NCBI GenBank assembly: GCA_024680915.1
Contig: JAILBN010000071.1
Span: 1-63,842 of the forward strand
Origin: Treponemataceae bacterium
Lineage (GTDB): Bacteria > Spirochaetota > Spirochaetia > Treponematales > Treponemataceae
Direction: 5' to 3'
Length of the DNA: 63,842 bases
Part shown: positions 1 to 63,842 of the stretch, piece by piece
How the letters are laid out: each line of letters opens with the position of its first letter
Position numbering within the stretch: position 1 is the first letter of the stretch
Notes under the pieces: model-generated
Databases searched by the model: none
Told to the model about the DNA's origin: nothing
Seen by the model: the letters and a program-made list of their open reading frames with translations, nothing else
Translations under genes and position numbers: made by a program

Positions 1-1
1 C

Positions 2-661
2 ATTATTTGTCCTACAATATGGACCGAGGAGTTAAACAAATATAGTATACGAAAAGGTAATAAAGATATTATAAAAGAACTATCATATCAGCAAAAAAAA
101 CAATATTCTTTTGCTTATAATAAATGTCCTTTAAAAATGGAAATAATAAAACAGGCTCAAGATTTATATTTAAAACTTTTTCCAGAAAACAAAAGAATTC
201 TTGGAGTTTCTTTTAGAAGGGCTTATGAACGTCATCACTATTGGAAGGATCCTATAACTCCAGACGGAACTCATATTGTAAAAGAAACTTTAAAAGGTAT
301 AATTCCTACTATAAAAAATATTCTTTCAGAAGATAAATATGACTTTTTTTTCTTGTTATGCGATGATAGAGAAGCTAATGATGAAATAAAAAGAACTTTT
401 ACAAAGCAATGTATTACATATGAAAGACCGTTACCACATTATTTTGAAAATGGAGAGCCTATACCTGTCGATTACAAGGACGACTATAATATCATTTTTA
501 AGGAGTTTTCAAGCATTCCCGGTGCAGTAACCCAAAGGAATATTGATTATTTATGCGCCATCGTTCTTTTATCAAAGTGTACATCATTATTAAATTGCGG
601 AGGAACTGCGGATTTGTTCGCTTGCATTATTAATAATTTTAGCTTTGAAAAAATATACTAA
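2..661 (+). CDS. Putative glycosyltransferase, 5' end cut by the window
   Basis: The reading frame is open from base 2, through the internal Met codon at 137, to the stop at 661, so the gene begins left of the window and about 219 C-terminal residues are visible. The motif LGVSFRRAYERH, a later acidic stretch (LLCDDREAND) and the C-terminal LLSKCTSLLNCGG segment resemble the nucleotide-sugar binding half of fucosyltransferase-like (NodZ/GT23-type fold) proteins common in polysaccharide loci. This is resemblance only, with no decisive catalytic residue. It is the first of a run of plus-strand glycosyltransferase genes, and the next gene starts 37 bp downstream. Confidence 0.5.
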   Translation: MICPTIWTEELNKYSIRKGNKDIIKELSYQQKKQYSFAYNKCPLKMEIIKQAQDLYLKLFPENKRILGVSFRRAYERHHYWKDPITPDGTHIVKETLKGIIPTIKNILSEDKYDFFFLLCDDREANDEIKRTFTKQCITYERPLPHYFENGEPIPVDYKDDYNIIFKEFSSIPGAVTQRNIDYLCAIVLLSKCTSLLNCGGTADLFACIINNFSFEKIY

Positions 662-698
662 ACAGTATATACTTTCATAACATATTAGGAGTTTTTAA

Positions 699-1613
699 TT
701 GTTTGACACACCTATACTTTTTATAGTTTTTAACAGACTTGATACTGTTAAAATTGTTTTTGAGCGTATAAAAGAGATTCAACCTAAACAACTTTTTATT
801 GCAGCAGATGGGGCTCGATTGAGTCGTCCTGAAGAAAAGGAAAAATGTGATTCAGTGCGAAACTGGATTGATAATAATATTTCTTGGGATTGTGATGTAG
901 AAAGACTATATAGAGAATCTAATTTAGGCTGTCGTGATGCTGTATACGGTGCTATAAAATGGTTTTTTGAGAATGTAGACCAAGGGATAATCCTTGAAGA
1001 TGATTGCCTTCCCGATAAATCCTTCTTTCCATATTGTGAGCAATTACTATTGAGATATAAAAACAATCCTAATATAGGATTAATTTCAGGACGGAATAAT
1101 TGTAATAAAGCATTCTCAAATGCAAACGAATCATATCAATTTACAAGCGGAGGAGGTATTTGGGGATGGGCAACATGGAGTAGAGTATTTAAAGATTTTA
1201 ATCCCTTATCCCTTGAACTATATCATTCAAAAGATCTAAATAAAAAAATTTATAGTTTTACAAAAGATAAAGAAGAAACATCTTTTTTATTACAGCAACT
1301 AGACCTTGTATTAAAAAATCATTCGACTTGGGATTATCAGTGGGGATTATATTTAAAATATAATCATCTAATTTCAATTACCCCATCACAAAATCTCGTT
1401 CACAATATAGGCTTTGAAGGTGAATCTACACATTATACAAATAGTAATCTAATTGATATACCATCTCATTCTTTACAAATGCCCTTAAAGCATCCTGCAA
1501 AAATTCGAATTAATTATAAATTATCAAAAGAAATGGCTTCTCACTGTTTTCCTAGGAAAGAATCAATACTTATTCGGCTTATAAGAAAGATTAGACAAAA
1601 TATAAAAAAATGA
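699..1613 (+). CDS. Glycosyltransferase, GT2/HlpA-like, GT-A fold
   Basis: This 304-residue protein starts at TTG with a TAGGAG ribosome-binding site 7 nt upstream; no better ATG fits. An early FNRLDTV strand opens a GT-A nucleotide-diphospho-sugar fold, ILEDDCLPD (residues 98-106) supplies the metal-binding acidic motif, and GIWGWATW (153-160) is typical of the so-called hemolytic protein HlpA-like glycosyltransferases. There is no signal peptide or membrane segment, so it is probably a cytoplasmic enzyme acting on lipid-linked glycan. The donor sugar cannot be read from the sequence. The next gene follows after 7 bp, indicating one operon. Confidence 0.65.
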   Translation: MFDTPILFIVFNRLDTVKIVFERIKEIQPKQLFIAADGARLSRPEEKEKCDSVRNWIDNNISWDCDVERLYRESNLGCRDAVYGAIKWFFENVDQGIILEDDCLPDKSFFPYCEQLLLRYKNNPNIGLISGRNNCNKAFSNANESYQFTSGGGIWGWATWSRVFKDFNPLSLELYHSKDLNKKIYSFTKDKEETSFLLQQLDLVLKNHSTWDYQWGLYLKYNHLISITPSQNLVHNIGFEGESTHYTNSNLIDIPSHSLQMPLKHPAKIRINYKLSKEMASHCFPRKESILIRLIRKIRQNIKK

Positions 1614-1620
1614 GGGATTA

Positions 1621-2700
1621 ATGATAATAACATTTTTCATTTACTCCATGGATATGGGGGGAACAGAAAGAGTCACTCATGATCTAATCAATGAATTAGT
1701 AGCCAGAGGTTATAAGATAAATTTAATCTGTATGGAAAAAAGAGGTTTTTTCCTTCAAAGTCTAAGAATACCTCAGGATATGATTTATGAAGTCGGAACT
1801 GTTTCAAGTATTAGAAGTTTTTGGGCAATTGTTTTTAAAATTAAAAAAATCATTGATATTTCAAAAACAGAGAGAATCGTTTCTATGGGAGAATGGCCAA
1901 ATATAATTACTCCCTTTGTCAAATTCAATGGCAAATCTTTGATAGTTGAGCATAATATAAAAACTTTTTTTTCTGCACCGGAAGTTTATAATTTTACTTT
2001 TGGATTAAAACTAATCTCAAAAAAAGCTTATAAAAAAGCTGAGAAAATATTATGTGTCTCTCAAAATATTAAAGATATTTTAGTTTCAAAATGTAAATCA
2101 TTAGGAAAAAAAACCTCTGTCATTTATAACCCAATAGATTTTAACAAGATAATGTATCTCTCCGGTGAGGATATAAATTACTCTTCATCAAAGATCAAAA
2201 TTATTAACGTTTGTAGATTATCATTGCAAAAGAATCTCCCTCTTCTATTAAAAGCCTTTTCAATAGTTCATAAAAAAAATGAAAACACTGAATTATGGAT
2301 AGTCGGTGATGGTCCTGAAAAAGAGAAGCTAAAAGCTTTAACTGAAAAATTATGTATATCTGATTCAGTTATTTTCTGGGGATATCAAGAAAATCCTTAT
2401 AAGTTTATGAAAAACGCTGATTTTTTTGTTTCCTCTAGTGATTATGAAGGTTTTTGTTTAGCAATTTTCGAAGCTTTATATCTAAGGAAAAGAATTGTCA
2501 CGACAAAAAGTATTTCAGATTTTGAATCCTTGATTACTCCAGAATTAGGAAGAATAGTTCCAATAAATGATGAAAAATCTCTTTCAGATGCTATTCTTGA
2601 GGAAATTGAGAAAAAAAATAGAATTTCAAGGATTCCTGAGATACTGGAGCAATTCAAACTTAAAAATATTACAGACATGTATCTTGATTTTCTAAATTAA
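1621..2700 (+). CDS. Glycosyltransferase family 4
   Basis: This 359-residue protein has the GT-B layout of group 1 glycosyltransferases. The N-terminal MGGTERVTHDL motif (about residues 12-22) binds acceptor or phosphate, a linker with the VCRLSLQKN signature opens the second domain, and DYEGFCLAIFEAL (about 273-285) carries the E-x7-E donor-binding pair. It likely transfers a hexose from a nucleotide sugar, but donor and acceptor are unknown. The start is supported by GAGGG 4 nt upstream, and the gene lies 7 bp after the previous one. It ends about 15 bp before a predicted promoter, so it may close the first transcription unit. Confidence 0.8.
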   Translation: MIITFFIYSMDMGGTERVTHDLINELVARGYKINLICMEKRGFFLQSLRIPQDMIYEVGTVSSIRSFWAIVFKIKKIIDISKTERIVSMGEWPNIITPFVKFNGKSLIVEHNIKTFFSAPEVYNFTFGLKLISKKAYKKAEKILCVSQNIKDILVSKCKSLGKKTSVIYNPIDFNKIMYLSGEDINYSSSKIKIINVCRLSLQKNLPLLLKAFSIVHKKNENTELWIVGDGPEKEKLKALTEKLCISDSVIFWGYQENPYKFMKNADFFVSSSDYEGFCLAIFEALYLRKRIVTTKSISDFESLITPELGRIVPINDEKSLSDAILEEIEKKNRISRIPEILEQFKLKNITDMYLDFLN

Positions 2701-2714
2701 TAACTATCTTTTTT

Positions 2715-2743
2715 CTGACAGCCTGATTCATTTATGCTATACT
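2715..2743 (+). promoter_or_regulatory. Sigma-70 promoter before 2765 gene
   Basis: CTGACA (2715-2720, five of six consensus bases) and TATACT (2738-2743, five of six) are separated by exactly 17 nt, and the -10 box is preceded by TG plus one base (extended -10). This would start transcription about 15 bp before the ATG at 2765. Confidence 0.65.
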
Positions 2744-2764
2744 CAAACAAATTGGAATAAAAAA

Positions 2765-4036
2765 ATGAAAATACTTTTAATAAACCATACAGATTCAGGT
2801 GGAGGGGCTGCAATAGCTGCTTTAAGAATAACTACTGCCTTAAATAATCATGGGATTTATGCAAGACTGGGCGTAGCCGAGAAGAATACTGACTCTCCTT
2901 TTGTTTTTGTGCTCCCTGCAAAAAAGCATTTTGTTCTAATTAAAATCCTCAGAAAAATTGGTTACTATGGCTCTAAACTTTTTTCTCCTCTGACAAAGCA
3001 TATGAGGCCGACTTTTATTACTTCAAACAATATACTCCATTCAACAAATTATTCTTCTGAAACTGATATAAACTGGATAAACAATTCAGATTTCGATTTA
3101 GTAAACCTTCATTGGATTTGCGGTACTATATGTAATAAAGATATATCGAAAATAACAAAACCTATTGTTTGGACTATGCATGATTCTTGGCCTTGCTGCG
3201 GTGCAGAACATCACCCTAATCTTTTGGAAAATGATAGCAGATGGAAAGAAGGTTATAATAAACATAACAAACCCAAAAGTACAAAAGGAAAAGATATTTG
3301 CCTGAAAGTTTGGAAGGAAAAAAAGAAATACTGGGAAAATAAAAAAATTACATTCATTGCACCTAGTAAATGGGAACATGATATTCTCAAATCAAGTGCT
3401 TTGTTTCACTATTGTGATTGTGAAATTATCCCTAATATAATTCCTCAAGATATTTTTTTTCAGCGTAATAAAGAGAATTTGCGAGAAGCATTTAATATAC
3501 CGAAGGGAAAAATTGTCATAGGCTTTGGATCCGCCTATGATATCGACAATCCGAAATCTATGAAAGGTAGTTTTTATCTTATTGATGCATTAAAAAAGCT
3601 TGATAAAAGCACAGAATACTTTTTTATGGTTTTCGGACCTGCAGGACCAGCTTTTACACGAGAAATCACAATTCCGTATTTTGCATCTGGGTACATTGAA
3701 AATCCGATCATTCTTGCCTGCCTATATTCTCTTTGTGACCTTGTGGTAAATCCTTCTTTGATAGAGAATCTTCCCACAACTTGCCTTGAAGCACTCTTTT
3801 GTGGAGTCCCATCAGTTGCTTTCGATGTGGGTGGCACCCAAGACATAGTCGAGCATAAAAAAACTGGTTACTTGGCAACCCCCTATAATACAGATGAATT
3901 GGTTGATGGTATTGAATGGTGTACAGCACACAAGGAAGAGCTTTTTCAAAACTGTCTGGAAAAAGCTAAAAAGGACTTTGATGAAGAAAAAATCATAGAT
4001 AAATATCTTTCTGTTTATTCCAAGGCTTTGTTATGA
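2765..4036 (+). CDS. Glycosyltransferase family 4, WcaC-like
   Basis: This 423-residue protein begins with MKILLINHTDSGGGAAIAA, the N-terminal pattern of WcaC/WbaZ-type GT4 enzymes. The middle has VWTMHDSWPCCG, another WcaC-like stretch, and the C-terminal domain holds NLPTTCLEALFCGVPSV (around residue 335) with the glutamate expected in the donor site, followed by DVGGTQDIV. It is expected to add one sugar to the growing lipid-linked repeat in the cytoplasm. It has its own good promoter 22 bp upstream, so it may head a separate transcript. The donor is not predictable. Confidence 0.75.
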   Translation: MKILLINHTDSGGGAAIAALRITTALNNHGIYARLGVAEKNTDSPFVFVLPAKKHFVLIKILRKIGYYGSKLFSPLTKHMRPTFITSNNILHSTNYSSETDINWINNSDFDLVNLHWICGTICNKDISKITKPIVWTMHDSWPCCGAEHHPNLLENDSRWKEGYNKHNKPKSTKGKDICLKVWKEKKKYWENKKITFIAPSKWEHDILKSSALFHYCDCEIIPNIIPQDIFFQRNKENLREAFNIPKGKIVIGFGSAYDIDNPKSMKGSFYLIDALKKLDKSTEYFFMVFGPAGPAFTREITIPYFASGYIENPIILACLYSLCDLVVNPSLIENLPTTCLEALFCGVPSVAFDVGGTQDIVEHKKTGYLATPYNTDELVDGIEWCTAHKEELFQNCLEKAKKDFDEEKIIDKYLSVYSKALL

Positions 4037-4065
4037 ATCTTTATATTTATTAACATCCCTTTTTG

Positions 4066-4074
4066 TGATAAAAT
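4066..4074 (+). promoter_or_regulatory. Possible extended -10 promoter for rmlA
   Basis: TGATAAAAT (4066-4074) fits an extended -10 element (TG-n-TAAAAT) in the 81-bp gap before rmlA. Only a poor -35 (TTATTA) lies upstream, so this is tentative. Confidence 0.35.
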
Positions 4075-4117
4075 TACTACAGTTTGTTCATTTAATTACA
4101 ACAAAAAAGAGGTATAC

Positions 4118-5005
4118 ATGAAAGGAATTATACTTGCAGGTGGTGCAGGAACGCGCTTATATCCTTTGACGATGGTGACAAGCAAACAACTATTACCCGT
4201 CTATGACAAACCAATGATTTATTACCCTTTAAGTACACTTATGCTTGCGGGAATAAAGGAAATACTAATAATCTCAACTCCAGAGGACACTCCCAGGTTT
4301 GAAAACCTTTTAGGCGATGGATCACAATTCGGAATCTCCTTGCAATATAAAGTACAGCCCTCCCCTGACGGGCTTGCTCAGGCATTTATAATCGGTGAAG
4401 ATTATATAGCCGGTGACTCCTGCGCTATGGTTCTTGGAGACAATATCTTTTATGGAAATGGTTTCAGCAGAATTCTTCGTTCGGCTTTAGATAATGCAGA
4501 GAAAAACAAAAGAGCTACAGTTTTCGGCTATTATGTTCCTGATCCGGAACGTTTCGGTGTCGTAGAATTTAATGATGATGGAAAGGTCATAAGCATTGAG
4601 GAAAAACCTTCAACCCCAAAATCGAATTATGCCGTCACAGGATTGTATTTTTATCCAAAGGGAGTTTCAGACAAAGCCAAGATGGTAAGACCTTCTGCAA
4701 GAGGAGAGCTTGAAATCACTACCTTGAATGATATGTATCTTACAGATTCTTTATTGGATGTTCAGTTATTGGGAAGAGGTTTTGCCTGGCTTGATACAGG
4801 AACTATGGACAGTCTCCTTGAAGCAGCAGATTTCGTCCAGATGATAGAAAAAAGACAGAGTGTCACTATATCTGCCCCAGAAGAAATTGCATATAAGAAT
4901 GGCTGGATAAATAGAGAAAAACTTCTTGAGTCCGCTACAAGATATGGAAAATCTCCCTATGGTGTACACTTGAAATCTGTGGCAGAAGGAAAGGTTAGAT
5001 ATTGA
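4118..5005 (+). CDS. rmlA: Glucose-1-phosphate thymidylyltransferase
   Basis: RmlA joins dTTP and glucose-1-phosphate to make dTDP-glucose, the first step of dTDP-L-rhamnose synthesis. The 295-residue length is the family norm. [11 protein letters not shown] near residues 8-18 is the nucleotide-binding signature, followed by [21 protein letters not shown] (lysine and substrate loop), VLGDNIFYG (metal/nucleotide aspartate) and [19 protein letters not shown]. RmlA, RmlD and RmlC genes are adjacent and overlapping, so they are co-expressed; the second-step dehydratase gene rmlB is missing from this window. An AAAGAGG ribosome-binding site precedes the ATG. Confidence 0.95.
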
Positions 5006-5925
5006 TGAAAGTTTTTGTTACTGGCGTCAACGGACAGTTGGGATATGATCTTACAAAAAATCTTCTCTCGAGAGGCTTTGAAGCTATTGGGTCCGATATA
5101 ACTGAAGATTTCAAAGGCGAATCTCCTTGTATTTCCTCTTATGAAAAGAATTTTCGATATGTGAAAATGGATATTACGGACAAAACTTCCGTTATAAAAA
5201 CTATTGAGGACTTAAAACCAGATGCAATAATACATTGTGCCGCATGGACAGCAGTAGACTTGGCGGAAGAAAAGGAAAACCAAGATAAAGTCAGGGCTGT
5301 AAACGTTACCGGAACCAAGAACATTGCAGAAGCTGCAAATAAGATTGATGCAAAAATGGTTTATATATCAACTGATTATGTATTTGACGGACAAGGTACA
5401 AGACCTTGGGAACCTGATGATAAAAACTATGCTCCTCTCAATGTTTATGGTCAAAGTAAATTAGACGGAGAATCGGCTGTTTCCAATATCTTGGAAAAAT
5501 ATTTTATAGTCCGGATTGCCTGGGTTTTCGGTTTGAACGGTAAGAATTTCATAAAGACAATGATTAATGTCGGTAAAACTCATTCCGAAGTTAGGGTCGT
5601 AAATGATCAGATAGGTACACCAACATATACTGTAGACCTGGCAAGACTTCTTGTTGATATGGTTGAGACAGAAAAATATGGCTATTATCATGTAACAAAC
5701 GAGGGCGGCTATATATCATGGTATGATTTCTGCCTTGAATTTTACAGACAATATGGTCTAAAAACAAAGGTAATACCTGTCACAACAGCTGAATACGGTT
5801 TAAGCAAGGCTTCTAGACCCTTCAACAGCAGGCTTGATAAAAAAAAACTTGTTGAGAATGGCTTCACTCCTCTTCCTGATTGGAAAGATGCAGTAAAAAG
5901 ATATTTAGCGGAGGCGAAGCTTTAA
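5005..5925 (+). CDS. rmlD: dTDP-4-dehydrorhamnose reductase
   Basis: RmlD performs the last step of dTDP-L-rhamnose synthesis, the NAD(P)H reduction of dTDP-4-keto-rhamnose. The protein is a short-chain dehydrogenase with the GxxGxxG-type GVNGQLGYDL near residues 7-16, the STDYVFDG segment carrying the catalytic Ser/Thr, and YGQSK (about 147-151) carrying the catalytic Tyr and Lys. The chosen start is the ATG at 5005, which overlaps the rmlA stop (TGATG) for coupled translation. A TTG one codon upstream is the alternative. Length 306 residues is typical. Confidence 0.93.
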   Translation: MKVFVTGVNGQLGYDLTKNLLSRGFEAIGSDITEDFKGESPCISSYEKNFRYVKMDITDKTSVIKTIEDLKPDAIIHCAAWTAVDLAEEKENQDKVRAVNVTGTKNIAEAANKIDAKMVYISTDYVFDGQGTRPWEPDDKNYAPLNVYGQSKLDGESAVSNILEKYFIVRIAWVFGLNGKNFIKTMINVGKTHSEVRVVNDQIGTPTYTVDLARLLVDMVETEKYGYYHVTNEGGYISWYDFCLEFYRQYGLKTKVIPVTTAEYGLSKASRPFNSRLDKKKLVENGFTPLPDWKDAVKRYLAEAKL

Positions 5926-5926
5926 T

Positions 5927-6535
5927 ATGGGACAGATACTTGTTGAGAAAAATGCAGGCGGGATTGAGGGACTTTACGTAATAACTCCTAAAGTTCATGG
6001 AGACAGCCGGGGATACTTTATGGAGACCTACAACCAGAATGATATGAAAGAGGCTGGTTTGGACATTGTTTTCGTCCAGGATAATCAGTCTATGTCAACA
6101 AAAGGGGTGCTTCGGGGACTTCACTTTCAAAAGGAATATCCTCAGATGAAACTTGTTCGAGTAATAAAAGGCTCAGTGTTTGATGTTGCAGTTGATATCC
6201 GCCAAGGAAGCGAAACATATGGTAAATGGTTCGGAGTGGAGCTTTCCGAGGAAAACAAAAAGCAGTTTCTTATTCCAAAAGGTTTTGCCCATGGTTTTTT
6301 AGTTCTGTCTGATGTGGCAGAGTTCTGCTATAAATGCAGTGATTTTTACCATCCGGATGACGAAGGCGGAATTGCTTGGAATGATCCTGAGATTGGTATC
6401 GAATGGCCTGGTCTTGAAGGATTATACAAAAACTCAGCTTCAGCTGAAGGTTATACAGTTTTTGGTCTTCCCCTGACTCTTTCAGAGAAAGACCAAAAGT
6501 GGCCGAGGTTAGCTGAGTTCAAGAAAGGAAAATGA
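5927..6535 (+). CDS. rmlC: dTDP-4-dehydrorhamnose 3,5-epimerase
   Basis: RmlC epimerises dTDP-4-keto-6-deoxyglucose at C3 and C5, the step before RmlD. The 202-residue cupin-like protein shows the family hallmarks: DSRGYFMETYN near the N terminus, STKGVLRGLHFQ with the catalytic His, KLVRVIKGSVFDVAVDIR, and IPKGFAHGFLVLSD in the second half. It begins 2 bp after rmlD, so the gene order is rmlA-rmlD-rmlC. Its stop codon directly abuts the stop codon of the oppositely oriented fusion gene at 6536, with no spacer at all. Confidence 0.94.
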   Translation: MGQILVEKNAGGIEGLYVITPKVHGDSRGYFMETYNQNDMKEAGLDIVFVQDNQSMSTKGVLRGLHFQKEYPQMKLVRVIKGSVFDVAVDIRQGSETYGKWFGVELSEENKKQFLIPKGFAHGFLVLSDVAEFCYKCSDFYHPDDEGGIAWNDPEIGIEWPGLEGLYKNSASAEGYTVFGLPLTLSEKDQKWPRLAEFKKGK

Positions 6536-6549
6536 TTAAGCTTCCTTTC
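6523..6549. terminator. Inverted repeat over two convergent stop codons
   Basis: GAAAGGAA (6523-6530) pairs with TTCCTTTC (6542-6549) around an 11-nt loop that contains both stop codons. There is no T-run of terminator quality on either strand, so it may be only a weak bidirectional terminator or RNA-protecting hairpin. Confidence 0.35.
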
Positions 6550-8479
6550 CAAATGTCTCCATTGTTCTGACATACATTTCTGGTATACCTACATCATAGG
6601 ATTTTCCGTTCACAAGGAAGCCCAGCATACCTGTTTTTTCACGTACCTGTTCTAATGCTGATGTAAGCTGAATTTCACCATTTTCCAGAAAATTATTGTG
6701 TATATTCTCTTTCAGTTGCTCAAAAACTTCTTTAGTCAGTATATATTGCCCGAAAACAGCATAATAATTTTCTTTATTTTTTCTTGTTGGTACAGATAAG
6801 TAATCTTTGGCATAGTCAACAGAAGGTTTCTCTATAATTTGCTTCAACTTTAAAACCGTCTCTTCTTTATTATCCCAATTTCCAGTCAGAATTCCATAAT
6901 GAATTACATCCTCTTTAGGAATTTCATGAATCGAAATAATTGGCTTTCCGTATTGTTCATAAGTCTCTATCATTTGTACCATACAGTTTTTTTCTGAGGA
7001 TGTATAATAAATCATATCTCCAAGTAGCAGGAGGACTGGCTCGCCGGCTGCAAAGTCTGAACATTGGAATACTGCATGCCCGAATCCTAGCTTTTCTTTC
7101 TGTATAACATAGGTTATACGATTTTGCAGGGACTGTATAAAATCCTCATATTTCTTCTTCTCATCAGGTAATTTGTCATAGTGCTCCTTTGGAAGACTTC
7201 TAAAAAAGGACTCATAGAGAGCTTGTTCTCCCTCACCTATTACTAAACATATCTCCTCAATACCAGCCTTTATAAGCTGTTCTAAAAGTATTAGAAGAAG
7301 TGGCTTAAGAGTTCCGTCTACGTCCATAACCGGGAAGAAATCTTTTTTTATGCATTTCGTAGCCGGAAAAAGCCGTGTCCCGAATCCTGCAACAGGAATA
7401 ACTGCTTTTCTAAGTTTTTTAGGAGGACGTAAGGTCAAAGTAAAAGCCTCTAATTGTTTCTCATTTTTTAAGTATTCCACAATTTTGTTTTGGCAGGACT
7501 CATCTTTTGCTAACAACTGAACAGTACCATCACCCTGAGAACCAACCCCTTTTGCACCAAAAGTCCAATTTTTTAATGTTTTATCATTCAATATAGAATG
7601 CAGTACAGGAGCTTTTAATTCTGTGGGACATGCAGGAGCAATCTTTTTATCAAAGTTTTCTTGAAATTCAATCATAAGTCTGCCGAAAGCTTCATTATCA
7701 CCAGTTTCGATAAGTTCTGTAGCTTTCTTTATAAAGCGTTCATTATCGCTCCCTAGCGCTGTATGGACTTCTTTATCTATATCATTTTCTGCGAAGGGAT
7801 AACATCTGTTAAGGTCCGCAAGTATTTTGACTGTATCTTTATGACTTTTCAAATCTGCAATCACAAAGTACATGGTTGATTTTATTGTCAATGGTTTTAC
7901 ACTTATCTCGTTCCCTTCAAAAGTCATTGCCACAGGTTTTACACCATAAGCGCAGGCTTGATCCAAACGCCCGCATCTGGAAGGTGTTCTTTGTTCACCA
8001 TAATAGGCCATGAACATTTCACCCATTGTATTGGAATTAAGATTGTACAATAGGTTAAAGGCTCTGGCCACAAGCACACATATTGCAGCACTGCTTGATA
8101 AACCACTTTTAATTGGTAAATCCATTTTTGTGACTGTTATATGAACACCACCGACGTTATAATACTCATTTATGTAAGATGCTACACCAGCACAGTATGA
8201 GAAAAAGCCACCTTCTTTTGCAATTACTTTGAGCTTTTCAGAATCCATAGGACAATCAAAAGAACTGTCTTTGAATTCATCAATTTCATAATCTATACTA
8301 AAATTATCAGATCGAACTGCTCTGGCATAAATTCCTTGTTCAATACCAGTTACAATAGCATGGCCAGGGATGATTTCTGAATTAATCGTTTTGTATAGCC
8401 CGGCCCAGTCACTATGTTCTCCAATCAGGCATAGTCTTCCAGGCACGAAGAGATTTATTGTTTTCTTGGAATTATCCAT
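6536..8479 (-). CDS. Fused GHMP sugar kinase / GalU-like sugar-1-P nucleotidyltransferase
   Basis: The 647-residue protein joins two enzymes. Residues 1 to about 345 form a galactokinase-like GHMP kinase: PGRLCLIGEHSDW (13-25) resembles the galactokinase signature, GLSSSAA (about 125-131) is the ATP-phosphate loop, and GAKGVGSQGDG (about 306) is motif 3. Residues from about 353 form a UTP-glucose-1-phosphate uridylyltransferase-like domain with PVAGFGTRLFPATK, LLLGDMIYY and IIEKPS. The likely role is salvage: phosphorylate a free sugar at C1, then make the nucleotide sugar. The substrate is unknown (galactose or a uronic acid are guesses). The domain order is opposite to that of Bacteroides Fkp. 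The ATG has GGAG upstream. Confidence 0.85.
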   Translation of the reverse strand: MDNSKKTINLFVPGRLCLIGEHSDWAGLYKTINSEIIPGHAIVTGIEQGIYARAVRSDNFSIDYEIDEFKDSSFDCPMDSEKLKVIAKEGGFFSYCAGVASYINEYYNVGGVHITVTKMDLPIKSGLSSSAAICVLVARAFNLLYNLNSNTMGEMFMAYYGEQRTPSRCGRLDQACAYGVKPVAMTFEGNEISVKPLTIKSTMYFVIADLKSHKDTVKILADLNRCYPFAENDIDKEVHTALGSDNERFIKKATELIETGDNEAFGRLMIEFQENFDKKIAPACPTELKAPVLHSILNDKTLKNWTFGAKGVGSQGDGTVQLLAKDESCQNKIVEYLKNEKQLEAFTLTLRPPKKLRKAVIPVAGFGTRLFPATKCIKKDFFPVMDVDGTLKPLLLILLEQLIKAGIEEICLVIGEGEQALYESFFRSLPKEHYDKLPDEKKKYEDFIQSLQNRITYVIQKEKLGFGHAVFQCSDFAAGEPVLLLLGDMIYYTSSEKNCMVQMIETYEQYGKPIISIHEIPKEDVIHYGILTGNWDNKEETVLKLKQIIEKPSVDYAKDYLSVPTRKNKENYYAVFGQYILTKEVFEQLKENIHNNFLENGEIQLTSALEQVREKTGMLGFLVNGKSYDVGIPEMYVRTMETFGKEA

Positions 8480-8520
8480 TAATTTGCTCCATATTAGGGG
8501 GTTTCAAACCACATTGAATA

Positions 8521-8542
8521 ATGATATTATATATAATATCAT
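8521..8542. promoter_or_regulatory. Perfect 22-bp palindrome with back-to-back TATAAT boxes
   Basis: In the 89-bp gap between divergent genes, ATGATATTATA (8521-8531) is followed with no spacer by its exact reverse complement. TATAAT is present on the plus strand (8532-8537) and on the minus strand (8531-8526). No good -35 box was found for either direction. It could be a shared operator/promoter or form an AT-rich hairpin. Confidence 0.45.
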
Positions 8543-8568
8543 GTTTTTGTTAAAAGAAAAACCAGTAT

Positions 8569-9321
8569 ATGAGTTTACCAATATTATCTATTGTCACAAT
8601 TAACTATAATAATTCCGCTGGACTTGATAAAACAATGGAAAGTGTTCTTGCTCAAATGATAACAGAGCCTGAGCTATTTGAATATATTGTTATTGATGGG
8701 GGCAGTTCAGATAATAGTATTGAAGTGATAAAAAGATATCTTAATAATCCGCTTTATAATAAGCTTATTTCGTTTTGGTGCTCAGAAAAGGATGACGGAA
8801 TATATAATGCTATGAACAAAGGTCTGGCCCATACGAGGGGAAAATTAACCGGTATTATGAATTCTGGGGATTTTTATGTGTCAGGAGCCTTAAAGCATGC
8901 AATCGAAATTTTCGAGCATAATCCTGAAAAAATACAATACGGTGTTGTAAATAAGTTTAAGGATGGAGTTTTTAAAGGGGCTCTTTGTCCTTCCTTTGAG
9001 TATTTAGAGGAAAGTATGATACCTCATAATGCAACCTTTGTTCCAAAATCATATTATGAAAAATTTGGTTATTATGACGAAAACTATAAGATTCTTGCAG
9101 ATTATGATTGTTTCTTGAATTTTTACATTCATAAAGTTCCATTCATTTATTCAAATAATATAGTTTGTGATTATGATTTATCCGGGGTTAGTATTTCAAG
9201 TCCTCTTGTTGATTTGGAACGAGAGAAAATACTAAAAAAATATGGATTTTATATTCCTCCTACTAAAATTCAAAGGATAAAGAAAACCATAAAAAAAATT
9301 CTCCCATTTCTTTTTCGGTAA
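8569..9321 (+). CDS. Glycosyltransferase family 2, WcaE-like
   Basis: This 250-residue protein has the start of a GT2 GT-A domain (PILSIVTINYNNSAGLDKT, residues 4-22), the DGGSSDNS segment that contacts the nucleotide (43-50), a DGIYNAMNKG stretch and NSGDF in place of the usual DxD metal site (about residue 98). This set is characteristic of WcaE-type colanic-acid glycosyltransferases. The C terminus is basic and may contact the membrane. The ribosome-binding site is weak (AAAAGAAAA). It starts a new plus-strand run after the minus-strand kinase fusion, and the next gene is 11 bp away. Confidence 0.8.
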   Translation: MSLPILSIVTINYNNSAGLDKTMESVLAQMITEPELFEYIVIDGGSSDNSIEVIKRYLNNPLYNKLISFWCSEKDDGIYNAMNKGLAHTRGKLTGIMNSGDFYVSGALKHAIEIFEHNPEKIQYGVVNKFKDGVFKGALCPSFEYLEESMIPHNATFVPKSYYEKFGYYDENYKILADYDCFLNFYIHKVPFIYSNNIVCDYDLSGVSISSPLVDLEREKILKKYGFYIPPTKIQRIKKTIKKILPFLFR

Positions 9322-9332
9322 GAGTAAATTCT

Positions 9333-10421
9333 ATGAAAGATAAAGTAACAGTTATTATTACAATTAGAAACAGAGAAGCCATACGAATTGAAAGACAAGT
9401 TGAATCAATACGGAAATATGGTGCGGATCCTACAATTCATGTCGTTGATTACGGCTCTGATCATGATTATGCCACTGCATATAAGAATTTATGCGAAAAG
9501 CTGGGTATACAATATACTCATTTATATGCTGAAGGCTTACCTTGGAATAAATGTAGGGCAATCAATTATGGTGTAATAAGAGCTAAGACACCATTCATAG
9601 TTACAAGTGATGTGGATATGATTTATGAAGATAATCCTTTTCAATGGTGTCTCGATAATTATGAAGAAAAATCAATGTTTCATATTGAAACATATTGGCT
9701 GAATAAGAATGGAGATAGAAAAAATGCCTCATATGCAGGACATGGAAATTCTGGTGGATTTCAATTTATAAGAAGAGATGCTTTTATAGAACTTGGAGGT
9801 TATGACGAACGTATCGAATACTGGGGCTATGAAGATCTTGATTGGCCTGAAAGACTAAAGACGCTTGGATACAAACAAATCTGGCTTCCTGAGAAGTTCA
9901 AACTTTTTCATGTTTGGCATGAAAAAGTTTCAGATAGCTATAATAGACCTAATACGATAGATGTAAATTCATTAAGTTTTTGTTTGGAAAATCTTTTTTC
10001 GCCTACATTAAAAAAAGACGTTGGGGTAAATCTTGAAAAAACGGATAGACCAATATTAGATTACATTGATAAACAACCACCCTATCTTTTATGCATTGAT
10101 ACAAATGATTTGTCAAAATGGGCTTTTCTGGAAAAATTTGTAAATGAAATAAAAAGTCATGAGTTTATAAAACTTCAAATTTCACCTCGGTTAAAAAAAA
10201 GGCCTTTAGATTTTCTTAGGGAAAGGATAAAATCAATATTAAAACCTATTACAGCCCTTACAGGAACAAAAGTTATATCAAATATAAATAAAAATTTTGA
10301 TTTTTTTTATGAATACATTCCAATTCTGAAAAGATTTGGATTAAGAGACTATTATATTTCAAATAATTCAGAAGTTATTTATTTATTGTGGAAGAAGGAG
10401 TTAAATACTAAATGTCTTTAG
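9333..10421 (+). CDS. Glycosyltransferase with GT2 and galactosyltransferase-like C-terminal region
   Basis: The 362-residue protein opens with VTVIITIRNREA, contains VDYGSDHDY (nucleotide contact) and TSDVDM around residue 90 (DxD metal motif), and then GGFQFIRRDAFIELGGYDE plus YWGYEDLDWPERL, a combination seen in chondroitin-polymerase/galactosyltransferase-type (GT27/GT7-like) C-terminal modules. About 110 further residues after this are AT-rich and unassigned. It probably adds one hexose or hexosamine; specificity is unknown. Its end overlaps the start of the next gene by 10 bp. Confidence 0.75.
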   Translation: MKDKVTVIITIRNREAIRIERQVESIRKYGADPTIHVVDYGSDHDYATAYKNLCEKLGIQYTHLYAEGLPWNKCRAINYGVIRAKTPFIVTSDVDMIYEDNPFQWCLDNYEEKSMFHIETYWLNKNGDRKNASYAGHGNSGGFQFIRRDAFIELGGYDERIEYWGYEDLDWPERLKTLGYKQIWLPEKFKLFHVWHEKVSDSYNRPNTIDVNSLSFCLENLFSPTLKKDVGVNLEKTDRPILDYIDKQPPYLLCIDTNDLSKWAFLEKFVNEIKSHEFIKLQISPRLKKRPLDFLRERIKSILKPITALTGTKVISNINKNFDFFYEYIPILKRFGLRDYYISNNSEVIYLLWKKELNTKCL

Positions 10422-11317
10422 GATCTCTGTTAAAAAATATTCCTTTTGAACTGGAACGGGAGATAGTTAAAAGATGGAATACTTTCTTCAAATTGCGTCC
10501 CTCCAGCAAACCCTTTCTTTCTGGAGATACATTTAGAGCCATATCAGATTTTTTATATGATAATACTCATCTTTGCACTCATGAGGAAATCAATCTAGCT
10601 GCGATTGATACTCCAACTGTCTTTGTCAGTTCGTATTTATTAAGTGATTTTTCAGCGAAAGTTCTACCTTTTATAGAAAAGGAAATCATACTATTAACCC
10701 ATCAAGGTGATGTGAATATAACCAATGATGATTTTTTTAAAAGTATTGCTGAGAATCATAAAATAAAAAAATGGTTTGCACAAAACTGTACTCTCCAGCA
10801 GGAGAAAGTCATTCCACTTCCTATAGGTCTTGAGGATAGATGGAGACATAATGCCGGTGCGATAGCAGATTTCAAGAACAAGAAATACAAAAAAATGAAA
10901 AAGCTCCCTAATATACTATACGGATTCTCTATAAATACGAATCCGCCCAAAAGAGTAGCTTGTTATCTTGCTTTATCAAAAAAAAAGAATACTCATGAGG
11001 TCTATAATAATTTAAATTCCCATCTTTATCGAAAACTACTTTCTAAGTTTATGTTTGTTGCTTCTCCGGAAGGTAATGGACTTGATTGCCATAGAACATG
11101 GGAAGCAATGTATTTCGATGTGGTCCCTATCGTTGAAAGAAATTATATGACAGAGTATTTTGCATCTTTAGGTTTGCCAATATGGATTATCGATGATTGG
11201 AATGAGGTTACGGAACTTTCTGAAGAAAAACTTTCGGAAAGATACTTTAATATTATAGAAAAATCAAATCCAGAAGGTTTATGGTTGGATTTTTGGGTAA
11301 AGGAGATGGTAAAATGA
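10412..11317 (+). CDS. Exostosin-like glycosyltransferase
   Basis: The 301-residue protein lacks the GT2 and GT4 signatures but carries FMFVASPEGNGLDCHRTWEAMYFDVVPIV (about residues 213-241), which matches the donor-binding region shared by exostosin/GT47-like bacterial proteins (SPxGxGxDxHRxWEA). The N-terminal 100 residues have no recognised motif. An AAGGAG site lies 11 nt upstream of the ATG, which overlaps the previous gene. Its TGA overlaps the ATG of the following gene (ATGA), so translation is coupled. The assignment as a glycosyltransferase rests on this motif and context. Confidence 0.6.
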   Translation: MSLGSLLKNIPFELEREIVKRWNTFFKLRPSSKPFLSGDTFRAISDFLYDNTHLCTHEEINLAAIDTPTVFVSSYLLSDFSAKVLPFIEKEIILLTHQGDVNITNDDFFKSIAENHKIKKWFAQNCTLQQEKVIPLPIGLEDRWRHNAGAIADFKNKKYKKMKKLPNILYGFSINTNPPKRVACYLALSKKKNTHEVYNNLNSHLYRKLLSKFMFVASPEGNGLDCHRTWEAMYFDVVPIVERNYMTEYFASLGLPIWIIDDWNEVTELSEEKLSERYFNIIEKSNPEGLWLDFWVKEMVK

Positions 11318-12027
11318 TACCCCACATAATACATCAAATATGGATAGGTAGTGAATTACCAGAAAAATATAGACAATTTACAACCTCAATGAAAAAAATG
11401 AATCCCGATTGGGAATATCATCTCTGGGATCAAGAAGCTATTCTCTCACTATCAGATTTTCAAAACAAAGAAGCTTATCTGAAATCCAAAAGCTTTGGTG
11501 TAAAATCAGACATTGCAAGATATGAGATACTAAATCAATTCGGCGGCTTTTATTTTGATACTGATTTTGAATGCATAAAACCTCTTGATTCCCTGGCAGA
11601 TAAATACCGTTTAGTTTTATGTAAAATGGATAAGAATAGTGATGGAGTTAGTAACGGAATAATAGGATGTATTCCTCAGCATTTTGTCATACAGGATATT
11701 TGTAATGAAATAAAACCAATAAAAACAACTGAAATGATGGATATAATAGATGGAACCGGGCCTGGTTTGATATCCAAAATAGTTGAAAGAAACAAAAATA
11801 ATTTAACCTCAGAAGATATAATTCTTCCTACCGATTCTTTTTTTCCAATCCCGGCTAATTCAGAAATTTTCTATACAGACAAAATGAAAAATTATTATAC
11901 TGCCAACACATATGCTGTTCATTATTGGGCACAGAGTTGGTTCGATAAAACTTTTAGCGGTTGGTTGGAAAGAAAATATCACAGAGGAATAAAAAAAATA
12001 AAAAAATTTTTAAAAGGCAAAAAATGA
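11314..12027 (+). CDS. GT32-type glycosyltransferase with DxD motif
   Basis: This 237-residue protein starts MIPHIIHQIWIG, the classic opening of OCH1/capsular GT32 enzymes, and holds SDIARYEILNQFGGFYFDTD with the DxD metal-binding motif near residue 80. The start at 11314 is chosen because it makes the protein begin exactly at the family N terminus, has AAGGAG upstream, and gives an ATGA overlap with the previous stop; an ATG 33 bp upstream is in frame but has no such support. The lysine-rich C terminus suggests peripheral membrane binding. Donor sugar unknown. Confidence 0.85.
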   Translation: MIPHIIHQIWIGSELPEKYRQFTTSMKKMNPDWEYHLWDQEAILSLSDFQNKEAYLKSKSFGVKSDIARYEILNQFGGFYFDTDFECIKPLDSLADKYRLVLCKMDKNSDGVSNGIIGCIPQHFVIQDICNEIKPIKTTEMMDIIDGTGPGLISKIVERNKNNLTSEDIILPTDSFFPIPANSEIFYTDKMKNYYTANTYAVHYWAQSWFDKTFSGWLERKYHRGIKKIKKFLKGKK

Positions 12028-12055
12028 TCATATTAACTAAAACCATAGGGAAATA

Positions 12056-12901
12056 ATGTGTAGTATGAAGAAAACATACATAAAAATCTTTGCAGGATTA
12101 GGTAACCAGATTTTCCAATATTGTTACGGGCTATTAAGGCAACAGGAAGGTATAAATGTACATTATATTCTTGCGAAGACATATGATAAAAATGGGAATA
12201 GCTATGATATAACAGATGTTTTTAATCTATTCGATATAAATGGGGCGTTGGCAAATAATATTTTCTCTCCAATGGGAAAGTTTTCAAATTTACGTATCAT
12301 TGCAAAAAAAATTTTTGCAAAATATATAATAGGCTCTTACGAGACAGATTTTTATCAAAAAGCTGACTATATTGAAAAATTAACGACAAAAAAAAGTATT
12401 CATGATTACATATCCTTTAGGAATAAAGAAATCTACATGCAAACGGACTTTTTCAAGCAAATAAAAAACTGCAAGAACTCTGTAAGCATGCATATCCGTG
12501 GTGGCGATTATCTTGGAGAAGGGAGCCCATTCAGTGGAATCTGTACGAATGAATATTACAAAAATGCAATTCGATATTTGAAGGAAAGGCTTGAAAACCC
12601 CCATTTTTTTATTTTTACCAATGATAGAGATTTTTGTAAATCAATTTTCAATCCTTTGGAAATAAAAAAGGAAGATTATACTATAATAAATGATGACTCC
12701 TCTTTAAAAGATGATCCAGGCTATGACTTGTTTTTAATGTCCACTTGTAATAATAATATAATAGCGAATTCTACTTACAGCTGGTGGGGTGCATACTTGA
12801 ACAAAAATGAAGATAAACTTGTTATAACTCCTGATAAATGGACGAATACAAACACTCCTTCGCTAGAAGAAATAAAACCAAAAAATTGGATACGGCTATG
12901 A
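12056..12901 (+). CDS. GT11 family fucosyltransferase-like (first copy)
   Basis: GT11 enzymes transfer L-fucose from GDP-fucose, usually in alpha-1,2 linkage. This 281-residue protein has FAGLGNQIFQYCYG at the N terminus, MHIRGGDYL (about residues 144-152) and the C-terminal NSTYSWWGAYLN motif of the family. The usual HxRRxD motif reads HIRGGD here, so the second arginine is replaced by glycine; the copy at 15437 keeps HIRRGD. AGGG lies 5 nt before the ATG. The next gene, a LicD homologue, starts inside its stop codon (ATGA). GDP-fucose can be made by gmd and fcl at 25718-27803. Confidence 0.82.
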   Translation: MCSMKKTYIKIFAGLGNQIFQYCYGLLRQQEGINVHYILAKTYDKNGNSYDITDVFNLFDINGALANNIFSPMGKFSNLRIIAKKIFAKYIIGSYETDFYQKADYIEKLTTKKSIHDYISFRNKEIYMQTDFFKQIKNCKNSVSMHIRGGDYLGEGSPFSGICTNEYYKNAIRYLKERLENPHFFIFTNDRDFCKSIFNPLEIKKEDYTIINDDSSLKDDPGYDLFLMSTCNNNIIANSTYSWWGAYLNKNEDKLVITPDKWTNTNTPSLEEIKPKNWIRL

Positions 12902-13749
12902 ATAAAAGGACAATTCCAGACAGGCGCTTAGAAAAAGATACACAGCTTGAACAAGCTCAAGAAGTGATGCTTGGTTTATTAAAAGTTTTTGTTGATATCT
13001 GCGAGAAAAACAATTTTACCTATTGGCTTGATGGTGGAACTCTTTTAGGAGCAGTACGTCATAAAGGTTTTATTCCTTGGGATGATGATTTGGATGTTTG
13101 TATGCCATTAGAAGATTACAAAAAATTTCTAGTCCTACCGGATTCAGAATTTCCTGAATATATCTATCATGACAAAAGGGATGGCTTTCAAAGGCTGAGA
13201 GATCGATACAGTAAGAGGATAGATGAAGAAACTGATTCTGACAAGGATTTTATAAGTATTTATATGGATATTTTCCCTATGAAAAAATATCCATATATGA
13301 GGAGAATACTTGCAAGAATAAGGATGTGTATGCCTCCTTACACTCCCCCAAGTATTAATAAAAACACTTCAAATAAAATTATAAAAATCAGAAGGTTGAT
13401 TGCAAACTTGGTTTTCTATTTATTAACCTATACTGGTTTACAATTTATTATCAGATTCTTATCTCTTTTTGGGCCTAAGACTGTATGGGGTTACGATTTA
13501 GGTGCCACATGGCATTTTCATTATAAAGATAAATGGATTTTTCCCCTCAAAAAAATGCAATTCGAAGACGATAGCTTTTATGTTCCTTATGATTGTGATG
13601 CCTACCTTTCTTACCTTTATGGGAAAGACTATATGACTCCTAAACCAGATAACCATCATAATAATATAAGTATTCTTCCTACAACGCCTTGTAATCATCC
13701 GGAAGCAAGAAATTGGTTTGAGGATTTTCCTGAGACCATGAAAAAATAA
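12898..13749 (+). CDS. LicD family phosphotransferase (first copy)
   Basis: LicD proteins transfer a phosphoryl ligand such as phosphocholine from a CDP-activated donor onto a glycan. The 283-residue protein has YWLDGGTLLGAVRHKGFIPW followed by DDDLDV (around residue 57), the nucleotidyltransferase-like metal site, and an RYSKRID stretch and a middle hydrophobic segment near residues 165-185. The start at 12898 is chosen for the ATGA overlap with the GT11 stop, in place of an in-frame ATG 60 bp earlier inside that gene. With the choline genes at 18494-22572, phosphocholine is the best-supported ligand, but this is inference. Confidence 0.88.
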   Translation: MNKRTIPDRRLEKDTQLEQAQEVMLGLLKVFVDICEKNNFTYWLDGGTLLGAVRHKGFIPWDDDLDVCMPLEDYKKFLVLPDSEFPEYIYHDKRDGFQRLRDRYSKRIDEETDSDKDFISIYMDIFPMKKYPYMRRILARIRMCMPPYTPPSINKNTSNKIIKIRRLIANLVFYLLTYTGLQFIIRFLSLFGPKTVWGYDLGATWHFHYKDKWIFPLKKMQFEDDSFYVPYDCDAYLSYLYGKDYMTPKPDNHHNNISILPTTPCNHPEARNWFEDFPETMKK

Positions 13750-13801
13750 TCAAAGGTCATCAAAATGATTGTATAGGAGCATATTATAAAAGGATTTTTC
13801 G

Positions 13802-14563
13802 ATGAAGATATTTGTAATAAATTTAAAAAATGCTGAGGAACGGAGAAATTTCATGACTCAGCAACTAAAAGAATTAAACCTCGATTTTGAATTTATAGAT
13901 GCTATTTATGGTAAAGATTTCTATGATGATGACAAGTATTTTGCCAGGGAAGCTTCAAAAAAATATGAAAAAAGATTGATGACCCCTGGAGAAATAGGTT
14001 GTGCTCTTAGTCATCAAATAATTTATAAAAAAATGATTGCTGAGAATATTCCCTATGCCCTTATTTTTGAAGATGATGCTGTTATCTCCCCTGACCTTAT
14101 CAAGGTTTTACCTGAACTTGAAAAAAACATTCATCCTAATCAAATGATTAATCTTGCAAAGTGTGACCTAGCTTACAAAAAAAACAGGATACATATCTAT
14201 GGTGAATACTTTCTTTCTAAACCTTATATGGTAAAATATGGTTCGATAGCATATGCAGTAGGTTATATAATAACAAAAGAAGCAGCGGAAACAATACTTT
14301 CAATAAATTTTCCGGTATTTACGCCTGCGGATAACTGGGGCTGCTTTAGAAAACTAATAGATTTCCGAGGCATAACACCTACACATAAATTAGTTCGTCA
14401 AAATATGTCTTTTGAAAGTTCGATAATCACAGGTATAAGAGATACATCAAAAAGTTCAACAATTGGAACTATGCTCTTTTATCATTTTTATACACAATGG
14501 GCTTTAGGTCGTTTTTTGAAAAAAATATATCAAAGAACAGTAAAGAAATGGATGAAAAAATGA
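13802..14563 (+). CDS. Glycosyltransferase family 25
   Basis: This 253-residue protein resembles LPS/LOS GT25 galactosyltransferases such as LgtB/LpsA. It starts MKIFVINLKNAEERR, continues with the FIDAIYGKDF strand, MTPGEIGCALSHQIIYKKM (about residues 60-78) and YALIFEDDAVI with the acidic metal motif. The typical KYGSIAYAVGYIITKEAA stretch lies further on. AAAGGA 7 nt upstream supports the ATG. The C terminus is very basic, fitting a membrane-associated cytoplasmic enzyme. It lies between the two GT11-LicD pairs. Confidence 0.82.
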   Translation: MKIFVINLKNAEERRNFMTQQLKELNLDFEFIDAIYGKDFYDDDKYFAREASKKYEKRLMTPGEIGCALSHQIIYKKMIAENIPYALIFEDDAVISPDLIKVLPELEKNIHPNQMINLAKCDLAYKKNRIHIYGEYFLSKPYMVKYGSIAYAVGYIITKEAAETILSINFPVFTPADNWGCFRKLIDFRGITPTHKLVRQNMSFESSIITGIRDTSKSSTIGTMLFYHFYTQWALGRFLKKIYQRTVKKWMKK

Positions 14564-14625
14564 CAAGCGAAGAAATAAAGACAATCTATTCTGAATTGAA
14601 TAATTCATTTAAAGAGGTAAAATAA
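14560..14625 (+). CDS. Possible 21-codon ORF coupled to GT25 gene
   Basis: An ATG inside the GT25 stop (ATGA at 14560-14563) opens a 21-residue frame, MTSEEIKTIYSELNNSFKEVK, ending 3 bp before the next gene. It covers almost all of the gap. It could be a translated coupling peptide or the remnant of a deleted gene; it could also be chance. There is no homology evidence. Confidence 0.25.
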   Translation: MTSEEIKTIYSELNNSFKEVK

Positions 14626-14628
14626 TAT

Positions 14629-15450
14629 ATGCCTACGATTGTACAAGAAGGCACTGCAGCCAAGGGAAATATATATAGTCAAGCTGATGTAACTGTTATC
14701 ATACCTGCCTTTAATTCGGAAAAAACAATTGTCAGAGCCTTAGATTCAGTTTATAAACAAAATAAACGACCAGCAAAGATATTGATCATCAACGATGGTA
14801 GTAAAGATAATACTGAGATCGTATGCAGAGAATGGATTAGTAATAATCCTGATATAGCTTGTGATTTTATAACAACAGAAAACAAAGGTGTTTCAAGTGC
14901 AAGAAACGAAGGATTAAAGCTAGCGAAAACCTCCTTGGCAGCTTTTCTCGATTCAGATGATACCTGGACACCTGATAAAATTGAAAAACAACTTGAGGTA
15001 TTTAATAGCAATTCATTTTCTTTATGCAACTTAGTCTGTACCGGAAGTATTTTACGTTCAGTTTCTGGGAAAACATATCAATTATCAAAAAGAAAACTTT
15101 TATTTAGCAATCTTGTTGTTACATCGTCTGTTTTAGTAAAAACAGACGTTATTAAAAAATATTTTTTTGATAGCAGACTTAAACGTTCCGAAGACTTTAA
15201 TCTTTTGTTAAAAATAGCCGCAAGAGACAAAGGAATAATAATTGTAGATTCAATCCTTACCAATTATACGATTGATTCTACGCAAAACAAACTTTCAAAT
15301 GATAAGAAGAATTTTCAAAAGGATGAAATAAGAAATTTTTGTTTTCTATTAAATGAACATTATATTTCTTTAGGAGAATTTCTCCTAGCATCAATATTTT
15401 CTTACATAAAATACATTAGAAGAGGTATTATTAAACATGAAAATTGTTAG
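14629..15450 (+). CDS. Glycosyltransferase family 2
   Basis: The 273-residue protein is a standard GT2 enzyme: VTVIIPAFNSEKTIVRALDS (about residues 17-36), INDGSKDNT for the nucleotide, SSARNEGLKLAK, and FLDSDDTW with the DxD-like metal site (about 104-111). The catalytic half ends near residue 200 with KRSEDFNLLLKIA. The first 15 residues before the domain are not conserved-looking. GAGG 9 nt upstream of the ATG supports the start. It overlaps the following GT11 gene by 14 bp. Confidence 0.82.
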   Translation: MPTIVQEGTAAKGNIYSQADVTVIIPAFNSEKTIVRALDSVYKQNKRPAKILIINDGSKDNTEIVCREWISNNPDIACDFITTENKGVSSARNEGLKLAKTSLAAFLDSDDTWTPDKIEKQLEVFNSNSFSLCNLVCTGSILRSVSGKTYQLSKRKLLFSNLVVTSSVLVKTDVIKKYFFDSRLKRSEDFNLLLKIAARDKGIIIVDSILTNYTIDSTQNKLSNDKKNFQKDEIRNFCFLLNEHYISLGEFLLASIFSYIKYIRRGIIKHENC

Positions 15451-16357
15451 AATTTCAGGGGGACTTGGAAATCAGATGTTTCAATACGCCTTTTCCCTGG
15501 CATTGAAACATGCTGGAAATAAAGATGTTAAGCTTGATTTAAGTGCTTATGGTAGAAAAACTGATTATAAAGGTATAGATCTTGTACACAATGGTTTTGA
15601 ACTTAAAGAGCTTTTTGATGTTGATTACCAAGAAGCCTCTGAATTGGAAGTTTCTACCCTATCCTATCAGCCTACTTCATTATTTAATCGTATCTTAAGA
15701 AAATATTTCACAAAAAAAACACACTTTATTGATAAGCAATTCTCTTTTCAGCCGGATTTACTGCTTCCAAATAACAATAATACATATTTGGAGGGAGATT
15801 GGCAAAGTGAGAAGTATTTTTTGTCATTAGAGGAAGAAATCAGACGATGTTTTTCTTTTAAAAAAAAGCTGTCATCAGAAACAGAGAGAATTGTAACTGA
15901 ACTTTCTTGCAATAGTGCCAGCATTCATATTCGTCGTGGCGACTATCTGAATACGCAGACTATGAATATATGTGGCAAAAAATATTATCTTAATGCAGTT
16001 AATAAAATGATTACCCTTGCCCCCATAGATGAATTACTCGTATTCAGCGATGATATGGATTGGTGTCGTAATGAATTGAAACTTGAGGATTTTGGCTTTA
16101 AAGTCATTTATGTGGATTGGAATCAAGGCAAGGACAGTTGGCAGGATATGTTCCTGATGTCAAAATGTAGGAATCATATAATTGCGAATTCTTCGTTCTC
16201 TTGGTGGGGAGCTTGGTTGGATCCAAACAAGAATAAAATTGTAATATGTCCTGAAATATGGGATTTACGGCAACTGAATCCTAATATAGACAAGTATTAC
16301 AGGTACAATTATAATGATATTATTCCTTTCGGTTGGTTGCTTTGCCCCATAAAATAA
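15437..16357 (+). CDS. GT11 alpha-1,2-fucosyltransferase (second copy)
   Basis: The 306-residue protein has the full set of GT11 motifs: ISGGLGNQMFQYAFSLAL at the start, YLEGDWQSEKYF in the middle, SIHIRRGDYLN (about residues 161-171, intact HxRRxD) and IIANSSFSWWGAWLD near the end. It should transfer fucose from GDP-L-fucose to a galactose or similar residue, likely in alpha-1,2 linkage. Like the first copy it is followed directly by a licD gene. The two GT11 proteins share motifs but differ in length and in most other residues, so the duplication is not recent. Confidence 0.9.
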   Translation: MKIVRISGGLGNQMFQYAFSLALKHAGNKDVKLDLSAYGRKTDYKGIDLVHNGFELKELFDVDYQEASELEVSTLSYQPTSLFNRILRKYFTKKTHFIDKQFSFQPDLLLPNNNNTYLEGDWQSEKYFLSLEEEIRRCFSFKKKLSSETERIVTELSCNSASIHIRRGDYLNTQTMNICGKKYYLNAVNKMITLAPIDELLVFSDDMDWCRNELKLEDFGFKVIYVDWNQGKDSWQDMFLMSKCRNHIIANSSFSWWGAWLDPNKNKIVICPEIWDLRQLNPNIDKYYRYNYNDIIPFGWLLCPIK

Positions 16358-16374
16358 AAGAAACAGGTCTTATC

Positions 16375-17301
16375 GTGGATACAGAAATTAAAGTAAATGA
16401 TTATAAACCAGAAAAAGCAGCAGAATTATTTCCTGATGAAAGACTTAAGGAAGGAAGCAACCTACAGAGAGCCCAGCGGGTAATGCTCCGCATACTGAAG
16501 GTTTTTAATGCAATCTGCAGAAAATATGATCTGGAATACTGGTTGGATGCTGGTACACTTTTAGGCGCAGCTCGTCATGGTGGTTTTATTCCATGGGATG
16601 ATGATGTGGATGTAATGATGCCTATTGAAAGCTATGAAAAGTTCTGTTCTATAGCAGAAAAAGAACTACCTTTCGATATGTTTTTCCAGACAAAGAAAAC
16701 AGATTCACAACATGATATTACATGGGCAAAAATCCGTGATCGTTTCAGCTATATGGAAGACCCAGGAGGACCATATCCATACTGTCAGGGAATACCAATA
16801 GATATTTTTCCTGCATATATTCAAACAAAAAGACAATTCAAAAAACGTAACATCGTTAGTCTTTTCCCACCCTTTAATAATCCTCCATTGAAAATTTCAA
16901 AGCGGTATTCTTTTATGCACAATGCATATAACTTTATTATTGGATTTTTTCAACATTTTGCGAAAGGCTTTTATTCTATACCATTATTTTATAATCGTTT
17001 TGACAGAAGAATGAAGGCACAGTTGCCTGATAATGTAAAAGGATTTGCCTATAATCCAGAACGACCTTGGTTTCAATTCTTCCCTATTGACGTTGTTTTT
17101 CCCCTTTCTGAAATTACTTTCGAAGGATATTCTTTTTCTGCTCCAAATGATGTGGATAAATATTTAACCATAGATTATGGAGACTGGAGAACCCCACCCC
17201 CAGAGAATAAAAGAGATGTTCATGGTACTACAGGTATTCATCTGACAGACGCTGGTCCCAGCCCTGACAAGAATAGTTTGAAGTGGGAAGATTACCATTA
17301 A
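16375..17301 (+). CDS. LicD family phosphotransferase (second copy)
   Basis: This protein of about 308 residues shares the LicD core LEYWLDAGTLLGAARHGGFIPWDDDVDV (around residues 52-79) with the copy at 12898, including RAQRVMLRILKVF before it and a C-terminal WRTPPPENKRD segment. It is expected to place a phosphoryl group such as phosphocholine on the glycan. The start is uncertain. GTG at 16375 with ACAGG 7 nt upstream is preferred; TTG codons at 16333 and 16342 lie inside the preceding gene without a ribosome-binding site. It completes the second GT11-LicD pair. Confidence 0.87.
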   Translation: MDTEIKVNDYKPEKAAELFPDERLKEGSNLQRAQRVMLRILKVFNAICRKYDLEYWLDAGTLLGAARHGGFIPWDDDVDVMMPIESYEKFCSIAEKELPFDMFFQTKKTDSQHDITWAKIRDRFSYMEDPGGPYPYCQGIPIDIFPAYIQTKRQFKKRNIVSLFPPFNNPPLKISKRYSFMHNAYNFIIGFFQHFAKGFYSIPLFYNRFDRRMKAQLPDNVKGFAYNPERPWFQFFPIDVVFPLSEITFEGYSFSAPNDVDKYLTIDYGDWRTPPPENKRDVHGTTGIHLTDAGPSPDKNSLKWEDYH

Positions 17302-17319
17302 ATAAGGGAGCTTGTTCAT

Positions 17320-18441
17320 ATGCGTATTCTTCATATTATAACGAATACAGACCTGGGAGGAGCACAACGAATTGTAATAGATTTATGTGCCTCGGCAGTT
17401 AAGGATGGTCATACTGTAGCGGTGGCGTCAATGGAAGGGGGGCCAATGTGGTCGCTTCTACCAGAGTCTGTAGTTCGTCATTCCTTACCGCATATGGTAA
17501 AGCCTATAAAACCCTTGAAAGAAATCCCTTGTTTTTTTGAAATAAGAGCTGTCATAAAAAACTTTAATCCTGACATCATCCATCTTCATTCTAGTAAAGC
17601 AGCCCTTTTAGGAAGACTTGCCACCCCTCCCAGACTACAAAAAAGAATTGTGTATACTGTCCATGGATTTGATACAATCCGGGTTCGAAACCGCATATTT
17701 CTTCCATTAGAAAAAATCATGCAGAAAAAATGCGGTGCTATTATTCCAGTCTCAGAATATGACTACAAAAATTTAAGAACTGAAGGTATTACGCATAAGC
17801 TTACTCTCATAAGGAACGCTGTTCCTGACACACCTGCTTTCTCAGAACATGAATTACCCTTGCAGATAAAAGAACCTCTCTTGAAGGCAAAAGCTGAAGG
17901 TAAAAAAATTATTATGACAATAGCTCGTATTGCTCTTCCTAAAAGATTAGATATATTTACCGATATAGCAAGGTCATTAAAAGATGATAACTGTGTTTTC
18001 TTCTGGATTGGCTCTCCTACTGATAGTACATTGGAAGGAGATTTGAAGAAATATCAAGAAACAGCATCTGTAATTTTTACCGGAGATATTCCCAATGCAT
18101 CCCGTCTCATTTCATATACAGATGTTTTTGTACTTTTTTCAGACTATGAAGGTCTCCCTATAACCATACTTGAAGCCATGGCAAAAGGCAAACCCGTCAT
18201 CGCATCGAATGTGGGAGGAATATCAGAACTTGTGGATGATAATACCGGCAGCCTTATTCCAGTCGGAAAAACACATGATTCAGTAGAAGCTTCTGTTAAG
18301 GCAATAAAAACACTTATTTCTGATAAAAAACTTATTCAGGAAAAGGGTGAGAAAGCCAGAAAAAAATACGAAAGCTATTTTACACTTGATACTATGTGGA
18401 AAAAATATTTTTCTGTTTATTCTCTTTTGGCCGATGAATAA
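17320..18441 (+). CDS. Glycosyltransferase family 4
   Basis: The 373-residue protein is a GT-B glycosyltransferase: TDLGGAQRIVIDL (about residues 10-22), IHLHSSKAALLGR, VYTVHGFD, then the second domain with IARIALPKR and DYEGLPITILEAMAKGKPVIA (about 272-292) carrying the E-x7-E donor motif. It ends the central plus-strand run of the glycan locus and stands tail to tail with the choline-island operon. AGGGAG upstream supports the ATG start. The sugar it transfers cannot be told from sequence. Confidence 0.88.
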   Translation: MRILHIITNTDLGGAQRIVIDLCASAVKDGHTVAVASMEGGPMWSLLPESVVRHSLPHMVKPIKPLKEIPCFFEIRAVIKNFNPDIIHLHSSKAALLGRLATPPRLQKRIVYTVHGFDTIRVRNRIFLPLEKIMQKKCGAIIPVSEYDYKNLRTEGITHKLTLIRNAVPDTPAFSEHELPLQIKEPLLKAKAEGKKIIMTIARIALPKRLDIFTDIARSLKDDNCVFFWIGSPTDSTLEGDLKKYQETASVIFTGDIPNASRLISYTDVFVLFSDYEGLPITILEAMAKGKPVIASNVGGISELVDDNTGSLIPVGKTHDSVEASVKAIKTLISDKKLIQEKGEKARKKYESYFTLDTMWKKYFSVYSLLADE

Positions 18442-18479
18442 AAAAGCAGAGCCGGAGAAGCATACAAGACCGACTCTGC
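18440..18479 (-). terminator. Rho-independent terminator of the choline island
   Basis: On the minus strand a 10-bp stem (18470-18479 with 18446-18455, one mismatch) and 14-nt loop are followed by a run of six T. It lies 14 bp after the transporter stop codon. Confidence 0.75.
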
Positions 18480-18493
18480 GATAAGATATCCCT

Positions 18494-20035
18494 TTATTTA
18501 TTTATTCCTTTTTCATTCATATACTTTTTGGAATCTTTTAAAAAGCTCCATATCATCAGAATCATTATTATACCAATGGGGAAAGCACTTATAATTGATA
18601 CAGACTGTATATTTCCCATCGAGCTTTCACTGAAAACGAGTGCGATAGGAAGAACTATAAGTAACAAACACCAGAGCAAAGTAATCATTGTATGTGGTTT
18701 TTCGTTCTGTCCCAGCTTCTTATAACTATAACAAGCCGCTGTGTATGCTATGGAGTCGAAACTCGTGGCATAGAAAGCTATCATACAGAGCAGAATCCAT
18801 ACAAGGAAAAACTTGCTTCCTGGTAAAGTATTGACAATATTCATTATCAAAGCATATAAATCACCACTAGCTTCGTATTGGGCTATGAAATTCTGAGCCC
18901 CTATGGTCTGTAAACCTAGACTATAATTACCCAATACAATAAAAGAAACAATAGTGCTACCTACACCAAAGATATACCCCCCAAGAATAGTCTGCTTCAC
19001 AGTCCTACCTCTGGATATATTTCCGATGAAGAATGGAGCCGCGATACACCAAACCATCCAATAAGCCCAGTAGTAAATTGTCCAATCTTGCGGGAAGTTA
19101 TTACTCCTTCCTGGATCAGCATATGTACTCAAACCGATAAATTCCTGGACCATTTTGCCAAGACTCTGTATTCCGTTCTCAATTATAAAACGTCCCTGTC
19201 CTCCAATAAAAAGGACAATTAGTAAAAGACCAAAAAACAGATATATACAAAGCTTTGCAAGAAAGGATATTCCCTTGAAACCGTGCAGAACAGCGTAAGT
19301 ATATACTGCACACGTAATAATCAGGATAATAATAGTTACTGCAGTACGAGAGATAGATATACCGAATAAGGTAACAATAATCTCTGCCATCAATGGGGTG
19401 GCGACTGAAAAGGTTGTAGCCGTACCAGCAAGCAAAGCGAACAATGCAAACAAGTCAATAATTCTGCCTATTATACCATGAGCATGTTTTTCACCAATAA
19501 CAGGAAGGCAGGCTTCGCTATAACGTTGTTTTTCTCTTTTTCTACAATGTAGCATAAAACCGAAGGCTACGGCCAGCACAAGGTAAAAAGCCCAAGGGAT
19601 AAAGCTCCAGTGAAACAAGGGAAATACTCCAGCCCACTCCGTAACACTTCCACCCATTTCTGAAATATGTGGATTCGTGGCATACATAACCCATTCCGCG
19701 AAACTATAGAATAAAATATCCGCTGCTAATCCACAAGTGAACATCATGGAGCCCCATGTGAAAAAATTGTATTTAGGTTTTTCGGTTTGCTCTCCAAGAA
19801 CAATATTTCCATACTTACTGAATGACAGAAAAATGGAGACTACAAGAACCCCGATTCCTATAATCAGGTAATAGCTCCCTAAGGTATCACCAAAAAAGAA
19901 TCTAACCTGAGAAATGACTCCATTTGCCTGATCAGGAAAGATAAAAAGGTATACAGCAAGAGCCATTATAATAATAAAAGGGACCAAAGTTATCATCCAG
20001 TCTATTCTGCTCTTTTCCCTTCCTGTATTTTTCAT
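18494..20035 (-). CDS. BCCT-family choline/betaine transporter
   Basis: BCCT carriers import choline, carnitine or glycine betaine with Na+ or H+. The 513-residue protein has about 12 hydrophobic segments and the family signature around WTIYYWAYWMVWCIAAPFF followed by GNISRGRTVKQ, with a Trp-rich substrate region. The start at 20035 is chosen because GTGAGG lies 6 nt upstream; the GTG at 20047 is itself part of that site. It is the last gene of a three-gene unit with LicCA and LicC, so choline is the likeliest substrate, in the role that LicB plays in Haemophilus. It ends before a strong terminator. Confidence 0.9.
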   Translation of the reverse strand: MKNTGREKSRIDWMITLVPFIIIMALAVYLFIFPDQANGVISQVRFFFGDTLGSYYLIIGIGVLVVSIFLSFSKYGNIVLGEQTEKPKYNFFTWGSMMFTCGLAADILFYSFAEWVMYATNPHISEMGGSVTEWAGVFPLFHWSFIPWAFYLVLAVAFGFMLHCRKREKQRYSEACLPVIGEKHAHGIIGRIIDLFALFALLAGTATTFSVATPLMAEIIVTLFGISISRTAVTIIILIITCAVYTYAVLHGFKGISFLAKLCIYLFFGLLLIVLFIGGQGRFIIENGIQSLGKMVQEFIGLSTYADPGRSNNFPQDWTIYYWAYWMVWCIAAPFFIGNISRGRTVKQTILGGYIFGVGSTIVSFIVLGNYSLGLQTIGAQNFIAQYEASGDLYALIMNIVNTLPGSKFFLVWILLCMIAFYATSFDSIAYTAACYSYKKLGQNEKPHTMITLLWCLLLIVLPIALVFSESSMGNIQSVSIISAFPIGIIMILMIWSFLKDSKKYMNEKGINK

Positions 20036-20090
20036 TAAAAACCTCACTTTATTGAAAAATCACAATATCTTATAAATAAAAAAAACTTTT

Positions 20091-20801
20091 TTATTTAATT
20101 TTATAAGATGGATCTATAACCACTAACTCGTCAAAACTATCAATCTCGCATATATCTTCACTTTTCATCGGGAATACACCTAGTTCAAAGCTTTCTGAAT
20201 GACAGAACATTGCTACATCATCCCAATATATCTGTCTATTATTTTTAGTGATGAATTCCTCTTCAAGGAAGGATTGTAGTTTTTTTCCGTCTTCTTTGGA
20301 CCAACGAGAAATACTGTATAACTGCCAGCCATCATTCCCACCAGTCCTGGAACAAGATGTTACAATTCCATCTTCATTTACTTGCATTACCCATTCATCT
20401 GTAGCATAATCAATTTTTACAGCATTATATCCTGACCGTTCGAAGTCAGGACAAAGAATAGTATCATTGTATATTATTTGATCACCATCAAGTATTATGA
20501 CATTATCAAGCTTTTCTTTTGCAACATATAATGAAGAAATATTATTACATGAATCAAAATAAGGATTCTCTATAATCTGAATTCCTTGCTGCCGTTCTGC
20601 CCATGAATAAAACTGTTCTTTTAAATATCCGACCACAACGTATATTTCATTAATTCCTTGTTTTCTCAAAGCAGCTATAATGGTATCTATCATTCGATTA
20701 CCGTTGACTTTTATCAATGGTTTGGGCGTTTTCAGCGTTACTGGTCGCATTCTGTTTCCCAGGCCTGCTGCCATTATTATTGCCCTTTCGACTCTATTCA
20801 T
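20091..20801 (-). CDS. licC: LicC-like CTP:phosphocholine cytidylyltransferase
   Basis: The 236-residue protein is a nucleotidyltransferase with AIIMAAGLGNRMRPVTLKTPKPL (residues 7-29), VVVGYLKEQF, NISSLYVAKE, a LDGDQ metal site near residue 99, and IYWDDVAMF plus CEIDSFDEL late in the chain. These segments closely follow pneumococcal LicC, which makes CDP-choline from CTP and phosphocholine. The upstream LicCA fusion already has such a domain, so this enzyme may be redundant or may use another phospho-alcohol, for example phosphoethanolamine or 2-aminoethylphosphonate. It overlaps the LicCA stop by 8 bp. Confidence 0.8.
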   Translation of the reverse strand: MNRVERAIIMAAGLGNRMRPVTLKTPKPLIKVNGNRMIDTIIAALRKQGINEIYVVVGYLKEQFYSWAERQQGIQIIENPYFDSCNNISSLYVAKEKLDNVIILDGDQIIYNDTILCPDFERSGYNAVKIDYATDEWVMQVNEDGIVTSCSRTGGNDGWQLYSISRWSKEDGKKLQSFLEEEFITKNNRQIYWDDVAMFCHSESFELGVFPMKSEDICEIDSFDELVVIDPSYKIK

Positions 20802-22572
20802 CTTGATTCTTCCTTATTCTTTCAATCGCAATCTTATAATAATCTTTAGCATAACGATACTGACACAAAGAATATTCACCGAATTCTACGCCCAAAGAAC
20901 TTTTATATTCACACCAATTACTCCACAACAAACCGCAAGCTGATATATAACAATATATTTTGGTTATTATATCATCATTACATTTACTCTTATTGAATTT
21001 AAAATATGTTTCAATGAGATTATCAACTTGTTCTTTATTGTATAACGAATATATACAAAACATTGCTATATCAACATGAGGATCCTGCATACCAGCATAT
21101 TCCCAATCAATGAGACTTATACATTCTTTTCCTTCAGTATTGTTATATATTAAAAAATTATCAGGTACAGCATCTATATGAGTCAGTGACGAATCTTTTT
21201 TTTGACTATCAATAAAATGTTTTAATGAAAAAACATTATTCTTCGTATTTATATAATCTTTATAAGAAGAGGGTTTTCCTTCCCACAGGGATTCATAGAA
21301 TTCAGTCTGCCTAAAAATATCAAAAGAATGTTTAACCTTAAGACCTAATTCGTGAAATTGATTCAGTTTTCTCATACATTTCTCAAGATCTTCCTGATCA
21401 TAAGGATTGCATACTCTTGAATTTTCTATATATTTAGTTATTTTATAACCGGTTTCCGGATTAAAATAAACATTAGTATCACATATATCTTTTTCTTTCA
21501 AAGCCTCATAGACATCATATTCCTGCCTTCTATCTATGAGCATATCAGTACCTTCTCCTGGAATCCTCATTATATAACGTGCGTCACCGCATGAAAAAAT
21601 AAAAGAACGGTTCGTCATCCCTTTTTTTAATACTTTTATATTCTTTATAGAGTCAAGAGAAACATTAAAAACATCAGAGATCGTATCCAATACAACATGT
21701 TTCAGGCTTCTATTACTAGGGGAAAACGACCTTAGCTGTTCGTAGGTATTTATTTCGACGACACTATCAACAGCAATGGTATTTGGGGAAAATATCATCT
21801 TATTATTGAAAAAAGCGGCTTCCTCCCAGAAGGAAGAATCATATTTACTATTATCATCAAGCTCTTTCAATCTTGTTTTTAATTTAACTGAATCTTCCTT
21901 GTTTATGTAAGCTATGCCTATCATTCGCTTTTTTTTATTACTTTTATGACATTTTAACAATTCCATTTTTTTATTTACAATTATTTCAGAATCCTCATCG
22001 TAATCATCATTTATAAGGTACCATGAGTTCAGCTCAAATGTATTGAATTCATTATTCCTACACCATACATCACAAGGTACAATATATGCATCAGATAGAA
22101 AATCAGATGCCAAAAAAAGTGAATGGAGATTGTTTCTCTTAGCATATTCCGGATTACATATAAGTTTGACTCCATATTTATCGATCAAAAACTCATATGA
22201 TTCTTTCATAAATCCTACGACGACATAGATTTCATATATATTGACTTCATGCAATTGCTTGATGATACGCTCTATCAATGTTTCGTTGTCAATTATCAGC
22301 AAGCCTTTGGGCGTTTCAACATTAACAGGAACCATACGCATGCCATAGCCAGCTGCCAATATAATTGCTCTTTGTGGTTGATTGTCAGAAAATAATAATT
22401 CTGCTTTCTCTGTCAGATTATTGTTAAAATCAATAAAATTTTGAGATGTAAGGTTGTTTAACAGTTTGTTTACATTTCCCAATGAGAAACCTGTTTTTTT
22501 TGCAAGAAACCGTTGATTCATGCATTTATTCATTTTAATTATTTTTAAGAGTAAAACTTCTCTGGTGTTCAT
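20794..22572 (-). CDS. licCA: LicCA-like fusion: HTH, cytidylyltransferase and choline kinase
   Basis: The 592-residue protein has three parts. Residues 1-60 form a winged-helix-like HTH (NQRFLAKKTGFSLGNVNKLLNNL). Residues 68 to about 290 form a LicC-type cytidylyltransferase (AIILAAGYGMRMVP, VVGFMKESYEFL, SFWEEAAFF). Residues from about 300 form a choline/ethanolamine kinase (KKGMTNRSFIF, then HIDAVPDNF near 464 and LIDWEYAGMQDPHVDIAMF). It would phosphorylate choline and convert it to CDP-choline. A LicCA fusion is established in Treponema denticola for the CDP-choline pathway. The start at 22572 has AAAGG 7 nt upstream; an ATG seven codons earlier has none. Confidence 0.88.
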   Translation of the reverse strand: MNTREVLLLKIIKMNKCMNQRFLAKKTGFSLGNVNKLLNNLTSQNFIDFNNNLTEKAELLFSDNQPQRAIILAAGYGMRMVPVNVETPKGLLIIDNETLIERIIKQLHEVNIYEIYVVVGFMKESYEFLIDKYGVKLICNPEYAKRNNLHSLFLASDFLSDAYIVPCDVWCRNNEFNTFELNSWYLINDDYDEDSEIIVNKKMELLKCHKSNKKKRMIGIAYINKEDSVKLKTRLKELDDNSKYDSSFWEEAAFFNNKMIFSPNTIAVDSVVEINTYEQLRSFSPSNRSLKHVVLDTISDVFNVSLDSIKNIKVLKKGMTNRSFIFSCGDARYIMRIPGEGTDMLIDRRQEYDVYEALKEKDICDTNVYFNPETGYKITKYIENSRVCNPYDQEDLEKCMRKLNQFHELGLKVKHSFDIFRQTEFYESLWEGKPSSYKDYINTKNNVFSLKHFIDSQKKDSSLTHIDAVPDNFLIYNNTEGKECISLIDWEYAGMQDPHVDIAMFCIYSLYNKEQVDNLIETYFKFNKSKCNDDIITKIYCYISACGLLWSNWCEYKSSLGVEFGEYSLCQYRYAKDYYKIAIERIRKNQDE

Positions 22573-22623
22573 TTTAAGACCTTTGTATGACATCTTGAAC
22601 AGGCTATTACTTTTTTTTTATGC

Positions 22624-22689
22624 TGTCAAGTTTTCTTAAATATAATTATTTATGATTATAGGAAAATTTTTTTTATGATTATTATCATA
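22624..22689. promoter_or_regulatory. Divergent control region between licCA and glycosylphosphotransferase genes
   Basis: The 127-bp gap (22594-22720) holds a consensus TTGACA on the minus strand (22629-22624) with only a poor -10 (TAGCCT) 17 nt on, an alternative TATAAT on the minus strand (22660-22655), and the palindrome TATGAT-TATT-ATCATA (22674-22689). The palindrome could be an operator, possibly for the HTH domain of LicCA; that link is speculative. Confidence 0.4.
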
Positions 22690-22720
22690 GTACTTATCAA
22701 ATTCATTTATTTTTGATAGA

Positions 22721-24109
22721 ATGTTAGTTATGAAATTTTCAAGGAAACGTAGACAATTTTTCATTTTTTTTATTGATCTTCTGATAATGATTTTATCTGT
22801 TTATATTTCTTTGGCGATAAGAAATTTATATTTACCTACTTTTCTTTCATTTTTAGTCCATTTATTGAATTATCCACTTGTAATATTAACATGGGTTGTG
22901 ATTATGTATACCTTGGGTATGTATTCACTGGAGATACCCTTCCGTACAGACAAGACTCTGATAAAACTATTGGTGAGTGCTACCGCCGGAACTCTTGTAG
23001 GTTTCGCTACCTTTTACCTTTTTTCCTCCGATGATGGAATTCTCCCTAAAACTGTTCTTGTCGTATATAATCTTACATCTCTTTTCCTCATCTACTTTTG
23101 GAGATATATTTTTGACAAGCATTTTTCAAATAATAAAAACCTTAATAAATATGTTTTCATAGGATATAACGAAACTGTAGAAAGCTTGCTTGAGCTTACC
23201 AGCAAGAATTCATATGTGAATTTTTCTCCTACAGCTGTATTTGACGAATTTATAAGCATTCGTCCCTCTAATTTACCAGAATCAGTTACTTTCTTGCATA
23301 CATACGATGAACTTAAGATTTTTTTAGCAAATAATACTATAAAAGTTTATGTGATGCCTTCAGAAAAGATTTTTTCTTCTGAAGTCAGACGTCTTTTGTT
23401 CGATGCTTTAAGTAACAGAGCTGTTTTTTATTCTTTGCCTGATTTTTTTGAAGTTATGACCCGCAGGATACCTCTAGGCGCAATAAATGAATCTTGGTTT
23501 CTACGTCATATTCATTTTGAAAGCCGTGGACTTTACTATATATTAAAAAGATTTTTTGATGTTATCATTTCAGGAACTCTTTTATTGATAACAATTGTTT
23601 TTTGGCCATTATTTGCTATAATAATAAAGGTAGAAAGCAAAGGACCTGTTTTCTTCAGGCAGATTCGAGAGGGTAAAAGTGGCAAAAGATTTACACTATA
23701 CAAATTCAGAACTATGAGAAGCGAAGACAATAATTTTTCTCCTACAACCGAAAAAGACAATAGAATCACCAAATTCGGGAATATAATGAGAAAAACAAGG
23801 ATTGATGAACTTCCTCAGCTCCTGAATGTCATTAAAGGGGATATGAGTCTTATAGGCCCGCGTCCAGAAAGGCCAGAGCTTTCAGCAGAATTAGAAACAA
23901 CCGTTCCTTTCTTCAAGCAGAGATTGATGGTAAAACCAGGAATAACTGGATGGGACCAAGTTTCAGGAGAATATCATTCCCCATCGAAGGAAGATACATA
24001 CAAAAAACTGCAATATGATTTATATTATATAAAAAATCAGTCTCCGATGCTTGATATATCAATTTTTTTCAAGACAATAATGACGATTTTTCTCCGGCAA
24101 GGAAGATAA
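22721..24109 (+). CDS. Polyprenyl glycosylphosphotransferase (WcaJ/WbaP type)
   Basis: This enzyme starts glycan synthesis by moving a sugar-1-phosphate from a nucleotide sugar to undecaprenyl phosphate. The 462-residue protein has an N-terminal block of about four membrane helices (13-125), a Rossmann-like middle domain (KYVFIGYNE onward), a further helix near 275, and the conserved catalytic domain with FRQIREGKSGKRFTLYKFRT, DELPQLLNVIKGDMSLIGPR and KPGITGWDQVSGEY. The sugar is unknown. Two in-frame ATG codons (22721, 22730) are possible starts. It lies 6 bp before the outer membrane protein gene. Confidence 0.93.
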   Translation: MLVMKFSRKRRQFFIFFIDLLIMILSVYISLAIRNLYLPTFLSFLVHLLNYPLVILTWVVIMYTLGMYSLEIPFRTDKTLIKLLVSATAGTLVGFATFYLFSSDDGILPKTVLVVYNLTSLFLIYFWRYIFDKHFSNNKNLNKYVFIGYNETVESLLELTSKNSYVNFSPTAVFDEFISIRPSNLPESVTFLHTYDELKIFLANNTIKVYVMPSEKIFSSEVRRLLFDALSNRAVFYSLPDFFEVMTRRIPLGAINESWFLRHIHFESRGLYYILKRFFDVIISGTLLLITIVFWPLFAIIIKVESKGPVFFRQIREGKSGKRFTLYKFRTMRSEDNNFSPTTEKDNRITKFGNIMRKTRIDELPQLLNVIKGDMSLIGPRPERPELSAELETTVPFFKQRLMVKPGITGWDQVSGEYHSPSKEDTYKKLQYDLYYIKNQSPMLDISIFFKTIMTIFLRQGR

Positions 24110-24115
24110 CATTTT

Positions 24116-25675
24116 ATGTTAAAAAAATTATTTTTATTTTTAGGTCTGATATTTTCAGTCCTGTTCCCATTTTTCTCTGAAGGAAAATATAAAATAAATA
24201 AAGTCACCTATGATATTTCTGGTATTACCAGGGAATCTGTCCTTTCTCAAAATCTAAATATTGATACATCAACTATTTTTGAGTCATCAGAAGATTTTTA
24301 TGCTTACTTAGAAACAATAAAACAGAATATAGAGAATTATAGGGTCATAGAAAGTTCTGAAATCATAGAATCCTTTTCCGAAGAAAATGAAGAAGGATTA
24401 ATTTACGTTGATTTAATCATAAAAACCGTTGATTCATTAAATTTTGTTATAGTCCCCTATCCTACATATGATGTTAACACTGGTTTTAAGCTTAAACTGA
24501 AAATCAAAGATTATAATTTTCTTGGATCTATGGATGAATTCAACAGTTCTTTGATTTATTTCCTTAAAATCGATGAAGATAGTGGTAATGCATCAAATTA
24601 TTTTGATTTTTCTTTTGGCTTTGATGTACCTTTTCAGTTAGGTCTATTTAATTGCAAATGGAACAATGCCTTTTCTTTGAACTATGTCATAGGCGATTCT
24701 AATATAGGTTTTAATATAAAAGAAGGTATAGATTTTAGCGCACCTATTTATAATATCACTACATTCAATTTTAATCTTTCTCAAAGTTTTATACAAAATC
24801 CAGCATTAAATAATGATGATTTATTTCATTTCAACACATCGGCATCTCTTTCCCTTCCTTTTAATATTGCCCAAATACCAAATGTAGGTTATTTGACCTG
24901 GGCTCCAGGAGTTTCCTTTAATTTCAACTGGGATAAGGATATTTTTTTAGGAGCAGATGATTTCGGTATAACTACACCATATTTGCTTGGTCCTGTCCTG
25001 ACAATTTTCCAAAGACTTTCTGTATCAAGGGTTAATTGGATTGAGAATTATAAAGATGGCTTCTCTACGCAAGTTAATATAAACTATTCTTATAACTTCA
25101 CCACATATTCCTATGATCCAAATATAAATATGCAGCTGGAATATTACAAGGCATACACCAAAAACTCTATTTCATCACGATTATACTATTTTATAAATAC
25201 TAACGGTCAGAATTCTCCAGTCGGAGATAGAATTCGTGGTATTCGAGATAATGATATCTCTTCCGCAAGTGCATTTTGTTTGAATATAGATGTTCCTATA
25301 AAATTATTTCAGACTGACTGGGTAGGATGGTTGAAAAACGCGACAGGAAAAGAATTGAATTGGTTAGCTTATGTGGATTTCGAAGCTCAGATTTCACCCT
25401 TTTTTGATTTTATAATCGGTCATAATTCCAAAACAGGTTCCTTTTTCAATTTTAGAGATGCTCACATAGCATCAGGTTTTGAAATTTTAGGTTTTCCAAA
25501 CAAGTTCAGGAGTATTCAAGGTCGTGTGAGCTTTGGAATGGACTTAGTAAAAGTCGCTATGTTTATAGGTGAAAATGTAAATTTTGTAAATAATCTAACG
25601 ACAAAAATTTTCAATACTTCTTGGAGAAAAGACCCTTGGTGGGAGCTATTTTTCGGCATAGGTCTTTTTTATTGA
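24116..25675 (+). CDS. BamA-like outer membrane beta-barrel protein with one POTRA-like domain
   Basis: The 519-residue protein has a signal peptide (hydrophobic residues 5-20), a POTRA-like domain at about 25-108 (KINKVTYDISGIT..., ending in a YVDLIIKTV strand), then about 400 residues of alternating strands rich in aromatic residues (KLKLKIKDYNFLG onward) and a C-terminal FFGIGLFY, which fits a barrel insertion signal. The layout is that of the Omp85/BamA superfamily, but with fewer POTRA domains than true BamA. It follows the initiating glycosyltransferase by 6 bp, suggesting a role in placing the glycan at the outer membrane. That role is inferred. Confidence 0.7.
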   Translation: MLKKLFLFLGLIFSVLFPFFSEGKYKINKVTYDISGITRESVLSQNLNIDTSTIFESSEDFYAYLETIKQNIENYRVIESSEIIESFSEENEEGLIYVDLIIKTVDSLNFVIVPYPTYDVNTGFKLKLKIKDYNFLGSMDEFNSSLIYFLKIDEDSGNASNYFDFSFGFDVPFQLGLFNCKWNNAFSLNYVIGDSNIGFNIKEGIDFSAPIYNITTFNFNLSQSFIQNPALNNDDLFHFNTSASLSLPFNIAQIPNVGYLTWAPGVSFNFNWDKDIFLGADDFGITTPYLLGPVLTIFQRLSVSRVNWIENYKDGFSTQVNINYSYNFTTYSYDPNINMQLEYYKAYTKNSISSRLYYFINTNGQNSPVGDRIRGIRDNDISSASAFCLNIDVPIKLFQTDWVGWLKNATGKELNWLAYVDFEAQISPFFDFIIGHNSKTGSFFNFRDAHIASGFEILGFPNKFRSIQGRVSFGMDLVKVAMFIGENVNFVNNLTTKIFNTSWRKDPWWELFFGIGLFY

Positions 25676-25717
25676 TATTTTAACCCAATGTAACTTTAGA
25701 CTGGAAGGAATACAAAG

Positions 25718-26797
25718 ATGAAAAATATTGCTTTGATTACAGGTATTACAGGTCAAGATGGCTCTTTTCTTGCAGAGTTTCTGCTTGACAAAGGATATGA
25801 AGTTCATGGAATTCTTCGAAGATCTTCATCTTTTAACACTGGTAGGATAGAACACCTCTATATAGAAGATTTAATAGAAGATATGCATAAAGATCGACGT
25901 ATTTATCTTCACTATGGTGATATGACAGATTCTATAAGTCTCACAAGGTTAATACGTGAGATTCAACCTACAGAAATATATAATCTTGCAGCACAATCCC
26001 ATGTTCAGGTTTCTTTTGAGGTACCAGAATATACCGCAGATACAGATGCCACAGGGGTTCTTCGTATTCTTGAAGCGGTACGTTTCCTTGGACTTGAAAA
26101 AACATGCCGTGTTTATCAAGCCTCAACTTCAGAATTATTCGGAAAAGTACAAGAGATTCCACAAAAAGAGACAACGCCCTTTTATCCGCGTTCTCCATAT
26201 GCAGTAGCTAAACAATATGGATATTGGATTATAAAAAATTATAGAGAAAGCTATGGAATGTATGCTGCTAATGGAATTCTATTCAATCATGAATCAGAAC
26301 GAAGAGGAGAAACATTCGTCACAAGAAAAATAACACTTGCGGCCAGTAGGATTGCAAATGGATTCCAAAAAAAATTATATCTTGGTAATCTTAACAGCTT
26401 ACGTGATTGGGGATATGCGAAGGATTATGTTGAATGCATGTGGTTGATTCTACAACAGAAGGAACCAGAGGATTTTGTCATAGCAACAGGGGAGCAATAT
26501 TCAGTAAGGCAGTTCTGTCAGCTTGCTTTTAAGGAAGCTGGAATCGACATTGAATTCAAAGGTGAAGGACTAGATGAAAAGGGCTACGATAAGGCAAGTG
26601 GAAAAGTTCTTATTGAAGTAGATCCCAAGTATTTCAGACCTTGTGAAGTCGATACTCTATTGGGAGATCCCACAAAAGCAAAAGAAAAATTAGGGTGGAA
26701 CCCAAGAAAAACAAGCTTTGAGGAACTTGTAAAAATCATGATGAAGCATGATCTTGAATTTGTCGTAAAAGAAGCAAATTCAAGAATAAAAAAATAA
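25718..26797 (+). CDS. gmd: GDP-mannose 4,6-dehydratase
   Basis: Gmd converts GDP-D-mannose to GDP-4-keto-6-deoxymannose, the first committed step to GDP-L-fucose. The 359-residue protein has [15 protein letters not shown] (8-22, NADP-binding), [13 protein letters not shown], the STSELFGK segment with the catalytic Thr/Glu region, [10 protein letters not shown] with the catalytic Tyr and Lys near 159-163, and [15 protein letters not shown], a highly specific Gmd motif. Length is normal. AAGGA upstream supports the ATG. With fcl 34 bp downstream it supplies the donor for the two GT11 enzymes. Confidence 0.96.
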
Positions 26798-26831
26798 GAC
26801 CTTTATAATATTTTTTGGGGGACTTGATATT

Positions 26832-27803
26832 ATGAACGAGAATTCACGCATATATGTAGCTGGACATAGGGGTCTTGTAGGAAGTGCAATTGTACGCAAC
26901 TTACAATCGAAAGGATATCAGAATCTTATAACCAGATCCCATAGTGAACTGGACTTATTAAAGCAAGCAGATGTTGATAATTTTTTTAAACAAGAAAAAC
27001 CTGAATATGTTTTTCTTGCGGCTGCTCATGTAGGAGGAATAGGAGCAAATTCCACCTACCCTGCTGATTTCATCTACCAGAACATGATGATAGGATTCAA
27101 TATAGTAGAAGCATCAAGAAAATATGATGTAAAAAAATTAATGAATCTGGGCTCAACATGTATATATCCCAAAATGGCTCCTCAACCGATACAGGAAGAA
27201 TCCCTCCTGACAGGCCCCCTTGAACCCACAAATGATGCTTACGCCCTGGCTAAAATCAGCGTTATAAAGCTTTGTACAGCCTATAACAAACAGTACAATA
27301 CAGACTTTCTGTCTGTAATGCCTACTAATTTATATGGAATCGGTGATAACTATGAGTTATTTGGTTCTCATGTTCTCCCTGCTCTTATTCGGAAATTTCA
27401 TGAAGCTAAAGTAAGCGGAAAAAATGAAGTTGAATTATGGGGAGACGGATCTCCCCTTAGGGAATTCCTTTTCAGTGATGATCTTGCAGAAGCGGTCGTT
27501 TTTCTAATGGAGAACTGTAAAGCATCTGATTTAAGAACACCCACAGGAGACTTCGTCAATGTTGGAAGCGGAAAAGAACTGACAATAAAGGAACTTGCAG
27601 AAACTATAAAAGATATAGTTTATGAGGATTCTCCTGATCAAGTGTGTAAGATTTCCTGGGATAAATCCAAACCCAACGGGACTCCAAGAAAACTTTGCGA
27701 TATTACAAGACTTTTAAAATTAGGATGGACTCCAAAAACTGATCTTAAAGACGGTATAAGAATCTCCTATGAGGATTTTTTGAAAGCCTCAACTAGAATG
27801 TAA
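26832..27803 (+). CDS. fcl: GDP-L-fucose synthase
   Basis: Fcl (WcaG) epimerises and reduces GDP-4-keto-6-deoxymannose to GDP-L-fucose. The 323-residue protein shows IYVAGHRGLVGSAIVRNL (7-24), AAHVGGIGANSTYPADF, NLGSTCIYPKMAPQPIQE with the catalytic Ser and Cys, YALAKISV (Tyr/Lys near 137-141) and MPTNLYGIGDNY. All are standard for the family. It is the last plus-strand gene of the glycan locus. No clear T-rich terminator follows; only a weak AT hairpin lies in the gap to the convergent gene. Confidence 0.96.
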   Translation: MNENSRIYVAGHRGLVGSAIVRNLQSKGYQNLITRSHSELDLLKQADVDNFFKQEKPEYVFLAAAHVGGIGANSTYPADFIYQNMMIGFNIVEASRKYDVKKLMNLGSTCIYPKMAPQPIQEESLLTGPLEPTNDAYALAKISVIKLCTAYNKQYNTDFLSVMPTNLYGIGDNYELFGSHVLPALIRKFHEAKVSGKNEVELWGDGSPLREFLFSDDLAEAVVFLMENCKASDLRTPTGDFVNVGSGKELTIKELAETIKDIVYEDSPDQVCKISWDKSKPNGTPRKLCDITRLLKLGWTPKTDLKDGIRISYEDFLKASTRM

Positions 27804-27819
27804 GCTTTTTAGTCATCAA

Positions 27820-27841
27820 ATTAATATTTGAAGATATTAAT
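27820..27841. other. AT-only inverted repeat between convergent genes
   Basis: ATTAATAT (27820-27827) and ATATTAAT (27834-27841) pair around TTGAAG at the stop of the TPR gene. The stem has no G-C pair, so it is at best a weak bidirectional terminator. Confidence 0.3.
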
Positions 27842-28906
27842 AAGATTTGTGATATTTTTATCAGGACAAACATCCTTTAAGGCCTCAAACATCTGTTCTC
27901 CAAGGATTGGATTTCCTTTATAGAACAGTAGTTTACCAAAGTCATAAAAGCCTTTCCATACACTGTTATCAGTCATCCATTCTTTTATATCCCTATATTT
28001 CAGAGCCTCTGAAAAGAAAGAATTCAATGTCGTATAAGCATATTTATTGTTTCTGGATATTAATATCTCATAAATTCTTGTAAATGAAGTAAGAACAGAA
28101 AGGACTCCTGTATAATAAGCACGGTCATTCTCATTTTTTGAAAGATAATAATCTGTTAACTTTAGTAAAGCATTCAGGGATTTATAGTGAGAACTTCTGT
28201 AAAGCAAAAAAAACTGATTGATAGACTTTTCTTTCAGGGAGTATGAGATAATTGCATTCAGATATGGTGTATATCTGTCGTTATTTACGAAATCAGTATT
28301 ATTTCTTAAAACCTGCAAAAGGTAAGATTCAAATATATCTTCTTTTTTTTGTAAGCGGGCAAGCTCTGCCGCATCATACAGAATATCATATCTTTCATCG
28401 GGAACATCAAGGACAGAGCTGTTTTCCAATGCTTTTTCATAAAAGTCGGCTGCAGCTGAATATTCACCTTCCTGCATATAAATTTTTGCAATCAAATAAT
28501 CTGCTTCAGGATAATTTGTTCTGTTTTTGTAAAAATCCTTTATATTCGTAATAGAATTATTAAAAAATTCATTGCCATATAAATCTGTCAGTTTATGTAT
28601 GTACATCAATGCATCATTTTCCATTCTTTCCGTCAATATTTCCTCTACATCAGGAATAAAATCACCGACCTCTTGTACAGCAAGAGGCTTTAAGGCATTT
28701 TCTAAAGCATTTATCGCAGATGTACTTTCATTTTTTCGTATTTCTTTTGCGTTTTCAGCATCTTTTAAAGCAAGCCCAACGTTACCTTCTTCAAACTTCA
28801 TTCTGGCAGAATCAAGACTTTTCCAAGCATCATCATAACTTAAAGAATGTAAGGAATAAATTGAAGAACAAAGAACAAGAAGAAAAACAAATTTAAGATT
28901 TCTCAC
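27821..28906 (-). CDS. Exported TPR-repeat protein
   Basis: The 361-residue protein has an N-terminal signal peptide (NLKFVFLLVLCSSIYSLHS); a Cys in the hydrophobic part is not in a clear lipobox. Two helical blocks follow, and EADYLIAKIYMQEGEYSAAADFYEKAL (about residues 134-160) is a good tetratricopeptide repeat, with more degenerate helical repeats after it. It is probably periplasmic and mediates protein contacts; no partner is known. Its ATG overlaps the ispG stop (ATGA), so it is the last gene of the V-ATPase/ispG unit. Confidence 0.7.
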   Translation of the reverse strand: MRNLKFVFLLVLCSSIYSLHSLSYDDAWKSLDSARMKFEEGNVGLALKDAENAKEIRKNESTSAINALENALKPLAVQEVGDFIPDVEEILTERMENDALMYIHKLTDLYGNEFFNNSITNIKDFYKNRTNYPEADYLIAKIYMQEGEYSAAADFYEKALENSSVLDVPDERYDILYDAAELARLQKKEDIFESYLLQVLRNNTDFVNNDRYTPYLNAIISYSLKEKSINQFFLLYRSSHYKSLNALLKLTDYYLSKNENDRAYYTGVLSVLTSFTRIYEILISRNNKYAYTTLNSFFSEALKYRDIKEWMTDNSVWKGFYDFGKLLFYKGNPILGEQMFEALKDVCPDKNITNLINIFKY

Positions 28907-30048
28907 AAAGACATTAACTCCTCTTCAAATGCTATATCGGCATTTTTACAAAGAGAGTTCAGTTTATCCTGTACAGTCATATTCTTTGTGCTGTCAGGTC
29001 TAATCGTACGTACTATCTCACCATGCTTGAAAATAATAATGGTGTCTCCTGTACCAGTAATTCCTATGTCTGCGAATTTTCCTTCTCCGGGGCCATTAAC
29101 AACACACCCCATTACAGCTACAGTTATATTCTTATCCAAGGCCATAAGCTTGTTCTGCCACCTGGAGGTAAAGCCATGTACATCAAAGCCGTTACGACCA
29201 CAGCGTGGGCAAGATACCAGTCTAACCCCTCCTGTTCTTTTCCCTGTTTCCCGAAGTATTTCTCTAGCGGCTATAACTTCATTAGCAGGTGAATCAGAAA
29301 GACTCACTCTTACAGTAGAGCCTATGTTATTTTTCAATAATTCAGAAAAAGCAAGTGTACTTTTTACTATGCCGGCGATAAGAGGACCTGCCTCTGTAAC
29401 TCCGATATGTAAAGGTATATCATATTTTTCAGCAAAAAGAGTATTGCAATCTACCGTTTCTTTTACGCTTGATGCTTTCATAGAAATCACATACTGATCA
29501 AATGAAAGCTCTTCAAAAACAGCAGCTTCTCTTGCGGCAGCCTCCACCAGGGCATCCGCTCTAGTAAGTTTCTTTTCTTTTACTTTGTCCAAAAGATCCC
29601 TTGGCAAGCTTCCCGTATTCACACCAATACGGATTGCAACACCCTTTTCTTTACAGGCTGAAACAACTTTCTCTACATTTCTGCGACAGCCTATATTTCC
29701 AGGGTTTATCCTTATTTTTGAGACATTGCCCTCTAAACATTTTAAAGCAAGCTTATAATCAAAATGGATGTCAGCAACGACTGGCAAAACTGAATGTTCG
29801 GCAATCGAACATAAAGCTTCTGCACTTTCCATATCAGGAACAGCAAACCTAACTATATCACATCCTAGAGACGAGAGACTCTCTATCCTTTCTATAATAG
29901 AAAACAGGGCCTTACTGTCATGAACCACTTCAGTAATGCCCTCTTTCCACATTGTCTGTATAGAAACAGGAGCATCACCTCCTATTTCCACTTTTTTAGT
30001 AGATCCCGTTCCACCTATAAAGACGGAACGGGTATTTCTATTCTGCAT
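28903..30048 (-). CDS. ispG: 4-hydroxy-3-methylbut-2-en-1-yl diphosphate synthase
   Basis: IspG (GcpE) is an iron-sulfur enzyme of the MEP isoprenoid pathway that makes HMBPP from MEcPP. The 381-residue protein contains PVSIQTMWKEGI near the N terminus, VVADIHFDYKLAL, KIRINPGNIG, and in the C-terminal domain the 4Fe-4S ligands CPRC and the MGCVVNGPGE cysteine. These are diagnostic. The gene starts 17 bp after atpK, so it is probably read from the V-ATPase transcript. Isoprenoids feed the undecaprenyl carrier used in cell wall and glycan assembly, but no direct functional link to the ATPase is evident. Confidence 0.96.
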   Translation of the reverse strand: MQNRNTRSVFIGGTGSTKKVEIGGDAPVSIQTMWKEGITEVVHDSKALFSIIERIESLSSLGCDIVRFAVPDMESAEALCSIAEHSVLPVVADIHFDYKLALKCLEGNVSKIRINPGNIGCRRNVEKVVSACKEKGVAIRIGVNTGSLPRDLLDKVKEKKLTRADALVEAAAREAAVFEELSFDQYVISMKASSVKETVDCNTLFAEKYDIPLHIGVTEAGPLIAGIVKSTLAFSELLKNNIGSTVRVSLSDSPANEVIAAREILRETGKRTGGVRLVSCPRCGRNGFDVHGFTSRWQNKLMALDKNITVAVMGCVVNGPGEGKFADIGITGTGDTIIIFKHGEIVRTIRPDSTKNMTVQDKLNSLCKNADIAFEEELMSL

Positions 30049-30065
30049 GAGATTAGTGCGTTGTG

Positions 30066-30494
30066 TTAGACCAAGAAGGAGAATACCATTGCGAAAAGAG
30101 CAACTGTTTCACAAAGACCAACAACCATAATATACTGAGAGAATCCTTTACCTGTCTCTCCAAGAGCATCTGAACCTGCTGCACCGGCTTTTCCCTGTGA
30201 AATAGCAGAAACAGCCATTGCAAGACCAGAGAAAATACCAAGAGCAAGAGCTGCTCCATCCTGCATTGCACCTTCAGCAACTTTACCAATCATGGTCTGC
30301 ATAAGAAGGAAACCGTAAATTGTCTGTGTCAAAGGAGCACCTGCAAAAACAGTCAGAATAAAGGGAGCTGGCTTATTATTCATGTAGCATCGTTTCCAAG
30401 CACCGATTGCTGCCTGACCTGCGATACCGATACCAATTGCAGATCCAATAGCTGCAATACCAAGAACACATGCTGCACCAAAATAACCTAACAT
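30066..30494 (-). CDS. atpK: V-type ATPase proteolipid subunit K
   Basis: Subunit K forms the membrane ring that carries ions through the V-type ATPase. The 142-residue chain has four hydrophobic helices in two hairpins, the duplicated V-type form. The second hairpin has the ion-binding glutamate in GLCETVALF (E129), while the first has glutamine in PLTQTIYGF (Q57). With T56 and Q100 (SAISQGK) this resembles the Na+-ligand set of Enterococcus hirae NtpK. A strong AAGGAGA ribosome-binding site and upstream hairpins may raise its yield relative to atpI. It is followed by ispG. Confidence 0.95.
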   Translation of the reverse strand: MLGYFGAACVLGIAAIGSAIGIGIAGQAAIGAWKRCYMNNKPAPFILTVFAGAPLTQTIYGFLLMQTMIGKVAEGAMQDGAALALGIFSGLAMAVSAISQGKAGAAGSDALGETGKGFSQYIMVVGLCETVALFAMVFSFLV

Positions 30495-30535
30495 AATTTT
30501 ATCTCCTTACCGGTTTTTCCGGAATATATAGAATC

Positions 30536-30586
30536 AGCGTTTAATATTCTAAACGCTTTCAAAAAGCTCAATCTTATGCGCTTTTT
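30536..30586 (-). promoter_or_regulatory. Intercistronic hairpins between atpI and atpK
   Basis: On the minus-strand transcript two hairpins occur in series: a 7-bp stem AAAAAGC/GCTTTTT (30580-30586 with 30561-30567, ending in a T-run, terminator-like) and an 8-bp perfect stem AGCGTTTA/TAAACGCT (30550-30557 with 30536-30543). They could act as a partial terminator or as a 5' stabiliser of the atpK message. Confidence 0.55.
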
Positions 30587-30592
30587 GATTTT

Positions 30593-32458
30593 TTATTTTT
30601 CTACCGTCTCACAGAACGGTTCATATTTGAAACCTGACCATGACATACCTAAATGATTGGAAAACTCCAATGTATTCAGACGTACACCATGAACAATAAC
30701 TGAAAGAACATTAAGCACCATATTCAGACCATGTCCGAAACAAAGCAGAAGGACACCGGCGAAGATTATGAAGCCACCAAGCATTGGTCCTGCCATCTCG
30801 TTTACGGTAGCTGATATAGCACTACCTGCAAGTCCTACAGCCCACAACCTGATATATGAAACTATATCTGAGAAAACATTGACTACTCCAAGAAGTACAG
30901 AAACAATATTCTTCAGACTTTCAAGAATCGATTTACCTAAGTTTCCTTCATAATTAGCAAAAACAAAATTAAGAAGGAAACCACCGCCGATAAGCGGAAT
31001 GGCGAAGGAAGGCAGAGGGAAACGGTCTGCATCTACAACCATGTTAAGAACAAGTGTATACAGCCCCCAGAGCATTCCTAAGGAACCGATTTCACCAATA
31101 CATTTCAAGGAACGAATATAGCGCACAAAGCCTTTCAGATGTGCAATCGTAAGTTGAACGAGTGCAAGGGTGAAACACAGAATCTGGAGATTCTGACTGA
31201 CCCAGGTACTTTTTTCCTCGGAAATAGCCGAGGTAACATTTGATATGGCAGGAACAGATATATTCTTCAACCATTCAGGAAGATATTGAACATCAATTCC
31301 AAACCAGGTACATGTAATTGTACCCCAAGCCATAGTTGTAATACCAAGAAGCATTAGAAGCATGATACTTGGAGATGCTTTCTTTTTCTTTGCAGTACTG
31401 CCGATAAGTGCGAATACAGCTATCAAAGTCATCAAGGCTCCATAGCCACCGTCCCCGAATATGATTCCGAAGAATATGGCAAAGAAAAGAAGGAACCAAC
31501 CGGATATATCATACTCATTATAACCAGGAACAGTTCCAAGAAAATCTGTAACTGGATAAATAAGGCTAACGAGCTTATTGTTCTTAAGCTTTGTTGGCAC
31601 CATATCATCTTCTGATGGATCTGTTGATGCGAATCCCCATTTTTCTGAATCAGCGAGTTTTTTTACTTTATCCACATCAGAAGAGGGGACAAATCCAGAT
31701 ATCCATGCAAGAGGTGTATTAGACTCAGAATCATGCTCCATTCCAGAGAAGACATTTTCGAATTCTACCTTCTTAGCCTGTACAGCAGCAGCTTTTTTCA
31801 TTTCAGGAATAGAAGATACAGAGGAAAGAAGCAAATTATCTATCCTTGCGATCTCAGCCTTATTCCTTAGAATAATTTCTGCCATCTCATCAGTAGATTT
31901 CTGCGGCATTGTTACTGCGAAAGCCTCTGCTGGTAAGGATGCCGGCTTCTCACCATTTTCTGTAAGAAGAAGAAATCTTATATTAGATTTATCCTCATTT
32001 ACAAAAACGGTTTTTACATCATCCGGAAGTATCCTATATTTTGCAGTAGGTATCTCATACATTGCCAGAGTAATGTGCTTGTCTGCAAGAAATTTGAAAT
32101 CATCAGGATTAACACCACCCCATTTCTGCAGCCGTTCCATTTCAATAGAACACTGACTTATTTCAGAAAGACAGGCTTTTTTTGCATCAAAAAGCTCCAG
32201 AATCTTATCTGCCAATTCATAAGAGTCAGCAGCCTGTATTTTTTCCTTAGAAGAAAAACCTTTAGGAACCTTTAAGTCTGAAAGCTGCATATAAGCCGAT
32301 TCTAACTTTGAGTACTCACCCTTTAGGGAGTTAAGTTCCGCTCCCACACCTTGAACATTCTCAAGATGAACGAGACCTGCAGAACGAAGCTTTTTTAGAG
32401 CAGCTTTTTTCTCAGCATCCAAAACGACCAGGAAGATTTTTTTCATAGGTACAATCAT
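30593..32458 (-). CDS. atpI: V-type ATPase subunit I
   Basis: Subunit I (the a-subunit equivalent) holds the ion half-channels next to the K ring. The 621-residue protein has a soluble N-terminal half with coiled-coil stretches (up to about 310), then seven or eight membrane helices starting near DISGWFLLFFAIFFGIIFGDGGYG and ending with the conserved YIRLWAVGLAGSAI segment, where the arginine faces the ring glutamate. Length and layout are typical. The ATG overlaps the end of atpD by 4 bp. Confidence 0.95.
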   Translation of the reverse strand: MIVPMKKIFLVVLDAEKKAALKKLRSAGLVHLENVQGVGAELNSLKGEYSKLESAYMQLSDLKVPKGFSSKEKIQAADSYELADKILELFDAKKACLSEISQCSIEMERLQKWGGVNPDDFKFLADKHITLAMYEIPTAKYRILPDDVKTVFVNEDKSNIRFLLLTENGEKPASLPAEAFAVTMPQKSTDEMAEIILRNKAEIARIDNLLLSSVSSIPEMKKAAAVQAKKVEFENVFSGMEHDSESNTPLAWISGFVPSSDVDKVKKLADSEKWGFASTDPSEDDMVPTKLKNNKLVSLIYPVTDFLGTVPGYNEYDISGWFLLFFAIFFGIIFGDGGYGALMTLIAVFALIGSTAKKKKASPSIMLLMLLGITTMAWGTITCTWFGIDVQYLPEWLKNISVPAISNVTSAISEEKSTWVSQNLQILCFTLALVQLTIAHLKGFVRYIRSLKCIGEIGSLGMLWGLYTLVLNMVVDADRFPLPSFAIPLIGGGFLLNFVFANYEGNLGKSILESLKNIVSVLLGVVNVFSDIVSYIRLWAVGLAGSAISATVNEMAGPMLGGFIIFAGVLLLCFGHGLNMVLNVLSVIVHGVRLNTLEFSNHLGMSWSGFKYEPFCETVEK

Positions 32459-33084
32459 TCTTCAACCTCCTCCTGCTTTGCTTTTTCAGCGGCTATCTCA
32501 AGATTCTTCTTTGAAATCTTTCCTCGGACTACAGCAGCGACCTGTTGATCTCCTAGATAGACTGTTATTCTCTTAATATTTGCCTTTGTATCGGGAATCT
32601 TTACCTTCTCGAAAAGATTTACCCTCTGGGTTGTTGTTCGCAACTCCTTTGACAGAAGCCTGACCTGCTCATCAAGAACATCGGCCTCAAGATCATACTC
32701 CAATGCTTTTTCCATTCTGTCAGCTGCAAGATCAATCCATAGTGGAGTTGAATACAAATCGTAATCTCCTCTGGAAAAATCTGCACCTTCATAGATGGGT
32801 ATAGTTACACCGGCTATGTTCCCTACTCCTTTACGGATATTCTTGACTGTAACCATATCAGGTTTGAATGCATCTTCTTCACCGAAAACCGCCAGCCAAC
32901 GAGAGAATTCCTTTTCCAAAGCTTCTCTTTTTGCCCTGACTTCTTTTGCACGAGCATCAATAGTCCTGATTTCTGTCTGGAGCTGCTGTTTTTTGAGCGT
33001 AAGGGTAGGCAAATAGCGCTTATACATCTTCAATGCGTCTTTTTGTGCCTTAAGCTCATTTTTAGTCAGCTTTAATTTTGCCAT
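32455..33084 (-). CDS. atpD: V-type ATPase subunit D
   Basis: Subunit D is the central rotor shaft inside the A3B3 head. The 209-residue protein is almost wholly helical. The N-terminal LTKNELKAQKDALKMYKRYLPTL segment and C-terminal RRVN-like TTQRVNLFEKVKIPDTKANI region match the family, where the two ends form an antiparallel coiled coil. The Lys/Glu-rich tail after residue 190 is variable. It lies 14 bp after atpB. No gene for subunit F, its usual partner, follows. Confidence 0.94.
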   Translation of the reverse strand: MAKLKLTKNELKAQKDALKMYKRYLPTLTLKKQQLQTEIRTIDARAKEVRAKREALEKEFSRWLAVFGEEDAFKPDMVTVKNIRKGVGNIAGVTIPIYEGADFSRGDYDLYSTPLWIDLAADRMEKALEYDLEADVLDEQVRLLSKELRTTTQRVNLFEKVKIPDTKANIKRITVYLGDQQVAAVVRGKISKKNLEIAAEKAKQEEVEE

Positions 33085-33098
33085 TCAGATCACTCCCG

Positions 33099-34406
33099 TT
33101 ATTCGGAATCTGCGGTTTTAGGCCAATACTGAGCTATAAGCTCAGATTTAATACCTGTCTCTTCTTTTTTGAAACAGGCGGAAAGAATTTTCCAACCCAT
33201 ATCAAGAGCACCTTCGAGAGGAATATTCACAGAAAGATCCATCATCTCTTTCTCAAACATTTCTCCATATTTCAATAGCTTTTCATCCCACTCAGACATC
33301 ATGAATCCCATGGATTTCTTTTCCAGGGTATCCTTATAGGAAGAATAAAGGCGGATCATACCATCCATAAGAGCGCGATGATCGTTACGTGTCTTACCGT
33401 TAACATTCTGCTTAAGACGGGAAAGACTTCCGAAAGGTTCAATACGACCACCTTTTAGATAGAACTGACCTTCTGTGATATATCCTGTATTATCAGGTAC
33501 AGGATGGGTAACGTCATCACCAGGCATGGTTGTAACAGCCAGAATTGTTACAGACCCCGCATCATCAAAGTCAACTGCTTTCTCATAACGGGCTGCCAGC
33601 TGACTGTATAAGTCTCCAGGATAACCACGATTAGAAGGAACCTGCTCCTGTGTTATTGCAATCTCTTTCATTGAATCAGCGAAGTTAGTCATATCCGTAA
33701 GAAGGACGAGGACATCTTTTCCCTGAAGAGCGAACTGCTCGGCAACCGCAAGGGACATATCTGGTACTTCAAGACATTCAACGGTTGGATCTGCAGCAGT
33801 ATGAACAAACATAACCGTACGGCTAAGAGCTCCACCCTCTTCCAAAGTACTCTTGAAATACAGATAGTCATCGTATTTAAGACCCATACCACCAAGGATG
33901 ATTACGTCGACCTCGGCCTGCATAGCTATACGAGCCAGCAATTGGTTGTAAGGTTCTCCAGAGATAGAGAAGATAGGAAGCTTCTGAGAAACGACCAAGG
34001 TGTTGAACATATCGATCATTGGAATACCGGTACGAATCATGCGTTTTGCGACGATACGCTTTGAAGGGTTGACAGATGGACCTCCGATAGCGACAAGGTT
34101 ATCCTTCAAAGCCGGCCCCTTATCACGGGGATTTCCTGCACCATCAAAAATTCTTCCCATAAGGTCTTCAGAGAAGCTTACCTGCATCTCATGACCTAGG
34201 AAACGGATTTTATCTCCTGTTGAAACACCACGACCACCGGCGAAAACCTGTAAAGAAACAAGGTCACCAGCAATACGGTTTACCTCAGCAAGAGATGTAC
34301 CGAAGGAAGTTTCAATTTCAGCAAGCTCACCGTATTTGACATCATCTGCACGGACTGTGATAACACTACCGTTAATTGACTCAATTTTACTGTAAATCTT
34401 CTTCAT
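33099..34406 (-). CDS. atpB: V-type ATPase subunit B
   Basis: Subunit B is the non-catalytic nucleotide-binding-fold subunit of the A3B3 head. The 435-residue protein has the N-terminal beta barrel ([16 protein letters not shown]), then [24 protein letters not shown], where a P-loop is degenerate as expected for B, and the conserved ALRE-like region [21 protein letters not shown]. The C-terminal helical part ends with a short acidic tail. It is 2 bp after the atpA stop, so translation is probably coupled. Confidence 0.96.
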
Positions 34407-34408
34407 GA

Positions 34409-36178
34409 TTATTCACCATCCTTAAGCAGAGCAACAGTCTCAGCTGTCAGCTTACCTTCGCAAGAAGAGTAAAGCTTGTTAATATCATCCTCAATTTTCT
34501 TGAATTCGTCGCTTTGCCACTCTGTATAGTTCCAGTCCAGGAAAGTCTGTCGGAGTTTGTTGAAGTAATCACGGGCATCATCCTTATTATCAAGGTTAAA
34601 GTTTGTTCCCAGTATTTCAACTATTTTTTTGAAAATATAAGCTTGGCGCTCGACAACACAAGAAGAATCAATAGGATCAAAAGAGTTCTGCTGGAAATAT
34701 ACGGCATCAAGGAAGTCACTCTTAAGATATGCGATATAATCCTCCGTACTAGTTCCTTCTTCACCGACAACTTTCATCATCTGGTTTACTTCCGTTCCTC
34801 TTGATAAGGCACGGCGGGCAAAGGATACCCAATCTTCACGGATAACACTCTTATATTTAGACCATGAATCCAAAGGATCGATCGCAGGATATTTGCGGGC
34901 ATCAGAACGTTCTCTTGAAAGTCCATGGAAAGAACCTACAACTTTAAGAGTAGCCTGGGTCACAGGCTCCTCGAAGTTACCACCGGCGGGAGAAACTGTA
35001 CCACCAATAGTTACGGAACCGATTGAACCATCGTTAAGTTTTACGATACCAGCCCGTTCGTAGAAAGCCGCTATATAGGATTCAAGATATGCGGGGAAGG
35101 CTTCTTCTCCAGGAATCTCCTCCAAACGACCGGACATCTCACGAAGAGCCTGTGCCCAACGGGATGTGGAGTCAGCAAGAAGAAGTACGTGAAGTCCCAT
35201 TTGTCTATAATACTCAGCAAGGGTAACACCTGTATAAACAGATGCTTCACGAGCTGCAACAGGCATTGATGAGGTATTACAGATTATGATTGTTCTTTCC
35301 ATAAGCGAACGTCCCGTTCTTGGATCTGTAAGCTCCGGGAACTCCTTCAGGATCTCAACGACCTCACCTGCACGCTCACCACAAGCGGCGACAATAACAA
35401 CATCAACATCCGCATTACGGCTTGTAGTATGCTGCAGAACAGTTTTTCCAGCACCGAAAGGACCAGGAATACAATAAGTTCCACCCTTGGCAACCGGGAA
35501 GAAGGTATCTATAAGACGGATTTTCGTAACCATCGTCTCCTCTGGTTTAAGACGTTCTGCGTAACAGTTTACAGCTCTTTTTACAGGCCAACGGAAGCTC
35601 ATCGTAATATCGATTTCCTTGCCTTTTTCATCAACTATAACTGCTATAGTATCATGAACTCTATAGGAGCCTGCCGGTTTTATAGATTTCACTTTATATG
35701 TATCAAGGAAACTGAAAGGTACCATTATTTTATGGATAAATGGACCTTCTGGAACAGATCCGAGAACATCACCGTGTTTTACTGTGGCACCTATCTCCGC
35801 TGATGGAGTAAAGTCCCATTTTCTTTCTGTATCAAGAGCATCGAGATAAATACCACGCTCAAGGAAATATCCTGCTTTTTCAGCCAGTTGAGGAAGCGGA
35901 TTCTGAAGACCGTCAAAAACCTGCCCAAGAAGTCCCGGTCCTAACTCAACAGAAAGAAGGTCACCTGTAAACTCAACTTCATCACCAGTCTGAATGCCTT
36001 TGGTCATCTCGAAGACCTGCATCTGAGCTTGTCCTCCACGAATACGTATGACCTCGCTCTTCAGACTTTTTCCGGCCACTTTTACATAGCCTACTTCATT
36101 TAGGGCAACATTACCGTCGAAGGCGACACTTATCATGTTACCATTAACAGCAACTACCTTTCCTTTTGTATCTTTCAT
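34409..36178 (-). CDS. atpA: V-type ATPase catalytic subunit A
   Basis: Subunit A hydrolyses ATP. The 589-residue protein starts [18 protein letters not shown], and contains the long non-homologous insert that separates A from F1-beta, the P-loop [10 protein letters not shown] (around residue 236), [14 protein letters not shown] with the catalytic glutamate, and [20 protein letters not shown]. The start at 36178 is chosen for GGAG 6 nt upstream and for the family N terminus; an in-frame codon eight residues earlier lacks these. It follows the DUF2764-like gene by 32 bp. Confidence 0.97.
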
Positions 36179-36210
36179 GTAATTCTCCAAAGAAACCAGC
36201 ATAAAGACGA

Positions 36211-36762
36211 CTAGGCTGTCCTTACACTGTTCTCCAATATTTTCTCGTAAATTTTCCTGTAAGAGGAAACTCCGGCTTCTTCATTGAATTTCCTGATACG
36301 AATCAGAAGCTTCAATTTTAACGCATAGGCAAACACAGCATCTGTCGAAAAGCCATCGGAAGGTCCTAACCGAGACATCATCTCCATACGGGCATTATTC
36401 AGAAAAATTTCAGATTCAAGCGGACTATCAAATCCACAAGCAGTTCTGGCAGTCTGCTGAACATCGGCAGGAAATGATAAACTGTCTGTAGAAAAACTTT
36501 TGTTCATACGACGTGCACGGATTATAGCAAGAGAAATACGGAGCTGCCTTTCCCAACTGTACCAAGACTCAACGAAGGTTGAACCGATACGAACATTCTC
36601 CCGGGGAGGCTCAAGAGAAAGGCTTCTGAGTATTTTCAATGATTTCTTATCCATGAAACGAGAACAAAGATCATAGAAATAATCTTCCGTCACAGGCAGA
36701 GGAATTTCGGTATCAGAGGGCAAGGCAGGTAACTGAGCCATCAGATAATACCATCCGCTCAC
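36211..36762 (-). CDS. DUF2764-like protein of the V-ATPase operon
   Basis: This 183-residue soluble, mainly helical protein begins MSGWYYLMAQLPALP, typical of a family of unknown function found between atpE and atpA in spirochaete and some other bacterial V-ATPase operons. The rest has YDLCSRFMDKKSLKILRSLSL and WYSWERQLRISLAIIRARR. In this position other bacteria often carry subunit C, which couples the head to the ring; no such gene is seen here, so the protein may take that role. This is inference from position and size, not homology. It overlaps atpE by 4 bp. Confidence 0.75.
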   Translation of the reverse strand: MSGWYYLMAQLPALPSDTEIPLPVTEDYFYDLCSRFMDKKSLKILRSLSLEPPRENVRIGSTFVESWYSWERQLRISLAIIRARRMNKSFSTDSLSFPADVQQTARTACGFDSPLESEIFLNNARMEMMSRLGPSDGFSTDAVFAYALKLKLLIRIRKFNEEAGVSSYRKIYEKILENSVRTA

Positions 36763-37370
36763 TTTGCAGCCTCTTTCAGTATATTTGCAACAACCGGATT
36801 GAGGTATGATGCGAACAGATCAGCTACGGCTTCGCTGGAGAAGTCATAGAAAGCTGACCCGTCTTTTGTTCCGATACGGAAACCTGATGTCAAAGCTGAA
36901 TCAGACTTTACTTCAAGTCCTTTATCGATCTCGGCCTTAAGAGCAGATTTGAAAGCAGAGGAAAGATCTTCGAGGCTTTTCTCTGGGATAAGGACAGCAA
37001 GATCATCAGTTTCGGTCTTTGAAGCCCAGGCTTTTACCGTTTCCGGGATGAGTTTTTTCAAAAGCTCAGCATCGTAAGCTTTTGTAACTTCTGTTTTTAT
37101 CAAAGAATCCAATTCTGCGACGACCCCGTCACGGAATGAAATAAGAAGATTTCTGCCAGCCTGCCCGATTGCATCGATGCTGGCCTTTTCCATACGTGCA
37201 GTTTCAGCTTTAGCGCTATTGATTATACCCGCTGCTTTTTCCTCTGCATCAGCAACGATGGCCGCAGCTTTTTTTTCTGCATCACTCACAATTGCAGCGG
37301 CTGCAGATTCTGCCGAAGCAACACCATCTTTTTTGATCTTATCGATCAATTCCTGTAATTGGACGTCCAT
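36759..37370 (-). CDS. atpE: V-type ATPase subunit E
   Basis: Subunit E forms the peripheral stalk that keeps the head from turning. The 203-residue protein has a long Ala/Glu/Lys-rich helix at residues 1-80 (DAEKKAAAIVADAEEKAAGI), suited to a coiled coil, and a globular C-terminal domain ending near VVANILKEAAK. The usual partner subunit G/H gene is not seen nearby. It is the first gene of the ATPase unit, 58 bp after galM; a promoter in that gap is possible but not clear. GAGGGG precedes the ATG. Confidence 0.88.
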   Translation of the reverse strand: MDVQLQELIDKIKKDGVASAESAAAAIVSDAEKKAAAIVADAEEKAAGIINSAKAETARMEKASIDAIGQAGRNLLISFRDGVVAELDSLIKTEVTKAYDAELLKKLIPETVKAWASKTETDDLAVLIPEKSLEDLSSAFKSALKAEIDKGLEVKSDSALTSGFRIGTKDGSAFYDFSSEAVADLFASYLNPVVANILKEAAK

Positions 37371-37428
37371 AGAACCCCTCTAGTATGTATTTTAAGGTCA
37401 GAGCAGAAGAATATCTCCGCCTTACTCT

Positions 37429-38463
37429 TTACCAGCCGAAACTGTGTACAGTAACAGCCTCAAACAGCTCATTCGCATGAAGAATACTCTGCGGGAAATC
37501 CGGTTTATTCGGGAAATCAGGATATTGCTGAGTTTCAAGACACAATGCGCTGTGTTTGTTGTATATGTCACCATTTTTGCCACAAACTCCATTTACAGAA
37601 TTTGCCGCATAAAACTGAACTCCGGGCTGATTAGTTCGAATTGTCATTGTCCTTTCTGTAGCAGGATCCCTTACTGTAGCACAGTTTATCAGTTTCGCAC
37701 CGTCTTTGTTGAGACAGAAGCAATGATCATAGCCACCGGGGACAGCTCCTATTTCCTTTCCGATTTTTTTAGGTTCTGTGAAATCAAAAGGAGTTCCCTT
37801 CACAGACAGGAGCTTTCCTGTTGGAATAAGCTGCTTATCGACCTCAAGATAGGAATCAGCATTAATACACAATTCCTGATCCAACACATCCCCGTTTCCA
37901 GCTCCAGATAAATTGAAATAGGAATGATTTGTAAGATTTATAGGTGTATCGGCATCTGTTTTTGCCCGATACCTCATTGTCAGCTCGTTGTTGTCATTCA
38001 ACAGGTAGAGGACTTCAAGGGAAACTGTTCCAGGGAAGCCCTGCTCTCCATCTGGACTAGTACGTGAGAAACGTACTCCGGAGCCGGACTGGGTCTCGAC
38101 GATTTCTGCCTTCCATTTCATCCGGTTGTATCCGTGGAAACCACCGTGAAGAGTATTTCCACCGTCATTATCATCAAGACAATATTTTTTTCCGTTTAGA
38201 GTGAAGGATGCTCCCCCTATTCTGTTAGCGAAACGTCCTACAAAGACACCAAAAAAGCATGTCCAATTTTTCATATAGCTTTCAATTGACGGAAAACCAA
38301 GAACAATATCATCTTTTCTTCCTGATTTAGATGGAAGAATTATACTTGTAATCGTACAACCATAGTCTGTAGCAGAAAAAGACATCTCCCCGTTACTTAT
38401 CGTAAACAGATGTATCTTTTTGCCATCAGGTAAAACAGCAATCTTTTGCTTCTTTATTTTCAT
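37429..38463 (-). CDS. galM: Aldose 1-epimerase (mutarotase)
   Basis: GalM interconverts alpha and beta anomers of galactose and glucose. The 344-residue protein has FVGRFANRIGGASF, NTLHGGFHGYNRMKW with a substrate-binding His, LTNHSYFNLSG with the catalytic His, and ALCLETQQYPD with the catalytic Glu near the C terminus. The start at 38463 has GGGGG 4 nt upstream; an in-frame ATG five codons earlier lacks a site. It may help feed sugars to central metabolism or to the sugar kinase fusion at 6536, but the genes are 29 kb apart. It lies upstream of atpE on the same strand. Confidence 0.92.
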   Translation of the reverse strand: MKIKKQKIAVLPDGKKIHLFTISNGEMSFSATDYGCTITSIILPSKSGRKDDIVLGFPSIESYMKNWTCFFGVFVGRFANRIGGASFTLNGKKYCLDDNDGGNTLHGGFHGYNRMKWKAEIVETQSGSGVRFSRTSPDGEQGFPGTVSLEVLYLLNDNNELTMRYRAKTDADTPINLTNHSYFNLSGAGNGDVLDQELCINADSYLEVDKQLIPTGKLLSVKGTPFDFTEPKKIGKEIGAVPGGYDHCFCLNKDGAKLINCATVRDPATERTMTIRTNQPGVQFYAANSVNGVCGKNGDIYNKHSALCLETQQYPDFPNKPDFPQSILHANELFEAVTVHSFGW

Positions 38464-38503
38464 TTTGCCCCCATTCATTTAATCAAAAGAAAATTCGATT
38501 TCA

Positions 38504-38509
38504 ATTATA
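38504..38509 (-). promoter_or_regulatory. Candidate -10 box for galM
   Basis: A consensus TATAAT on the minus strand lies 41 bp before the galM ATG in the 151-bp gap after it. No convincing -35 box sits 16-18 nt upstream. Confidence 0.4.
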
Positions 38510-38614
38510 TACCATTTTTTTAGTATTGAATACACGCAAAATAAGACAAGAATATGAAAAATAACGTTTTTTTACTATTTTTTTCCTCTTAGGAAGCTCC
38601 TTCCGCATTCATTT

Positions 38615-39964
38615 TCATTCATTCTCATTCCATTCATCCAGCTTCCTATGCAGGGTTTTTCTGCCGATTCCAAGGATGTCTGCTGTTTTTGTCTTGTTTC
38701 CCTTATTTACAGCAAGATTTTGAAGTATTATGATTTTTTCAGCCTCATCCATAGTTATGCCTATAGGTACCTGGATTATATCCTCCTGAGAAGACTGACT
38801 TATCGTGGGAGGAAGGTCATCAAGGGTTATTATTTTTCCTTCGCACATGACGACGGCGCTTTCTATACAATTCCTAAGCTGCCTTATATTACCAGGCCAG
38901 TCATATTTGTAAAGAGCAGACCTTGCCCTGGAATCTATTCCTTCTATTTTTTTACCATTTTCTTCAGAAAACTCTGCAAGAAAAGAATTTACCATCAAGG
39001 GAATATCGTCTTTTCTCTCCCGGAGGGGTGGAACATTTATGTGAACGACATTCAACCGGTAGTATAAATCTTCCCGGAACCTGCCTTCGGCAATTTCTTT
39101 CTCCAGATCCTTGTTTGTAGCAGCGATAACCCTTACATCAACCTCAATAGTTTCCTCTCCGCCTACCCTTTCGAACTTTCTTTCCTGCAGAACCCTTAGT
39201 ATTTTTATCTGAACATTCTGATTTATCTCTCCTATCTCATCAAGAAAGATAGTACCTCCATTGGCTAACTCGAAACGTCCTCTTTTTCGCGCAGTGGCTC
39301 CGGTAAAGGAACCTTTCTCATGGCCGAACAATTCACTTTCAAGCAGAGATTCAGATAGGGCTGCACAATGAACCTTTATGAAAGGCTTGTCTTTCCTTTG
39401 GGAAAGGTTATGTATGGCATTAGTGATGAGTTCTTTTCCCACTCCGCTCTCGCCAGTGATAAGAACAGAAGCTTTTGAGGGAGCCACACGACGTACCATC
39501 TGGAAAATTTTCTGCATCTCTGCATTTTTCCCGATTATCGATTCAAAAGATTTCCTGTTCTCAAGTTCTTCCTGGAGCTGCCGGTGTTGCAGGGCTAGAA
39601 GCCTGCCTTCCAAGGCTCTCTTTACTATCATCGTCAACTGATCAAGGTTAAGAGGCTTCGTCAGAAAGTCATAAGCTCCGTTTCTCATTGCATCCACAGC
39701 TGCATCAATACTGCCATGTCCTGTCAAGACGATTACCGGAACCCCAGGATTCTCAGCGGTGACCTTAGACAGGACCTGCTCTCCTGTAATACCAGGCATC
39801 CTTAAATCAGTTATTACAAGGTCTATGTCTCCTTTAGCTATCCTTTCAAGACCAGCTTTGCCATCTTCAGCCATAAAGGCTTTATAACCTTCAAGCTCCA
39901 TTGCATCGGCAAGACCTTCTCTTATATTTTTCTCATCATCAATAATTAATATATTAAACTGCAT
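38615..39964 (-). CDS. NtrC-family sigma-54-dependent response regulator
   Basis: This 449-residue activator has a receiver domain (phospho-acceptor D53 in ITDLRMPG, T81, K103), an AAA+ domain with Walker A GESGVGKE (171-178) and GSFTGA (218-223), the sigma-54 contact loop usually written GAFTGA, and a Fis-type HTH at the end (KTADILGIGRKTLHRKL). Phosphorylation by the kinase encoded 33 bp upstream should drive ATP-dependent opening of sigma-54 promoters. Target genes are unknown, and no sigma-54 (-24/-12) promoter was found by eye in this window. Confidence 0.95.
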   Translation of the reverse strand: MQFNILIIDDEKNIREGLADAMELEGYKAFMAEDGKAGLERIAKGDIDLVITDLRMPGITGEQVLSKVTAENPGVPVIVLTGHGSIDAAVDAMRNGAYDFLTKPLNLDQLTMIVKRALEGRLLALQHRQLQEELENRKSFESIIGKNAEMQKIFQMVRRVAPSKASVLITGESGVGKELITNAIHNLSQRKDKPFIKVHCAALSESLLESELFGHEKGSFTGATARKRGRFELANGGTIFLDEIGEINQNVQIKILRVLQERKFERVGGEETIEVDVRVIAATNKDLEKEIAEGRFREDLYYRLNVVHINVPPLRERKDDIPLMVNSFLAEFSEENGKKIEGIDSRARSALYKYDWPGNIRQLRNCIESAVVMCEGKIITLDDLPPTISQSSQEDIIQVPIGITMDEAEKIIILQNLAVNKGNKTKTADILGIGRKTLHRKLDEWNENE

Positions 39965-39997
39965 TTTCTACCACACTAATAAAACTTCTTAAAGGGA

Positions 39998-41185
39998 TTA
40001 TTCCAGAAGTAGCTTCTCTTTCTGAGGAACAGGAAGAGAAATCGTAAAAACTGTACCTTCCCCAGGAAAGGATTTTACATCAATATCACCTGAGAATTCC
40101 TTGATTATTTTATAGACCATCGTAAGTCCCAGGCCCGTCCCCTTAGCCTTGGTCGTAAAATATGGCTCGAATACCCTGGATACTGTCTCAGAATCCATAC
40201 CACATCCTGTATCAGCGATAGCGATAACAAATCTTTCACCAGCCATCTTTGTGCTTATGAGCAAATCACCCCCCTCTGTCATAGCAGCAATAGCATTCTG
40301 AACAAGATTTATCAAAGCTTGCTTGAAAAGCTTTGGATCAAGAAGGATTTTCGGTGCTTTTTCTGCAAGATGAACTTCAAGTCTTATATTCTTTTTATCA
40401 AGCTCCGGTTGAGCAAAGGAAATGAAAGCTTTTATGCGCTCATTCACATCCACAGGCTCCAGAGAAGCAGAAACAGGCCGGACAGCAAAGAGAAAATCTA
40501 CGATAATCTGATTGAGACGTTCTATTTCCTCGTTGACAACTGAAATATGCTTGTCCATGAAGCCCATGTCCGGAAGAAGACCATCAGTCTTCCGGGCTTT
40601 CAGAAGGGCTTTTTGAATAAGTTGTATATGAATACTTATACTACCAAGAGGATTTTTTATCTCATGGGCGACACTTGCAGCAAGATTAGTCAGGCTGGCC
40701 AGGCTTTCCATCCGACGAAGAAGTACTTCCTGATTCCTTTTCTCAGTGATATCATCGATTTTTATAATAATACCGGCATATTCTTTTTTTTGTACAAGCA
40801 GCTGTATGCTTACATTAATGATTTTTGAACTTCCGGAAGCTGTTGATACAGTAAATTCCTCACTTATATTGCATTTTTGCCGTTCACTGCATGTCCTTAA
40901 AAATTCTGCGACATCATCATCGTCAATTATCTTCCAGACAAAATCAGCATTTTCTCCATAACGATAATCAGAACCTCTTATTTTTAACGGAATATATCTC
41001 TCTGCCGCCTTATTGACCTGCATCAACTTCCAGTTTTCATCACATATAATCAATCCGGTATTCAGCGATTCCAGGATTGAATACAAAGATTCATTCTCAG
41101 CAGACAAGGAATCTACCAATTGGACGACTTGTTCCGTTGGAAGCTTTGAGATCATCTGTGAAACTCTCTTAGTGAATCCTTTCAT
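39998..41185 (-). CDS. Soluble PAS-domain sensor histidine kinase
   Basis: The 395-residue kinase has no membrane helix, so it senses a cytoplasmic signal. A PAS domain lies at about 35-150 (LNTGLIICDENWKLMQVNKAA), then the H-box ASVAHEIKNPLG with H174, the N-box ALINLVQNAIAAM, and the G1/G2 boxes IADTGCGM and KGTGLGLTMVY. It is the obvious partner of the NtrC-type regulator just downstream. Its start overlaps the holB gene by 17 bp, which suggests one transcript with cvpA and holB. Confidence 0.94.
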   Translation of the reverse strand: MKGFTKRVSQMISKLPTEQVVQLVDSLSAENESLYSILESLNTGLIICDENWKLMQVNKAAERYIPLKIRGSDYRYGENADFVWKIIDDDDVAEFLRTCSERQKCNISEEFTVSTASGSSKIINVSIQLLVQKKEYAGIIIKIDDITEKRNQEVLLRRMESLASLTNLAASVAHEIKNPLGSISIHIQLIQKALLKARKTDGLLPDMGFMDKHISVVNEEIERLNQIIVDFLFAVRPVSASLEPVDVNERIKAFISFAQPELDKKNIRLEVHLAEKAPKILLDPKLFKQALINLVQNAIAAMTEGGDLLISTKMAGERFVIAIADTGCGMDSETVSRVFEPYFTTKAKGTGLGLTMVYKIIKEFSGDIDVKSFPGEGTVFTISLPVPQKEKLLLE

Positions 41186-42383
41186 AAAGAGCCTCCAAAG
41201 CAGAAATGACAGTTTGGTTATAAATAGTTATATTATTATATGCAATATTGACAGCTTTCAGGATTTCCTCAGATTTTTCTGTTCTTGATGCAAGCTTATG
41301 GACATTTGTATCCTCCCGGAGGAACTGTCCTAAATAATCAAAGATATAAGAGAAAAATAATTTCAAGATAATCCTGGGCTCAAATTTATTCAGGCTCTTA
41401 ATTAGCTCATCAAGGTTTATTTTTTTTCCTGCCAGGAGGGAATTGCAAAAGGAAATAGAAAATTTTTTGATTTCCCCGGAGGATATTGGAAGAAAATCTG
41501 AAAGAAAAGTGCTTACAGAATCATAAATTTTTTCTCCAACATGAAAAACACGGGATATTATCTCCTGCTGTTGAGTTTTGGTCCGTTCTATGAAAGAGTA
41601 TGTCCTTACTCTTGAAAGAATGGTTGGTATAATAGCAGATTTTTGGGAAGTGGTGAGAATAAACACAGCATCTTCTGGTGGTTCCTCCAAAATCTTTAAT
41701 ATGGCATTCCTTACACTATCCTGCATTTTTTCGGCATTCTCCAAGATAATACATTTTTTGGAATCGGGAACAGTCATCCTGGCCCATGCCGCAGCTTTTC
41801 TGATTTGATTCACAGGGATTGTATCGTACATCAAATCAGATTCTAGTGCTGAACATTGTTTTATAATTGAATCCGTCGTTTTTTTCAGCTTTTCATATTC
41901 CATGAGCTCTTTCTGAGGGTCAATCTCCTCAAGCAGCTCTTCAATAGCAGCAAGATAAGGTGCAACCTTTCCAGCTTTGTCATCATCTTCCCAAAGAACC
42001 GGTGAGAAACGAAGCGTGAGCTTTCTGACACTTCTTATAAAAAGATAGATGGCGGCTTTTTCCCAGGAAGCAGAGGAAGCGGCGGCAGACAGAAGTGTAT
42101 TCGCAGAAGCCTTTATTTCAGGGGTGCAGTCTCCTGGTCCGGCAATTATTACATCAGGAGTATTCAATGCTTTATGATGCAGGCAAGAGGAGCAAGTACA
42201 AAGCCAATGCCCTTTTTTCTCACCTTTTCCATGGCATGATAAAACCCTTGCAAGCTCCAGAGCACAAGTAAGCTTACCTGAAGAATCAGGCCCAGAGAAA
42301 AGGATAGCATTGGGTAACGTAGCGTTGGAAATGTCATTTATCAGCATACCAGAGGCAGGCTGATAAAGCACATTATCAAACAT
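41169..42383 (-). CDS. holB: DNA polymerase III delta' subunit
   Basis: Delta' is the stator of the clamp loader that puts the sliding clamp on DNA. The 404-residue protein has NAILFSGPDSSGKLTCALELA with a P-loop, a Zn-type cluster (CTCSSCLHHKA), a VNQIRKAAAWARM segment, ENAEKMQDSVRNAILKILEEPP (the Walker B region and helix) and the SRVRTY arginine motif. About 120 residues between the Zn cluster and VNQIRKAA are extra compared with the usual delta'. Confidence in DnaX/HolB family is high; delta' rather than gamma/tau rests on length and the degenerate motifs. Confidence 0.82.
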   Translation of the reverse strand: MFDNVLYQPASGMLINDISNATLPNAILFSGPDSSGKLTCALELARVLSCHGKGEKKGHWLCTCSSCLHHKALNTPDVIIAGPGDCTPEIKASANTLLSAAASSASWEKAAIYLFIRSVRKLTLRFSPVLWEDDDKAGKVAPYLAAIEELLEEIDPQKELMEYEKLKKTTDSIIKQCSALESDLMYDTIPVNQIRKAAAWARMTVPDSKKCIILENAEKMQDSVRNAILKILEEPPEDAVFILTTSQKSAIIPTILSRVRTYSFIERTKTQQQEIISRVFHVGEKIYDSVSTFLSDFLPISSGEIKKFSISFCNSLLAGKKINLDELIKSLNKFEPRIILKLFFSYIFDYLGQFLREDTNVHKLASRTEKSEEILKAVNIAYNNITIYNQTVISALEALYERIH

Positions 42384-42864
42384 TTGAGACCATTCCTCGT
42401 ATTTCGTTCATAGGTGCAGAAAGAATACCTTTCAAATATTTATGGAAAAAACTTTTCTCTAGGACATCAGATACATCAAACCAGGGTTGCATATAAAGAA
42501 TTACAAGAACTACAGAAACTATCACTATGCCTTCAGCAATCCCGACAAAAACTCCCAAGGAATGATCCAAACCTGACATTATTTCACCAGAAAAAGCCTT
42601 TTTAACAATAACCTGAATAAGCCGCATAATAATATAAACAGCTATAAAAATTACTATAAAAGAAAGAATCTGAGAGAGGATTTCTATTTTAACACCACGT
42701 CTCATGTAGATATCAAGCTTAGGATAAAAAACAGCTGCAAGGAATATTCCCAAAAAGAAAGCGGCTTTGCTGAAAAATTCATGGACAAAGCCCTTAACCG
42801 CAGCATTTATAATAGTAAATATCAAAATCACAAGAAAAACGATATCAATATAAGCAAGTTCCAT
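42376..42864 (-). CDS. CvpA family membrane protein
   Basis: The 162-residue protein has four hydrophobic segments (5-25, 30-48, 64-87, 105-127) with DIVFLVILIFTIINAAVKGFV at the start and a HSLGVFVGIAEGI stretch, the pattern of CvpA family proteins. Family members were linked to colicin V production and to envelope integrity, but the molecular function is unsettled. The gene overlaps holB by 8 bp. GGAG lies upstream of the ATG. Its 165-bp upstream gap contains the murG terminator. Confidence 0.78.
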   Translation of the reverse strand: MELAYIDIVFLVILIFTIINAAVKGFVHEFFSKAAFFLGIFLAAVFYPKLDIYMRRGVKIEILSQILSFIVIFIAVYIIMRLIQVIVKKAFSGEIMSGLDHSLGVFVGIAEGIVIVSVVLVILYMQPWFDVSDVLEKSFFHKYLKGILSAPMNEIRGMVSNV

Positions 42865-42931
42865 ATAAACTCCAATAAAAAGACAAATACAGCCTTTTTC
42901 AATTAAGTATAGACATCAAAAAGAATGTCAT

Positions 42932-42956
42932 AAAAAGCAAGCTCGCAAAGCGAACT
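42932..42956 (-). terminator. Terminator downstream of murG
   Basis: On the minus strand AGTTCGC-TTT-GCGAGCT (42956-42940) forms a 7-bp hairpin followed by TGCTTTTTA. It separates the ankyrin-murG unit from cvpA. Confidence 0.65.
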
Positions 42957-43029
42957 TTTTTTCGATTAAAAGTTATTCTACATTAATTTTATGATAATAT
43001 TATGATATTGGAATACGAATATGCATAAA

Positions 43030-44187
43030 TCATACCTCATCAATAAATTTTTCATGTATCTCACGATAAATTAGATCCGCAATGCGTATAGCAGGTTCAG
43101 AACCTTCTGACATTTTCTTTATATTCGAGGAAAGCTTTTCTCTGACAGTACTGTCCTTCATCTCAGAAAGAATTTTCCTAAGATTATCCTTGTTTACAGC
43201 ATCTCCTACAAGTACTTTTGCAGCTCCCTGAGATTCAAAAAAATATGCGTTTTCCACCTGATCACCTCTTGTACCGTTACCCGAAAGAGGAATAAGCACG
43301 AGAGGCCTGCCTGTTACGGAGCATTCCCATAAGAAATTCGAACCGGCTCTCGACAAAACTATATCCGCGGCTGCCATGACATCCGGCATTTCTTTATAAA
43401 TAAAGGGATATGGATGGTAATTCTTGAAAGATTCAGACAGAGTTAGGAAACGTTCATAATCACTTTTACCAGTCTGGTGGATAACTGTGAAATTCTCGCT
43501 TAGCCAATCTATATTATCATGAATCAAATTATTAATCTGCAAGGCACCCAGGCTTCCTCCCAAAATTAAAAGAAGCGGTTTCTCATCAGAATTCTCTTTA
43601 TCAAGTCCTAGGAATTCTCTTCCTCTCTTTCTATCCGAAGAATAGAAAACAGGCCTGACAGGATTACCTGTAACAATAGTTTTCTTGATTTTATCTTCAG
43701 AAAAGAAGTTTTTCGTTTTATCGAAAGAAACAAGTATTTTTGATGCGCATCTGGAATTAAGCCTCGTTGCAAGTCCTGGAGAAAAATCACATTCATGGGT
43801 GAATACAGGAATTCTTAAAATTTTGGAAGCAAAACAAGGAGGAACACTTACAAAACCTCCCTTTGAGAAAAGAAGAGCAGGTTTTAATCTTAGAAGAATA
43901 AAAAAAGATGAGAGAAAGCCTGCCAATATCTTGAAAAAATCAAAGAAATTTTTTATTGAAAAATAACGCCGCAATTTACCACATGATATGCCAATGAATT
44001 CATCGACACTACCATCTTTTTCTACGATATCTTTATCAAGTCCATTTCTGGATCCAATCCACAAGATATGATATCGTTCTTTTGAAATACCTTGGGTCTC
44101 CAATTTCTTTTTAAGTTCAGAAACTACGGCAAGTCCAGGATATATATGGCCGCCAGTTCCCCCACCCACAAAAACTATATTTATCAT
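43030..44187 (-). CDS. murG: UDP-GlcNAc transferase for lipid II
   Basis: MurG adds N-acetylglucosamine to lipid I at the inner face of the membrane to make lipid II for peptidoglycan. The 385-residue GT28 protein has VFVGGGTGGHIYPGLAV (5-21), FSKGGFVSVPPCFA, FTHECDFSPGLATR, LLILGGSLGALQIN, and the C-terminal AADIVLSRAGSNFLWECS donor motif. The family usually reads ExN where this has DFS, a modest variation. Its ATG overlaps the stop of the ankyrin gene by 4 bp, so the two are co-translated. Confidence 0.95.
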   Translation of the reverse strand: MINIVFVGGGTGGHIYPGLAVVSELKKKLETQGISKERYHILWIGSRNGLDKDIVEKDGSVDEFIGISCGKLRRYFSIKNFFDFFKILAGFLSSFFILLRLKPALLFSKGGFVSVPPCFASKILRIPVFTHECDFSPGLATRLNSRCASKILVSFDKTKNFFSEDKIKKTIVTGNPVRPVFYSSDRKRGREFLGLDKENSDEKPLLLILGGSLGALQINNLIHDNIDWLSENFTVIHQTGKSDYERFLTLSESFKNYHPYPFIYKEMPDVMAAADIVLSRAGSNFLWECSVTGRPLVLIPLSGNGTRGDQVENAYFFESQGAAKVLVGDAVNKDNLRKILSEMKDSTVREKLSSNIKKMSEGSEPAIRIADLIYREIHEKFIDEV

Positions 44188-45086
44188 TTCACATACTCTT
44201 TATATAGTTTTACCAATTCATTTTTCTTAAATAATTGAGCATAATCAAGAGCAGACATTCCCATCCTATCTTTATATTCAGGATCAGCCCCATTTTTTAC
44301 CAGAAGCTCGCATATCAGCGGATTAGAGGCTCCTGTAGCAACAATAATAGCCGTTTGGCCATCATTTGCAATATAATTCAAATTCGCACCTTTTTCCACA
44401 AGGAGCTTTACGATATCAAGGCTGGATTTCCAGACGGCATCCATAACAGCAGAATACCCCCTGTCCTTTGAGATGGAATTAATGTCTGCCCCAAGAGACA
44501 AAAGCCATTCTATCATTTTTTTCCGACCGCTTCTCGCAGCTATACAAATCATCGGTGTACCTGCAGAATCACGGCAATTTACATCCATTCCAGCTTCTAC
44601 GAACAATTCACATATTTTTTCATTTGCTTTCGCAATATGAAAAGAAAAGCTATCAGGTGTAAAAGGAATTCCATCATCGAACAGTTTTCGATGGGCGTAT
44701 TTTTTTGACTCTTCTTTCAAGTACTCTGGATAATTGTTTTTAAGCTTTGAAACTAATTTTGCGATCGTTTCGAATGAAGTAAAATCTTCCATAACACAGG
44801 GATTCACTGCTTTTATTTTTTTGGGAACAAAAGCAGGTATGTTCCTACCAGAGAGAAAACCAACAGCGTATATTAAATACATATTGTTTTTAAAGGATTT
44901 TTCATCTTCAGTAATTAAAATACAATGAGTAGTTTTTATAAGGAGCCTGCATAAAACTTCCATTCTATCACAAGAATCATCCGAAACATTAAAAATAACA
45001 GGCTTAACATCATTCTTCTCAAGAAATTTCGTTACGGGAAAAATATTCTCTGAATCTTTTATGTCAGTAAGTATCATCCAATCCAT
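44184..45086 (-). CDS. Ankyrin-repeat protein
   Basis: The protein of about 300 residues has an N-terminal alpha/beta region of about 110 residues that looks TIR-like or flavodoxin-like (ILTDIKDSENIFPVTKFLEK, LISTTHC-type strand) and four ankyrin repeats at about 150-300 (AGTPMICIAARSGRKKMIEWL, LLVEKGANLNYIANDGQTA). It probably binds proteins; no target is known. The start is unsure. ATG at 45086 sits almost at the predicted transcription start, ATG at 45077 would leave a 10-nt leader. Confidence 0.72.
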   Translation of the reverse strand: MDWMILTDIKDSENIFPVTKFLEKNDVKPVIFNVSDDSCDRMEVLCRLLIKTTHCILITEDEKSFKNNMYLIYAVGFLSGRNIPAFVPKKIKAVNPCVMEDFTSFETIAKLVSKLKNNYPEYLKEESKKYAHRKLFDDGIPFTPDSFSFHIAKANEKICELFVEAGMDVNCRDSAGTPMICIAARSGRKKMIEWLLSLGADINSISKDRGYSAVMDAVWKSSLDIVKLLVEKGANLNYIANDGQTAIIVATGASNPLICELLVKNGADPEYKDRMGMSALDYAQLFKKNELVKLYKEYVK

Positions 45087-45093
45087 GAAGTAC

Positions 45094-45122
45094 AGTATAT
45101 TCCAACATAAACACACTAACAA
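45094..45122 (-). promoter_or_regulatory. Sigma-70 promoter for ankyrin-murG unit
   Basis: On the minus strand TTGTTA (45122-45117) and TATACT (45099-45094) are 17 nt apart. Transcription should start near 45087, leaving almost no leader before the first candidate ATG. Confidence 0.6.
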
Positions 45123-45175
45123 GTAATTTTTTATAAAAAAAAGGATTTTACAGTCTATATTAATTTGTATTCAGC

Positions 45176-45205
45176 AAAAAAAACGACACTCAAATGAGTG
45201 TCGTT
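45176..45205 (-). terminator. Terminator downstream of tRNA-Phe
   Basis: On the minus strand a perfect 10-bp stem (45196-45205 with 45182-45191) and loop ATTT are followed by about eight T. It begins 2 nt after the tRNA 3' end. Confidence 0.88.
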
Positions 45206-45206
45206 C

Positions 45207-45279
45207 TGCCGCCGAACAGAATCGAACTGTTGACACAAGGATTTTCAGTCCTTTGCTCTACCGACTGAGCTACAGCGGC
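45207..45279 (-). tRNA. trnF: tRNA-Phe (anticodon GAA)
   Basis: The 73-nt cloverleaf has acceptor GCCGCTG paired with CGGCGGC, a D arm (GTAGCTCAGTCGGTAGAGC), anticodon stem AAGGA/TCCTT around loop CTGAAAA with anticodon GAA, and a T arm with GTTCGATTC. The discriminator base is A and CCA is not encoded. It stands alone with its own promoter and terminator. Confidence 0.96.
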
Positions 45280-45291
45280 TTGACGGTGATT

Positions 45292-45320
45292 AATATACAT
45301 ATTTGTTCTTTTTTTGTCAA
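45292..45320 (-). promoter_or_regulatory. Strong promoter of tRNA-Phe
   Basis: On the minus strand a consensus TTGACA (45320-45315) and TATATT (45297-45292) lie 17 nt apart, placing the start about 6-7 bp before the tRNA. Confidence 0.82.
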
Positions 45321-45372
45321 CAGACTTTTCTAAAATAATTATTTTTTTTGTACTGTTTTTCATTCATATATG

Positions 45373-45381
45373 TGTTATAAT
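45373..45381 (+). promoter_or_regulatory. Extended -10 promoter for the outer membrane protein gene
   Basis: TGTTATAAT (45373-45381) is a perfect extended -10 element, about 100 bp before the ATG at 45484. The -35 region is poor (TTGTAC is too far away). Confidence 0.6.
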
Positions 45382-45411
45382 CATTAAAGGATATGTTAAT
45401 ATCATTGCAGA

Positions 45412-45477
45412 CATTGTATAAGATAGTCTGAAATAACCGGTATACCCAATGCCGGAAAACTACACCTTTACGGAGGT
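45412..45477 (+). promoter_or_regulatory. Structured 5' leader of the outer membrane protein gene
   Basis: The leader holds CAGAC/GTCTG flanking about 13 nt, then CCGGTAT (45437-45443) paired with ATGCCGG (45449-45455), and ACCT/AGGT close to the ribosome-binding site GGAGG (45472-45476). It may shape translation of the gene; it matches no riboswitch that I recognise. Confidence 0.35.
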
Positions 45478-45483
45478 TCTGAC

Positions 45484-46434
45484 ATGAAAAGAACAATAGC
45501 AGTTATCCTTATTTTTACCATAATGTTAACAGCTGTAAACGCAGTGACACAATCAGAACTTGACTCAAGTCTTAGAACTTTTGCAGAACAAGTTGCTGAT
45601 TTTGTTCCAAGATCTTCTGCCGGTACAAATTTTTGGGCAGATGCACACATTGGAAATCTCTTTCCACTGAATGGGTTACCCCATTTAGGAGCAGGTCTTT
45701 CAGTAAGCGGCTCTCTGATACCTACAGCTTTCATGAAAACTTTTTCACAAGCCTTCTCCGACCCAGTGAACACATGGGAATCCTTCCCTCTTCCAGCTAT
45801 GTCATTTGATGCCCGTGTCGGAGGAATTATACTTCCCTTTGATATCGGCGCACATGTGATGGTTCTCGATGACTTTGAAGATGAACTTTTAGGTGTAAGT
45901 GTAACTATAGATACTTGTTTAGAAGCTGGTGCTGATCTCCGTTTCGCCATACTCCAGGAAGGTGTTGTTTTACCAGCCCTCTCCATTGGGGTCGGATACA
46001 CTTATTCGAAAGGAGACTTCTCCTTCACATCAAAGTCAATCACGGACGTTAGTAATATTCTTTCTTCAAGCCAAGCTTCCGTCACTACTTATATCGAATA
46101 TGAAACTACCATATATACTGCTACAGCACAGCTCTCAAAGAAAATACTCCTTCTGACTCCATTCGTAGGTGCAAGGGCAATTGCTCAGGACGGAACCTAC
46201 AGATACGGTGGAGGTTATCAGAATATAGAGGGGAATAGAAACAACCTGAGTTTGTCTACAATCACCAAAACATTCTCCTTTGATGACTTGCAAGACAGCT
46301 TGAGTAAGTTAAAATACAATGTATTCGCCGGTGTAGGTTTAGATTTCTTAATTATCCAGACTACAGTGGGTGCAAGTTATGACTTTACAGACGAATCTTG
46401 GTCCGGCTCAGTAAGTCTTCACGTAAAAATATAA
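45484..46434 (+). CDS. Treponemal-type outer membrane beta-barrel protein
   Basis: The 316-residue protein has a clear signal peptide (KRTIAVILIFTIMLTAVNA, cleavage near 20), then glycine- and aromatic-rich alternating strands (VGGIILPFDIGAHVMVL, SIGVGYTYSKGDFSF, TTVGASYDFTDESW) and ends VSLHVKI, compatible with a small outer membrane barrel. There is no specific family signature that I recognise. A perfect GGAGG site precedes the ATG. It is monocistronic, with its own promoter and a bidirectional terminator after it. Function unknown; adhesin or porin are possibilities. Confidence 0.65.
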   Translation: MKRTIAVILIFTIMLTAVNAVTQSELDSSLRTFAEQVADFVPRSSAGTNFWADAHIGNLFPLNGLPHLGAGLSVSGSLIPTAFMKTFSQAFSDPVNTWESFPLPAMSFDARVGGIILPFDIGAHVMVLDDFEDELLGVSVTIDTCLEAGADLRFAILQEGVVLPALSIGVGYTYSKGDFSFTSKSITDVSNILSSSQASVTTYIEYETTIYTATAQLSKKILLLTPFVGARAIAQDGTYRYGGGYQNIEGNRNNLSLSTITKTFSFDDLQDSLSKLKYNVFAGVGLDFLIIQTTVGASYDFTDESWSGSVSLHVKI

Positions 46435-46453
46435 ACACACAATATAAAGCAAG

Positions 46454-46486
46454 AAAAATGCTCTTCGTAAGAAGAGCATTTTTTTT
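46454..46486. terminator. Bidirectional terminator
   Basis: ATGCTCTT (46458-46465) and AAGAGCAT (46472-46479) form an 8-bp stem around CGTAAG, flanked by A-run and T-run, so it serves both the plus-strand outer membrane protein gene and the end of the flagellar operon. The stop codon of the 46485 gene lies in the T-run. Confidence 0.88.
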
Positions 46487-47066
46487 ACCCATACATATCT
46501 ATTATCATTCTGATTTCTGTAAGGGAAACGGAAAGCTTTTCCGCGATATGTTCTGGATCAAGCCCCAGCTTCCATAGCTCAACAACTTTTTCCTTGATAG
46601 GTTTGTTGTTTGCCACAAGACTGTCTGAAGCTCTTATTTTCAAGCTTTCTTCTTCTGTTTTTATTTCATGAGTAGCAGATGAGGATACAGTATTATCGAT
46701 ATAACGGGAAACAACATTTTCCATTGAATAAACTGGTGACTGAAAATACATATCCGGGGAATTCTTTGTTTGCTCAATTGTTTTCAAAGCTTCCTCTTCT
46801 TTCTTTTGTCTTTTCTCTTCTCTTTTTGCTGTTTTTATACGGCGGTCCGCAGAATCGATAAGTTCTTTTAATGCATTCATTTTATCTTCAATCAAAGATA
46901 AATCCCTGTCTGTTTCCCGGCTTATCTCTATTAAAAGCTTATCAACTTCCTGTCGTATATTCTCAAGTATCTGTTGTGAAGAAAATTTTTTCCTGAAATA
47001 AAAGAACAAGAAAAGCCATAATAATATATTCACAAAACAAGAGATAACGACTAAAATTTCTTCCAT
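46485..47066 (-). CDS. Membrane-anchored coiled-coil protein at the end of the flagellar operon
   Basis: The 193-residue protein has one N-terminal membrane helix (about 3-23), a charged coiled coil (residues 30-100, RRIKTAKREEKRQKKEEEA), a variable linker, and a C-terminal HTH-like segment (VVELWKLGLDPEHIAEKLSV, about 160-180) that resembles the DUF6115/SwrB-type proteins found at the end of flagellar operons in Firmicutes. The resemblance is weak. It is likely inner-membrane bound with its bulk in the cytoplasm. It is the last gene of the flagellar unit, 34 bp after the previous one. Confidence 0.6.
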   Translation of the reverse strand: MEEILVVISCFVNILLWLFLFFYFRKKFSSQQILENIRQEVDKLLIEISRETDRDLSLIEDKMNALKELIDSADRRIKTAKREEKRQKKEEEALKTIEQTKNSPDMYFQSPVYSMENVVSRYIDNTVSSSATHEIKTEEESLKIRASDSLVANNKPIKEKVVELWKLGLDPEHIAEKLSVSLTEIRMIIDMYG

Positions 47067-47100
47067 ATTCTTTTCTTAATTATTCCAAAACAAGATGACT

Positions 47101-47442
47101 TTATCCCTGAACATCTACGATACGTCCTAATCTATGATCTTTTATAGATTCCGTTTTCTGCTCTAACGGTGAAGTAGATTCATCTGTTGTATCCTTCTCC
47201 TTATGTTCTGAAGAATTATCATTATTTTGATTTTTTTTCTGCTGGTTTTTTATACGGACGGTCTCACTTTCATCCTGCGCAGCCTCTTTTACCATTTTTT
47301 CTTTTTCTATCAACTGACGGCTATAATTTTCCTGCTGTACAGAATTCCTAAGCTGAAGCCCCTGCTGTTGAAAAGCTACATTTTTTGAGACATTCTCGAG
47401 CTGAGTATACAATGTCTGCAAATCTATTGGATGTAAAGCCAT
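47101..47442 (-). CDS. Small conserved flagellar-operon protein, unknown function
   Basis: The 113-residue protein has no membrane segment. Its N-terminal half is helical and Gln-rich (LYTQLENVSKNVAFQQQGLQ), the middle (residues 60-90) is disordered Lys/Asn/Glu-rich sequence, and the C terminus is DHRLGRIVDVQG, a short ending like the GxxxDIxG tails of small proteins beside flagellar genes in other bacteria. A strong AAGGAG site precedes the ATG. Its position in the motility operon suggests a motility role, but nothing in the sequence shows which. Confidence 0.6.
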   Translation of the reverse strand: MALHPIDLQTLYTQLENVSKNVAFQQQGLQLRNSVQQENYSRQLIEKEKMVKEAAQDESETVRIKNQQKKNQNNDNSSEHKEKDTTDESTSPLEQKTESIKDHRLGRIVDVQG

Positions 47443-47514
47443 ATTACACTCTCCTTACATGACACTGCCGAATTATAAAATCAGCTGCGCTAAAATATTA
47501 ATACAAAAAAAACA

Positions 47515-49485
47515 TCAACCAGCATAACCATCTGGGGTGCGTTTCAAATCTTCCGCAGTAGGTGGTTCATACTTTCCATGACGAACAAAGCCATTCTCAA
47601 GATAGAATGTAACGGCTTTTGTATCGTTTCTGATTTCTTCTTTTACATCCCGGATGTAAATCTTGACTCCGGCATAAACAGTTCCTGAAGCAGAGACTTT
47701 GCCGATAATTTTCAATTCCCTCAAGTGCTGCTGAATCTGTTGTATTTCTTCTGTCATTACCTCAGATTCATTCTCTATTTCATTTTTACGTATAATTGAA
47801 TTCTTAAGATTCTCTTCTTTTTCATGGGGCAAAGTTTTTCTTACCTTCTTGATATTCTCAAGCGTCTGAATATTTAAATCAAGTTCATCAAGCTCTCTTG
47901 TCAAGGAATCCTGCTTAGAGAGTAACTCATCCAGTCTCAATTTTGCCCTAGGATCAAAGCCGACCTCAAGAACAGTCTCACTACCTCCACCATTACTACC
48001 TATAGTCTTCGTGTAGATTTCTTCTGTAGCAAATAAGTGACCACCAATAATTGAAGCTCTTTTTCCTTGCAATATAATTTTTTTATTACAGGTTACGTTG
48101 GAATTAATAATACCGTCAGTAACAATGACATATTCTTCCACATCAACTTTCGTATTCTGAATGAACTTCGCCCATAAGGATTTACCAGCCCGAACGTAAC
48201 CTTCATCACGTCCCATTACACCGAGAGAAACTATAACATCACCATCAGCTTCTATGATGCTTTTACCGACAGTTCCATATACTTCAATATTACCAGAAGC
48301 CTTGACTTCGAAACCATCCTCCACATTCCCTTTAACGATTACAGTTCCAAGGAATTTAATATTGCCTGTCTTCAAAGATACGCCGTCGACTTCCATAATA
48401 GGTTCAACATGTATTTTATCACCTATCAAAAGGACCTGACCATTTGTCTGAGCGATGATAGTCCTGCCATCACTGTCAACAGCGACATTTTTTCCTAGGG
48501 GCATCGGTATGTCTTTACCATTCTTTGCTTCCAGATATCGCCCGAATATGGTTTTGCCAGATTTTCCCCGCTCTGCCAGCATTTTCTGAGCCAAGGGTTG
48601 TCCCTCAACAACATTTTGGATAAGGTTTAACTCTTTGAAATTGACCTGTCCGTTAGCAGCTTCATTCAATTTTAACTTAGAACGGTCTGTCTCAAAATTG
48701 TAGGCTATATATGCATCACGACCATCCACCGGCATAATTGCCTCTGCGACGACACAAGGAACGCCATAAATAGGCATATCAACGAATTCTTCGATTTTCT
48801 TTTTACTGATACCAGCCACAATTCCCTGTGTCTGCAATACACGCTCTATCTGTTCTGATGATATTTCAGCTCCACCAATAGCAGGAGACGTAACATTTAT
48901 GGAGGCTTTCATCTCATCATTGGAAATTTCCACAGAAAGAAGTGCATCTGCTGCAGGATTATGCTGATATTGACCGACAGGAACATATTTACCATCAGTT
49001 CCATTCTTTACAAGCTGTTTTACTAAATCTTCCTCAATAAAAACTGTATCAGAGCGTCTCAACCTACCGACGACTTCTGAAAGTTGTACAGGAACTCCTT
49101 TCCCTACAGGAAGAATTACTTTTAGATTAATCTGAGCAGAGAAATAATGGACATAGAAAACTCCGTCTTTATCCACAGGAACATTCTCTTCCTCAATTGC
49201 TTCTCCATCAGAACTGCTCATGTTGTTTTTTATGCTGACTTTCTTTGCTTCTTCGGGATTCTGATATGCACGGATGAACCAGGGCTTCTTCATAATTCCA
49301 AAAACACCTGAAAAACCGGCTTCAAGAACTTCGTACTCAAGATGAACAACCCTGCAATTCAACTGAAGAGCCGCATCTGCAAGAGCTTCTTCAAGAGTAT
49401 CCGCACGCACTTCAACAAAATGAAGTTTTTTATCTTCTTCAAGAGTTTTCCCAAGGTCAGTACGGATTGTTTCAAGCGTGACCAT
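47515..49485 (-). CDS. FapA/DUF342 family protein with Jag-N domain
   Basis: The 656-residue protein starts with a Jag_N-like domain (residues 10-75, SFSGVFG-type region FSGVFGIMKKPWFIRA). It then has the DUF342/FapA region with repeated short beta strands (GNIKFLGTVIVKGNVEDGFEVKA, GNIEVYGTVGKSIIEADGDV, about 370-500) that form a beta-helix, and a coiled coil (520-590). FapA in Vibrio vulnificus links flagellar assembly with sugar-transport control; in other bacteria the family is cytoplasmic. Its place after fliA fits a flagellar assembly role. The ribosome-binding site AGGATGAG is clear. Confidence 0.8.
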   Translation of the reverse strand: MVTLETIRTDLGKTLEEDKKLHFVEVRADTLEEALADAALQLNCRVVHLEYEVLEAGFSGVFGIMKKPWFIRAYQNPEEAKKVSIKNNMSSSDGEAIEEENVPVDKDGVFYVHYFSAQINLKVILPVGKGVPVQLSEVVGRLRRSDTVFIEEDLVKQLVKNGTDGKYVPVGQYQHNPAADALLSVEISNDEMKASINVTSPAIGGAEISSEQIERVLQTQGIVAGISKKKIEEFVDMPIYGVPCVVAEAIMPVDGRDAYIAYNFETDRSKLKLNEAANGQVNFKELNLIQNVVEGQPLAQKMLAERGKSGKTIFGRYLEAKNGKDIPMPLGKNVAVDSDGRTIIAQTNGQVLLIGDKIHVEPIMEVDGVSLKTGNIKFLGTVIVKGNVEDGFEVKASGNIEVYGTVGKSIIEADGDVIVSLGVMGRDEGYVRAGKSLWAKFIQNTKVDVEEYVIVTDGIINSNVTCNKKIILQGKRASIIGGHLFATEEIYTKTIGSNGGGSETVLEVGFDPRAKLRLDELLSKQDSLTRELDELDLNIQTLENIKKVRKTLPHEKEENLKNSIIRKNEIENESEVMTEEIQQIQQHLRELKIIGKVSASGTVYAGVKIYIRDVKEEIRNDTKAVTFYLENGFVRHGKYEPPTAEDLKRTPDGYAG

Positions 49486-49501
49486 AACTCATCCTAACTT
49501 T

Positions 49502-50290
49502 TTATATGATACCCTTTCGGATATTCGTCAATTTAGCCCTAAGACGAAGATTTGCTTTTGTATGCAATTGAGATATACGGGATTCACTGACATTAAGAAC
49601 CTGACCAATTTCCTTAAAAGTCAAATCTTCGTGATAATACAAGACCAAAACCATCTTTTCTTTCTCAGGAAGCTCATTTATCGCATTGATTATGACTCGC
49701 CGAACCTCTTCCCTCTCAACTATAACATCAGGATTCAAAGATGATGGAGATTCTATACTATCTCCGATTGAAACCTTATCAGAATCATCACCTGAATACC
49801 AAACATCATTCAAAGAAAGAACACTTGTTCCTGAAACCTTCATAACAGTCTGTTGAAGCTCAGGTACACTGATACCTAATTCCTCCGCTATCTCTTCATC
49901 CGTTGCCGTTCTACCGAGTCTTGATTCAATACGGACTATCGCATCCTCAATTTCCCTGGATTTTTGACGTATGGAACGTGGAACCCAATCGAGCTGTCGT
50001 AATTCGTCAAGAATCGCACCTCTGATTCGAGTAACAGCGTAAGTTTTGAATTTTACATTTTTCTCGGGATCATATTTATTGATTGCGTCTAGAAGACCGA
50101 ACTGACCGAATCCTACAAGATCATCAAATTCTACACTACCTGGCATCCCAACGGATACTTTTCCCGCGACATATTTTACGAGAGGCATATACTGACGTAT
50201 AAAAGCATCCCTTAGCTGAGGATTCTTTTTTTTCTTGTATTCAAGCCAAAGTTCTTCTTCTGTTTTTTGTTCAAAAGGGGAAGCTGCCAT
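49502..50290 (-). CDS. fliA: Flagellar sigma factor (sigma-28, FliA/WhiG type)
   Basis: This sigma factor directs RNA polymerase to late flagellar and chemotaxis genes. The 262-residue protein has region 2 (RQYMPLVKYVAGKVSVGMPGSVEFDDLVGFGQFGLLDAI), a region 2.4 stretch (FKTYAVTRIRGAILDELRQLDWVPRS), region 3 and a region 4 HTH (LTFKEIGQVLNVSESRISQLHTKA). The start at 50290 is chosen for GAAGG 6 nt upstream; a TTG two codons earlier also exists. The upstream gene ends 3 bp before. No anti-sigma factor FlgM gene is seen here. Confidence 0.94.
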   Translation of the reverse strand: MAASPFEQKTEEELWLEYKKKKNPQLRDAFIRQYMPLVKYVAGKVSVGMPGSVEFDDLVGFGQFGLLDAINKYDPEKNVKFKTYAVTRIRGAILDELRQLDWVPRSIRQKSREIEDAIVRIESRLGRTATDEEIAEELGISVPELQQTVMKVSGTSVLSLNDVWYSGDDSDKVSIGDSIESPSSLNPDVIVEREEVRRVIINAINELPEKEKMVLVLYYHEDLTFKEIGQVLNVSESRISQLHTKANLRLRAKLTNIRKGII

Positions 50291-50292
50291 TT

Positions 50293-51087
50293 TCAACCTT
50301 CACGTTTCAATAATGTTCTTATCGCATCTGCAATTAAAGACGTATCATTTCCTGCAGAAATCTCGGAGCCTTCAGAACCATTCGGGGTTCCTTCGGAAGC
50401 AAAAACACTGTCTTCAATAATGGATGAATCTGACTCAAGAGAATCAGAAACCATACTCTCTATGTCTGGAAGCTCGGATAATGAATCCAATTCTTCAGAA
50501 ACAGATGTTTTCTCAGACATATCATTTTTTGAATCCGTAGAATCTGCTTTCCCCGTAACAGGAATGCTTTTCTGTGCAAGAGGAGTAGGAACGAAAGCTT
50601 CGACCTTTGGTTCTACACCTCTTTTCTCAACTACCAATGACTCTCCACCAGCTGAAGTATTAACCTCAGTTTTTGCAGAATCAAAGACAGCAGCCGGTTT
50701 CTCCTTTACAGGATCAGTTTTCAAAGTTTCCGGAGATTCTTTCAAGGTCTGCCTGTAAGGAAACGCATTAGAAGCAGGAACATGCGTTTGCGAAACATAA
50801 AAATCGGGGGAATTTTCTGTATCCGGAAGAGGCTCCTCCTCAACACGGATATCAACAATGTTACCAGGTGTTGAAGAAGCTTTAGCAGTTAACGTTTCTG
50901 CGGTATTCTCTGATAAAAATTTACGAAACACAAAAGAAACAAGTGCCGCTGTACCACCCGAAACTAACGCAGAAACAACCGCTCGAAGGAAGACGTAGCC
51001 GAAGCTAACATCACCTGTTAGTCCCAGAACAAAAGACAGCAGAAACCCGAAAACAGCTAATATGCCGATGAATTTCAGGTTAATCAT
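50293..51087 (-). CDS. Membrane protein with acidic tail, unknown function
   Basis: The 264-residue protein has two N-terminal membrane helices (about 4-25 and 31-54) and a long cytoplasmic, disordered, Ser/Glu/Asp-rich tail (90-245) with a short conserved-looking end (LIADAIRTLLKREG). No catalytic motif is visible. It lies between flhG and fliA, a position with an uncharacterised gene in other treponemes too, so a motility role is plausible. The tail may bind a partner through its C-terminal helix. Function unknown. Confidence 0.6.
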   Translation of the reverse strand: MINLKFIGILAVFGFLLSFVLGLTGDVSFGYVFLRAVVSALVSGGTAALVSFVFRKFLSENTAETLTAKASSTPGNIVDIRVEEEPLPDTENSPDFYVSQTHVPASNAFPYRQTLKESPETLKTDPVKEKPAAVFDSAKTEVNTSAGGESLVVEKRGVEPKVEAFVPTPLAQKSIPVTGKADSTDSKNDMSEKTSVSEELDSLSELPDIESMVSDSLESDSSIIEDSVFASEGTPNGSEGSEISAGNDTSLIADAIRTLLKREG

Positions 51088-51134
51088 GCAAATCCCCCAC
51101 TAATCAGCTTAAGCCAAAAATAGCATAAGGTCAA

Positions 51135-52013
51135 TCACTTTTTCCCTATTATTTTCCTTAAAAAAGCAGAAAATCCGCCAGAAGGCTTAACTGATGTTTT
51201 GTCAATTCGGCCCACGATATGCTTAATGCACACAGCTGCCTTTGAAGAAGGCTGAGAAATCATAAAAGGTTTCTGCCTTAAAACAGATGAAGTTACCACC
51301 GAATCATCATATATAAACCCAAGATACTCCACAGGGGCATTAAGGAATTGTGCGACGATGGTAATTATTCGTTCAGCGATCCTTTTACCTTCATCTGCAG
51401 AATGAACCTTATTAACAATAAGCTTCATAACAATCTGTGAATTGGAAAATTCTGTCGCAATTATCTTAATTAAACCATATGCATCTGTAATGGCTGTCGG
51501 CTCAGGTGTTGTCACTACATAGGCCTCATCAGCGGCTTCTATAAAACGAAGCACGTTCTCAGAGACTCCAGCACCTGTATCAATTATAATAATATCAAAA
51601 CTTGAAAGAGTTGTGAATTCGTCAGCAAAAAAATCACGCTGCTCATTATTCAGATTCGCGATTGTCGAGAAACCATTGGCCCCGGCTATTATCTGTATGC
51701 CCAGCTCTGTATTCAAGATTATATCTTTCATTTTCTTCTTTTTGTTCAAGACATCCAGAAGATTCGCTTTGGGAGTAATACCAAGCAGAACATTTACGTT
51801 TGCCATACCTAAATCACCATCTATAAGCACGACTTTTTTCCCGGTCTGGGCAAATGCTATGGCAAGGTTTACAGAAATATTAGATTTACCAACTCCACCC
51901 TTTCCGCTGGTAACAGCAATAACACGCGTCTTATGTGTCTGGGAAGGAACAGTATTTGTATTTTTCCCTTCTTTCCCAAGCATAGCTCTTAATTCAGATG
52001 CCTGATCTTCCAT
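51135..52013 (-). CDS. flhG: FlhG (YlxH) MinD-like ATPase
   Basis: FlhG regulates number and site of flagella together with FlhF. The 292-residue protein has the deviant Walker A motif AVTSGKGGVGKSNISVNLA (about residues 33-51), DGDLGMANVNVLLG (switch I), IIIDTGAGVSENV (Walker B region) and TTPEPTAITDAYGLIK, all MinD/FlhG hallmarks. The N-terminal DQASELRAML segment resembles the FlhF-activating helix. The start at 52013 has GGAG 6 nt upstream; ATG codons at 52025 and 52016 are alternatives. It overlaps flhF. Confidence 0.94.
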   Translation of the reverse strand: MEDQASELRAMLGKEGKNTNTVPSQTHKTRVIAVTSGKGGVGKSNISVNLAIAFAQTGKKVVLIDGDLGMANVNVLLGITPKANLLDVLNKKKKMKDIILNTELGIQIIAGANGFSTIANLNNEQRDFFADEFTTLSSFDIIIIDTGAGVSENVLRFIEAADEAYVVTTPEPTAITDAYGLIKIIATEFSNSQIVMKLIVNKVHSADEGKRIAERIITIVAQFLNAPVEYLGFIYDDSVVTSSVLRQKPFMISQPSSKAAVCIKHIVGRIDKTSVKPSGGFSAFLRKIIGKK

Positions 52014-53256
52014 CATCTTCTCCATCAGTATCAGTTACAGAAAATTTCTCTTCAATATGCTCTCTGTCAATTTTAAAACCTTTAAGATGCATAAGTAATT
52101 TAACAACAGTCGCCTTCTCAATATCCCGAGGTACTTTCTGTCCTGTCGTGATAAATGCCACTGACTTGTTTTTCTCATCCAGAACACTTAACAGGTTTCC
52201 AATACAATCAGTCTCATCCAACTTAGTTATTATGACAGATTCGTAGCCGAATATTTCATACTGCTTCATTATTTCTTTCAAATCACTGGCCTTTGTCGAT
52301 GCCATGACTGTCAGGAATACCTCAGAACCAGTTCCTCTCATATCCAGGACTTTTTTCATACGTCCGATACTTTCATAATCCTTTGGACTATAACCGATTG
52401 TGTCTATAATAATAACATCGGTTTTTGTATCGATTCTTGATATTTTTTCTTCAAGTTCACCTGCAATTTCTACAGTATCGACAGGAACTTCCATGATATT
52501 TCCATAGGTCTCGATCTGCTGTCTTGCCGCAATTCTAAAAGTATCGATCGTGATCATATGAACATTCATAGGTCTTTGGACCAAACCATTATTTGCAGGA
52601 CACGTACTATAGGTGGCAGCGATTTTTGCGACTGTGGTAGTCTTTCCGACACCTGTAGGACCAACCAGAATCATCACATGGGGTCTTGTCTTCAGTTCAG
52701 GAATTACAGTATGTACCGACTCTCCGATCCAATCCACTACAGAAGTCTGAACCTCATCAAAATCCTCCAAAGCCTCAAGAGAATACTCTTTTTTTATTCT
52801 ATCAAGAATACCTCTGACAAAATGAGGGGAAAACTCGTTTTCCTCAAGAATATCACGGATTTTTATGATAGTCTCATGTTCTTCTTCTACTCCATGCTTC
52901 ACATCCTTAAGTTCATCCCGAAGATTTTTCATTTCCTCAAGGATAATCTGAAACTGGGAATTTGAAGAAGGCTTATTCTCTTGCAGGATTTTTTTCTTAG
53001 CGCTCTCAAAATCCTCCGGAAGCACATTTTTCTTAACAGCCTGACGAGATGATACTGCAGAATAATCTCCGTTGAAAACGACATAAGTAGCCTGGACCGC
53101 ATTGTGGTTAAACAAGCCTAAAATACCGCCCTTCTTTACTGTTTTCCAATTGATTATTCTATACTGATTTCCATACAGTTGTCTCAACTTAGCAATACAA
53201 CCATCCCGAGAATCTGCAATTACTGTCTGAAAATTATTAGAATTATTAGTCTCCAA
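51994..53256 (-). CDS. flhF: FlhF, signal-recognition-type GTPase for flagellar placement
   Basis: FlhF is an SRP-like GTPase that sets where flagella form. The 420-residue protein has a basic N-terminal domain (1-85), a linker with coiled coil (100-160), and the NG domain with GPTGVGKTTTVAKIAA near residue 195, ITIDTFRIAARQQIETY, DVIIIDTIGYSPKD and ITKLDETD (G4). Gene length and neighbours (flhA upstream, flhG downstream) are as expected. It overlaps flhA by 11 bp. Confidence 0.95.
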   Translation of the reverse strand: METNNSNNFQTVIADSRDGCIAKLRQLYGNQYRIINWKTVKKGGILGLFNHNAVQATYVVFNGDYSAVSSRQAVKKNVLPEDFESAKKKILQENKPSSNSQFQIILEEMKNLRDELKDVKHGVEEEHETIIKIRDILEENEFSPHFVRGILDRIKKEYSLEALEDFDEVQTSVVDWIGESVHTVIPELKTRPHVMILVGPTGVGKTTTVAKIAATYSTCPANNGLVQRPMNVHMITIDTFRIAARQQIETYGNIMEVPVDTVEIAGELEEKISRIDTKTDVIIIDTIGYSPKDYESIGRMKKVLDMRGTGSEVFLTVMASTKASDLKEIMKQYEIFGYESVIITKLDETDCIGNLLSVLDEKNKSVAFITTGQKVPRDIEKATVVKLLMHLKGFKIDREHIEEKFSVTDTDGEDDGRSGI

Positions 53257-55351
53257 CTTTTATTTCTCCTAACCTTTCGACATGAATATCCGGTGCAATT
53301 TCAGAAGCAGAAATAACGACTAGACTTGGTATTTCCCTTTCTGTGCTTTTTTTGACAAGCAGACGAGCTTCTGACGGACACATAATCACCGGCATAAAAC
53401 CTTTTTCCCTGATAGAAGCAATCGTCCCTGACAAAGATGCAATCCAAGAGCGGTGCAATGCAGGCTCAAGGGCCGCCATAGGTCCGTTCGTAGTCTCAAC
53501 ACGACTTTCTACAAGTTTGTTCAAGAAACCGACATCAACAGTGAGGACCTTAAGAGTATGGACATCGTTGTTGTCCGTCTCAGCATATTGAAGACATATC
53601 TGGCGTCCCAAGGCTTCCCTGACCCTCTCTACAAGGATATCGGTCTTCTTCGTCACATTACCATAATCAGCCATTGTCTCCAGAATTACGACCATATTCC
53701 GTACAGAGACCTGTTCATTAAGAAGACCTTGCATAACCTTCTGTATCTCTCCAAGAGTAAACAGCTTGGTAACCTCTTCGGTGACAGCCGGATAGTCTTT
53801 CTTAAGGGCATCGATAATCGATTGTACTTCCTGTCTGCCAAGGATCTCAGAGGCGTGACGTTTTATCAATTCAGTCAGGTGGGTAGCTATTATTGTCGGA
53901 GGGTCAACGACAGCATAGCCGGCTCTCTCAGCTTCCTCACGGCGTTTTTCAGGCACCCAGATAGCAGGCAAGCCAAAAGCAGGATCTCTTGTAGGATCCC
54001 CCTGTATCTCCTTTATCACACCGCCAGCATTCATACACATATAGCAACCCATGCGTATTTTACCTCGTCCGACTTCAACACCTTTAATCTTAAAACTATA
54101 TTCGCTGGGATCAAGGCTTATATTATCAATAATACGGATACTAGGCACCACAAGTCCCAAGTCCAGCGCAGCTTCCCGCCGCATCCTCATCACTCGCTCC
54201 AGCAGCTCCGCTCCCTTATCTTTATCCACCAGCGGGATAAGCACATATCCCAGCTCCAAGGAAAGCGGATCCAAAGGGGCTATAGGGCTCATATTCGTAG
54301 AAGACGGTGCTTGAGAAGTGCTTCCACCAGCTGCTTTCTGGCCAGATTTTTCAGCGGCAACCGCAACAGCAGCTTTCTTATTGAGTCTTCCCAGTCTCCA
54401 TCCGACATAAAACAGTGCAACACCAAGCGGAATAAGTATGTACCAGGGGAAACCAGGTAATATACCGATAAGGAACATAACAGCACCACCAACATAGTAT
54501 ATGAGCGATGACTGGGAAAACTGCTTTTTTATATCGGAACCAAGAGTCGCCCCCTGCTCCGATGCAGAACGGGTGACTATAAGACCTGTCGCAAAGGATA
54601 TAAGCAAAGAAGGAAGCTGAGAAAGAAGGCCGTCACCGATTGTTAGAGAAGTATATATCCCAACTGCGCTGGCGAAATCCTCATTTCCAAAGCCAACACC
54701 GATTATTAGACCTGCAACGACATTCAGAATGGTTATGAAGATTCCGACCTTTACGTTTCCAGAGACGAATTTAGAGGCACCATCCATATTACCATAAAAA
54801 TCCGCTTCCCTCTGTATGTCGTTTTTTTTGACTTTCAATTCATCTTCTGTTATTACTCCAGAATTATACTCCTGCTCTGCCGCCATCTGTTTTTGTGGCA
54901 TAGCATCCAAAGTAAAGCGCGCTGCGACCTCTGCGACCCTTGTAGCACCTTTCGTAATGACGAAAGTCTGGACAGCTATAATAATGATGAATATGACCAG
55001 GCCTACTACCAAGCCTTTCGTATCATTGGAACCCACGACGAAATTCGAAAAGGCTTTTACCATTTTTCCATTGAATTGGGTTCCGTTCGATAGTATAAGG
55101 CGGGTCGAGGATACATTCAAGCCAAGACCAAAAACAGTAGAAATAAGCAGAACAGTCGGGAATGAGGAAAAATCAATGGCTCGAGATGAGAATATAACAA
55201 GAAGCAGAATAAGCACAGAACTGAGAACATTCAATGCCATCAATGCATCCAATAATGGTGTCGGCAACGGTATGATTATCATAGCTATAACAACTACGAC
55301 AGCTGCTGCCATAAAAACATCAGTAAAATTTCTTTGAGACTTGCCAGCCAT
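53246..55351 (-). CDS. flhA: Flagellar export gate protein FlhA
   Basis: FlhA is the largest gate protein of the flagellar type III export apparatus. The 701-residue protein has about eight membrane helices in the first 320 residues, with the FHIPEP-like cytoplasmic loop (the 115-210 region, DAMPQKQMAAEQEYNSGVIT), then a large cytoplasmic domain (370-701) that docks substrates and chaperones. The start at 55351 is preferred for GGGG 5 nt upstream; the ORF extends five codons further to an ATG without a site. Codon bias and spacing match neighbours. Confidence 0.96.
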   Translation of the reverse strand: MAGKSQRNFTDVFMAAAVVVVIAMIIIPLPTPLLDALMALNVLSSVLILLLVIFSSRAIDFSSFPTVLLISTVFGLGLNVSSTRLILSNGTQFNGKMVKAFSNFVVGSNDTKGLVVGLVIFIIIIAVQTFVITKGATRVAEVAARFTLDAMPQKQMAAEQEYNSGVITEDELKVKKNDIQREADFYGNMDGASKFVSGNVKVGIFITILNVVAGLIIGVGFGNEDFASAVGIYTSLTIGDGLLSQLPSLLISFATGLIVTRSASEQGATLGSDIKKQFSQSSLIYYVGGAVMFLIGILPGFPWYILIPLGVALFYVGWRLGRLNKKAAVAVAAEKSGQKAAGGSTSQAPSSTNMSPIAPLDPLSLELGYVLIPLVDKDKGAELLERVMRMRREAALDLGLVVPSIRIIDNISLDPSEYSFKIKGVEVGRGKIRMGCYMCMNAGGVIKEIQGDPTRDPAFGLPAIWVPEKRREEAERAGYAVVDPPTIIATHLTELIKRHASEILGRQEVQSIIDALKKDYPAVTEEVTKLFTLGEIQKVMQGLLNEQVSVRNMVVILETMADYGNVTKKTDILVERVREALGRQICLQYAETDNNDVHTLKVLTVDVGFLNKLVESRVETTNGPMAALEPALHRSWIASLSGTIASIREKGFMPVIMCPSEARLLVKKSTEREIPSLVVISASEIAPDIHVERLGEIKVGD

Positions 55352-55380
55352 CAGATCCCCACCCATTTTAAGTTGACTGT

Positions 55381-56466
55381 CTATTTCTTACCTTTTATCT
55401 TGTATACACGCATTAGAATAATACTTAATGCCTTATAATACTGTTCTGGTATTATATCACCAATTTCAACTTCCGCATAGAGTGCTCTCGCCAAAGGTTT
55501 ATTCTCGACTATTTCTACATCATTTTCCCTGGCAATCTGCTTTATACGCTGGGCAACAGAATCCACACCTTTTGCAGTGACCATGGGCGCTTGCATTGTT
55601 TCTCTTTCATACAAAAGAGCCACAGCATAATGCGTAGGGTTTGTAATGACGACATCAGCCTTGGCGACATTTTCTCTCATATTGCGGCTCATCATCTCTC
55701 TTATATATTGTTTCAGACGTCCCTTAACGAAAGGATCGCCCTCGAGCTCTTTGTATTCTTCTTTTACTTCCTGCTTCGTCATCTTCATTGATTCCATGAA
55801 TTGATGCCGTTGAACAAAATAATCGGGAACCGCTACCACAAGAAAAATAATAGCCGCGACTAACAGAAGTTTTATAACCATCCCTGCCAAATAAACCATA
55901 CCATTCCACAAGTTCACATTCATCATGGAAAGCAATGTGGGAAGGTCATTTTTTATGATTATCCATGCAGAGATAAATACGGCAGCAACCTTTAACAAAG
56001 ATTTCACCACATTAAAGATTCCTTCCATGGAAAAAAGAGTTTTTTTGAAATATTCCCCGAATTTTGGAATAAGCTTGTTAAATTTCGGAGTAATAGTTTT
56101 TGTGGTGAAAATAAAGCCTTTATTCTGAATGATATTACCAGCCAAGGCCGCCACGAGTGCAGTGGCAGCAAGAGGAACAATGGATTTCAAGAAAAACTGG
56201 AGGAACACTTTTCCTACGGCAGGATCCAACAAATCTATTTTTGTACAATTAGAAAGATAAAAGACAATAACTTCGATGCACCCGGAAAAAATCCAGGAAC
56301 CAAGGGCAACAAGACTCAGAACGACAAGCAGCATTACCAAAGCACCTGTTACTTCCTGACTTTTAGGAATACGTCCCTCTTCCCGGGCTTTGCGGAGTTT
56401 ATGTTCGGAAGGTTGTTCTGTGCGGTCCTCTTCTTCGGCCGAAGCAAACCATTGAAGATCTATCAT
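55381..56466 (-). CDS. flhB: Flagellar export gate protein FlhB
   Basis: FlhB controls the switch of export substrate from rod/hook to filament. The 361-residue protein has four membrane helices (about 35-210), a KMTKQEVKEEYKELEGDP helix and the self-cleavage motif NPTHYAVAL (about residue 272), followed by the small cytoplasmic domain. The N terminus carries DRTEQPSEHKLRKAREEG, the family opening. Its ATG overlaps the fliR stop. Confidence 0.96.
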   Translation of the reverse strand: MIDLQWFASAEEEDRTEQPSEHKLRKAREEGRIPKSQEVTGALVMLLVVLSLVALGSWIFSGCIEVIVFYLSNCTKIDLLDPAVGKVFLQFFLKSIVPLAATALVAALAGNIIQNKGFIFTTKTITPKFNKLIPKFGEYFKKTLFSMEGIFNVVKSLLKVAAVFISAWIIIKNDLPTLLSMMNVNLWNGMVYLAGMVIKLLLVAAIIFLVVAVPDYFVQRHQFMESMKMTKQEVKEEYKELEGDPFVKGRLKQYIREMMSRNMRENVAKADVVITNPTHYAVALLYERETMQAPMVTAKGVDSVAQRIKQIARENDVEIVENKPLARALYAEVEIGDIIPEQYYKALSIILMRVYKIKGKK

Positions 56467-57254
56467 GAGCTGCCCGCCATGAATACGGTAAATAAAGTAC
56501 CAAGCTTTTCGAAAGCCCTCTCAAAGAGAGAAGCGAAAAAACTTGTCATTACAGGTAAAAGCTGGGTAAGCAAGAAAAAAGAGACCAGAATCGTTATGGG
56601 AAGACCTTCCGACAGAAGATTCATCTGAGGAGCAGCCTTAGAAAGAATACCCATACTTGTGGTAACAAGAAACAAGGATGCTATCATAGGAAGCGAAATC
56701 ATCATGGCATCTAAAAAGAGGTCCGTAAGGCCTTTCAAGAGGAAAGACAAAAACTTATCACGTCCAGAAACAAGAGCAAAAGCATTAAGAGCAGAAAAGC
56801 TTTTTGTTATTCCAGTCACAAAGAGAGTCTGGAAGCCCTTTACCTGAAGGAACACAAGCATGGCTATCAAATTAAGGTACTGTCCCATAAGAGGATTCTC
56901 CACCTGAGACAAAGCATCATAGGACTCCGCCGCGCTGAATCCCATCTGAAGTGAGAAAAACTGTCCGGCAGAGCTGAATGCTCCATAAATCATCGTTATA
57001 TAAAAGCCTGTTATAACACCAATTAAAGCTTCCCCTAAGAGAAGAAATATATAGGAAATATTGCTGTAATCAACAGTCCATCCATAGGAAACCACAGAAG
57101 GTAAGACAAGATATGCCGCAAAGCCTGCCAAAGCGACTTTCGCAACACCAGGAACAGCAGACGAAGACAGAAGAGGCGTGGTACGGATCATTGCATAGCA
57201 TCTTATAGCGACAAGAAGAAATATAGGGGCTGCCGTTACGATTCTATCCAGCAT
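56463..57254 (-). CDS. fliR: Flagellar export gate protein FliR
   Basis: FliR is a membrane protein of the export gate core (FliP5-FliQ4-FliR1). The 263-residue protein has about six hydrophobic segments, RTTPLLSSSAVPGVAKVALAGF near the N terminus and LQMGFSAAESYDALSQVENP in the middle, matching the family. A GGTGG site precedes the ATG. It is followed by flhB through a 4-bp overlap. Confidence 0.95.
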   Translation of the reverse strand: MLDRIVTAAPIFLLVAIRCYAMIRTTPLLSSSAVPGVAKVALAGFAAYLVLPSVVSYGWTVDYSNISYIFLLLGEALIGVITGFYITMIYGAFSSAGQFFSLQMGFSAAESYDALSQVENPLMGQYLNLIAMLVFLQVKGFQTLFVTGITKSFSALNAFALVSGRDKFLSFLLKGLTDLFLDAMMISLPMIASLFLVTTSMGILSKAAPQMNLLSEGLPITILVSFFLLTQLLPVMTSFFASLFERAFEKLGTLFTVFMAGSS

Positions 57255-57268
57255 CTATCCACCACCTG

Positions 57269-57538
57269 TCACCTTGCGACACGGGGAATCATTTCAAATA
57301 TACTTATAGTATATTGTTCGATAGAAGTCAGTATCCATACTCCTAAAAGAACCAGAACACCAAGTATGGCAAAGAGCTTAGGTACAAAAGTCAATGTCTG
57401 TTCCTGTATAGAAGTCGTCGCTTGGAAAATAGCTACGATCAAGCCGACTATAAGAGCGGCACCCAAAACGGGAGCTGTTACTTTAAGTATTTCAAAAACA
57501 CCCTGTTGTATAAGGTTAGCCAAATCACTTATGCTCAT
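57269..57538 (-). CDS. fliQ: Flagellar export gate protein FliQ
   Basis: FliQ is the small two-helix gate subunit. The 89-residue protein has helices at about 10-40 and 48-76 and the segment LIVGLIVAIFQATTSIQEQTLTFVPK shared by the family. The ATG at 57538 is used because GGAGGA lies just upstream; the TTG four codons earlier is part of that site. It lies between fliP and fliR with gaps of 21 and 14 bp. Confidence 0.95.
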   Translation of the reverse strand: MSISDLANLIQQGVFEILKVTAPVLGAALIVGLIVAIFQATTSIQEQTLTFVPKLFAILGVLVLLGVWILTSIEQYTISIFEMIPRVAR

Positions 57539-57559
57539 TTTCTCCTCCAATTTTTAATT

Positions 57560-58381
57560 TCATGGAATTATGGAACTGAAAAGCTGTTGAGTAAGAAGAC
57601 CCCAACCATCTACAAGAACAAAAACCATTAGTTTAAAGGGCATCGAAATTTGTACAGGAGGAAGCATGATCATACCCATCGACATAAGAATACTCGCAAC
57701 AACCATATCGATTATTATAAAAGGAAGGTATAGTAGTATTCCTATTTTGAACGCAACAGTCAGTTCATGAAGAATATATGCAGGAACAAGGACATAAGTA
57801 GGAACATCAGCTAATGTAGCAGGACGTCCTAACCCTCCCATTGACATAAAAAGCTCGATATAATCGGTATCATTTGACATCTGTTTATACATGAAGATTC
57901 TTAAAGGAGCCTCGGCATTTGCATAGGCTTCTTCAAGGCCGATCACACCATCTGCCATGGGCTTGAAAGAATTATCGTACATAGATGTGAATGTGGGCCA
58001 CATTATGAAAAGCGTCATAAAAAAAGCTATACCATTCAAGACCGCAGTAGGAGGAACCTGCTGCAAAGAAAGAGCACGTTTTATAAAATCAAGAACTATG
58101 GAAAAACGAAGGAAACAAGTAACAAGAATAAGGATACTTGGCGCCAAACTCAAAACAGTCAGTAAAAGCATGAGCTGAATCGAAAAGGCAACCTCTTGGT
58201 TGGTATCAGGATTCCGGATAGAAAGATCTATCAATGGTATATCTATATCATTGACTGTACTTGTCATTGATGTCGTACCTGATGTACTACCCTCAGGAAA
58301 AGATTCCTGCGCAGGAAGAAAACTCGAAGCAAGGCATATTATTAGTGAAATTGCAAAAAATCTTTTTTTCGCTCCTGACAT
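57560..58381 (-). CDS. fliP: Flagellar export gate protein FliP
   Basis: FliP forms the pentameric core of the export gate. The 273-residue protein starts with a cleavable signal peptide (KKRFFAISLIICLASSFLPA), as usual for FliP, then has four membrane helices and the segments SIVLDFIKRALSLQQVPPTAVLNG and GMIMLPPVQISMPFKLMVFVLVDGW. The ATG at 58381 overlaps the fliO stop by one base (TGATG). Confidence 0.96.
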   Translation of the reverse strand: MSGAKKRFFAISLIICLASSFLPAQESFPEGSTSGTTSMTSTVNDIDIPLIDLSIRNPDTNQEVAFSIQLMLLLTVLSLAPSILILVTCFLRFSIVLDFIKRALSLQQVPPTAVLNGIAFFMTLFIMWPTFTSMYDNSFKPMADGVIGLEEAYANAEAPLRIFMYKQMSNDTDYIELFMSMGGLGRPATLADVPTYVLVPAYILHELTVAFKIGILLYLPFIIIDMVVASILMSMGMIMLPPVQISMPFKLMVFVLVDGWGLLTQQLFSSIIP

Positions 58382-59007
58382 CACCGTTTTCCTTCTCCAT
58401 TACTGAATTCTTCTCTTTTTGATTTAAGGAAACGTTCCGTCCGTTTAGCGGAGCCTGTAAGGGATGAAAGCAAAGATGCAAAATCCGCCGGCTTTTTACC
58501 GGAAGAAACAGGAGCATTCAAATTCATGGCATCTACTAATTCTTTGTCTTGTATTTCAGTTATGAGATTGATTGAAGAATCAGATACACCCAAAAGATAT
58601 GCTTTATCCTGCAAGGTTACGATTTGAACTGTTTTTCCCGGTGCCAGTGTTATTGAAGCCGTCTTCTTTAAATAAGGATCGTTCTCAGCACCAGGACGAA
58701 GACTTCTTTTAAGGAACCAAACTATAGCATATATACATGCAATAACGATGACAAGGACAAGAATCATACGGATGAACAGCCATATGGTGTCTCCCGAGCT
58801 TCCTGTCTGAGTATTCTCATTATCTGAGACTGAAAGATCATCAGTTTCCTGATTGTCAGTGTTGAAGGTGTAATCTGTTTCTTTTAGTCTTAAATTCTCT
58901 ACACTGTTTTCTGTCTGCACATCTTGTGAAAAAACAAAAGCAAACGCAAGGAAAAAAACTATAACCGCAATGGTTTTCTTTTTGAAAAAAATCGTATCTG
59001 CCCCCAC
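58381..59007 (-). CDS. fliO: FliO/FliZ-type flagellar export protein
   Basis: FliO assists assembly of the FliP ring. The 208-residue protein has an N-terminal signal-like helix (11-29), an acidic periplasmic stretch (30-75), a membrane helix (about 76-97, LFIRMILVLVIVIACIYAIVWF) and a basic cytoplasmic domain with RSLRPG... and GKTVQIVTLQDKAYLLGV, typical for FliO. The start is uncertain: GTG at 59007 is followed closely by poly-G sequence and no clear separate ribosome-binding site. Position between fliY and fliP supports the call. Confidence 0.85.
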   Translation of the reverse strand: MGADTIFFKKKTIAVIVFFLAFAFVFSQDVQTENSVENLRLKETDYTFNTDNQETDDLSVSDNENTQTGSSGDTIWLFIRMILVLVIVIACIYAIVWFLKRSLRPGAENDPYLKKTASITLAPGKTVQIVTLQDKAYLLGVSDSSINLITEIQDKELVDAMNLNAPVSSGKKPADFASLLSSLTGSAKRTERFLKSKREEFSNGEGKR

Positions 59008-59022
59008 CCTTAATAAACTTAA

Positions 59023-60267
59023 CTAATGTAAATCAGCAACACGCTCCATAGGAGAAAGAATCTCAGTAACACGAACGCCGAAGTTTTCATCGATAACAAC
59101 AACCTCGCCACGGGCTATCTGCTTGTGATTAACAAGGATATCAACAGGCTCACCAGCAAGCTTATCAAGCTCTATGATAGTACCTTCTCCCATACCAAGA
59201 ATATCCTTTATGAGTTTTTTCGTACGTCCGAGCTCAACAGTGATCTCCATGTATACGTCCATGATAAGACCGATGTTCTGTTGTTCTGTACTACCTATAC
59301 CTGTCTGCAGATTGGGGAAAGAAAGCTGCTGAACATTGGGTATATTCTGAGGCATGCCATTCATACCTCCCATGTTCATACCGCCTCCCATGCCGCCAAA
59401 GCTCATGCCACCGGCACCGGCATTCATGCCACCCATGTTCATAGCGCCCATGTTCATGCCACCGGCACCAGCGTTCATGCCACCCATGTTCATAGTGCCC
59501 ATATTCATGCCACCGGCACCAGCGTTCATGCCCATGTTCATACCGCCCATAGCAGAACTGCCGCCTACCATAGCCTGCATTTCCTCCGCGGAAAGACCAC
59601 CTGTCGAAGTATCTTGGCCTCCGCCCAGGGCACTTACTATTCCGTTGGCTACATCAGCAGCAAATATCTCCCATAAAGAGAAGGCCCCGCCATCCACACT
59701 TACAGGATAAGTAGCTAGAGCGAATTTAGAGGCCTGGAAACGCACCATTGCCTTAGGAACATGTGTCGCTTCCGCCGGCTTAGAAGCAAGACCATTAAGC
59801 TTACCTGTCTGAGAAAGCTTCGTATTTTCTGAACCGGTATGCTGAGAAACGACTTCAGACACGACAGAAAGTGCCATCTCATCAAGCTCAGGGTTTTCTT
59901 CCTTATTGATTAAACCTGTAAGCTTCGTAGCAAACTCTGGTGCAAGTATAAATACATGATCTCCGTTCAGGGCTGTCGTAAAGTCATTCATAACAGAAAC
60001 TACCATTTCCGGAACTTTACGGAGGACACCATCCCTATCCACTGCCTCTACAGTAGGTTTTCCAACTTCGAAAACACTACCTGTCATTGTATCAAGACTG
60101 CTTTTCAAAGTTTCTGCCGTTTCCGCCAGAAAACCAGCAAGAGTCTCCGTATCAATATTTACAGAGGTATTTGATGAAGACACGCTACCGGAGGAACCTA
60201 ATCCGCCCATATCAACGCCAGCCAACAGAGCATCTATTTCATCCTGAGAAATGGTACCATCACTCAT
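59023..60267 (-). CDS. fliY: Flagellar motor switch protein FliY with Met/Gly repeat linker
   Basis: FliY is the FliN-type switch protein that binds CheY-P and forms the C-ring base. The 414-residue protein starts [15 protein letters not shown] (FliM-like N-terminal motif, CheY binding), has a CheC-like domain (about 35-210), a repetitive linker of Met, Gly, Asn and Ala (about 235-315), and a C-terminal FliN/SpoA domain (about 330-410) with [18 protein letters not shown] and [16 protein letters not shown]. The linker contains 17-residue repeats encoded by 51-bp units. The ATG overlaps the fliM stop by 8 bp. Confidence 0.95.
59404..59532. repeat. 51-bp tandem repeat within fliY
   Basis: The 15-mer CATGCCACCGGCACC recurs at 59404, 59455 and 59506, a spacing of exactly 51 bp. 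Units 1 and 2 are complete and nearly identical, and unit 3 is partial. Each unit keeps the reading frame and encodes 17 residues (core [11 protein letters not shown]). Confidence 0.92.
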
Positions 60268-61297
60268 ACGATTCTTCTCCTTCTACAGACAATTCTTCAA
60301 AATTTGCTGAATCATTCTCTGGTATTATTTTATCTACAATCTGTACTGCCATCCTTTTACCGATAACACCGGGTTGACAGTAGAACTTTTTCTGATTTCC
60401 AACACTCAGAGTGAGAGGATCATCGACCCTCACATTGGAAAGTCTTATTATATCACCAGTCCGCAAGGCCAAGACATCACGAATCGGAAGATTTATCGAT
60501 CCTATCTCAGCGACCACATCCATATCAACGCTGGACAGCTTTTCTTTTAAAACACCAAGATATTGTGTTGTGGAGCTTCTTCTAACAGAAGAAAACCAGA
60601 ATTGCGTCGATAGCTTTGAAATAATCGGCTCAATAGTGAGATAAGGAATACAGAAGTTCATCATTCCTTCCTCATCACTTACCTTGGTTTCCAATGTAAC
60701 AAGAACGACCATTTCATTAGGTGGAACGATCTGGGCGAACTGAGGGTTAGTCTCTATCTGTCCTAATCTTGGTCTAAGATCAATTACCTGAGTCCAAGAT
60801 TCACGCATGTTAGCGAGAATACGGACAATAATACCTTCCATTACAGATTGCTCAATATCCGTAAGATCCCTTGATACCTTCGTACCTTGGCCGGTACCTC
60901 CGAAAAGGCGATCAATCATTGAGAAGGTAATAGCCGGATCAATTTCCAATATAGCATTACCCTTTAGAGGATCCATATTTATAACAGCAAGAGTTGTCGG
61001 AGTCGGAATAGATCTGATGAATTCCTCATAGGTCAACTGATCCACGGAAGCTACTTGAACATGAACGAGACTACGTAACTGAGCTGACAAGCTAGTAGTT
61101 GTAAGACGTGCGAAAGTTTCATGCATCATCTGCACTGTACGTATTTGTTCTTTCGAGAACTTGTCCGGACGTTTGAAATCATATATTTTTATTTTTCTGG
61201 TGTCTTTGACCTGTCTGAAATCTTCAGTATCCGACTCTCCTGAGCCGAAAGCTAACAATAGTTGGTCAATTTCATCCTGTGAAAGAACTTCGTTCAT
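60260..61297 (-). CDS. fliM: Flagellar motor switch protein FliM
   Basis: FliM binds phosphorylated CheY and sets the sense of rotation. The 345-residue protein has the N-terminal CheY-binding motif [14 protein letters not shown] (residues 4-17), the central FliG-contact domain ([25 protein letters not shown] onward, with [21 protein letters not shown]) and the C-terminal FliN-like SpoA domain ([24 protein letters not shown]). Order fliL-fliM-fliY is the usual one. Confidence 0.97.
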
Positions 61298-61307
61298 GAA
61301 CAGCCCT

Positions 61308-61862
61308 TTACTCTACTACATTTAGCTGCAAAAACAGCACGTCACGTATCTTAGAGTTCTGTAATATATCATCATTTATGGAATTCCGAATTTCCATACT
61401 TAATTTTTTCTCGTTCTGTACACCTTTCAACTGTGATTTAGACTTAGATGAAAAATATTGTCTGAGGAAATTCTTTATCTCAATCTGGCGTTTGGTTATT
61501 TCCGTAGAAGCAGTTTTGTCATCAGTCTTATACCCAAGAACAACCTCAACTATTACACTGGCAGGAGGATTATCAACTGTAGATGTTGATATCGATCCGA
61601 TAGACTGATACCAGTCCAGGCTCTCTGTTTTTCCAGTGTATTGTGACGTAGCCGGAACAACAGACACCGTCCCGCTGCCGTTTTTATTCATGATGTTCAT
61701 GGTAATGATAACAACGACAACTATAAGGATAATAGCTCCGACACCAATGGCTACCCATTTGAGCAAAGAAGGAAGGAAGCCTCCGGCCCCTCCTCTTTTT
61801 TTGGTTTTTCCACCATCATCTTCAAGGTTATCATCAAGTCCTAAATCTTCATCATCAGCCAT
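61308..61862 (-). CDS. fliL: Flagellar stator-associated protein FliL
   Basis: FliL surrounds the stator and tunes motor torque. The 184-residue protein has an acidic then basic cytoplasmic head, one membrane helix (about 32-57, LLKWVAIGVGAIILIVVVVIITM) and a periplasmic domain with VSVVPATSQ, a VIVEVVLGY strand and FFSSKSKSQL-like C-terminal region. The gap to motB upstream is 115 bp, the widest within the flagellar unit. Confidence 0.94.
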   Translation of the reverse strand: MADDEDLGLDDNLEDDGGKTKKRGGAGGFLPSLLKWVAIGVGAIILIVVVVIITMNIMNKNGSGTVSVVPATSQYTGKTESLDWYQSIGSISTSTVDNPPASVIVEVVLGYKTDDKTASTEITKRQIEIKNFLRQYFSSKSKSQLKGVQNEKKLSMEIRNSINDDILQNSKIRDVLFLQLNVVE

Positions 61863-61926
61863 AAAAACCTACCTAAACTTTTATTTCACTACTGTTTTTA
61901 ACTTGCACAAGGCAAAAAAGCAACAG

Positions 61927-61966
61927 AGTTTACAAACTGATGCGGATTTTATTATTCCACCCGCAT
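61927..61966 (-). promoter_or_regulatory. Hairpins in the motB-fliL gap
   Basis: ATGCGG/CCGCAT (61961-61966 with 61940-61945, 15-nt loop) and AGTTT/AAACT (61927-61938) can form two stems on the minus-strand transcript. There is no T-run, so an RNA-processing or stability role is likelier than termination. Confidence 0.45.
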
Positions 61967-61977
61967 ATATAATATCA

Positions 61978-62709
61978 TTAAAAATGTCCCTCGTCTAGGA
62001 TTATTATATCCACTCGACGATTATAAGCCTGCCCCTCTTCTGTCTCATCAGAAAACTTCGGTTGATTATCCGCATAACCCGCCACAGAGAAACGGGATTC
62101 ATCGGCACCGAAATTGGACAAATAATGCAGGACATTTATTGCCCTTGCTGTGGACAGCTCCCAATTACTCAAGTAATTTCCTTGGTATTCGTAAGGATCA
62201 GTATGTCCTTCTATTCTAAATTTACGGATATTTCCATCGGAATCCTTAAGCAATTCATCAGAATTAAAGAAGAGAGCAAGATTCTGAAGGGTTTCTCTCG
62301 TCTCTTCGATATTAAGCTCAGCACTGCCTTTCTTGAAAAAGGAATCGGATGCCAAGGTTATTACAAGGCCCCTTTCATCACTTGTTATAGTAATTTTATT
62401 TGTGTGGATATCAGGTGCGAAAAGACTCACTGCTCTTTTTTCGGAAAGACCAAGAGATCGTCCTTTTTCAAGAGCAGGAAGATTGCTGATAGTATTTCCA
62501 AGATCTGAAAGCCTTCCTGTCGCAAGTGACTGACCTCCGGCAGTAGGGTCACCCTGTATAGCGGCTGTCAGTGCCGCCATCTGTATAGCATCGGTCTCTG
62601 ACGGGTCATAAAGCATGACGAAGAAGCAAAGCATGAGGGTGATCATGTCACCATATGTATCCATCCACGCCTTGGAAGGCTTAGGCGGTTCTTTTTTCTC
62701 TTTTGCCAT
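61978..62709 (-). CDS. motB: Flagellar stator protein MotB
   Basis: MotB anchors the stator to peptidoglycan. The 243-residue protein has a short basic head, one membrane helix (about 17-37) with the ion-pathway aspartate in AWMDTYGDMITLMLCFF, and a C-terminal OmpA-like peptidoglycan-binding domain with RIEGHTDPYEYQG and NWELSTARAINVLHYL (about 165-205). It lies 6 bp after motA, the usual pair. Confidence 0.96.
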   Translation of the reverse strand: MAKEKKEPPKPSKAWMDTYGDMITLMLCFFVMLYDPSETDAIQMAALTAAIQGDPTAGGQSLATGRLSDLGNTISNLPALEKGRSLGLSEKRAVSLFAPDIHTNKITITSDERGLVITLASDSFFKKGSAELNIEETRETLQNLALFFNSDELLKDSDGNIRKFRIEGHTDPYEYQGNYLSNWELSTARAINVLHYLSNFGADESRFSVAGYADNQPKFSDETEEGQAYNRRVDIIILDEGHF

Positions 62710-62715
62710 ATAAAA

Positions 62716-63498
62716 CTAGTCCTTAAGAACGTCTGCTTCTATTGCCTTACGGGATGCAGGATCAAGATAAGTAAGCAGCTTCATAGCAAGGATACGAGGG
62801 TTATCACCAGCCTGAATTGAAAGAACTCCCTCTATAATCATTTCTTTTACCTGAACCTCAGCATTGTGCTGATCAAGGAGCTTCTGACCGAACGGGCCGA
62901 TAAGCCAGTTGGCAAGCATAGAACCATAAAGGGTCGTAACAAGAGCAACAGCCATGTTAGGACCAAGGGATGATTTATCCTCCAGGTTATTCAACATACC
63001 AATAAGACCAAGAACGGTACCCATCATACCAAAACCAGGTCCATAACCAGCCCAGTTGTTTATAACGGTGATCATACCCATATGCCTGGCCTCAAGCTGA
63101 TCAAGCTCACTCTCCATTATAGAGCGGATAACAGCACCATCAGTTCCATCGACCACAAGACGGAGACCACTTTTCATGAAAGGATCATCCAAATCCTCAA
63201 GACCTTCCTCAAGAGCAAGTATTCCCTCACGGCGGGCTTTCTCAGAAAGAGCGACCATATTCTGCACAAGAGTTTTCTCACCGAAATCCCTTACTTTAAA
63301 AGCCTTGCCCATTACACCGAATACACCAAGCGTTTTTTTCAAGGGTCCACAAATGAACAGTGCGAAAAAAGAACCTCCGATAGTCATGAAAACTGACGGA
63401 AGGTCAAGGATATCACCCATACTACCGCCAGAAGTGAGAACTGACATGACAATACAGACCGCACCACCAACAAGACCAAGAATTGTCGCTAAATCCAT
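62716..63498 (-). CDS. motA: Flagellar stator protein MotA
   Basis: MotA forms the ion channel with MotB and drives FliG. The 260-residue protein has four membrane helices (about 3-22, 30-52, 150-172, 185-205), a cytoplasmic loop with GILALEEGLEDLDDPFMKSGLRLVVDG containing the charged residues that contact the rotor, and NWAGYGPGFGMMGTVLGLIGML, the conserved helix-3 motif. A strong GGAGG site lies just before the ATG. Confidence 0.97.
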   Translation of the reverse strand: MDLATILGLVGGAVCIVMSVLTSGGSMGDILDLPSVFMTIGGSFFALFICGPLKKTLGVFGVMGKAFKVRDFGEKTLVQNMVALSEKARREGILALEEGLEDLDDPFMKSGLRLVVDGTDGAVIRSIMESELDQLEARHMGMITVINNWAGYGPGFGMMGTVLGLIGMLNNLEDKSSLGPNMAVALVTTLYGSMLANWLIGPFGQKLLDQHNAEVQVKEMIIEGVLSIQAGDNPRILAMKLLTYLDPASRKAIEADVLKD

Positions 63499-63517
63499 CT
63501 ATCTCCTCCCAGACGCA

Positions 63518-63715
63518 TCAATGCTCATTACCAACGAGACCAATTTTTTTTCTGTATTCGATTATACGGGAAAGAACTTCTTCCGGAGAATCCTTGACGA
63601 CAAGCTTTTTTCCAGAAAGCATAAGGAGAGTTACATCAGGATTAAGCTCCATGGTCTCAATCTGATGTGGATTTATCCAATACTTTTCTCCATTCAGCTT
63701 TGTTACTTGAATCAT
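63518..63715 (-). CDS. flbD: FlbD family flagellar protein
   Basis: FlbD is a small 60-70 residue protein of unknown mechanism found beside motA in spirochaetes and Firmicutes. The 65-residue chain starts MIQVTKLNGEKYWINPHQIETME and contains TLLMLSGKKLVVKDSPEEVLSRIIEYRKKI, the family pattern. GGCGGG precedes the ATG and motA follows after 19 bp. It is the first gene of the flagellar run seen here. Confidence 0.92.
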   Translation of the reverse strand: MIQVTKLNGEKYWINPHQIETMELNPDVTLLMLSGKKLVVKDSPEEVLSRIIEYRKKIGLVGNEH

Positions 63716-63842
63716 TTTTCCCGCCCAAAAAAACGAATCTCTTTTTATATATTATATACACATCATGGAATATAATACACCCGTTTCCACTCTTTTATTA
63801 TCGGAATGGAAAAAAAATTATTGAGGATGTATATATACTATT
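63716..63842 (-). promoter_or_regulatory. Non-coding upstream region of the flagellar operon
   Basis: All three minus-strand frames have early stops, so the flgE gene that often precedes flbD is not directly upstream. The segment is AT-rich with a TATAAT on the minus strand (63756-63751) and one on the plus strand (63771-63776). No sigma-28 type box (TAAA-N15-GCCGATAA) was seen. Probably a sigma-70 promoter region; tentative. Confidence 0.35.

Follow-up and report, generated by a model that had tools for sequence, protein, structure and literature searches.

A spirochaete surface-glycan locus with two GT11-LicD gene pairs, one of them conserved among relatives

The window analysed here is a 63,842-nucleotide stretch of contig JAILBN010000071.1 from a Treponemataceae bacterium (assembly GCA_024680915.1). 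It carries a glycan locus in which a GT11 gene is directly followed by a licD gene twice, at 12056-13749 (pair A) and 15437-17301 (pair B), with a GT25 and a GT2 gene in between (Table 1). The open reading frames, their order and the Pfam assignments confirm the sequence-only reading of this region, as does the divergence of the paralogues (GT11-A and GT11-B are 30% identical, LicD-A and LicD-B 37%). A search of the whole 3.15-Mb genome found no GT11 or LicD beyond these two of each. LicD-A more likely starts at the ATG at 12898, which overlaps the GT11-A stop by 4 nt (ATGA), than at 12838, where its frame opens, and LicD-B probably starts at the GTG at 16375 rather than the TTG at 16333, where its frame opens. 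Pfam cut-offs were 23.9 bits for GT11 (PF01531) and 22.6 bits for LicD (PF04991), and comparisons were made across 274 genomes of the family, with G000 denoting the window's own genome.

Table 1. Genes of the glycan locus, with positions in the window and the matches on which each assignment is based.
Feature	Position	Strand	Evidence
GT32-type glycosyltransferase (Gly_transf_sug)	11281..12027	+	PF04488 54 bits; upstream of GT11-A, order kept in G046 (L069)
GT11-A, likely fucosyltransferase or close variant	12056..12901	+	PF01531 77.5 bits; clade 100/99; HIRGGDY not HxRRGDY
LicD-A phosphotransferase	12898..13749	+	PF04991 122.7 bits; G047 ortholog 61%; catalytic Asp intact
GT25 glycosyltransferase	13802..14563	+	PF01755 138.8 bits; downstream of LicD-A, order kept in G047 (L068)
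GT2 glycosyltransferase	14629..15450	+	PF00535 103 bits; homologue fused to LicD-C in G261
GT11-B, HIRRGDY subfamily	15437..16357	+	PF01531 99.2 bits; 98/97 clade shared with G262 and the G261 fusion
LicD-B phosphotransferase	16375..17301	+	PF04991 147.5 bits; orthologs 63-72% in 4 genomes; model matches FKRP
GT4 glycosyltransferase, after LicD-B	17320..18441	+	PF00534 95 bits; place kept in G262, G333/G507
BCCT-family choline/betaine transporter, donor supply cassette	18494..20047	-	PF02028 404 bits
LicC-like CTP:phosphocholine cytidylyltransferase	20091..20801	-	1jyk (pneumococcal LicC) 122 bits, residues 6-225
LicCA: cytidylyltransferase and choline kinase, N-terminal winged helix	20794..22593	-	4r77 (choline kinase) 113 bits; 1jyk 84 bits; PF01633 above cut-off
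Initiating polyprenyl-phosphate sugar-1-P transferase (Bac_transf)	22721..24109	+	PF02397 212 bits; TIGR03025 above cut-off
GDP-mannose 4,6-dehydratase (GMD), GDP-fucose supply	25718..26797	+	PF16363 505 bits
GDP-fucose synthase-type epimerase/reductase (GMER)	26832..27803	+	PF01370 219 bits; after GMD also in G262, G265

On sequence grounds, GT11-A and GT11-B are evidently two old, separate subfamilies, differing in motif I as well as in overall identity, with GT11-A in a clade of its own. A tree that makes the two window proteins sisters is rejected (p-AU 8e-90), and one that joins the two subfamilies in a single clade is only weakly compatible with the data (p-AU 0.03). GT11-B fits the HxRRxD motif of alpha-1,2/1,6-fucosyltransferases, whereas GT11-A, in which the PF01531 match spans residues 98-279, has the second Arg replaced, as does the whole of its clade; the HxRGGDY form is confined to this clade. 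A search of PDB sequences returned no solved relative for either protein. Use of GDP-fucose by the GT11 proteins would fit the GMD and GMER genes in the locus.

The LicD proteins of this locus type form one clade (100/98) with branches A, B and C. In an alignment of the window sequences with related loci found by search, D75, D76, D77, D79 and D143 are present in both LicDs and invariant across all 44 sequences; the WDDDxD motif and the later Asp were equated with FKRP D360/D362/D364 and D416, whose catalytic roles have been described (PMC6965139). LicD-B models as an FKRP-type nucleotidyltransferase fold: its AlphaFold model (pLDDT 86.5) matches FKRP with Z 18.3 and an rmsd of 3.0 over 168 residues, the next family scoring Z 10.4. 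The only NCBIfam match of both LicDs is the Mf1 cholinephosphotransferase model, with scores of 96 and 75 bits where 225 is the cut-off. Longer LicD proteins in two other family genomes (G214, G211) have no second Pfam domain.

Pair B recurs beyond the window. Each of the five genomes of the family in which this LicD was found (G000, G261, G262, G046 and G047), drawn from two genera, has LicD-B immediately downstream of GT11-B, and in G261 the two are a single 643-aa protein with both domains above their cut-offs. Because it recurs in five genomes, the pairing is not a chance contact, and gene order indicates that pair B is a real inherited unit. A LicD gene lies next downstream of 6 of the 48 GT11 matches in the 274 genomes, five of them type B and the sixth the window's own type A. 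GT11 linkage is no general habit of LicD, since among 80 named LicD-B-like loci just 2 have a GT11 gene within 10 kb. The order-level outgroup (G333/G507) has a GT2 gene and another LicD behind GT11-B, with LicD-B about 7 kb off, so the adjacency has been either gained or lost. G261 also carries a second LicD, LicD-C, fused to a homologue of the window's GT2 protein (L065, 11873-13525), so that every LicD in that genome has its own glycosyltransferase.

Pair A is found together in the window genome only. GT11-A occurs in G262, G046, G269 and G271 with no LicD beside it; its order behind GT32 is shared with G046, and LicD-A is followed by GT25, without GT11-A, in G047, the one other carrier of LicD-A. 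Gene order thus appears to be better parsed as GT32-GT11-A, LicD-A-GT25, GT2 and GT11-B-LicD-B. Each of the alternative partnerships, GT32-GT11-A and LicD-A-GT25, was seen in one other genome. By simple arithmetic on the 11-gene same-strand run, with pair B counted as one unit, about one random order in ten would put LicD-A directly behind GT11-A. The earlier proposal that, at two sites, fucose and a phospho-ligand go onto one and the same part of the glycan is thus supported for pair B, whose adjacency in five genomes and fusion in one fit two enzymes acting on the same glycan part, and is not supported for pair A, where GT11-A occurs elsewhere without an adjacent LicD and LicD-A goes with GT25. 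Adjacency in one genome can mislead, and here comparison re-split the pair into two modules.

The explanation that we favour, and consider probable, is a spirochaete surface-glycan locus of mosaic make-up, each LicD being tied to its own glycosyltransferase. We infer that GT11-B would add a sugar, most likely fucose, from the GDP-fucose made by GMD and GMER, and that LicD-B would next attach a phospho-ligand, taken from a donor linked to CDP or CMP, to this sugar or a neighbouring one, the glycan at that stage being cytoplasmic and still on its lipid carrier. LicD-A may carry out a like reaction on a different sugar, most likely one added by GT25, and GT11-A may act with GT32 in a fucosyltransferase-like step of its own. 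Pair A would then have been born where two blocks of the locus meet.

A complete CDP-choline cassette (BCCT, LicC, LicCA) adjoins the pairs, between the GT4 and initiating transferase genes. As this is the nearest donor supply in the window genome, phosphocholine is the likeliest ligand there. It is a plausible ligand for this genome and no property of the pair itself: LicCA or choline kinase scores above cut-off in G000 alone among the LicD-B carriers, and the other four have different cytidylyl-activation genes. A LicC/PntC-like gene is present in every LicD-B carrier, but this is not significant, as the LicCA query hits 198 of the 274 family genomes (E up to 1e-3).

Several candidates for a donor common to the LicD-B carriers were rejected. 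LicCA is missing from four of the five and PepM, which would make 2-aminoethylphosphonate, from G000, G261 and G046. The fusion that could make CDP-ethanolamine is missing from G261, G262 and G047. For CDP-glycerol via TagD, G000, G261 and G046 each have only two CTP_transf_like genes, sized as CoaD and NadD. G265 was considered as a LicCA carrier without LicD and is unusable, its contig stopping inside the BCCT gene where glycan genes would follow.

The cassette may instead feed membrane phosphatidylcholine, which Treponema denticola makes with LicCA and CPT (PMC8590670), in which case the LicDs would draw on a different donor, such as CDP-ethanolamine made by a cytidylyltransferase-decarboxylase fusion on contig 30. 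We give this reading appreciable weight while holding it to be somewhat improbable; it touches the ligand only and is compatible with a mosaic locus of LicD-glycosyltransferase modules. In its favour, LicCA is absent from the other LicD-B genomes. A CPT1-like CDP-alcohol phosphotransferase is encoded in the window genome and in the three other LicCA carriers of the genus, the window genome has a fusion of LicC-like and serine/threonine-phosphate-decarboxylase-like parts, and LicCA does not track LicD across the 274 genomes (12/28 against 79/246; Fisher p 0.29). Against it, the cassette sits within the glycan locus and contains a separate LicC besides LicCA, and both LicDs match the Mf1 cholinephosphotransferase model, if far under its cut-off.

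It is unlikely that there is no functional pairing at all and that both adjacencies are chance products of loci that shuffle glycosyltransferases and LicDs. Gene order is indeed highly variable among relatives, GT11-B and LicD-B are apart in the outgroup, and the contact in pair A is of a kind expected by chance in about one order in ten, but pair B is kept in all five carriers of the family, across two genera, despite many changed locus genes, and is fused in one. Copying of a whole GT11-LicD module, with both copies placing fucose and phospho-ligand on the same glycan part at two sites, is very improbable: the like order of the two neighbouring pairs and a LicD clade in which LicD-A and LicD-B arose by duplications within this locus type speak for it, but the congruent trees looked for as its sign did not appear, the LicDs forming one clade (100/98) and the GT11 types, with their different motif I, separate branches (p-AU 8e-90 and 0.03), an incongruence on which duplication of the pair as a whole was rejected, and no LicD lies beside GT11-A in any other genome seen.

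Host recognition of bacteria is influenced by zwitterionic phospho-groups carried on their surface glycans. To our knowledge, the acceptor sugar and the donor have been established for very few LicDs. A LicD kept beside one glycosyltransferase, and once fused to it, gives a direct prediction of the acceptor sugar, and because close LicD-B orthologs occur in genomes whose donor genes differ, a single enzyme and a handful of CDP- or CMP-linked substrates would be enough to test which donor is chosen. More speculatively, and we think it doubtful, GT11-B and LicD-B could be a fucose-linked phosphotransfer module indifferent to its zwitterionic head group, supplied in each species with phosphocholine (LicCA), phosphoethanolamine (the fusion of LicC-like and serine-phosphate-decarboxylase-like parts), 2-aminoethylphosphonate (PepM/PntC) or an imported compound. 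A surface epitope would then be swapped by way of the donor cassette, with the transferase unchanged.

The locus resembles several known systems in part. With the bacterial alpha-1,2-fucosyltransferases WbsJ and FutC, the window proteins share the GT11 domain, and GT11-B keeps HxRRxD, one Arg of which is reported to be critical in GT11 fucosyltransferases (PMC4202792); GT11-A, with HxRGxD, keeps that Arg but not the second. LicD-B matches the catalytic domain of FKRP, which with FKTN represents the human ribitol-phosphate transferases of the LicD family, and keeps the metal-binding Asp pattern, but has no FKRP stem domain. Mf1 of Mycoplasma fermentans belongs to the LicD family as well and uses CDP-choline and CDP-ethanolamine as donors (PMC11982090); it acts on a glycolipid, and the window LicDs score too far under its cut-off to be equivalogs. 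The LicCA-CPT pathway of T. denticola has counterparts in the LicCA-like fusion and CPT-like enzyme of the window genome (PMC8590670), and its PntC phosphonate activation has a parallel in the PepM genes of two relatives with the same LicD-B (PMC6697681); unlike in T. denticola, LicCA lies here in a glycan locus with LicDs, and PepM is absent from the window genome. The pneumococcal lic system (LicA, LicB, LicC, LicD1, LicD2) likewise combines a choline transporter, choline kinase, LicC and two LicD paralogues, LicD1 and LicD2 of S. pneumoniae placing phosphocholine onto O-6 of teichoic acid GalNAc residues (PMC4649388). The window differs from it in that the transporter is of the BCCT family, the kinase and cytidylyltransferase are fused in LicCA, the LicDs of relatives occur without LicCA, and the genes lie in a spirochaete glycan locus together with those for GDP-fucose.

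Two GT11 genes of the glycan locus are each followed directly by a licD gene (pair A, GT11-A and LicD-A; pair B, GT11-B and LicD-B), and their positions, Pfam matches and divergence (30% identity between the GT11 proteins, 37% between the LicDs) bear out what the sequence-only reading described. A GT4 gene follows LicD-B, and no further GT11 or LicD was found in this genome (3.15 Mb, 134 contigs). The proposal that fucose and phospho-ligand steps are paired at two sites stands for pair B, kept in relatives and fused in one of them, but not for pair A, whose GT11 never lies beside a LicD elsewhere.

Features of the window (positions without prefix) and of other loci
Feature	Position	Strand	Domain match
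GT11-A	12056-12901	+	GT11, far above Pfam cut-off
LicD-A	12838-13749 (ORF; start likely 12898)	+	LicD, far above Pfam cut-off
GT25	13802-14563	+	
GT2	14629-15450	+	
GT11-B	15437-16357	+	GT11, far above Pfam cut-off
LicD-B	16333-17301 (ORF; start likely 16375)	+	LicD, far above Pfam cut-off
GHMP kinase-nucleotidyltransferase	6536-8479	-	
RXYLT1-like	10412-11317	+	RXYLT1_C, weak (E 1e-4, under cut-off)
519-aa protein	24116-25675	+	no Pfam match
Pairwise fusions, G261	L065:9963-13525		
LicC-like-PLP enzyme fusion, own contig C30	L173:4569-6383		
Transporter locus, G261 contig C22	L174:3225-11607		
60KD_IMP-sulfatase/LTA-synthase-like	L066:15001-17682		
60KD_IMP-sulfatase/LTA-synthase-like, G046	L069:9207-11927		
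60KD_IMP-sulfatase/LTA-synthase-like, G047	L068:17387-19900		
60KD_IMP-sulfatase/LTA-synthase-like, G261	L174:7579-10380		

Four further family genomes (G261, G262, G046 and G047) carry LicD-B orthologs (63-72% identity), and in all four GT11-B (50-71%) lies directly 5' of the LicD gene. In G261 one continuous 643-aa frame encodes both, its GT11 domain spanning residues 16-297 and its LicD domain 375-596. A second LicD of that genome (LicD-C) shares a 550-aa protein with the homologue of the window GT2, four consecutive locus genes thus being fused pairwise as LicD-C/GT2 and GT11-B/LicD-B. Among 48 GT11 matches in 274 family genomes, a LicD followed immediately 3' in six, five of type B plus the window's GT11-A. 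When 80 named LicD-B-like loci from many phyla were compared, a GT11 lay within 10 kb in only two, so the linkage is specific to this spirochaete lineage rather than a general habit of LicD genes. In the locus of the order-level outgroup (G333/G507), which has two genes of each family, GT11 and LicD, GT11-B is followed by GT2 and LicD-C, and LicD-B lies about 7 kb further on; direct adjacency is therefore a feature of the family and not of the order. From these comparisons, pair B is predicted to be a conserved functional unit.

A WDDDxD motif and a later Asp, kept in both LicDs and invariant in 44 aligned sequences, are taken as equivalent to FKRP D360/D362/D364 and D416 (PMC6965139). For the predicted LicD-B structure (pLDDT 86.5), the best match is the FKRP catalytic domain at Z 18.3, the next family reaching 10.4. 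FKRP and Mf1, members of the LicD family whose function is known, use a CDP-linked donor, releasing CMP and transferring the phospho-ligand to a hydroxyl (PMC6965139, PMC11982090). The locus also encodes GMD and GMER for GDP-fucose supply and an initiating polyprenyl-phosphate transferase. In the most economical scheme, for which we infer both step order and sugars, GT11-B would add fucose, LicD-B would decorate that fucose or a neighbouring sugar on a lipid-linked intermediate, and LicD-A would decorate the GT25 product.

Genes for a choline/betaine transporter (BCCT), LicC (1jyk, 122 bits) and LicCA, a fused cytidylyltransferase and choline kinase (4r77, 113 bits), adjoin the pairs on the opposite strand. 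Between the same two flanking genes this cassette is absent in G262 and present in G265, and no LicCA was found in the other four LicD-B genomes. PepM occurs in G262, together with decarboxylase- and transaminase-type genes and a LicC-like gene, and in G047, where a 634-aa LicC-like frame lies nearby. In G046 a LicC-like part is fused to a threonine/serine-phosphate-decarboxylase-like part, and in G261 ABC-transporter genes flank a LicC-like gene. Because LicC/PntC-like genes are widespread among family members, finding one in every LicD-B carrier proves nothing. TagD was not found in G261, G046 or the window's own genome. A serious rival is that the cassette serves phosphatidylcholine synthesis, as in T. 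denticola (PMC8590670): LicCA and LicD are not associated across 274 genomes (12/28 vs 79/246, p 0.29, kinship uncorrected), a CPT-like enzyme accompanies LicCA in each of the four carriers tested within the genus, and this genome encodes a CPT1-like phosphotransferase. As for LicD-B itself, Mf1 takes both CDP-choline and CDP-ethanolamine (PMC11982090), so a donor-flexible enzyme is possible.

Elsewhere in this genome, the 604-aa C30 fusion (orthologs near 49% in G046, G214 and G265) has a PLP part whose best match in the PDB, at 150 bits, is the threonine-phosphate-decarboxylase-like enzyme 6oux; the fusion could start from O-phosphoserine and yield CDP-ethanolamine. In L174 a winged-helix LicC-like gene lies amid ABC-transporter genes (ATPase, permease, SBP_bac_6), with a 60KD_IMP plus sulfatase-like protein and then a CDP-glycerol-phosphotransferase-like gene downstream; this cluster may serve to import and activate a phosphonate or something similar. 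Such 60KD_IMP (YidC-like) plus sulfatase/LTA-synthase-like proteins, of ~840-930 aa, recur in relatives' glycan loci, often adjoining a PF04464 gene; the window's locus has no protein of this fused type.

GT11-A has orthologs in G262 (64%), G046, G269, G271 and the outgroup, in none of which a LicD lies beside it. G046 shares the order GT32-GT11-A, with a deacetylase next; in G047, which lacks GT11-A, LicD-A (61%) directly precedes GT25, just as it does here. The window looks like a G046-like left block (GT2, GT2, RXYLT1-like, GT32, GT11-A) joined to a G047-like right block (LicD-A, GT25, GT2, GT11-B, LicD-B, GT4, Bac_transf). LicD-A would follow GT11-A in about 1/10 of random orders (our own arithmetic; 11 one-strand genes, pair B as one unit), so the contact needs no special explanation. 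By gene order, pair A is a predicted meeting point of two modules and not a unit.

Also in the window, the RXYLT1-like protein is conserved at 53-57% in G046 and G262; human RXYLT1 is a ribitol xylosyltransferase acting after FKTN/FKRP, a curious neighbour for LicDs, themselves FKRP relatives. A 647-aa protein fusing a galactokinase-like GHMP kinase and a GalU-like nucleotidyltransferase is 80% conserved in G262, and the 519-aa protein, conserved at the corresponding position in G047, G262 and G265 (43-71%), may, at a guess, be an outer-membrane beta-barrel protein.

Duplication of the whole pair, for which congruent GT11 and LicD trees had been proposed as the check, is rejected on the mismatch between the two histories. 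In a tree of 37 GT11 proteins, GT11-A falls in a 6-member clade (100/99) and GT11-B joins its G262 counterpart and the G261 fusion protein (98/97); uniting the two window proteins is rejected (p-AU 8e-90), and uniting the two subfamilies weakly so (p-AU 0.03). LicDs from this type of locus fall into a single clade (100/98), which divides into branches A, C and B, so they multiplied inside the locus, before the family and outgroup split. Among the loci, HxRGGDY occurs in eight GT11 proteins, all type A or from its genomes, and type B has HxRRGD. The first Arg of HxRRxD-type motifs is reported as critical (PMC4202792); type A keeps it, so GT11-A may be active, yet belongs to a distinct subfamily.

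In the literature searched, LicD, fucose, phosphocholine and glycosyltransferase came together only in two genome reports. We know of no description of a GT11-LicD unit with a natural fusion; the parts belong to known families.

Follow-up and report, generated by a model that had tools for sequence, protein, structure and literature searches.

The gene at the centre of this analysis lies in a stretch of 63,842 nucleotides from a Treponemataceae bacterium (contig JAILBN010000071.1), referred to here as the window, and encodes a predicted Omp85-like outer membrane protein with a single POTRA domain, for which we use the working name Omp85L. Its reading frame is intact and begins with ATG, and the stop codon of the preceding gene ends exactly 6 bp before that start codon, confirming the gap given by the first-pass annotation; the neighbour was correctly called a polyprenyl glycosylphosphotransferase (GPT), as it carries PF02397. 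Downstream, 42 bp separate Omp85L from gmd, which is followed by fcl on the same strand, and GPT, Omp85L, gmd and fcl look like a single operon (Table 1). The upstream glycan cluster includes rhamnose genes and two fucosyltransferase-family genes, and the gene content of the region indicates that the local glycan probably carries rhamnose, fucose and phosphocholine. A phosphocholine decoration module can be discerned beside the operon, comprising the BCCT transporter, the HTH-LicC-LicA fusion, a second nucleotidyltransferase-like gene and two LicD genes. The sole minus-strand gene inside the upstream glycan cluster encodes a GHMP kinase fused to a nucleotidyltransferase. On the other side of the operon, a gene for a secreted TPR protein is convergent with the cluster and adjoins ispG; it recurs in 19 of the 38 loci with callable ORFs that make up our neighbourhood set (L056, L058 and L059 yielded no Omp85L protein).

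Table 1. Omp85L, its predicted parts and the surrounding genes, in window coordinates.
Feature	Position	Strand	Basis or remark
Upstream glycan cluster: GT1/GT4, GT2, GT11, GT25, RmlD, RmlC, nucleotidyltransferase	1621-18441	+	
GHMP kinase + nucleotidyltransferase fusion	6536-8479	-	
LicD family, second copy	12838-13749	+	
LicD family	16333-17301	+	
Phosphocholine decoration module, with the two LicD genes above	18494-22593		
BCCT (betaine/carnitine/choline) transporter	18494-20047	-	
HTH + nucleotidyltransferase + choline/ethanolamine kinase fusion, LicC-LicA type	20794-22593	-	
GPT, polyprenyl glycosylphosphotransferase, initiating enzyme	22721-24109	+	PF02397 (4.2e-63) and CoA_binding_3; passes TIGR03025
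Omp85L, single-POTRA Omp85-like outer membrane protein, 519 aa	24116-25675	+	Intact ORF, ATG start
Omp85L predicted signal peptide, residues 1-21	24116-24178	+	Hydrophobic N-terminus by sequence
Omp85L single POTRA, residues 24-106	24185-24433	+	b-a-a-b-b order in model
Omp85L beta-barrel, residues 110-517, likely 18 strands	24443-25666	+	DSSP count and BamA/TamA/FhaC matches
Omp85L P-Y-P in barrel strand 1 (predicted lateral-gate strand), residues 114-116	24455-24463	+	Alignment A1
Omp85L likely extra strand pair relative to BamA, residues 237-272	24824-24931	+	Strand count around loop 6
Omp85L loop-6 RG, R374-G375	25235-25240	+	Invariant, 37/37 sequences
gmd, GDP-mannose 4,6-dehydratase	25718-26797	+	TIGR01472
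fcl, GDP-L-fucose synthase	26832-27803	+	NF047922, 446.6 bits, below its 500-bit cut-off
Secreted TPR protein	27821-28906	-	Adjoins ispG

Single-sequence searches with Omp85L returned no relevant Pfam or NCBIfam match and nothing usable among PHROGs or PDB sequences; the Omp85 barrel family PF01103 went undetected by sequence, no plasmid record was matched, and a profile of the protein found no match among PDB sequences. Homologues (E<=1e-3) are present in 44 of the 59 genomes searched, that of the window included, and Omp85L is therefore not a chance ORF. Named species that carry it include T. lecithinolyticum, T. saccharophilum, T. berlinense and Brucepastera parasyntrophica. Thirty-seven of these proteins were aligned (alignment A1), with the 435-aa protein of L067 excluded. 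The search for Omp85 and POTRA profiles proposed in the first-pass annotation turned up a match, though not through Pfam: its HMMs left the family unrecognised apart from weak matches to the POTRA profile PF07244 in 3 of the 37 homologues, whereas a profile-profile comparison with 14 treponemal BamA proteins aligned residues 25-285 of Omp85L (E 5.3e-6, probability 86%) with the last POTRA and the first barrel strands of BamA. A D-x-N-F-L-G signature in strands 2-3 is visibly common to both families. No profile alignment to treponemal BamA was achieved for residues 286-519, and the fold assignment of that part consequently rests on the structural model.

The AlphaFold2 model of Omp85L, computed from the 37-sequence input (pLDDT 90.7, pTM 0.81), contains a low-confidence N-terminal helix at residues 2-15, one POTRA domain and an Omp85-type barrel. 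Every one of the best 50 VIA matches is an Omp85 or Sam50 structure (Z 16.2-18.7), BamA itself aligning over 365 residues at Z 18.7 and rmsd 5.7; the best 50 Foldseek matches are BamA, CdiB and TamA entries, and FhaC and Sam50 are also among the structure matches listed. Together with the treponemal BamA alignment, the model bears out the earlier description of a single-POTRA Omp85-like protein, and it places Omp85L in the Omp85 superfamily as a Pfam-unrecognised subfamily with one POTRA. Most Omp85 proteins handle protein, and a shared fold is no proof of function.

The predicted structure departs from the textbook Omp85 barrel in several respects. Solved members of the superfamily have 16 barrel strands, which in BamA are arranged as 11 before loop 6 and 5 after it. 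Counted by DSSP from residue 110, Omp85L has 13 strands on the N-terminal side of the RG loop and 5 on the C-terminal side, which gives a barrel of likely 18 strands, two above BamA, on a count made on one model. When the barrel was aligned alone with VIA, the 16 BamA strands mapped onto residues 137-519 with rmsd values of 4.2-6.8 Å, high figures that fit a barrel of different size. An alternation test of the extra pair supported strand 9 and was weak for strand 8 (p 0.26), as it was for several other strands. In strand 1, P114 is found in all 37 sequences and P116 in 31 of them, and no strand-1 proline occurs in the aligned segments of the 14 treponemal BamA proteins. Prolines also lie near the lateral gate of LptD. 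Two gate prolines of LptD are mentioned as essential in the accessible part of one report (PMC8407342). We infer that the strand-1 seam of Omp85L may open easily. The loop-6 motif of Omp85 proteins is (V/I)RG(F/Y); in Omp85L it takes a variant form, in which the arginine is preceded by L, I, M or V (36/37) and the glycine is followed by I or V, never by F or Y. The C-terminal residue is aromatic throughout (Y in 33 and F in 4 of the 37 proteins).

Linkage of the barrel to glycosylphosphotransferases, which the first-pass annotation had put forward for a neighbourhood survey, proved to be conserved. With a POTRA/Omp85 match present as well, neither of the outcomes that the annotation had named as refuting its reading occurred. 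Across the 59 genomes, 41 hold both Omp85L and GPT, 3 Omp85L alone, 2 GPT alone and 13 neither (Fisher p 1.3e-8, phylogeny ignored), and the corresponding counts for the 45 better genomes are 34, 3, 1 and 7 (p 2e-5, again ignoring phylogeny). Of five families tested, GPT shows the strongest co-occurrence with Omp85L. The flippase family PF01943 and Wzz, which served as controls, show no such association (p 0.22 each), and BamA (p 0.047) and DUF6675 (p 0.003) are weaker than GPT. Among the 44 Omp85L genomes, GPT lies less than 200 bp away in 17, at 200-2000 bp in 6, at 2-40 kb in 6 and further off in 3, while it is on another contig in 9 and absent in 3; in 23 of the 41 genomes that hold both, the two genes are thus no more than 2 kb apart. 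In a draw of 296 genomes from the phylum, treated as one draw throughout on the strength of matching genome handles, 77 gave an Omp85L profile match, and in the family of the window GPT sits immediately upstream on the same strand in 26 of the 33 genomes for which both positions were listed. The arrangement extends beyond the family of the window: in G316, which belongs to another family within its class, a GPT gene lies 55 bp upstream of the Omp85L homologue.

The remaining neighbours are varied. Omp85L is accompanied by an ABC-2 permease and an ABC ATPase of Wzm/Wzt type in three loci (L053, L055, L057), by an ABC gene of one cluster in four (L063, L064, L066, L068; the scanned member, in L064, is a half-transporter), by NeuB in L037, L041 and L067, and by Wzi in L034 and L064; UDP-sugar dehydrogenase and LicC-LicA genes also occur nearby in other loci, whereas L051 and L069 have no clear glycan neighbours save an APH/choline-kinase-like gene in L051. 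In L049 and L067, a LolA-like gene (PF17131) and FtsX/MacB genes take the place of GPT (in L067 by cluster membership), and in L068 FtsX/MacB genes, likewise identified by cluster membership, stand four genes away. These Lol-type neighbours at three loci suggest a lipoprotein or lipid cargo. The minus-strand segment L049:10741-15494 combines Omp85L with an unrecognised 397-aa protein, the LolA-like gene and two FtsX/MacB permeases, an arrangement that recalls the Borrelia BBJ23-29 cluster. A further neighbour, DUF6675 (PF20380), is present in 55 of the 59 genomes, often in several copies, and in 0 of 14 control genomes; on our reading of the hit positions, it adjoins Omp85L or GPT in twelve genomes (G003, G019, G037, G038, G042, G044, G045, G047, G048, G049, G053, G056), and the copies in the genome of the window are all on other contigs. 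The protein is secreted, and its model (pLDDT 88.9; L036:8397-9200 and relatives) resembles START/helix-grip proteins, the best VIA match reaching Z 12.5 at an rmsd of 2.7 across 142 residues and Foldseek giving E 8.6e-6, so that DUF6675 is likely a lipid-binding family with a START-like fold. Its proximity favours a lipid-linked cargo for Omp85L, and because of the DUF6675, LolA-like and FtsX/MacB neighbours we keep such a cargo in consideration beside a free polymer. A small unrecognised secreted protein with a conserved IEIGTAxYE motif (c30) is encoded between GPT and Omp85L in L044, L046 and L048 and accompanies them in L047 as well; the idea that it is a divergent DUF6675 was rejected.

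The structural matches and some of these neighbours also speak for another reading, in which Omp85L would be dedicated to assembling or flipping an outer membrane protein or surface lipoprotein of the glycan pathway, for instance a Wzi-like barrel, along the lines of BamA, TpsB or the Borrelia BBJ25 system. The folds nearest to Omp85L are protein handlers, Wzi-family genes and Lol-type genes are found at the loci just named, and the POTRA-less Omp85 protein BBJ25 is grouped with a MacB-like transporter and LolA in Borrelia, according to the accessible text of PMC13078400. However, the partner with which Omp85L most strongly co-occurs is GPT, a separate treponemal BamA is present, in the genome of the window among others, and most GPT-linked loci are without a visible dedicated outer membrane protein or lipoprotein gene, although they do contain several unrecognised secreted proteins. 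We regard this explanation as unlikely.

Rather improbable, too, is that Omp85L is a housekeeping factor of the Treponemataceae outer membrane, serving lipid or envelope homeostasis, that merely happens to be syntenic with a variable glycan cluster. Its breadth within the family speaks for such a role: in the phylum draw Omp85L is present in 46 of 49 family genomes, with GPT in 37 of these and no GPT found in the other 9, so the pair is not obligatory, and since Omp85L is nearly universal there, co-occurrence within the family alone is weak (37 genomes with both, 9 with Omp85L alone, 1 with GPT alone, 2 with neither). Moreover, ispG shares the locus in 18 of 38 loci and the ispG/V-ATPase flank is conserved in about half, and the Omp85L-GPT linkage is partly inherited synteny. 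Nevertheless, GPT adjacency persists where that flank differs (L042, L044-L048) and in G316, and the 13 of 59 genomes that jointly miss Omp85L and GPT include several that are near complete, with two species of genus g28 lacking both and a third sampled member holding both. A TpsB-like secretor of one specific protein exported with the cluster is highly improbable, as FhaC and CdiB do appear among the structure matches but Omp85L has one POTRA rather than two and no large TpsA-like gene was recognised among the scanned proteins of the window's cluster.

Treponemes have elaborate surface sugars, yet they are without Wza and, by profile, without LptD, and we know of no established route by which these sugars leave the cell. 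The OPX profile PF02563 matched in 5 of the 59 genomes, one above the cut-off, and not in the genome of the window. The absence of LptD noted in the first-pass annotation agrees with our finding of no PF04453 match in that genome; across the 59 the profile matched twice, once above the cut-off in a 1.1-Mb genome without Omp85L and without GPT, with the proviso that a divergent LptD could slip past it. Among 157 GPT-positive genomes of the phylum, 50 carry Omp85L, 15 a strong OPX and 0 both (p 0.002), a result that is confounded by phylogeny and is not part of our main evidence. In the phylum draw, six of the 59 genomes with a strong Omp85L match have weak OPX-like matches, two of them above the cut-off, and one genome with a strong OPX (G128) has a partial A1 match (E 8.7e-14, a 272-aa frame) that was excluded from the Omp85L count. 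The polymerisation markers Wzz and Wzy_C occur in 20 and 5 of the 59 genomes, respectively, and neither in that of the window.

Taken with the structure, this context leads us to propose, at a probability of roughly 0.5, that Omp85L is an outer membrane translocon for the local surface glycan or a glycolipid. The suggestion that the barrel inserts or secretes glycan components had been made in the first-pass annotation and is supported in part: gene context and co-occurrence agree with it, as do the missing OPX and LptD, and the persistence of the barrel in some genomes without GPT tells against it. Enzymes of the PF02397 family are established initiators of glycans on a polyprenyl carrier. 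In the proposed pathway, GPT would start the glycan on such a carrier, the enzymes encoded upstream would assemble it, rhamnose, fucose and phosphocholine being its probable constituents, and an inner membrane step that varies between species would flip it. In the periplasm, the single POTRA could take the glycan over, and the enlarged barrel, with its proline-weakened strand-1 seam and loop-6 lid, might release it either by way of the lumen or laterally to the outer leaflet. Omp85L would thereby take the place of Wza/OPX and perhaps that of LptD. A more detailed version, which we advance tentatively, would make Omp85L a novel kind of glycan exit in the outer membrane of the Treponemataceae, a single-POTRA translocon derived from Omp85 with 18 strands and a lateral gate weakened by proline. 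START-fold (DUF6675) or LolA-type lipid carriers would feed it in part, and it would insert glycolipids or export glycan, with neither Wza nor LptD involved. If the proposal is true, a glycan exporter would join the Omp85 superfamily, whose members are so far known mostly as handlers of protein and lipid. Since a candidate gene and its conserved partner can be named, the exit of sugars becomes testable in cultivable treponemes other than that of syphilis. Our literature search, in which few subscription journals were covered, showed no paper on the Omp85L family among those listed.

Among the Omp85 proteins, which Heinz and Lithgow reportedly classified in 2014, BamA resembles Omp85L in its POTRA-to-barrel order, the strand 2-3 signature, the loop-6 RG and a C-terminal membrane strand, but it has five POTRA domains, 16 strands and no strand-1 proline, as against one POTRA, 18 strands by count and the proline; moreover, some genomes that hold BamA are without Omp85L. 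TamA/TamL share the combination of Omp85 barrel and POTRA, with three POTRA domains in TamA where Omp85L has one. BBJ25, a POTRA-less Omp85 protein of 346 aa from Borrelia (PMC13078400, from the accessible text), is likewise a non-BamA Omp85 of a spirochaete, and Lol-type genes also lie near a few Omp85L homologues; the accessible text of that report describes no glycan context, whereas Omp85L carries a POTRA and has glycan neighbours. Identity of the two was rejected, as the A1 profile scores BBJ25 at 1.6 bits and Omp85L possesses a POTRA. LptD would share the proline-weakened lateral gate proposed for Omp85L, and a glycolipid cargo would be analogous; however, it combines a jelly-roll with 26 strands (PMC8407342, accessible part), where Omp85L has a POTRA and no PF04453 match. 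The role proposed here is that of Wza/OPX, from which Omp85L differs in fold and in having no PF02563 match in Pfam. EpsX and WzpX of Myxococcus, 18-strand barrels proposed to export polysaccharides in the available portions of PMC9601211 and PMC9603273, resemble Omp85L in strand number and in linkage to glycan synthesis genes, but as described there they are of AlgE/PgaA type with OPX partners, whereas Omp85L is of Omp85 type, has a POTRA and occurs in hosts nearly all without OPX; no AlgE/PgaA-type barrel is among its best 50 Foldseek and VIA matches. If Omp85L does export glycan, the growth of its barrel from 16 to 18 strands would parallel these myxobacterial polysaccharide porins.
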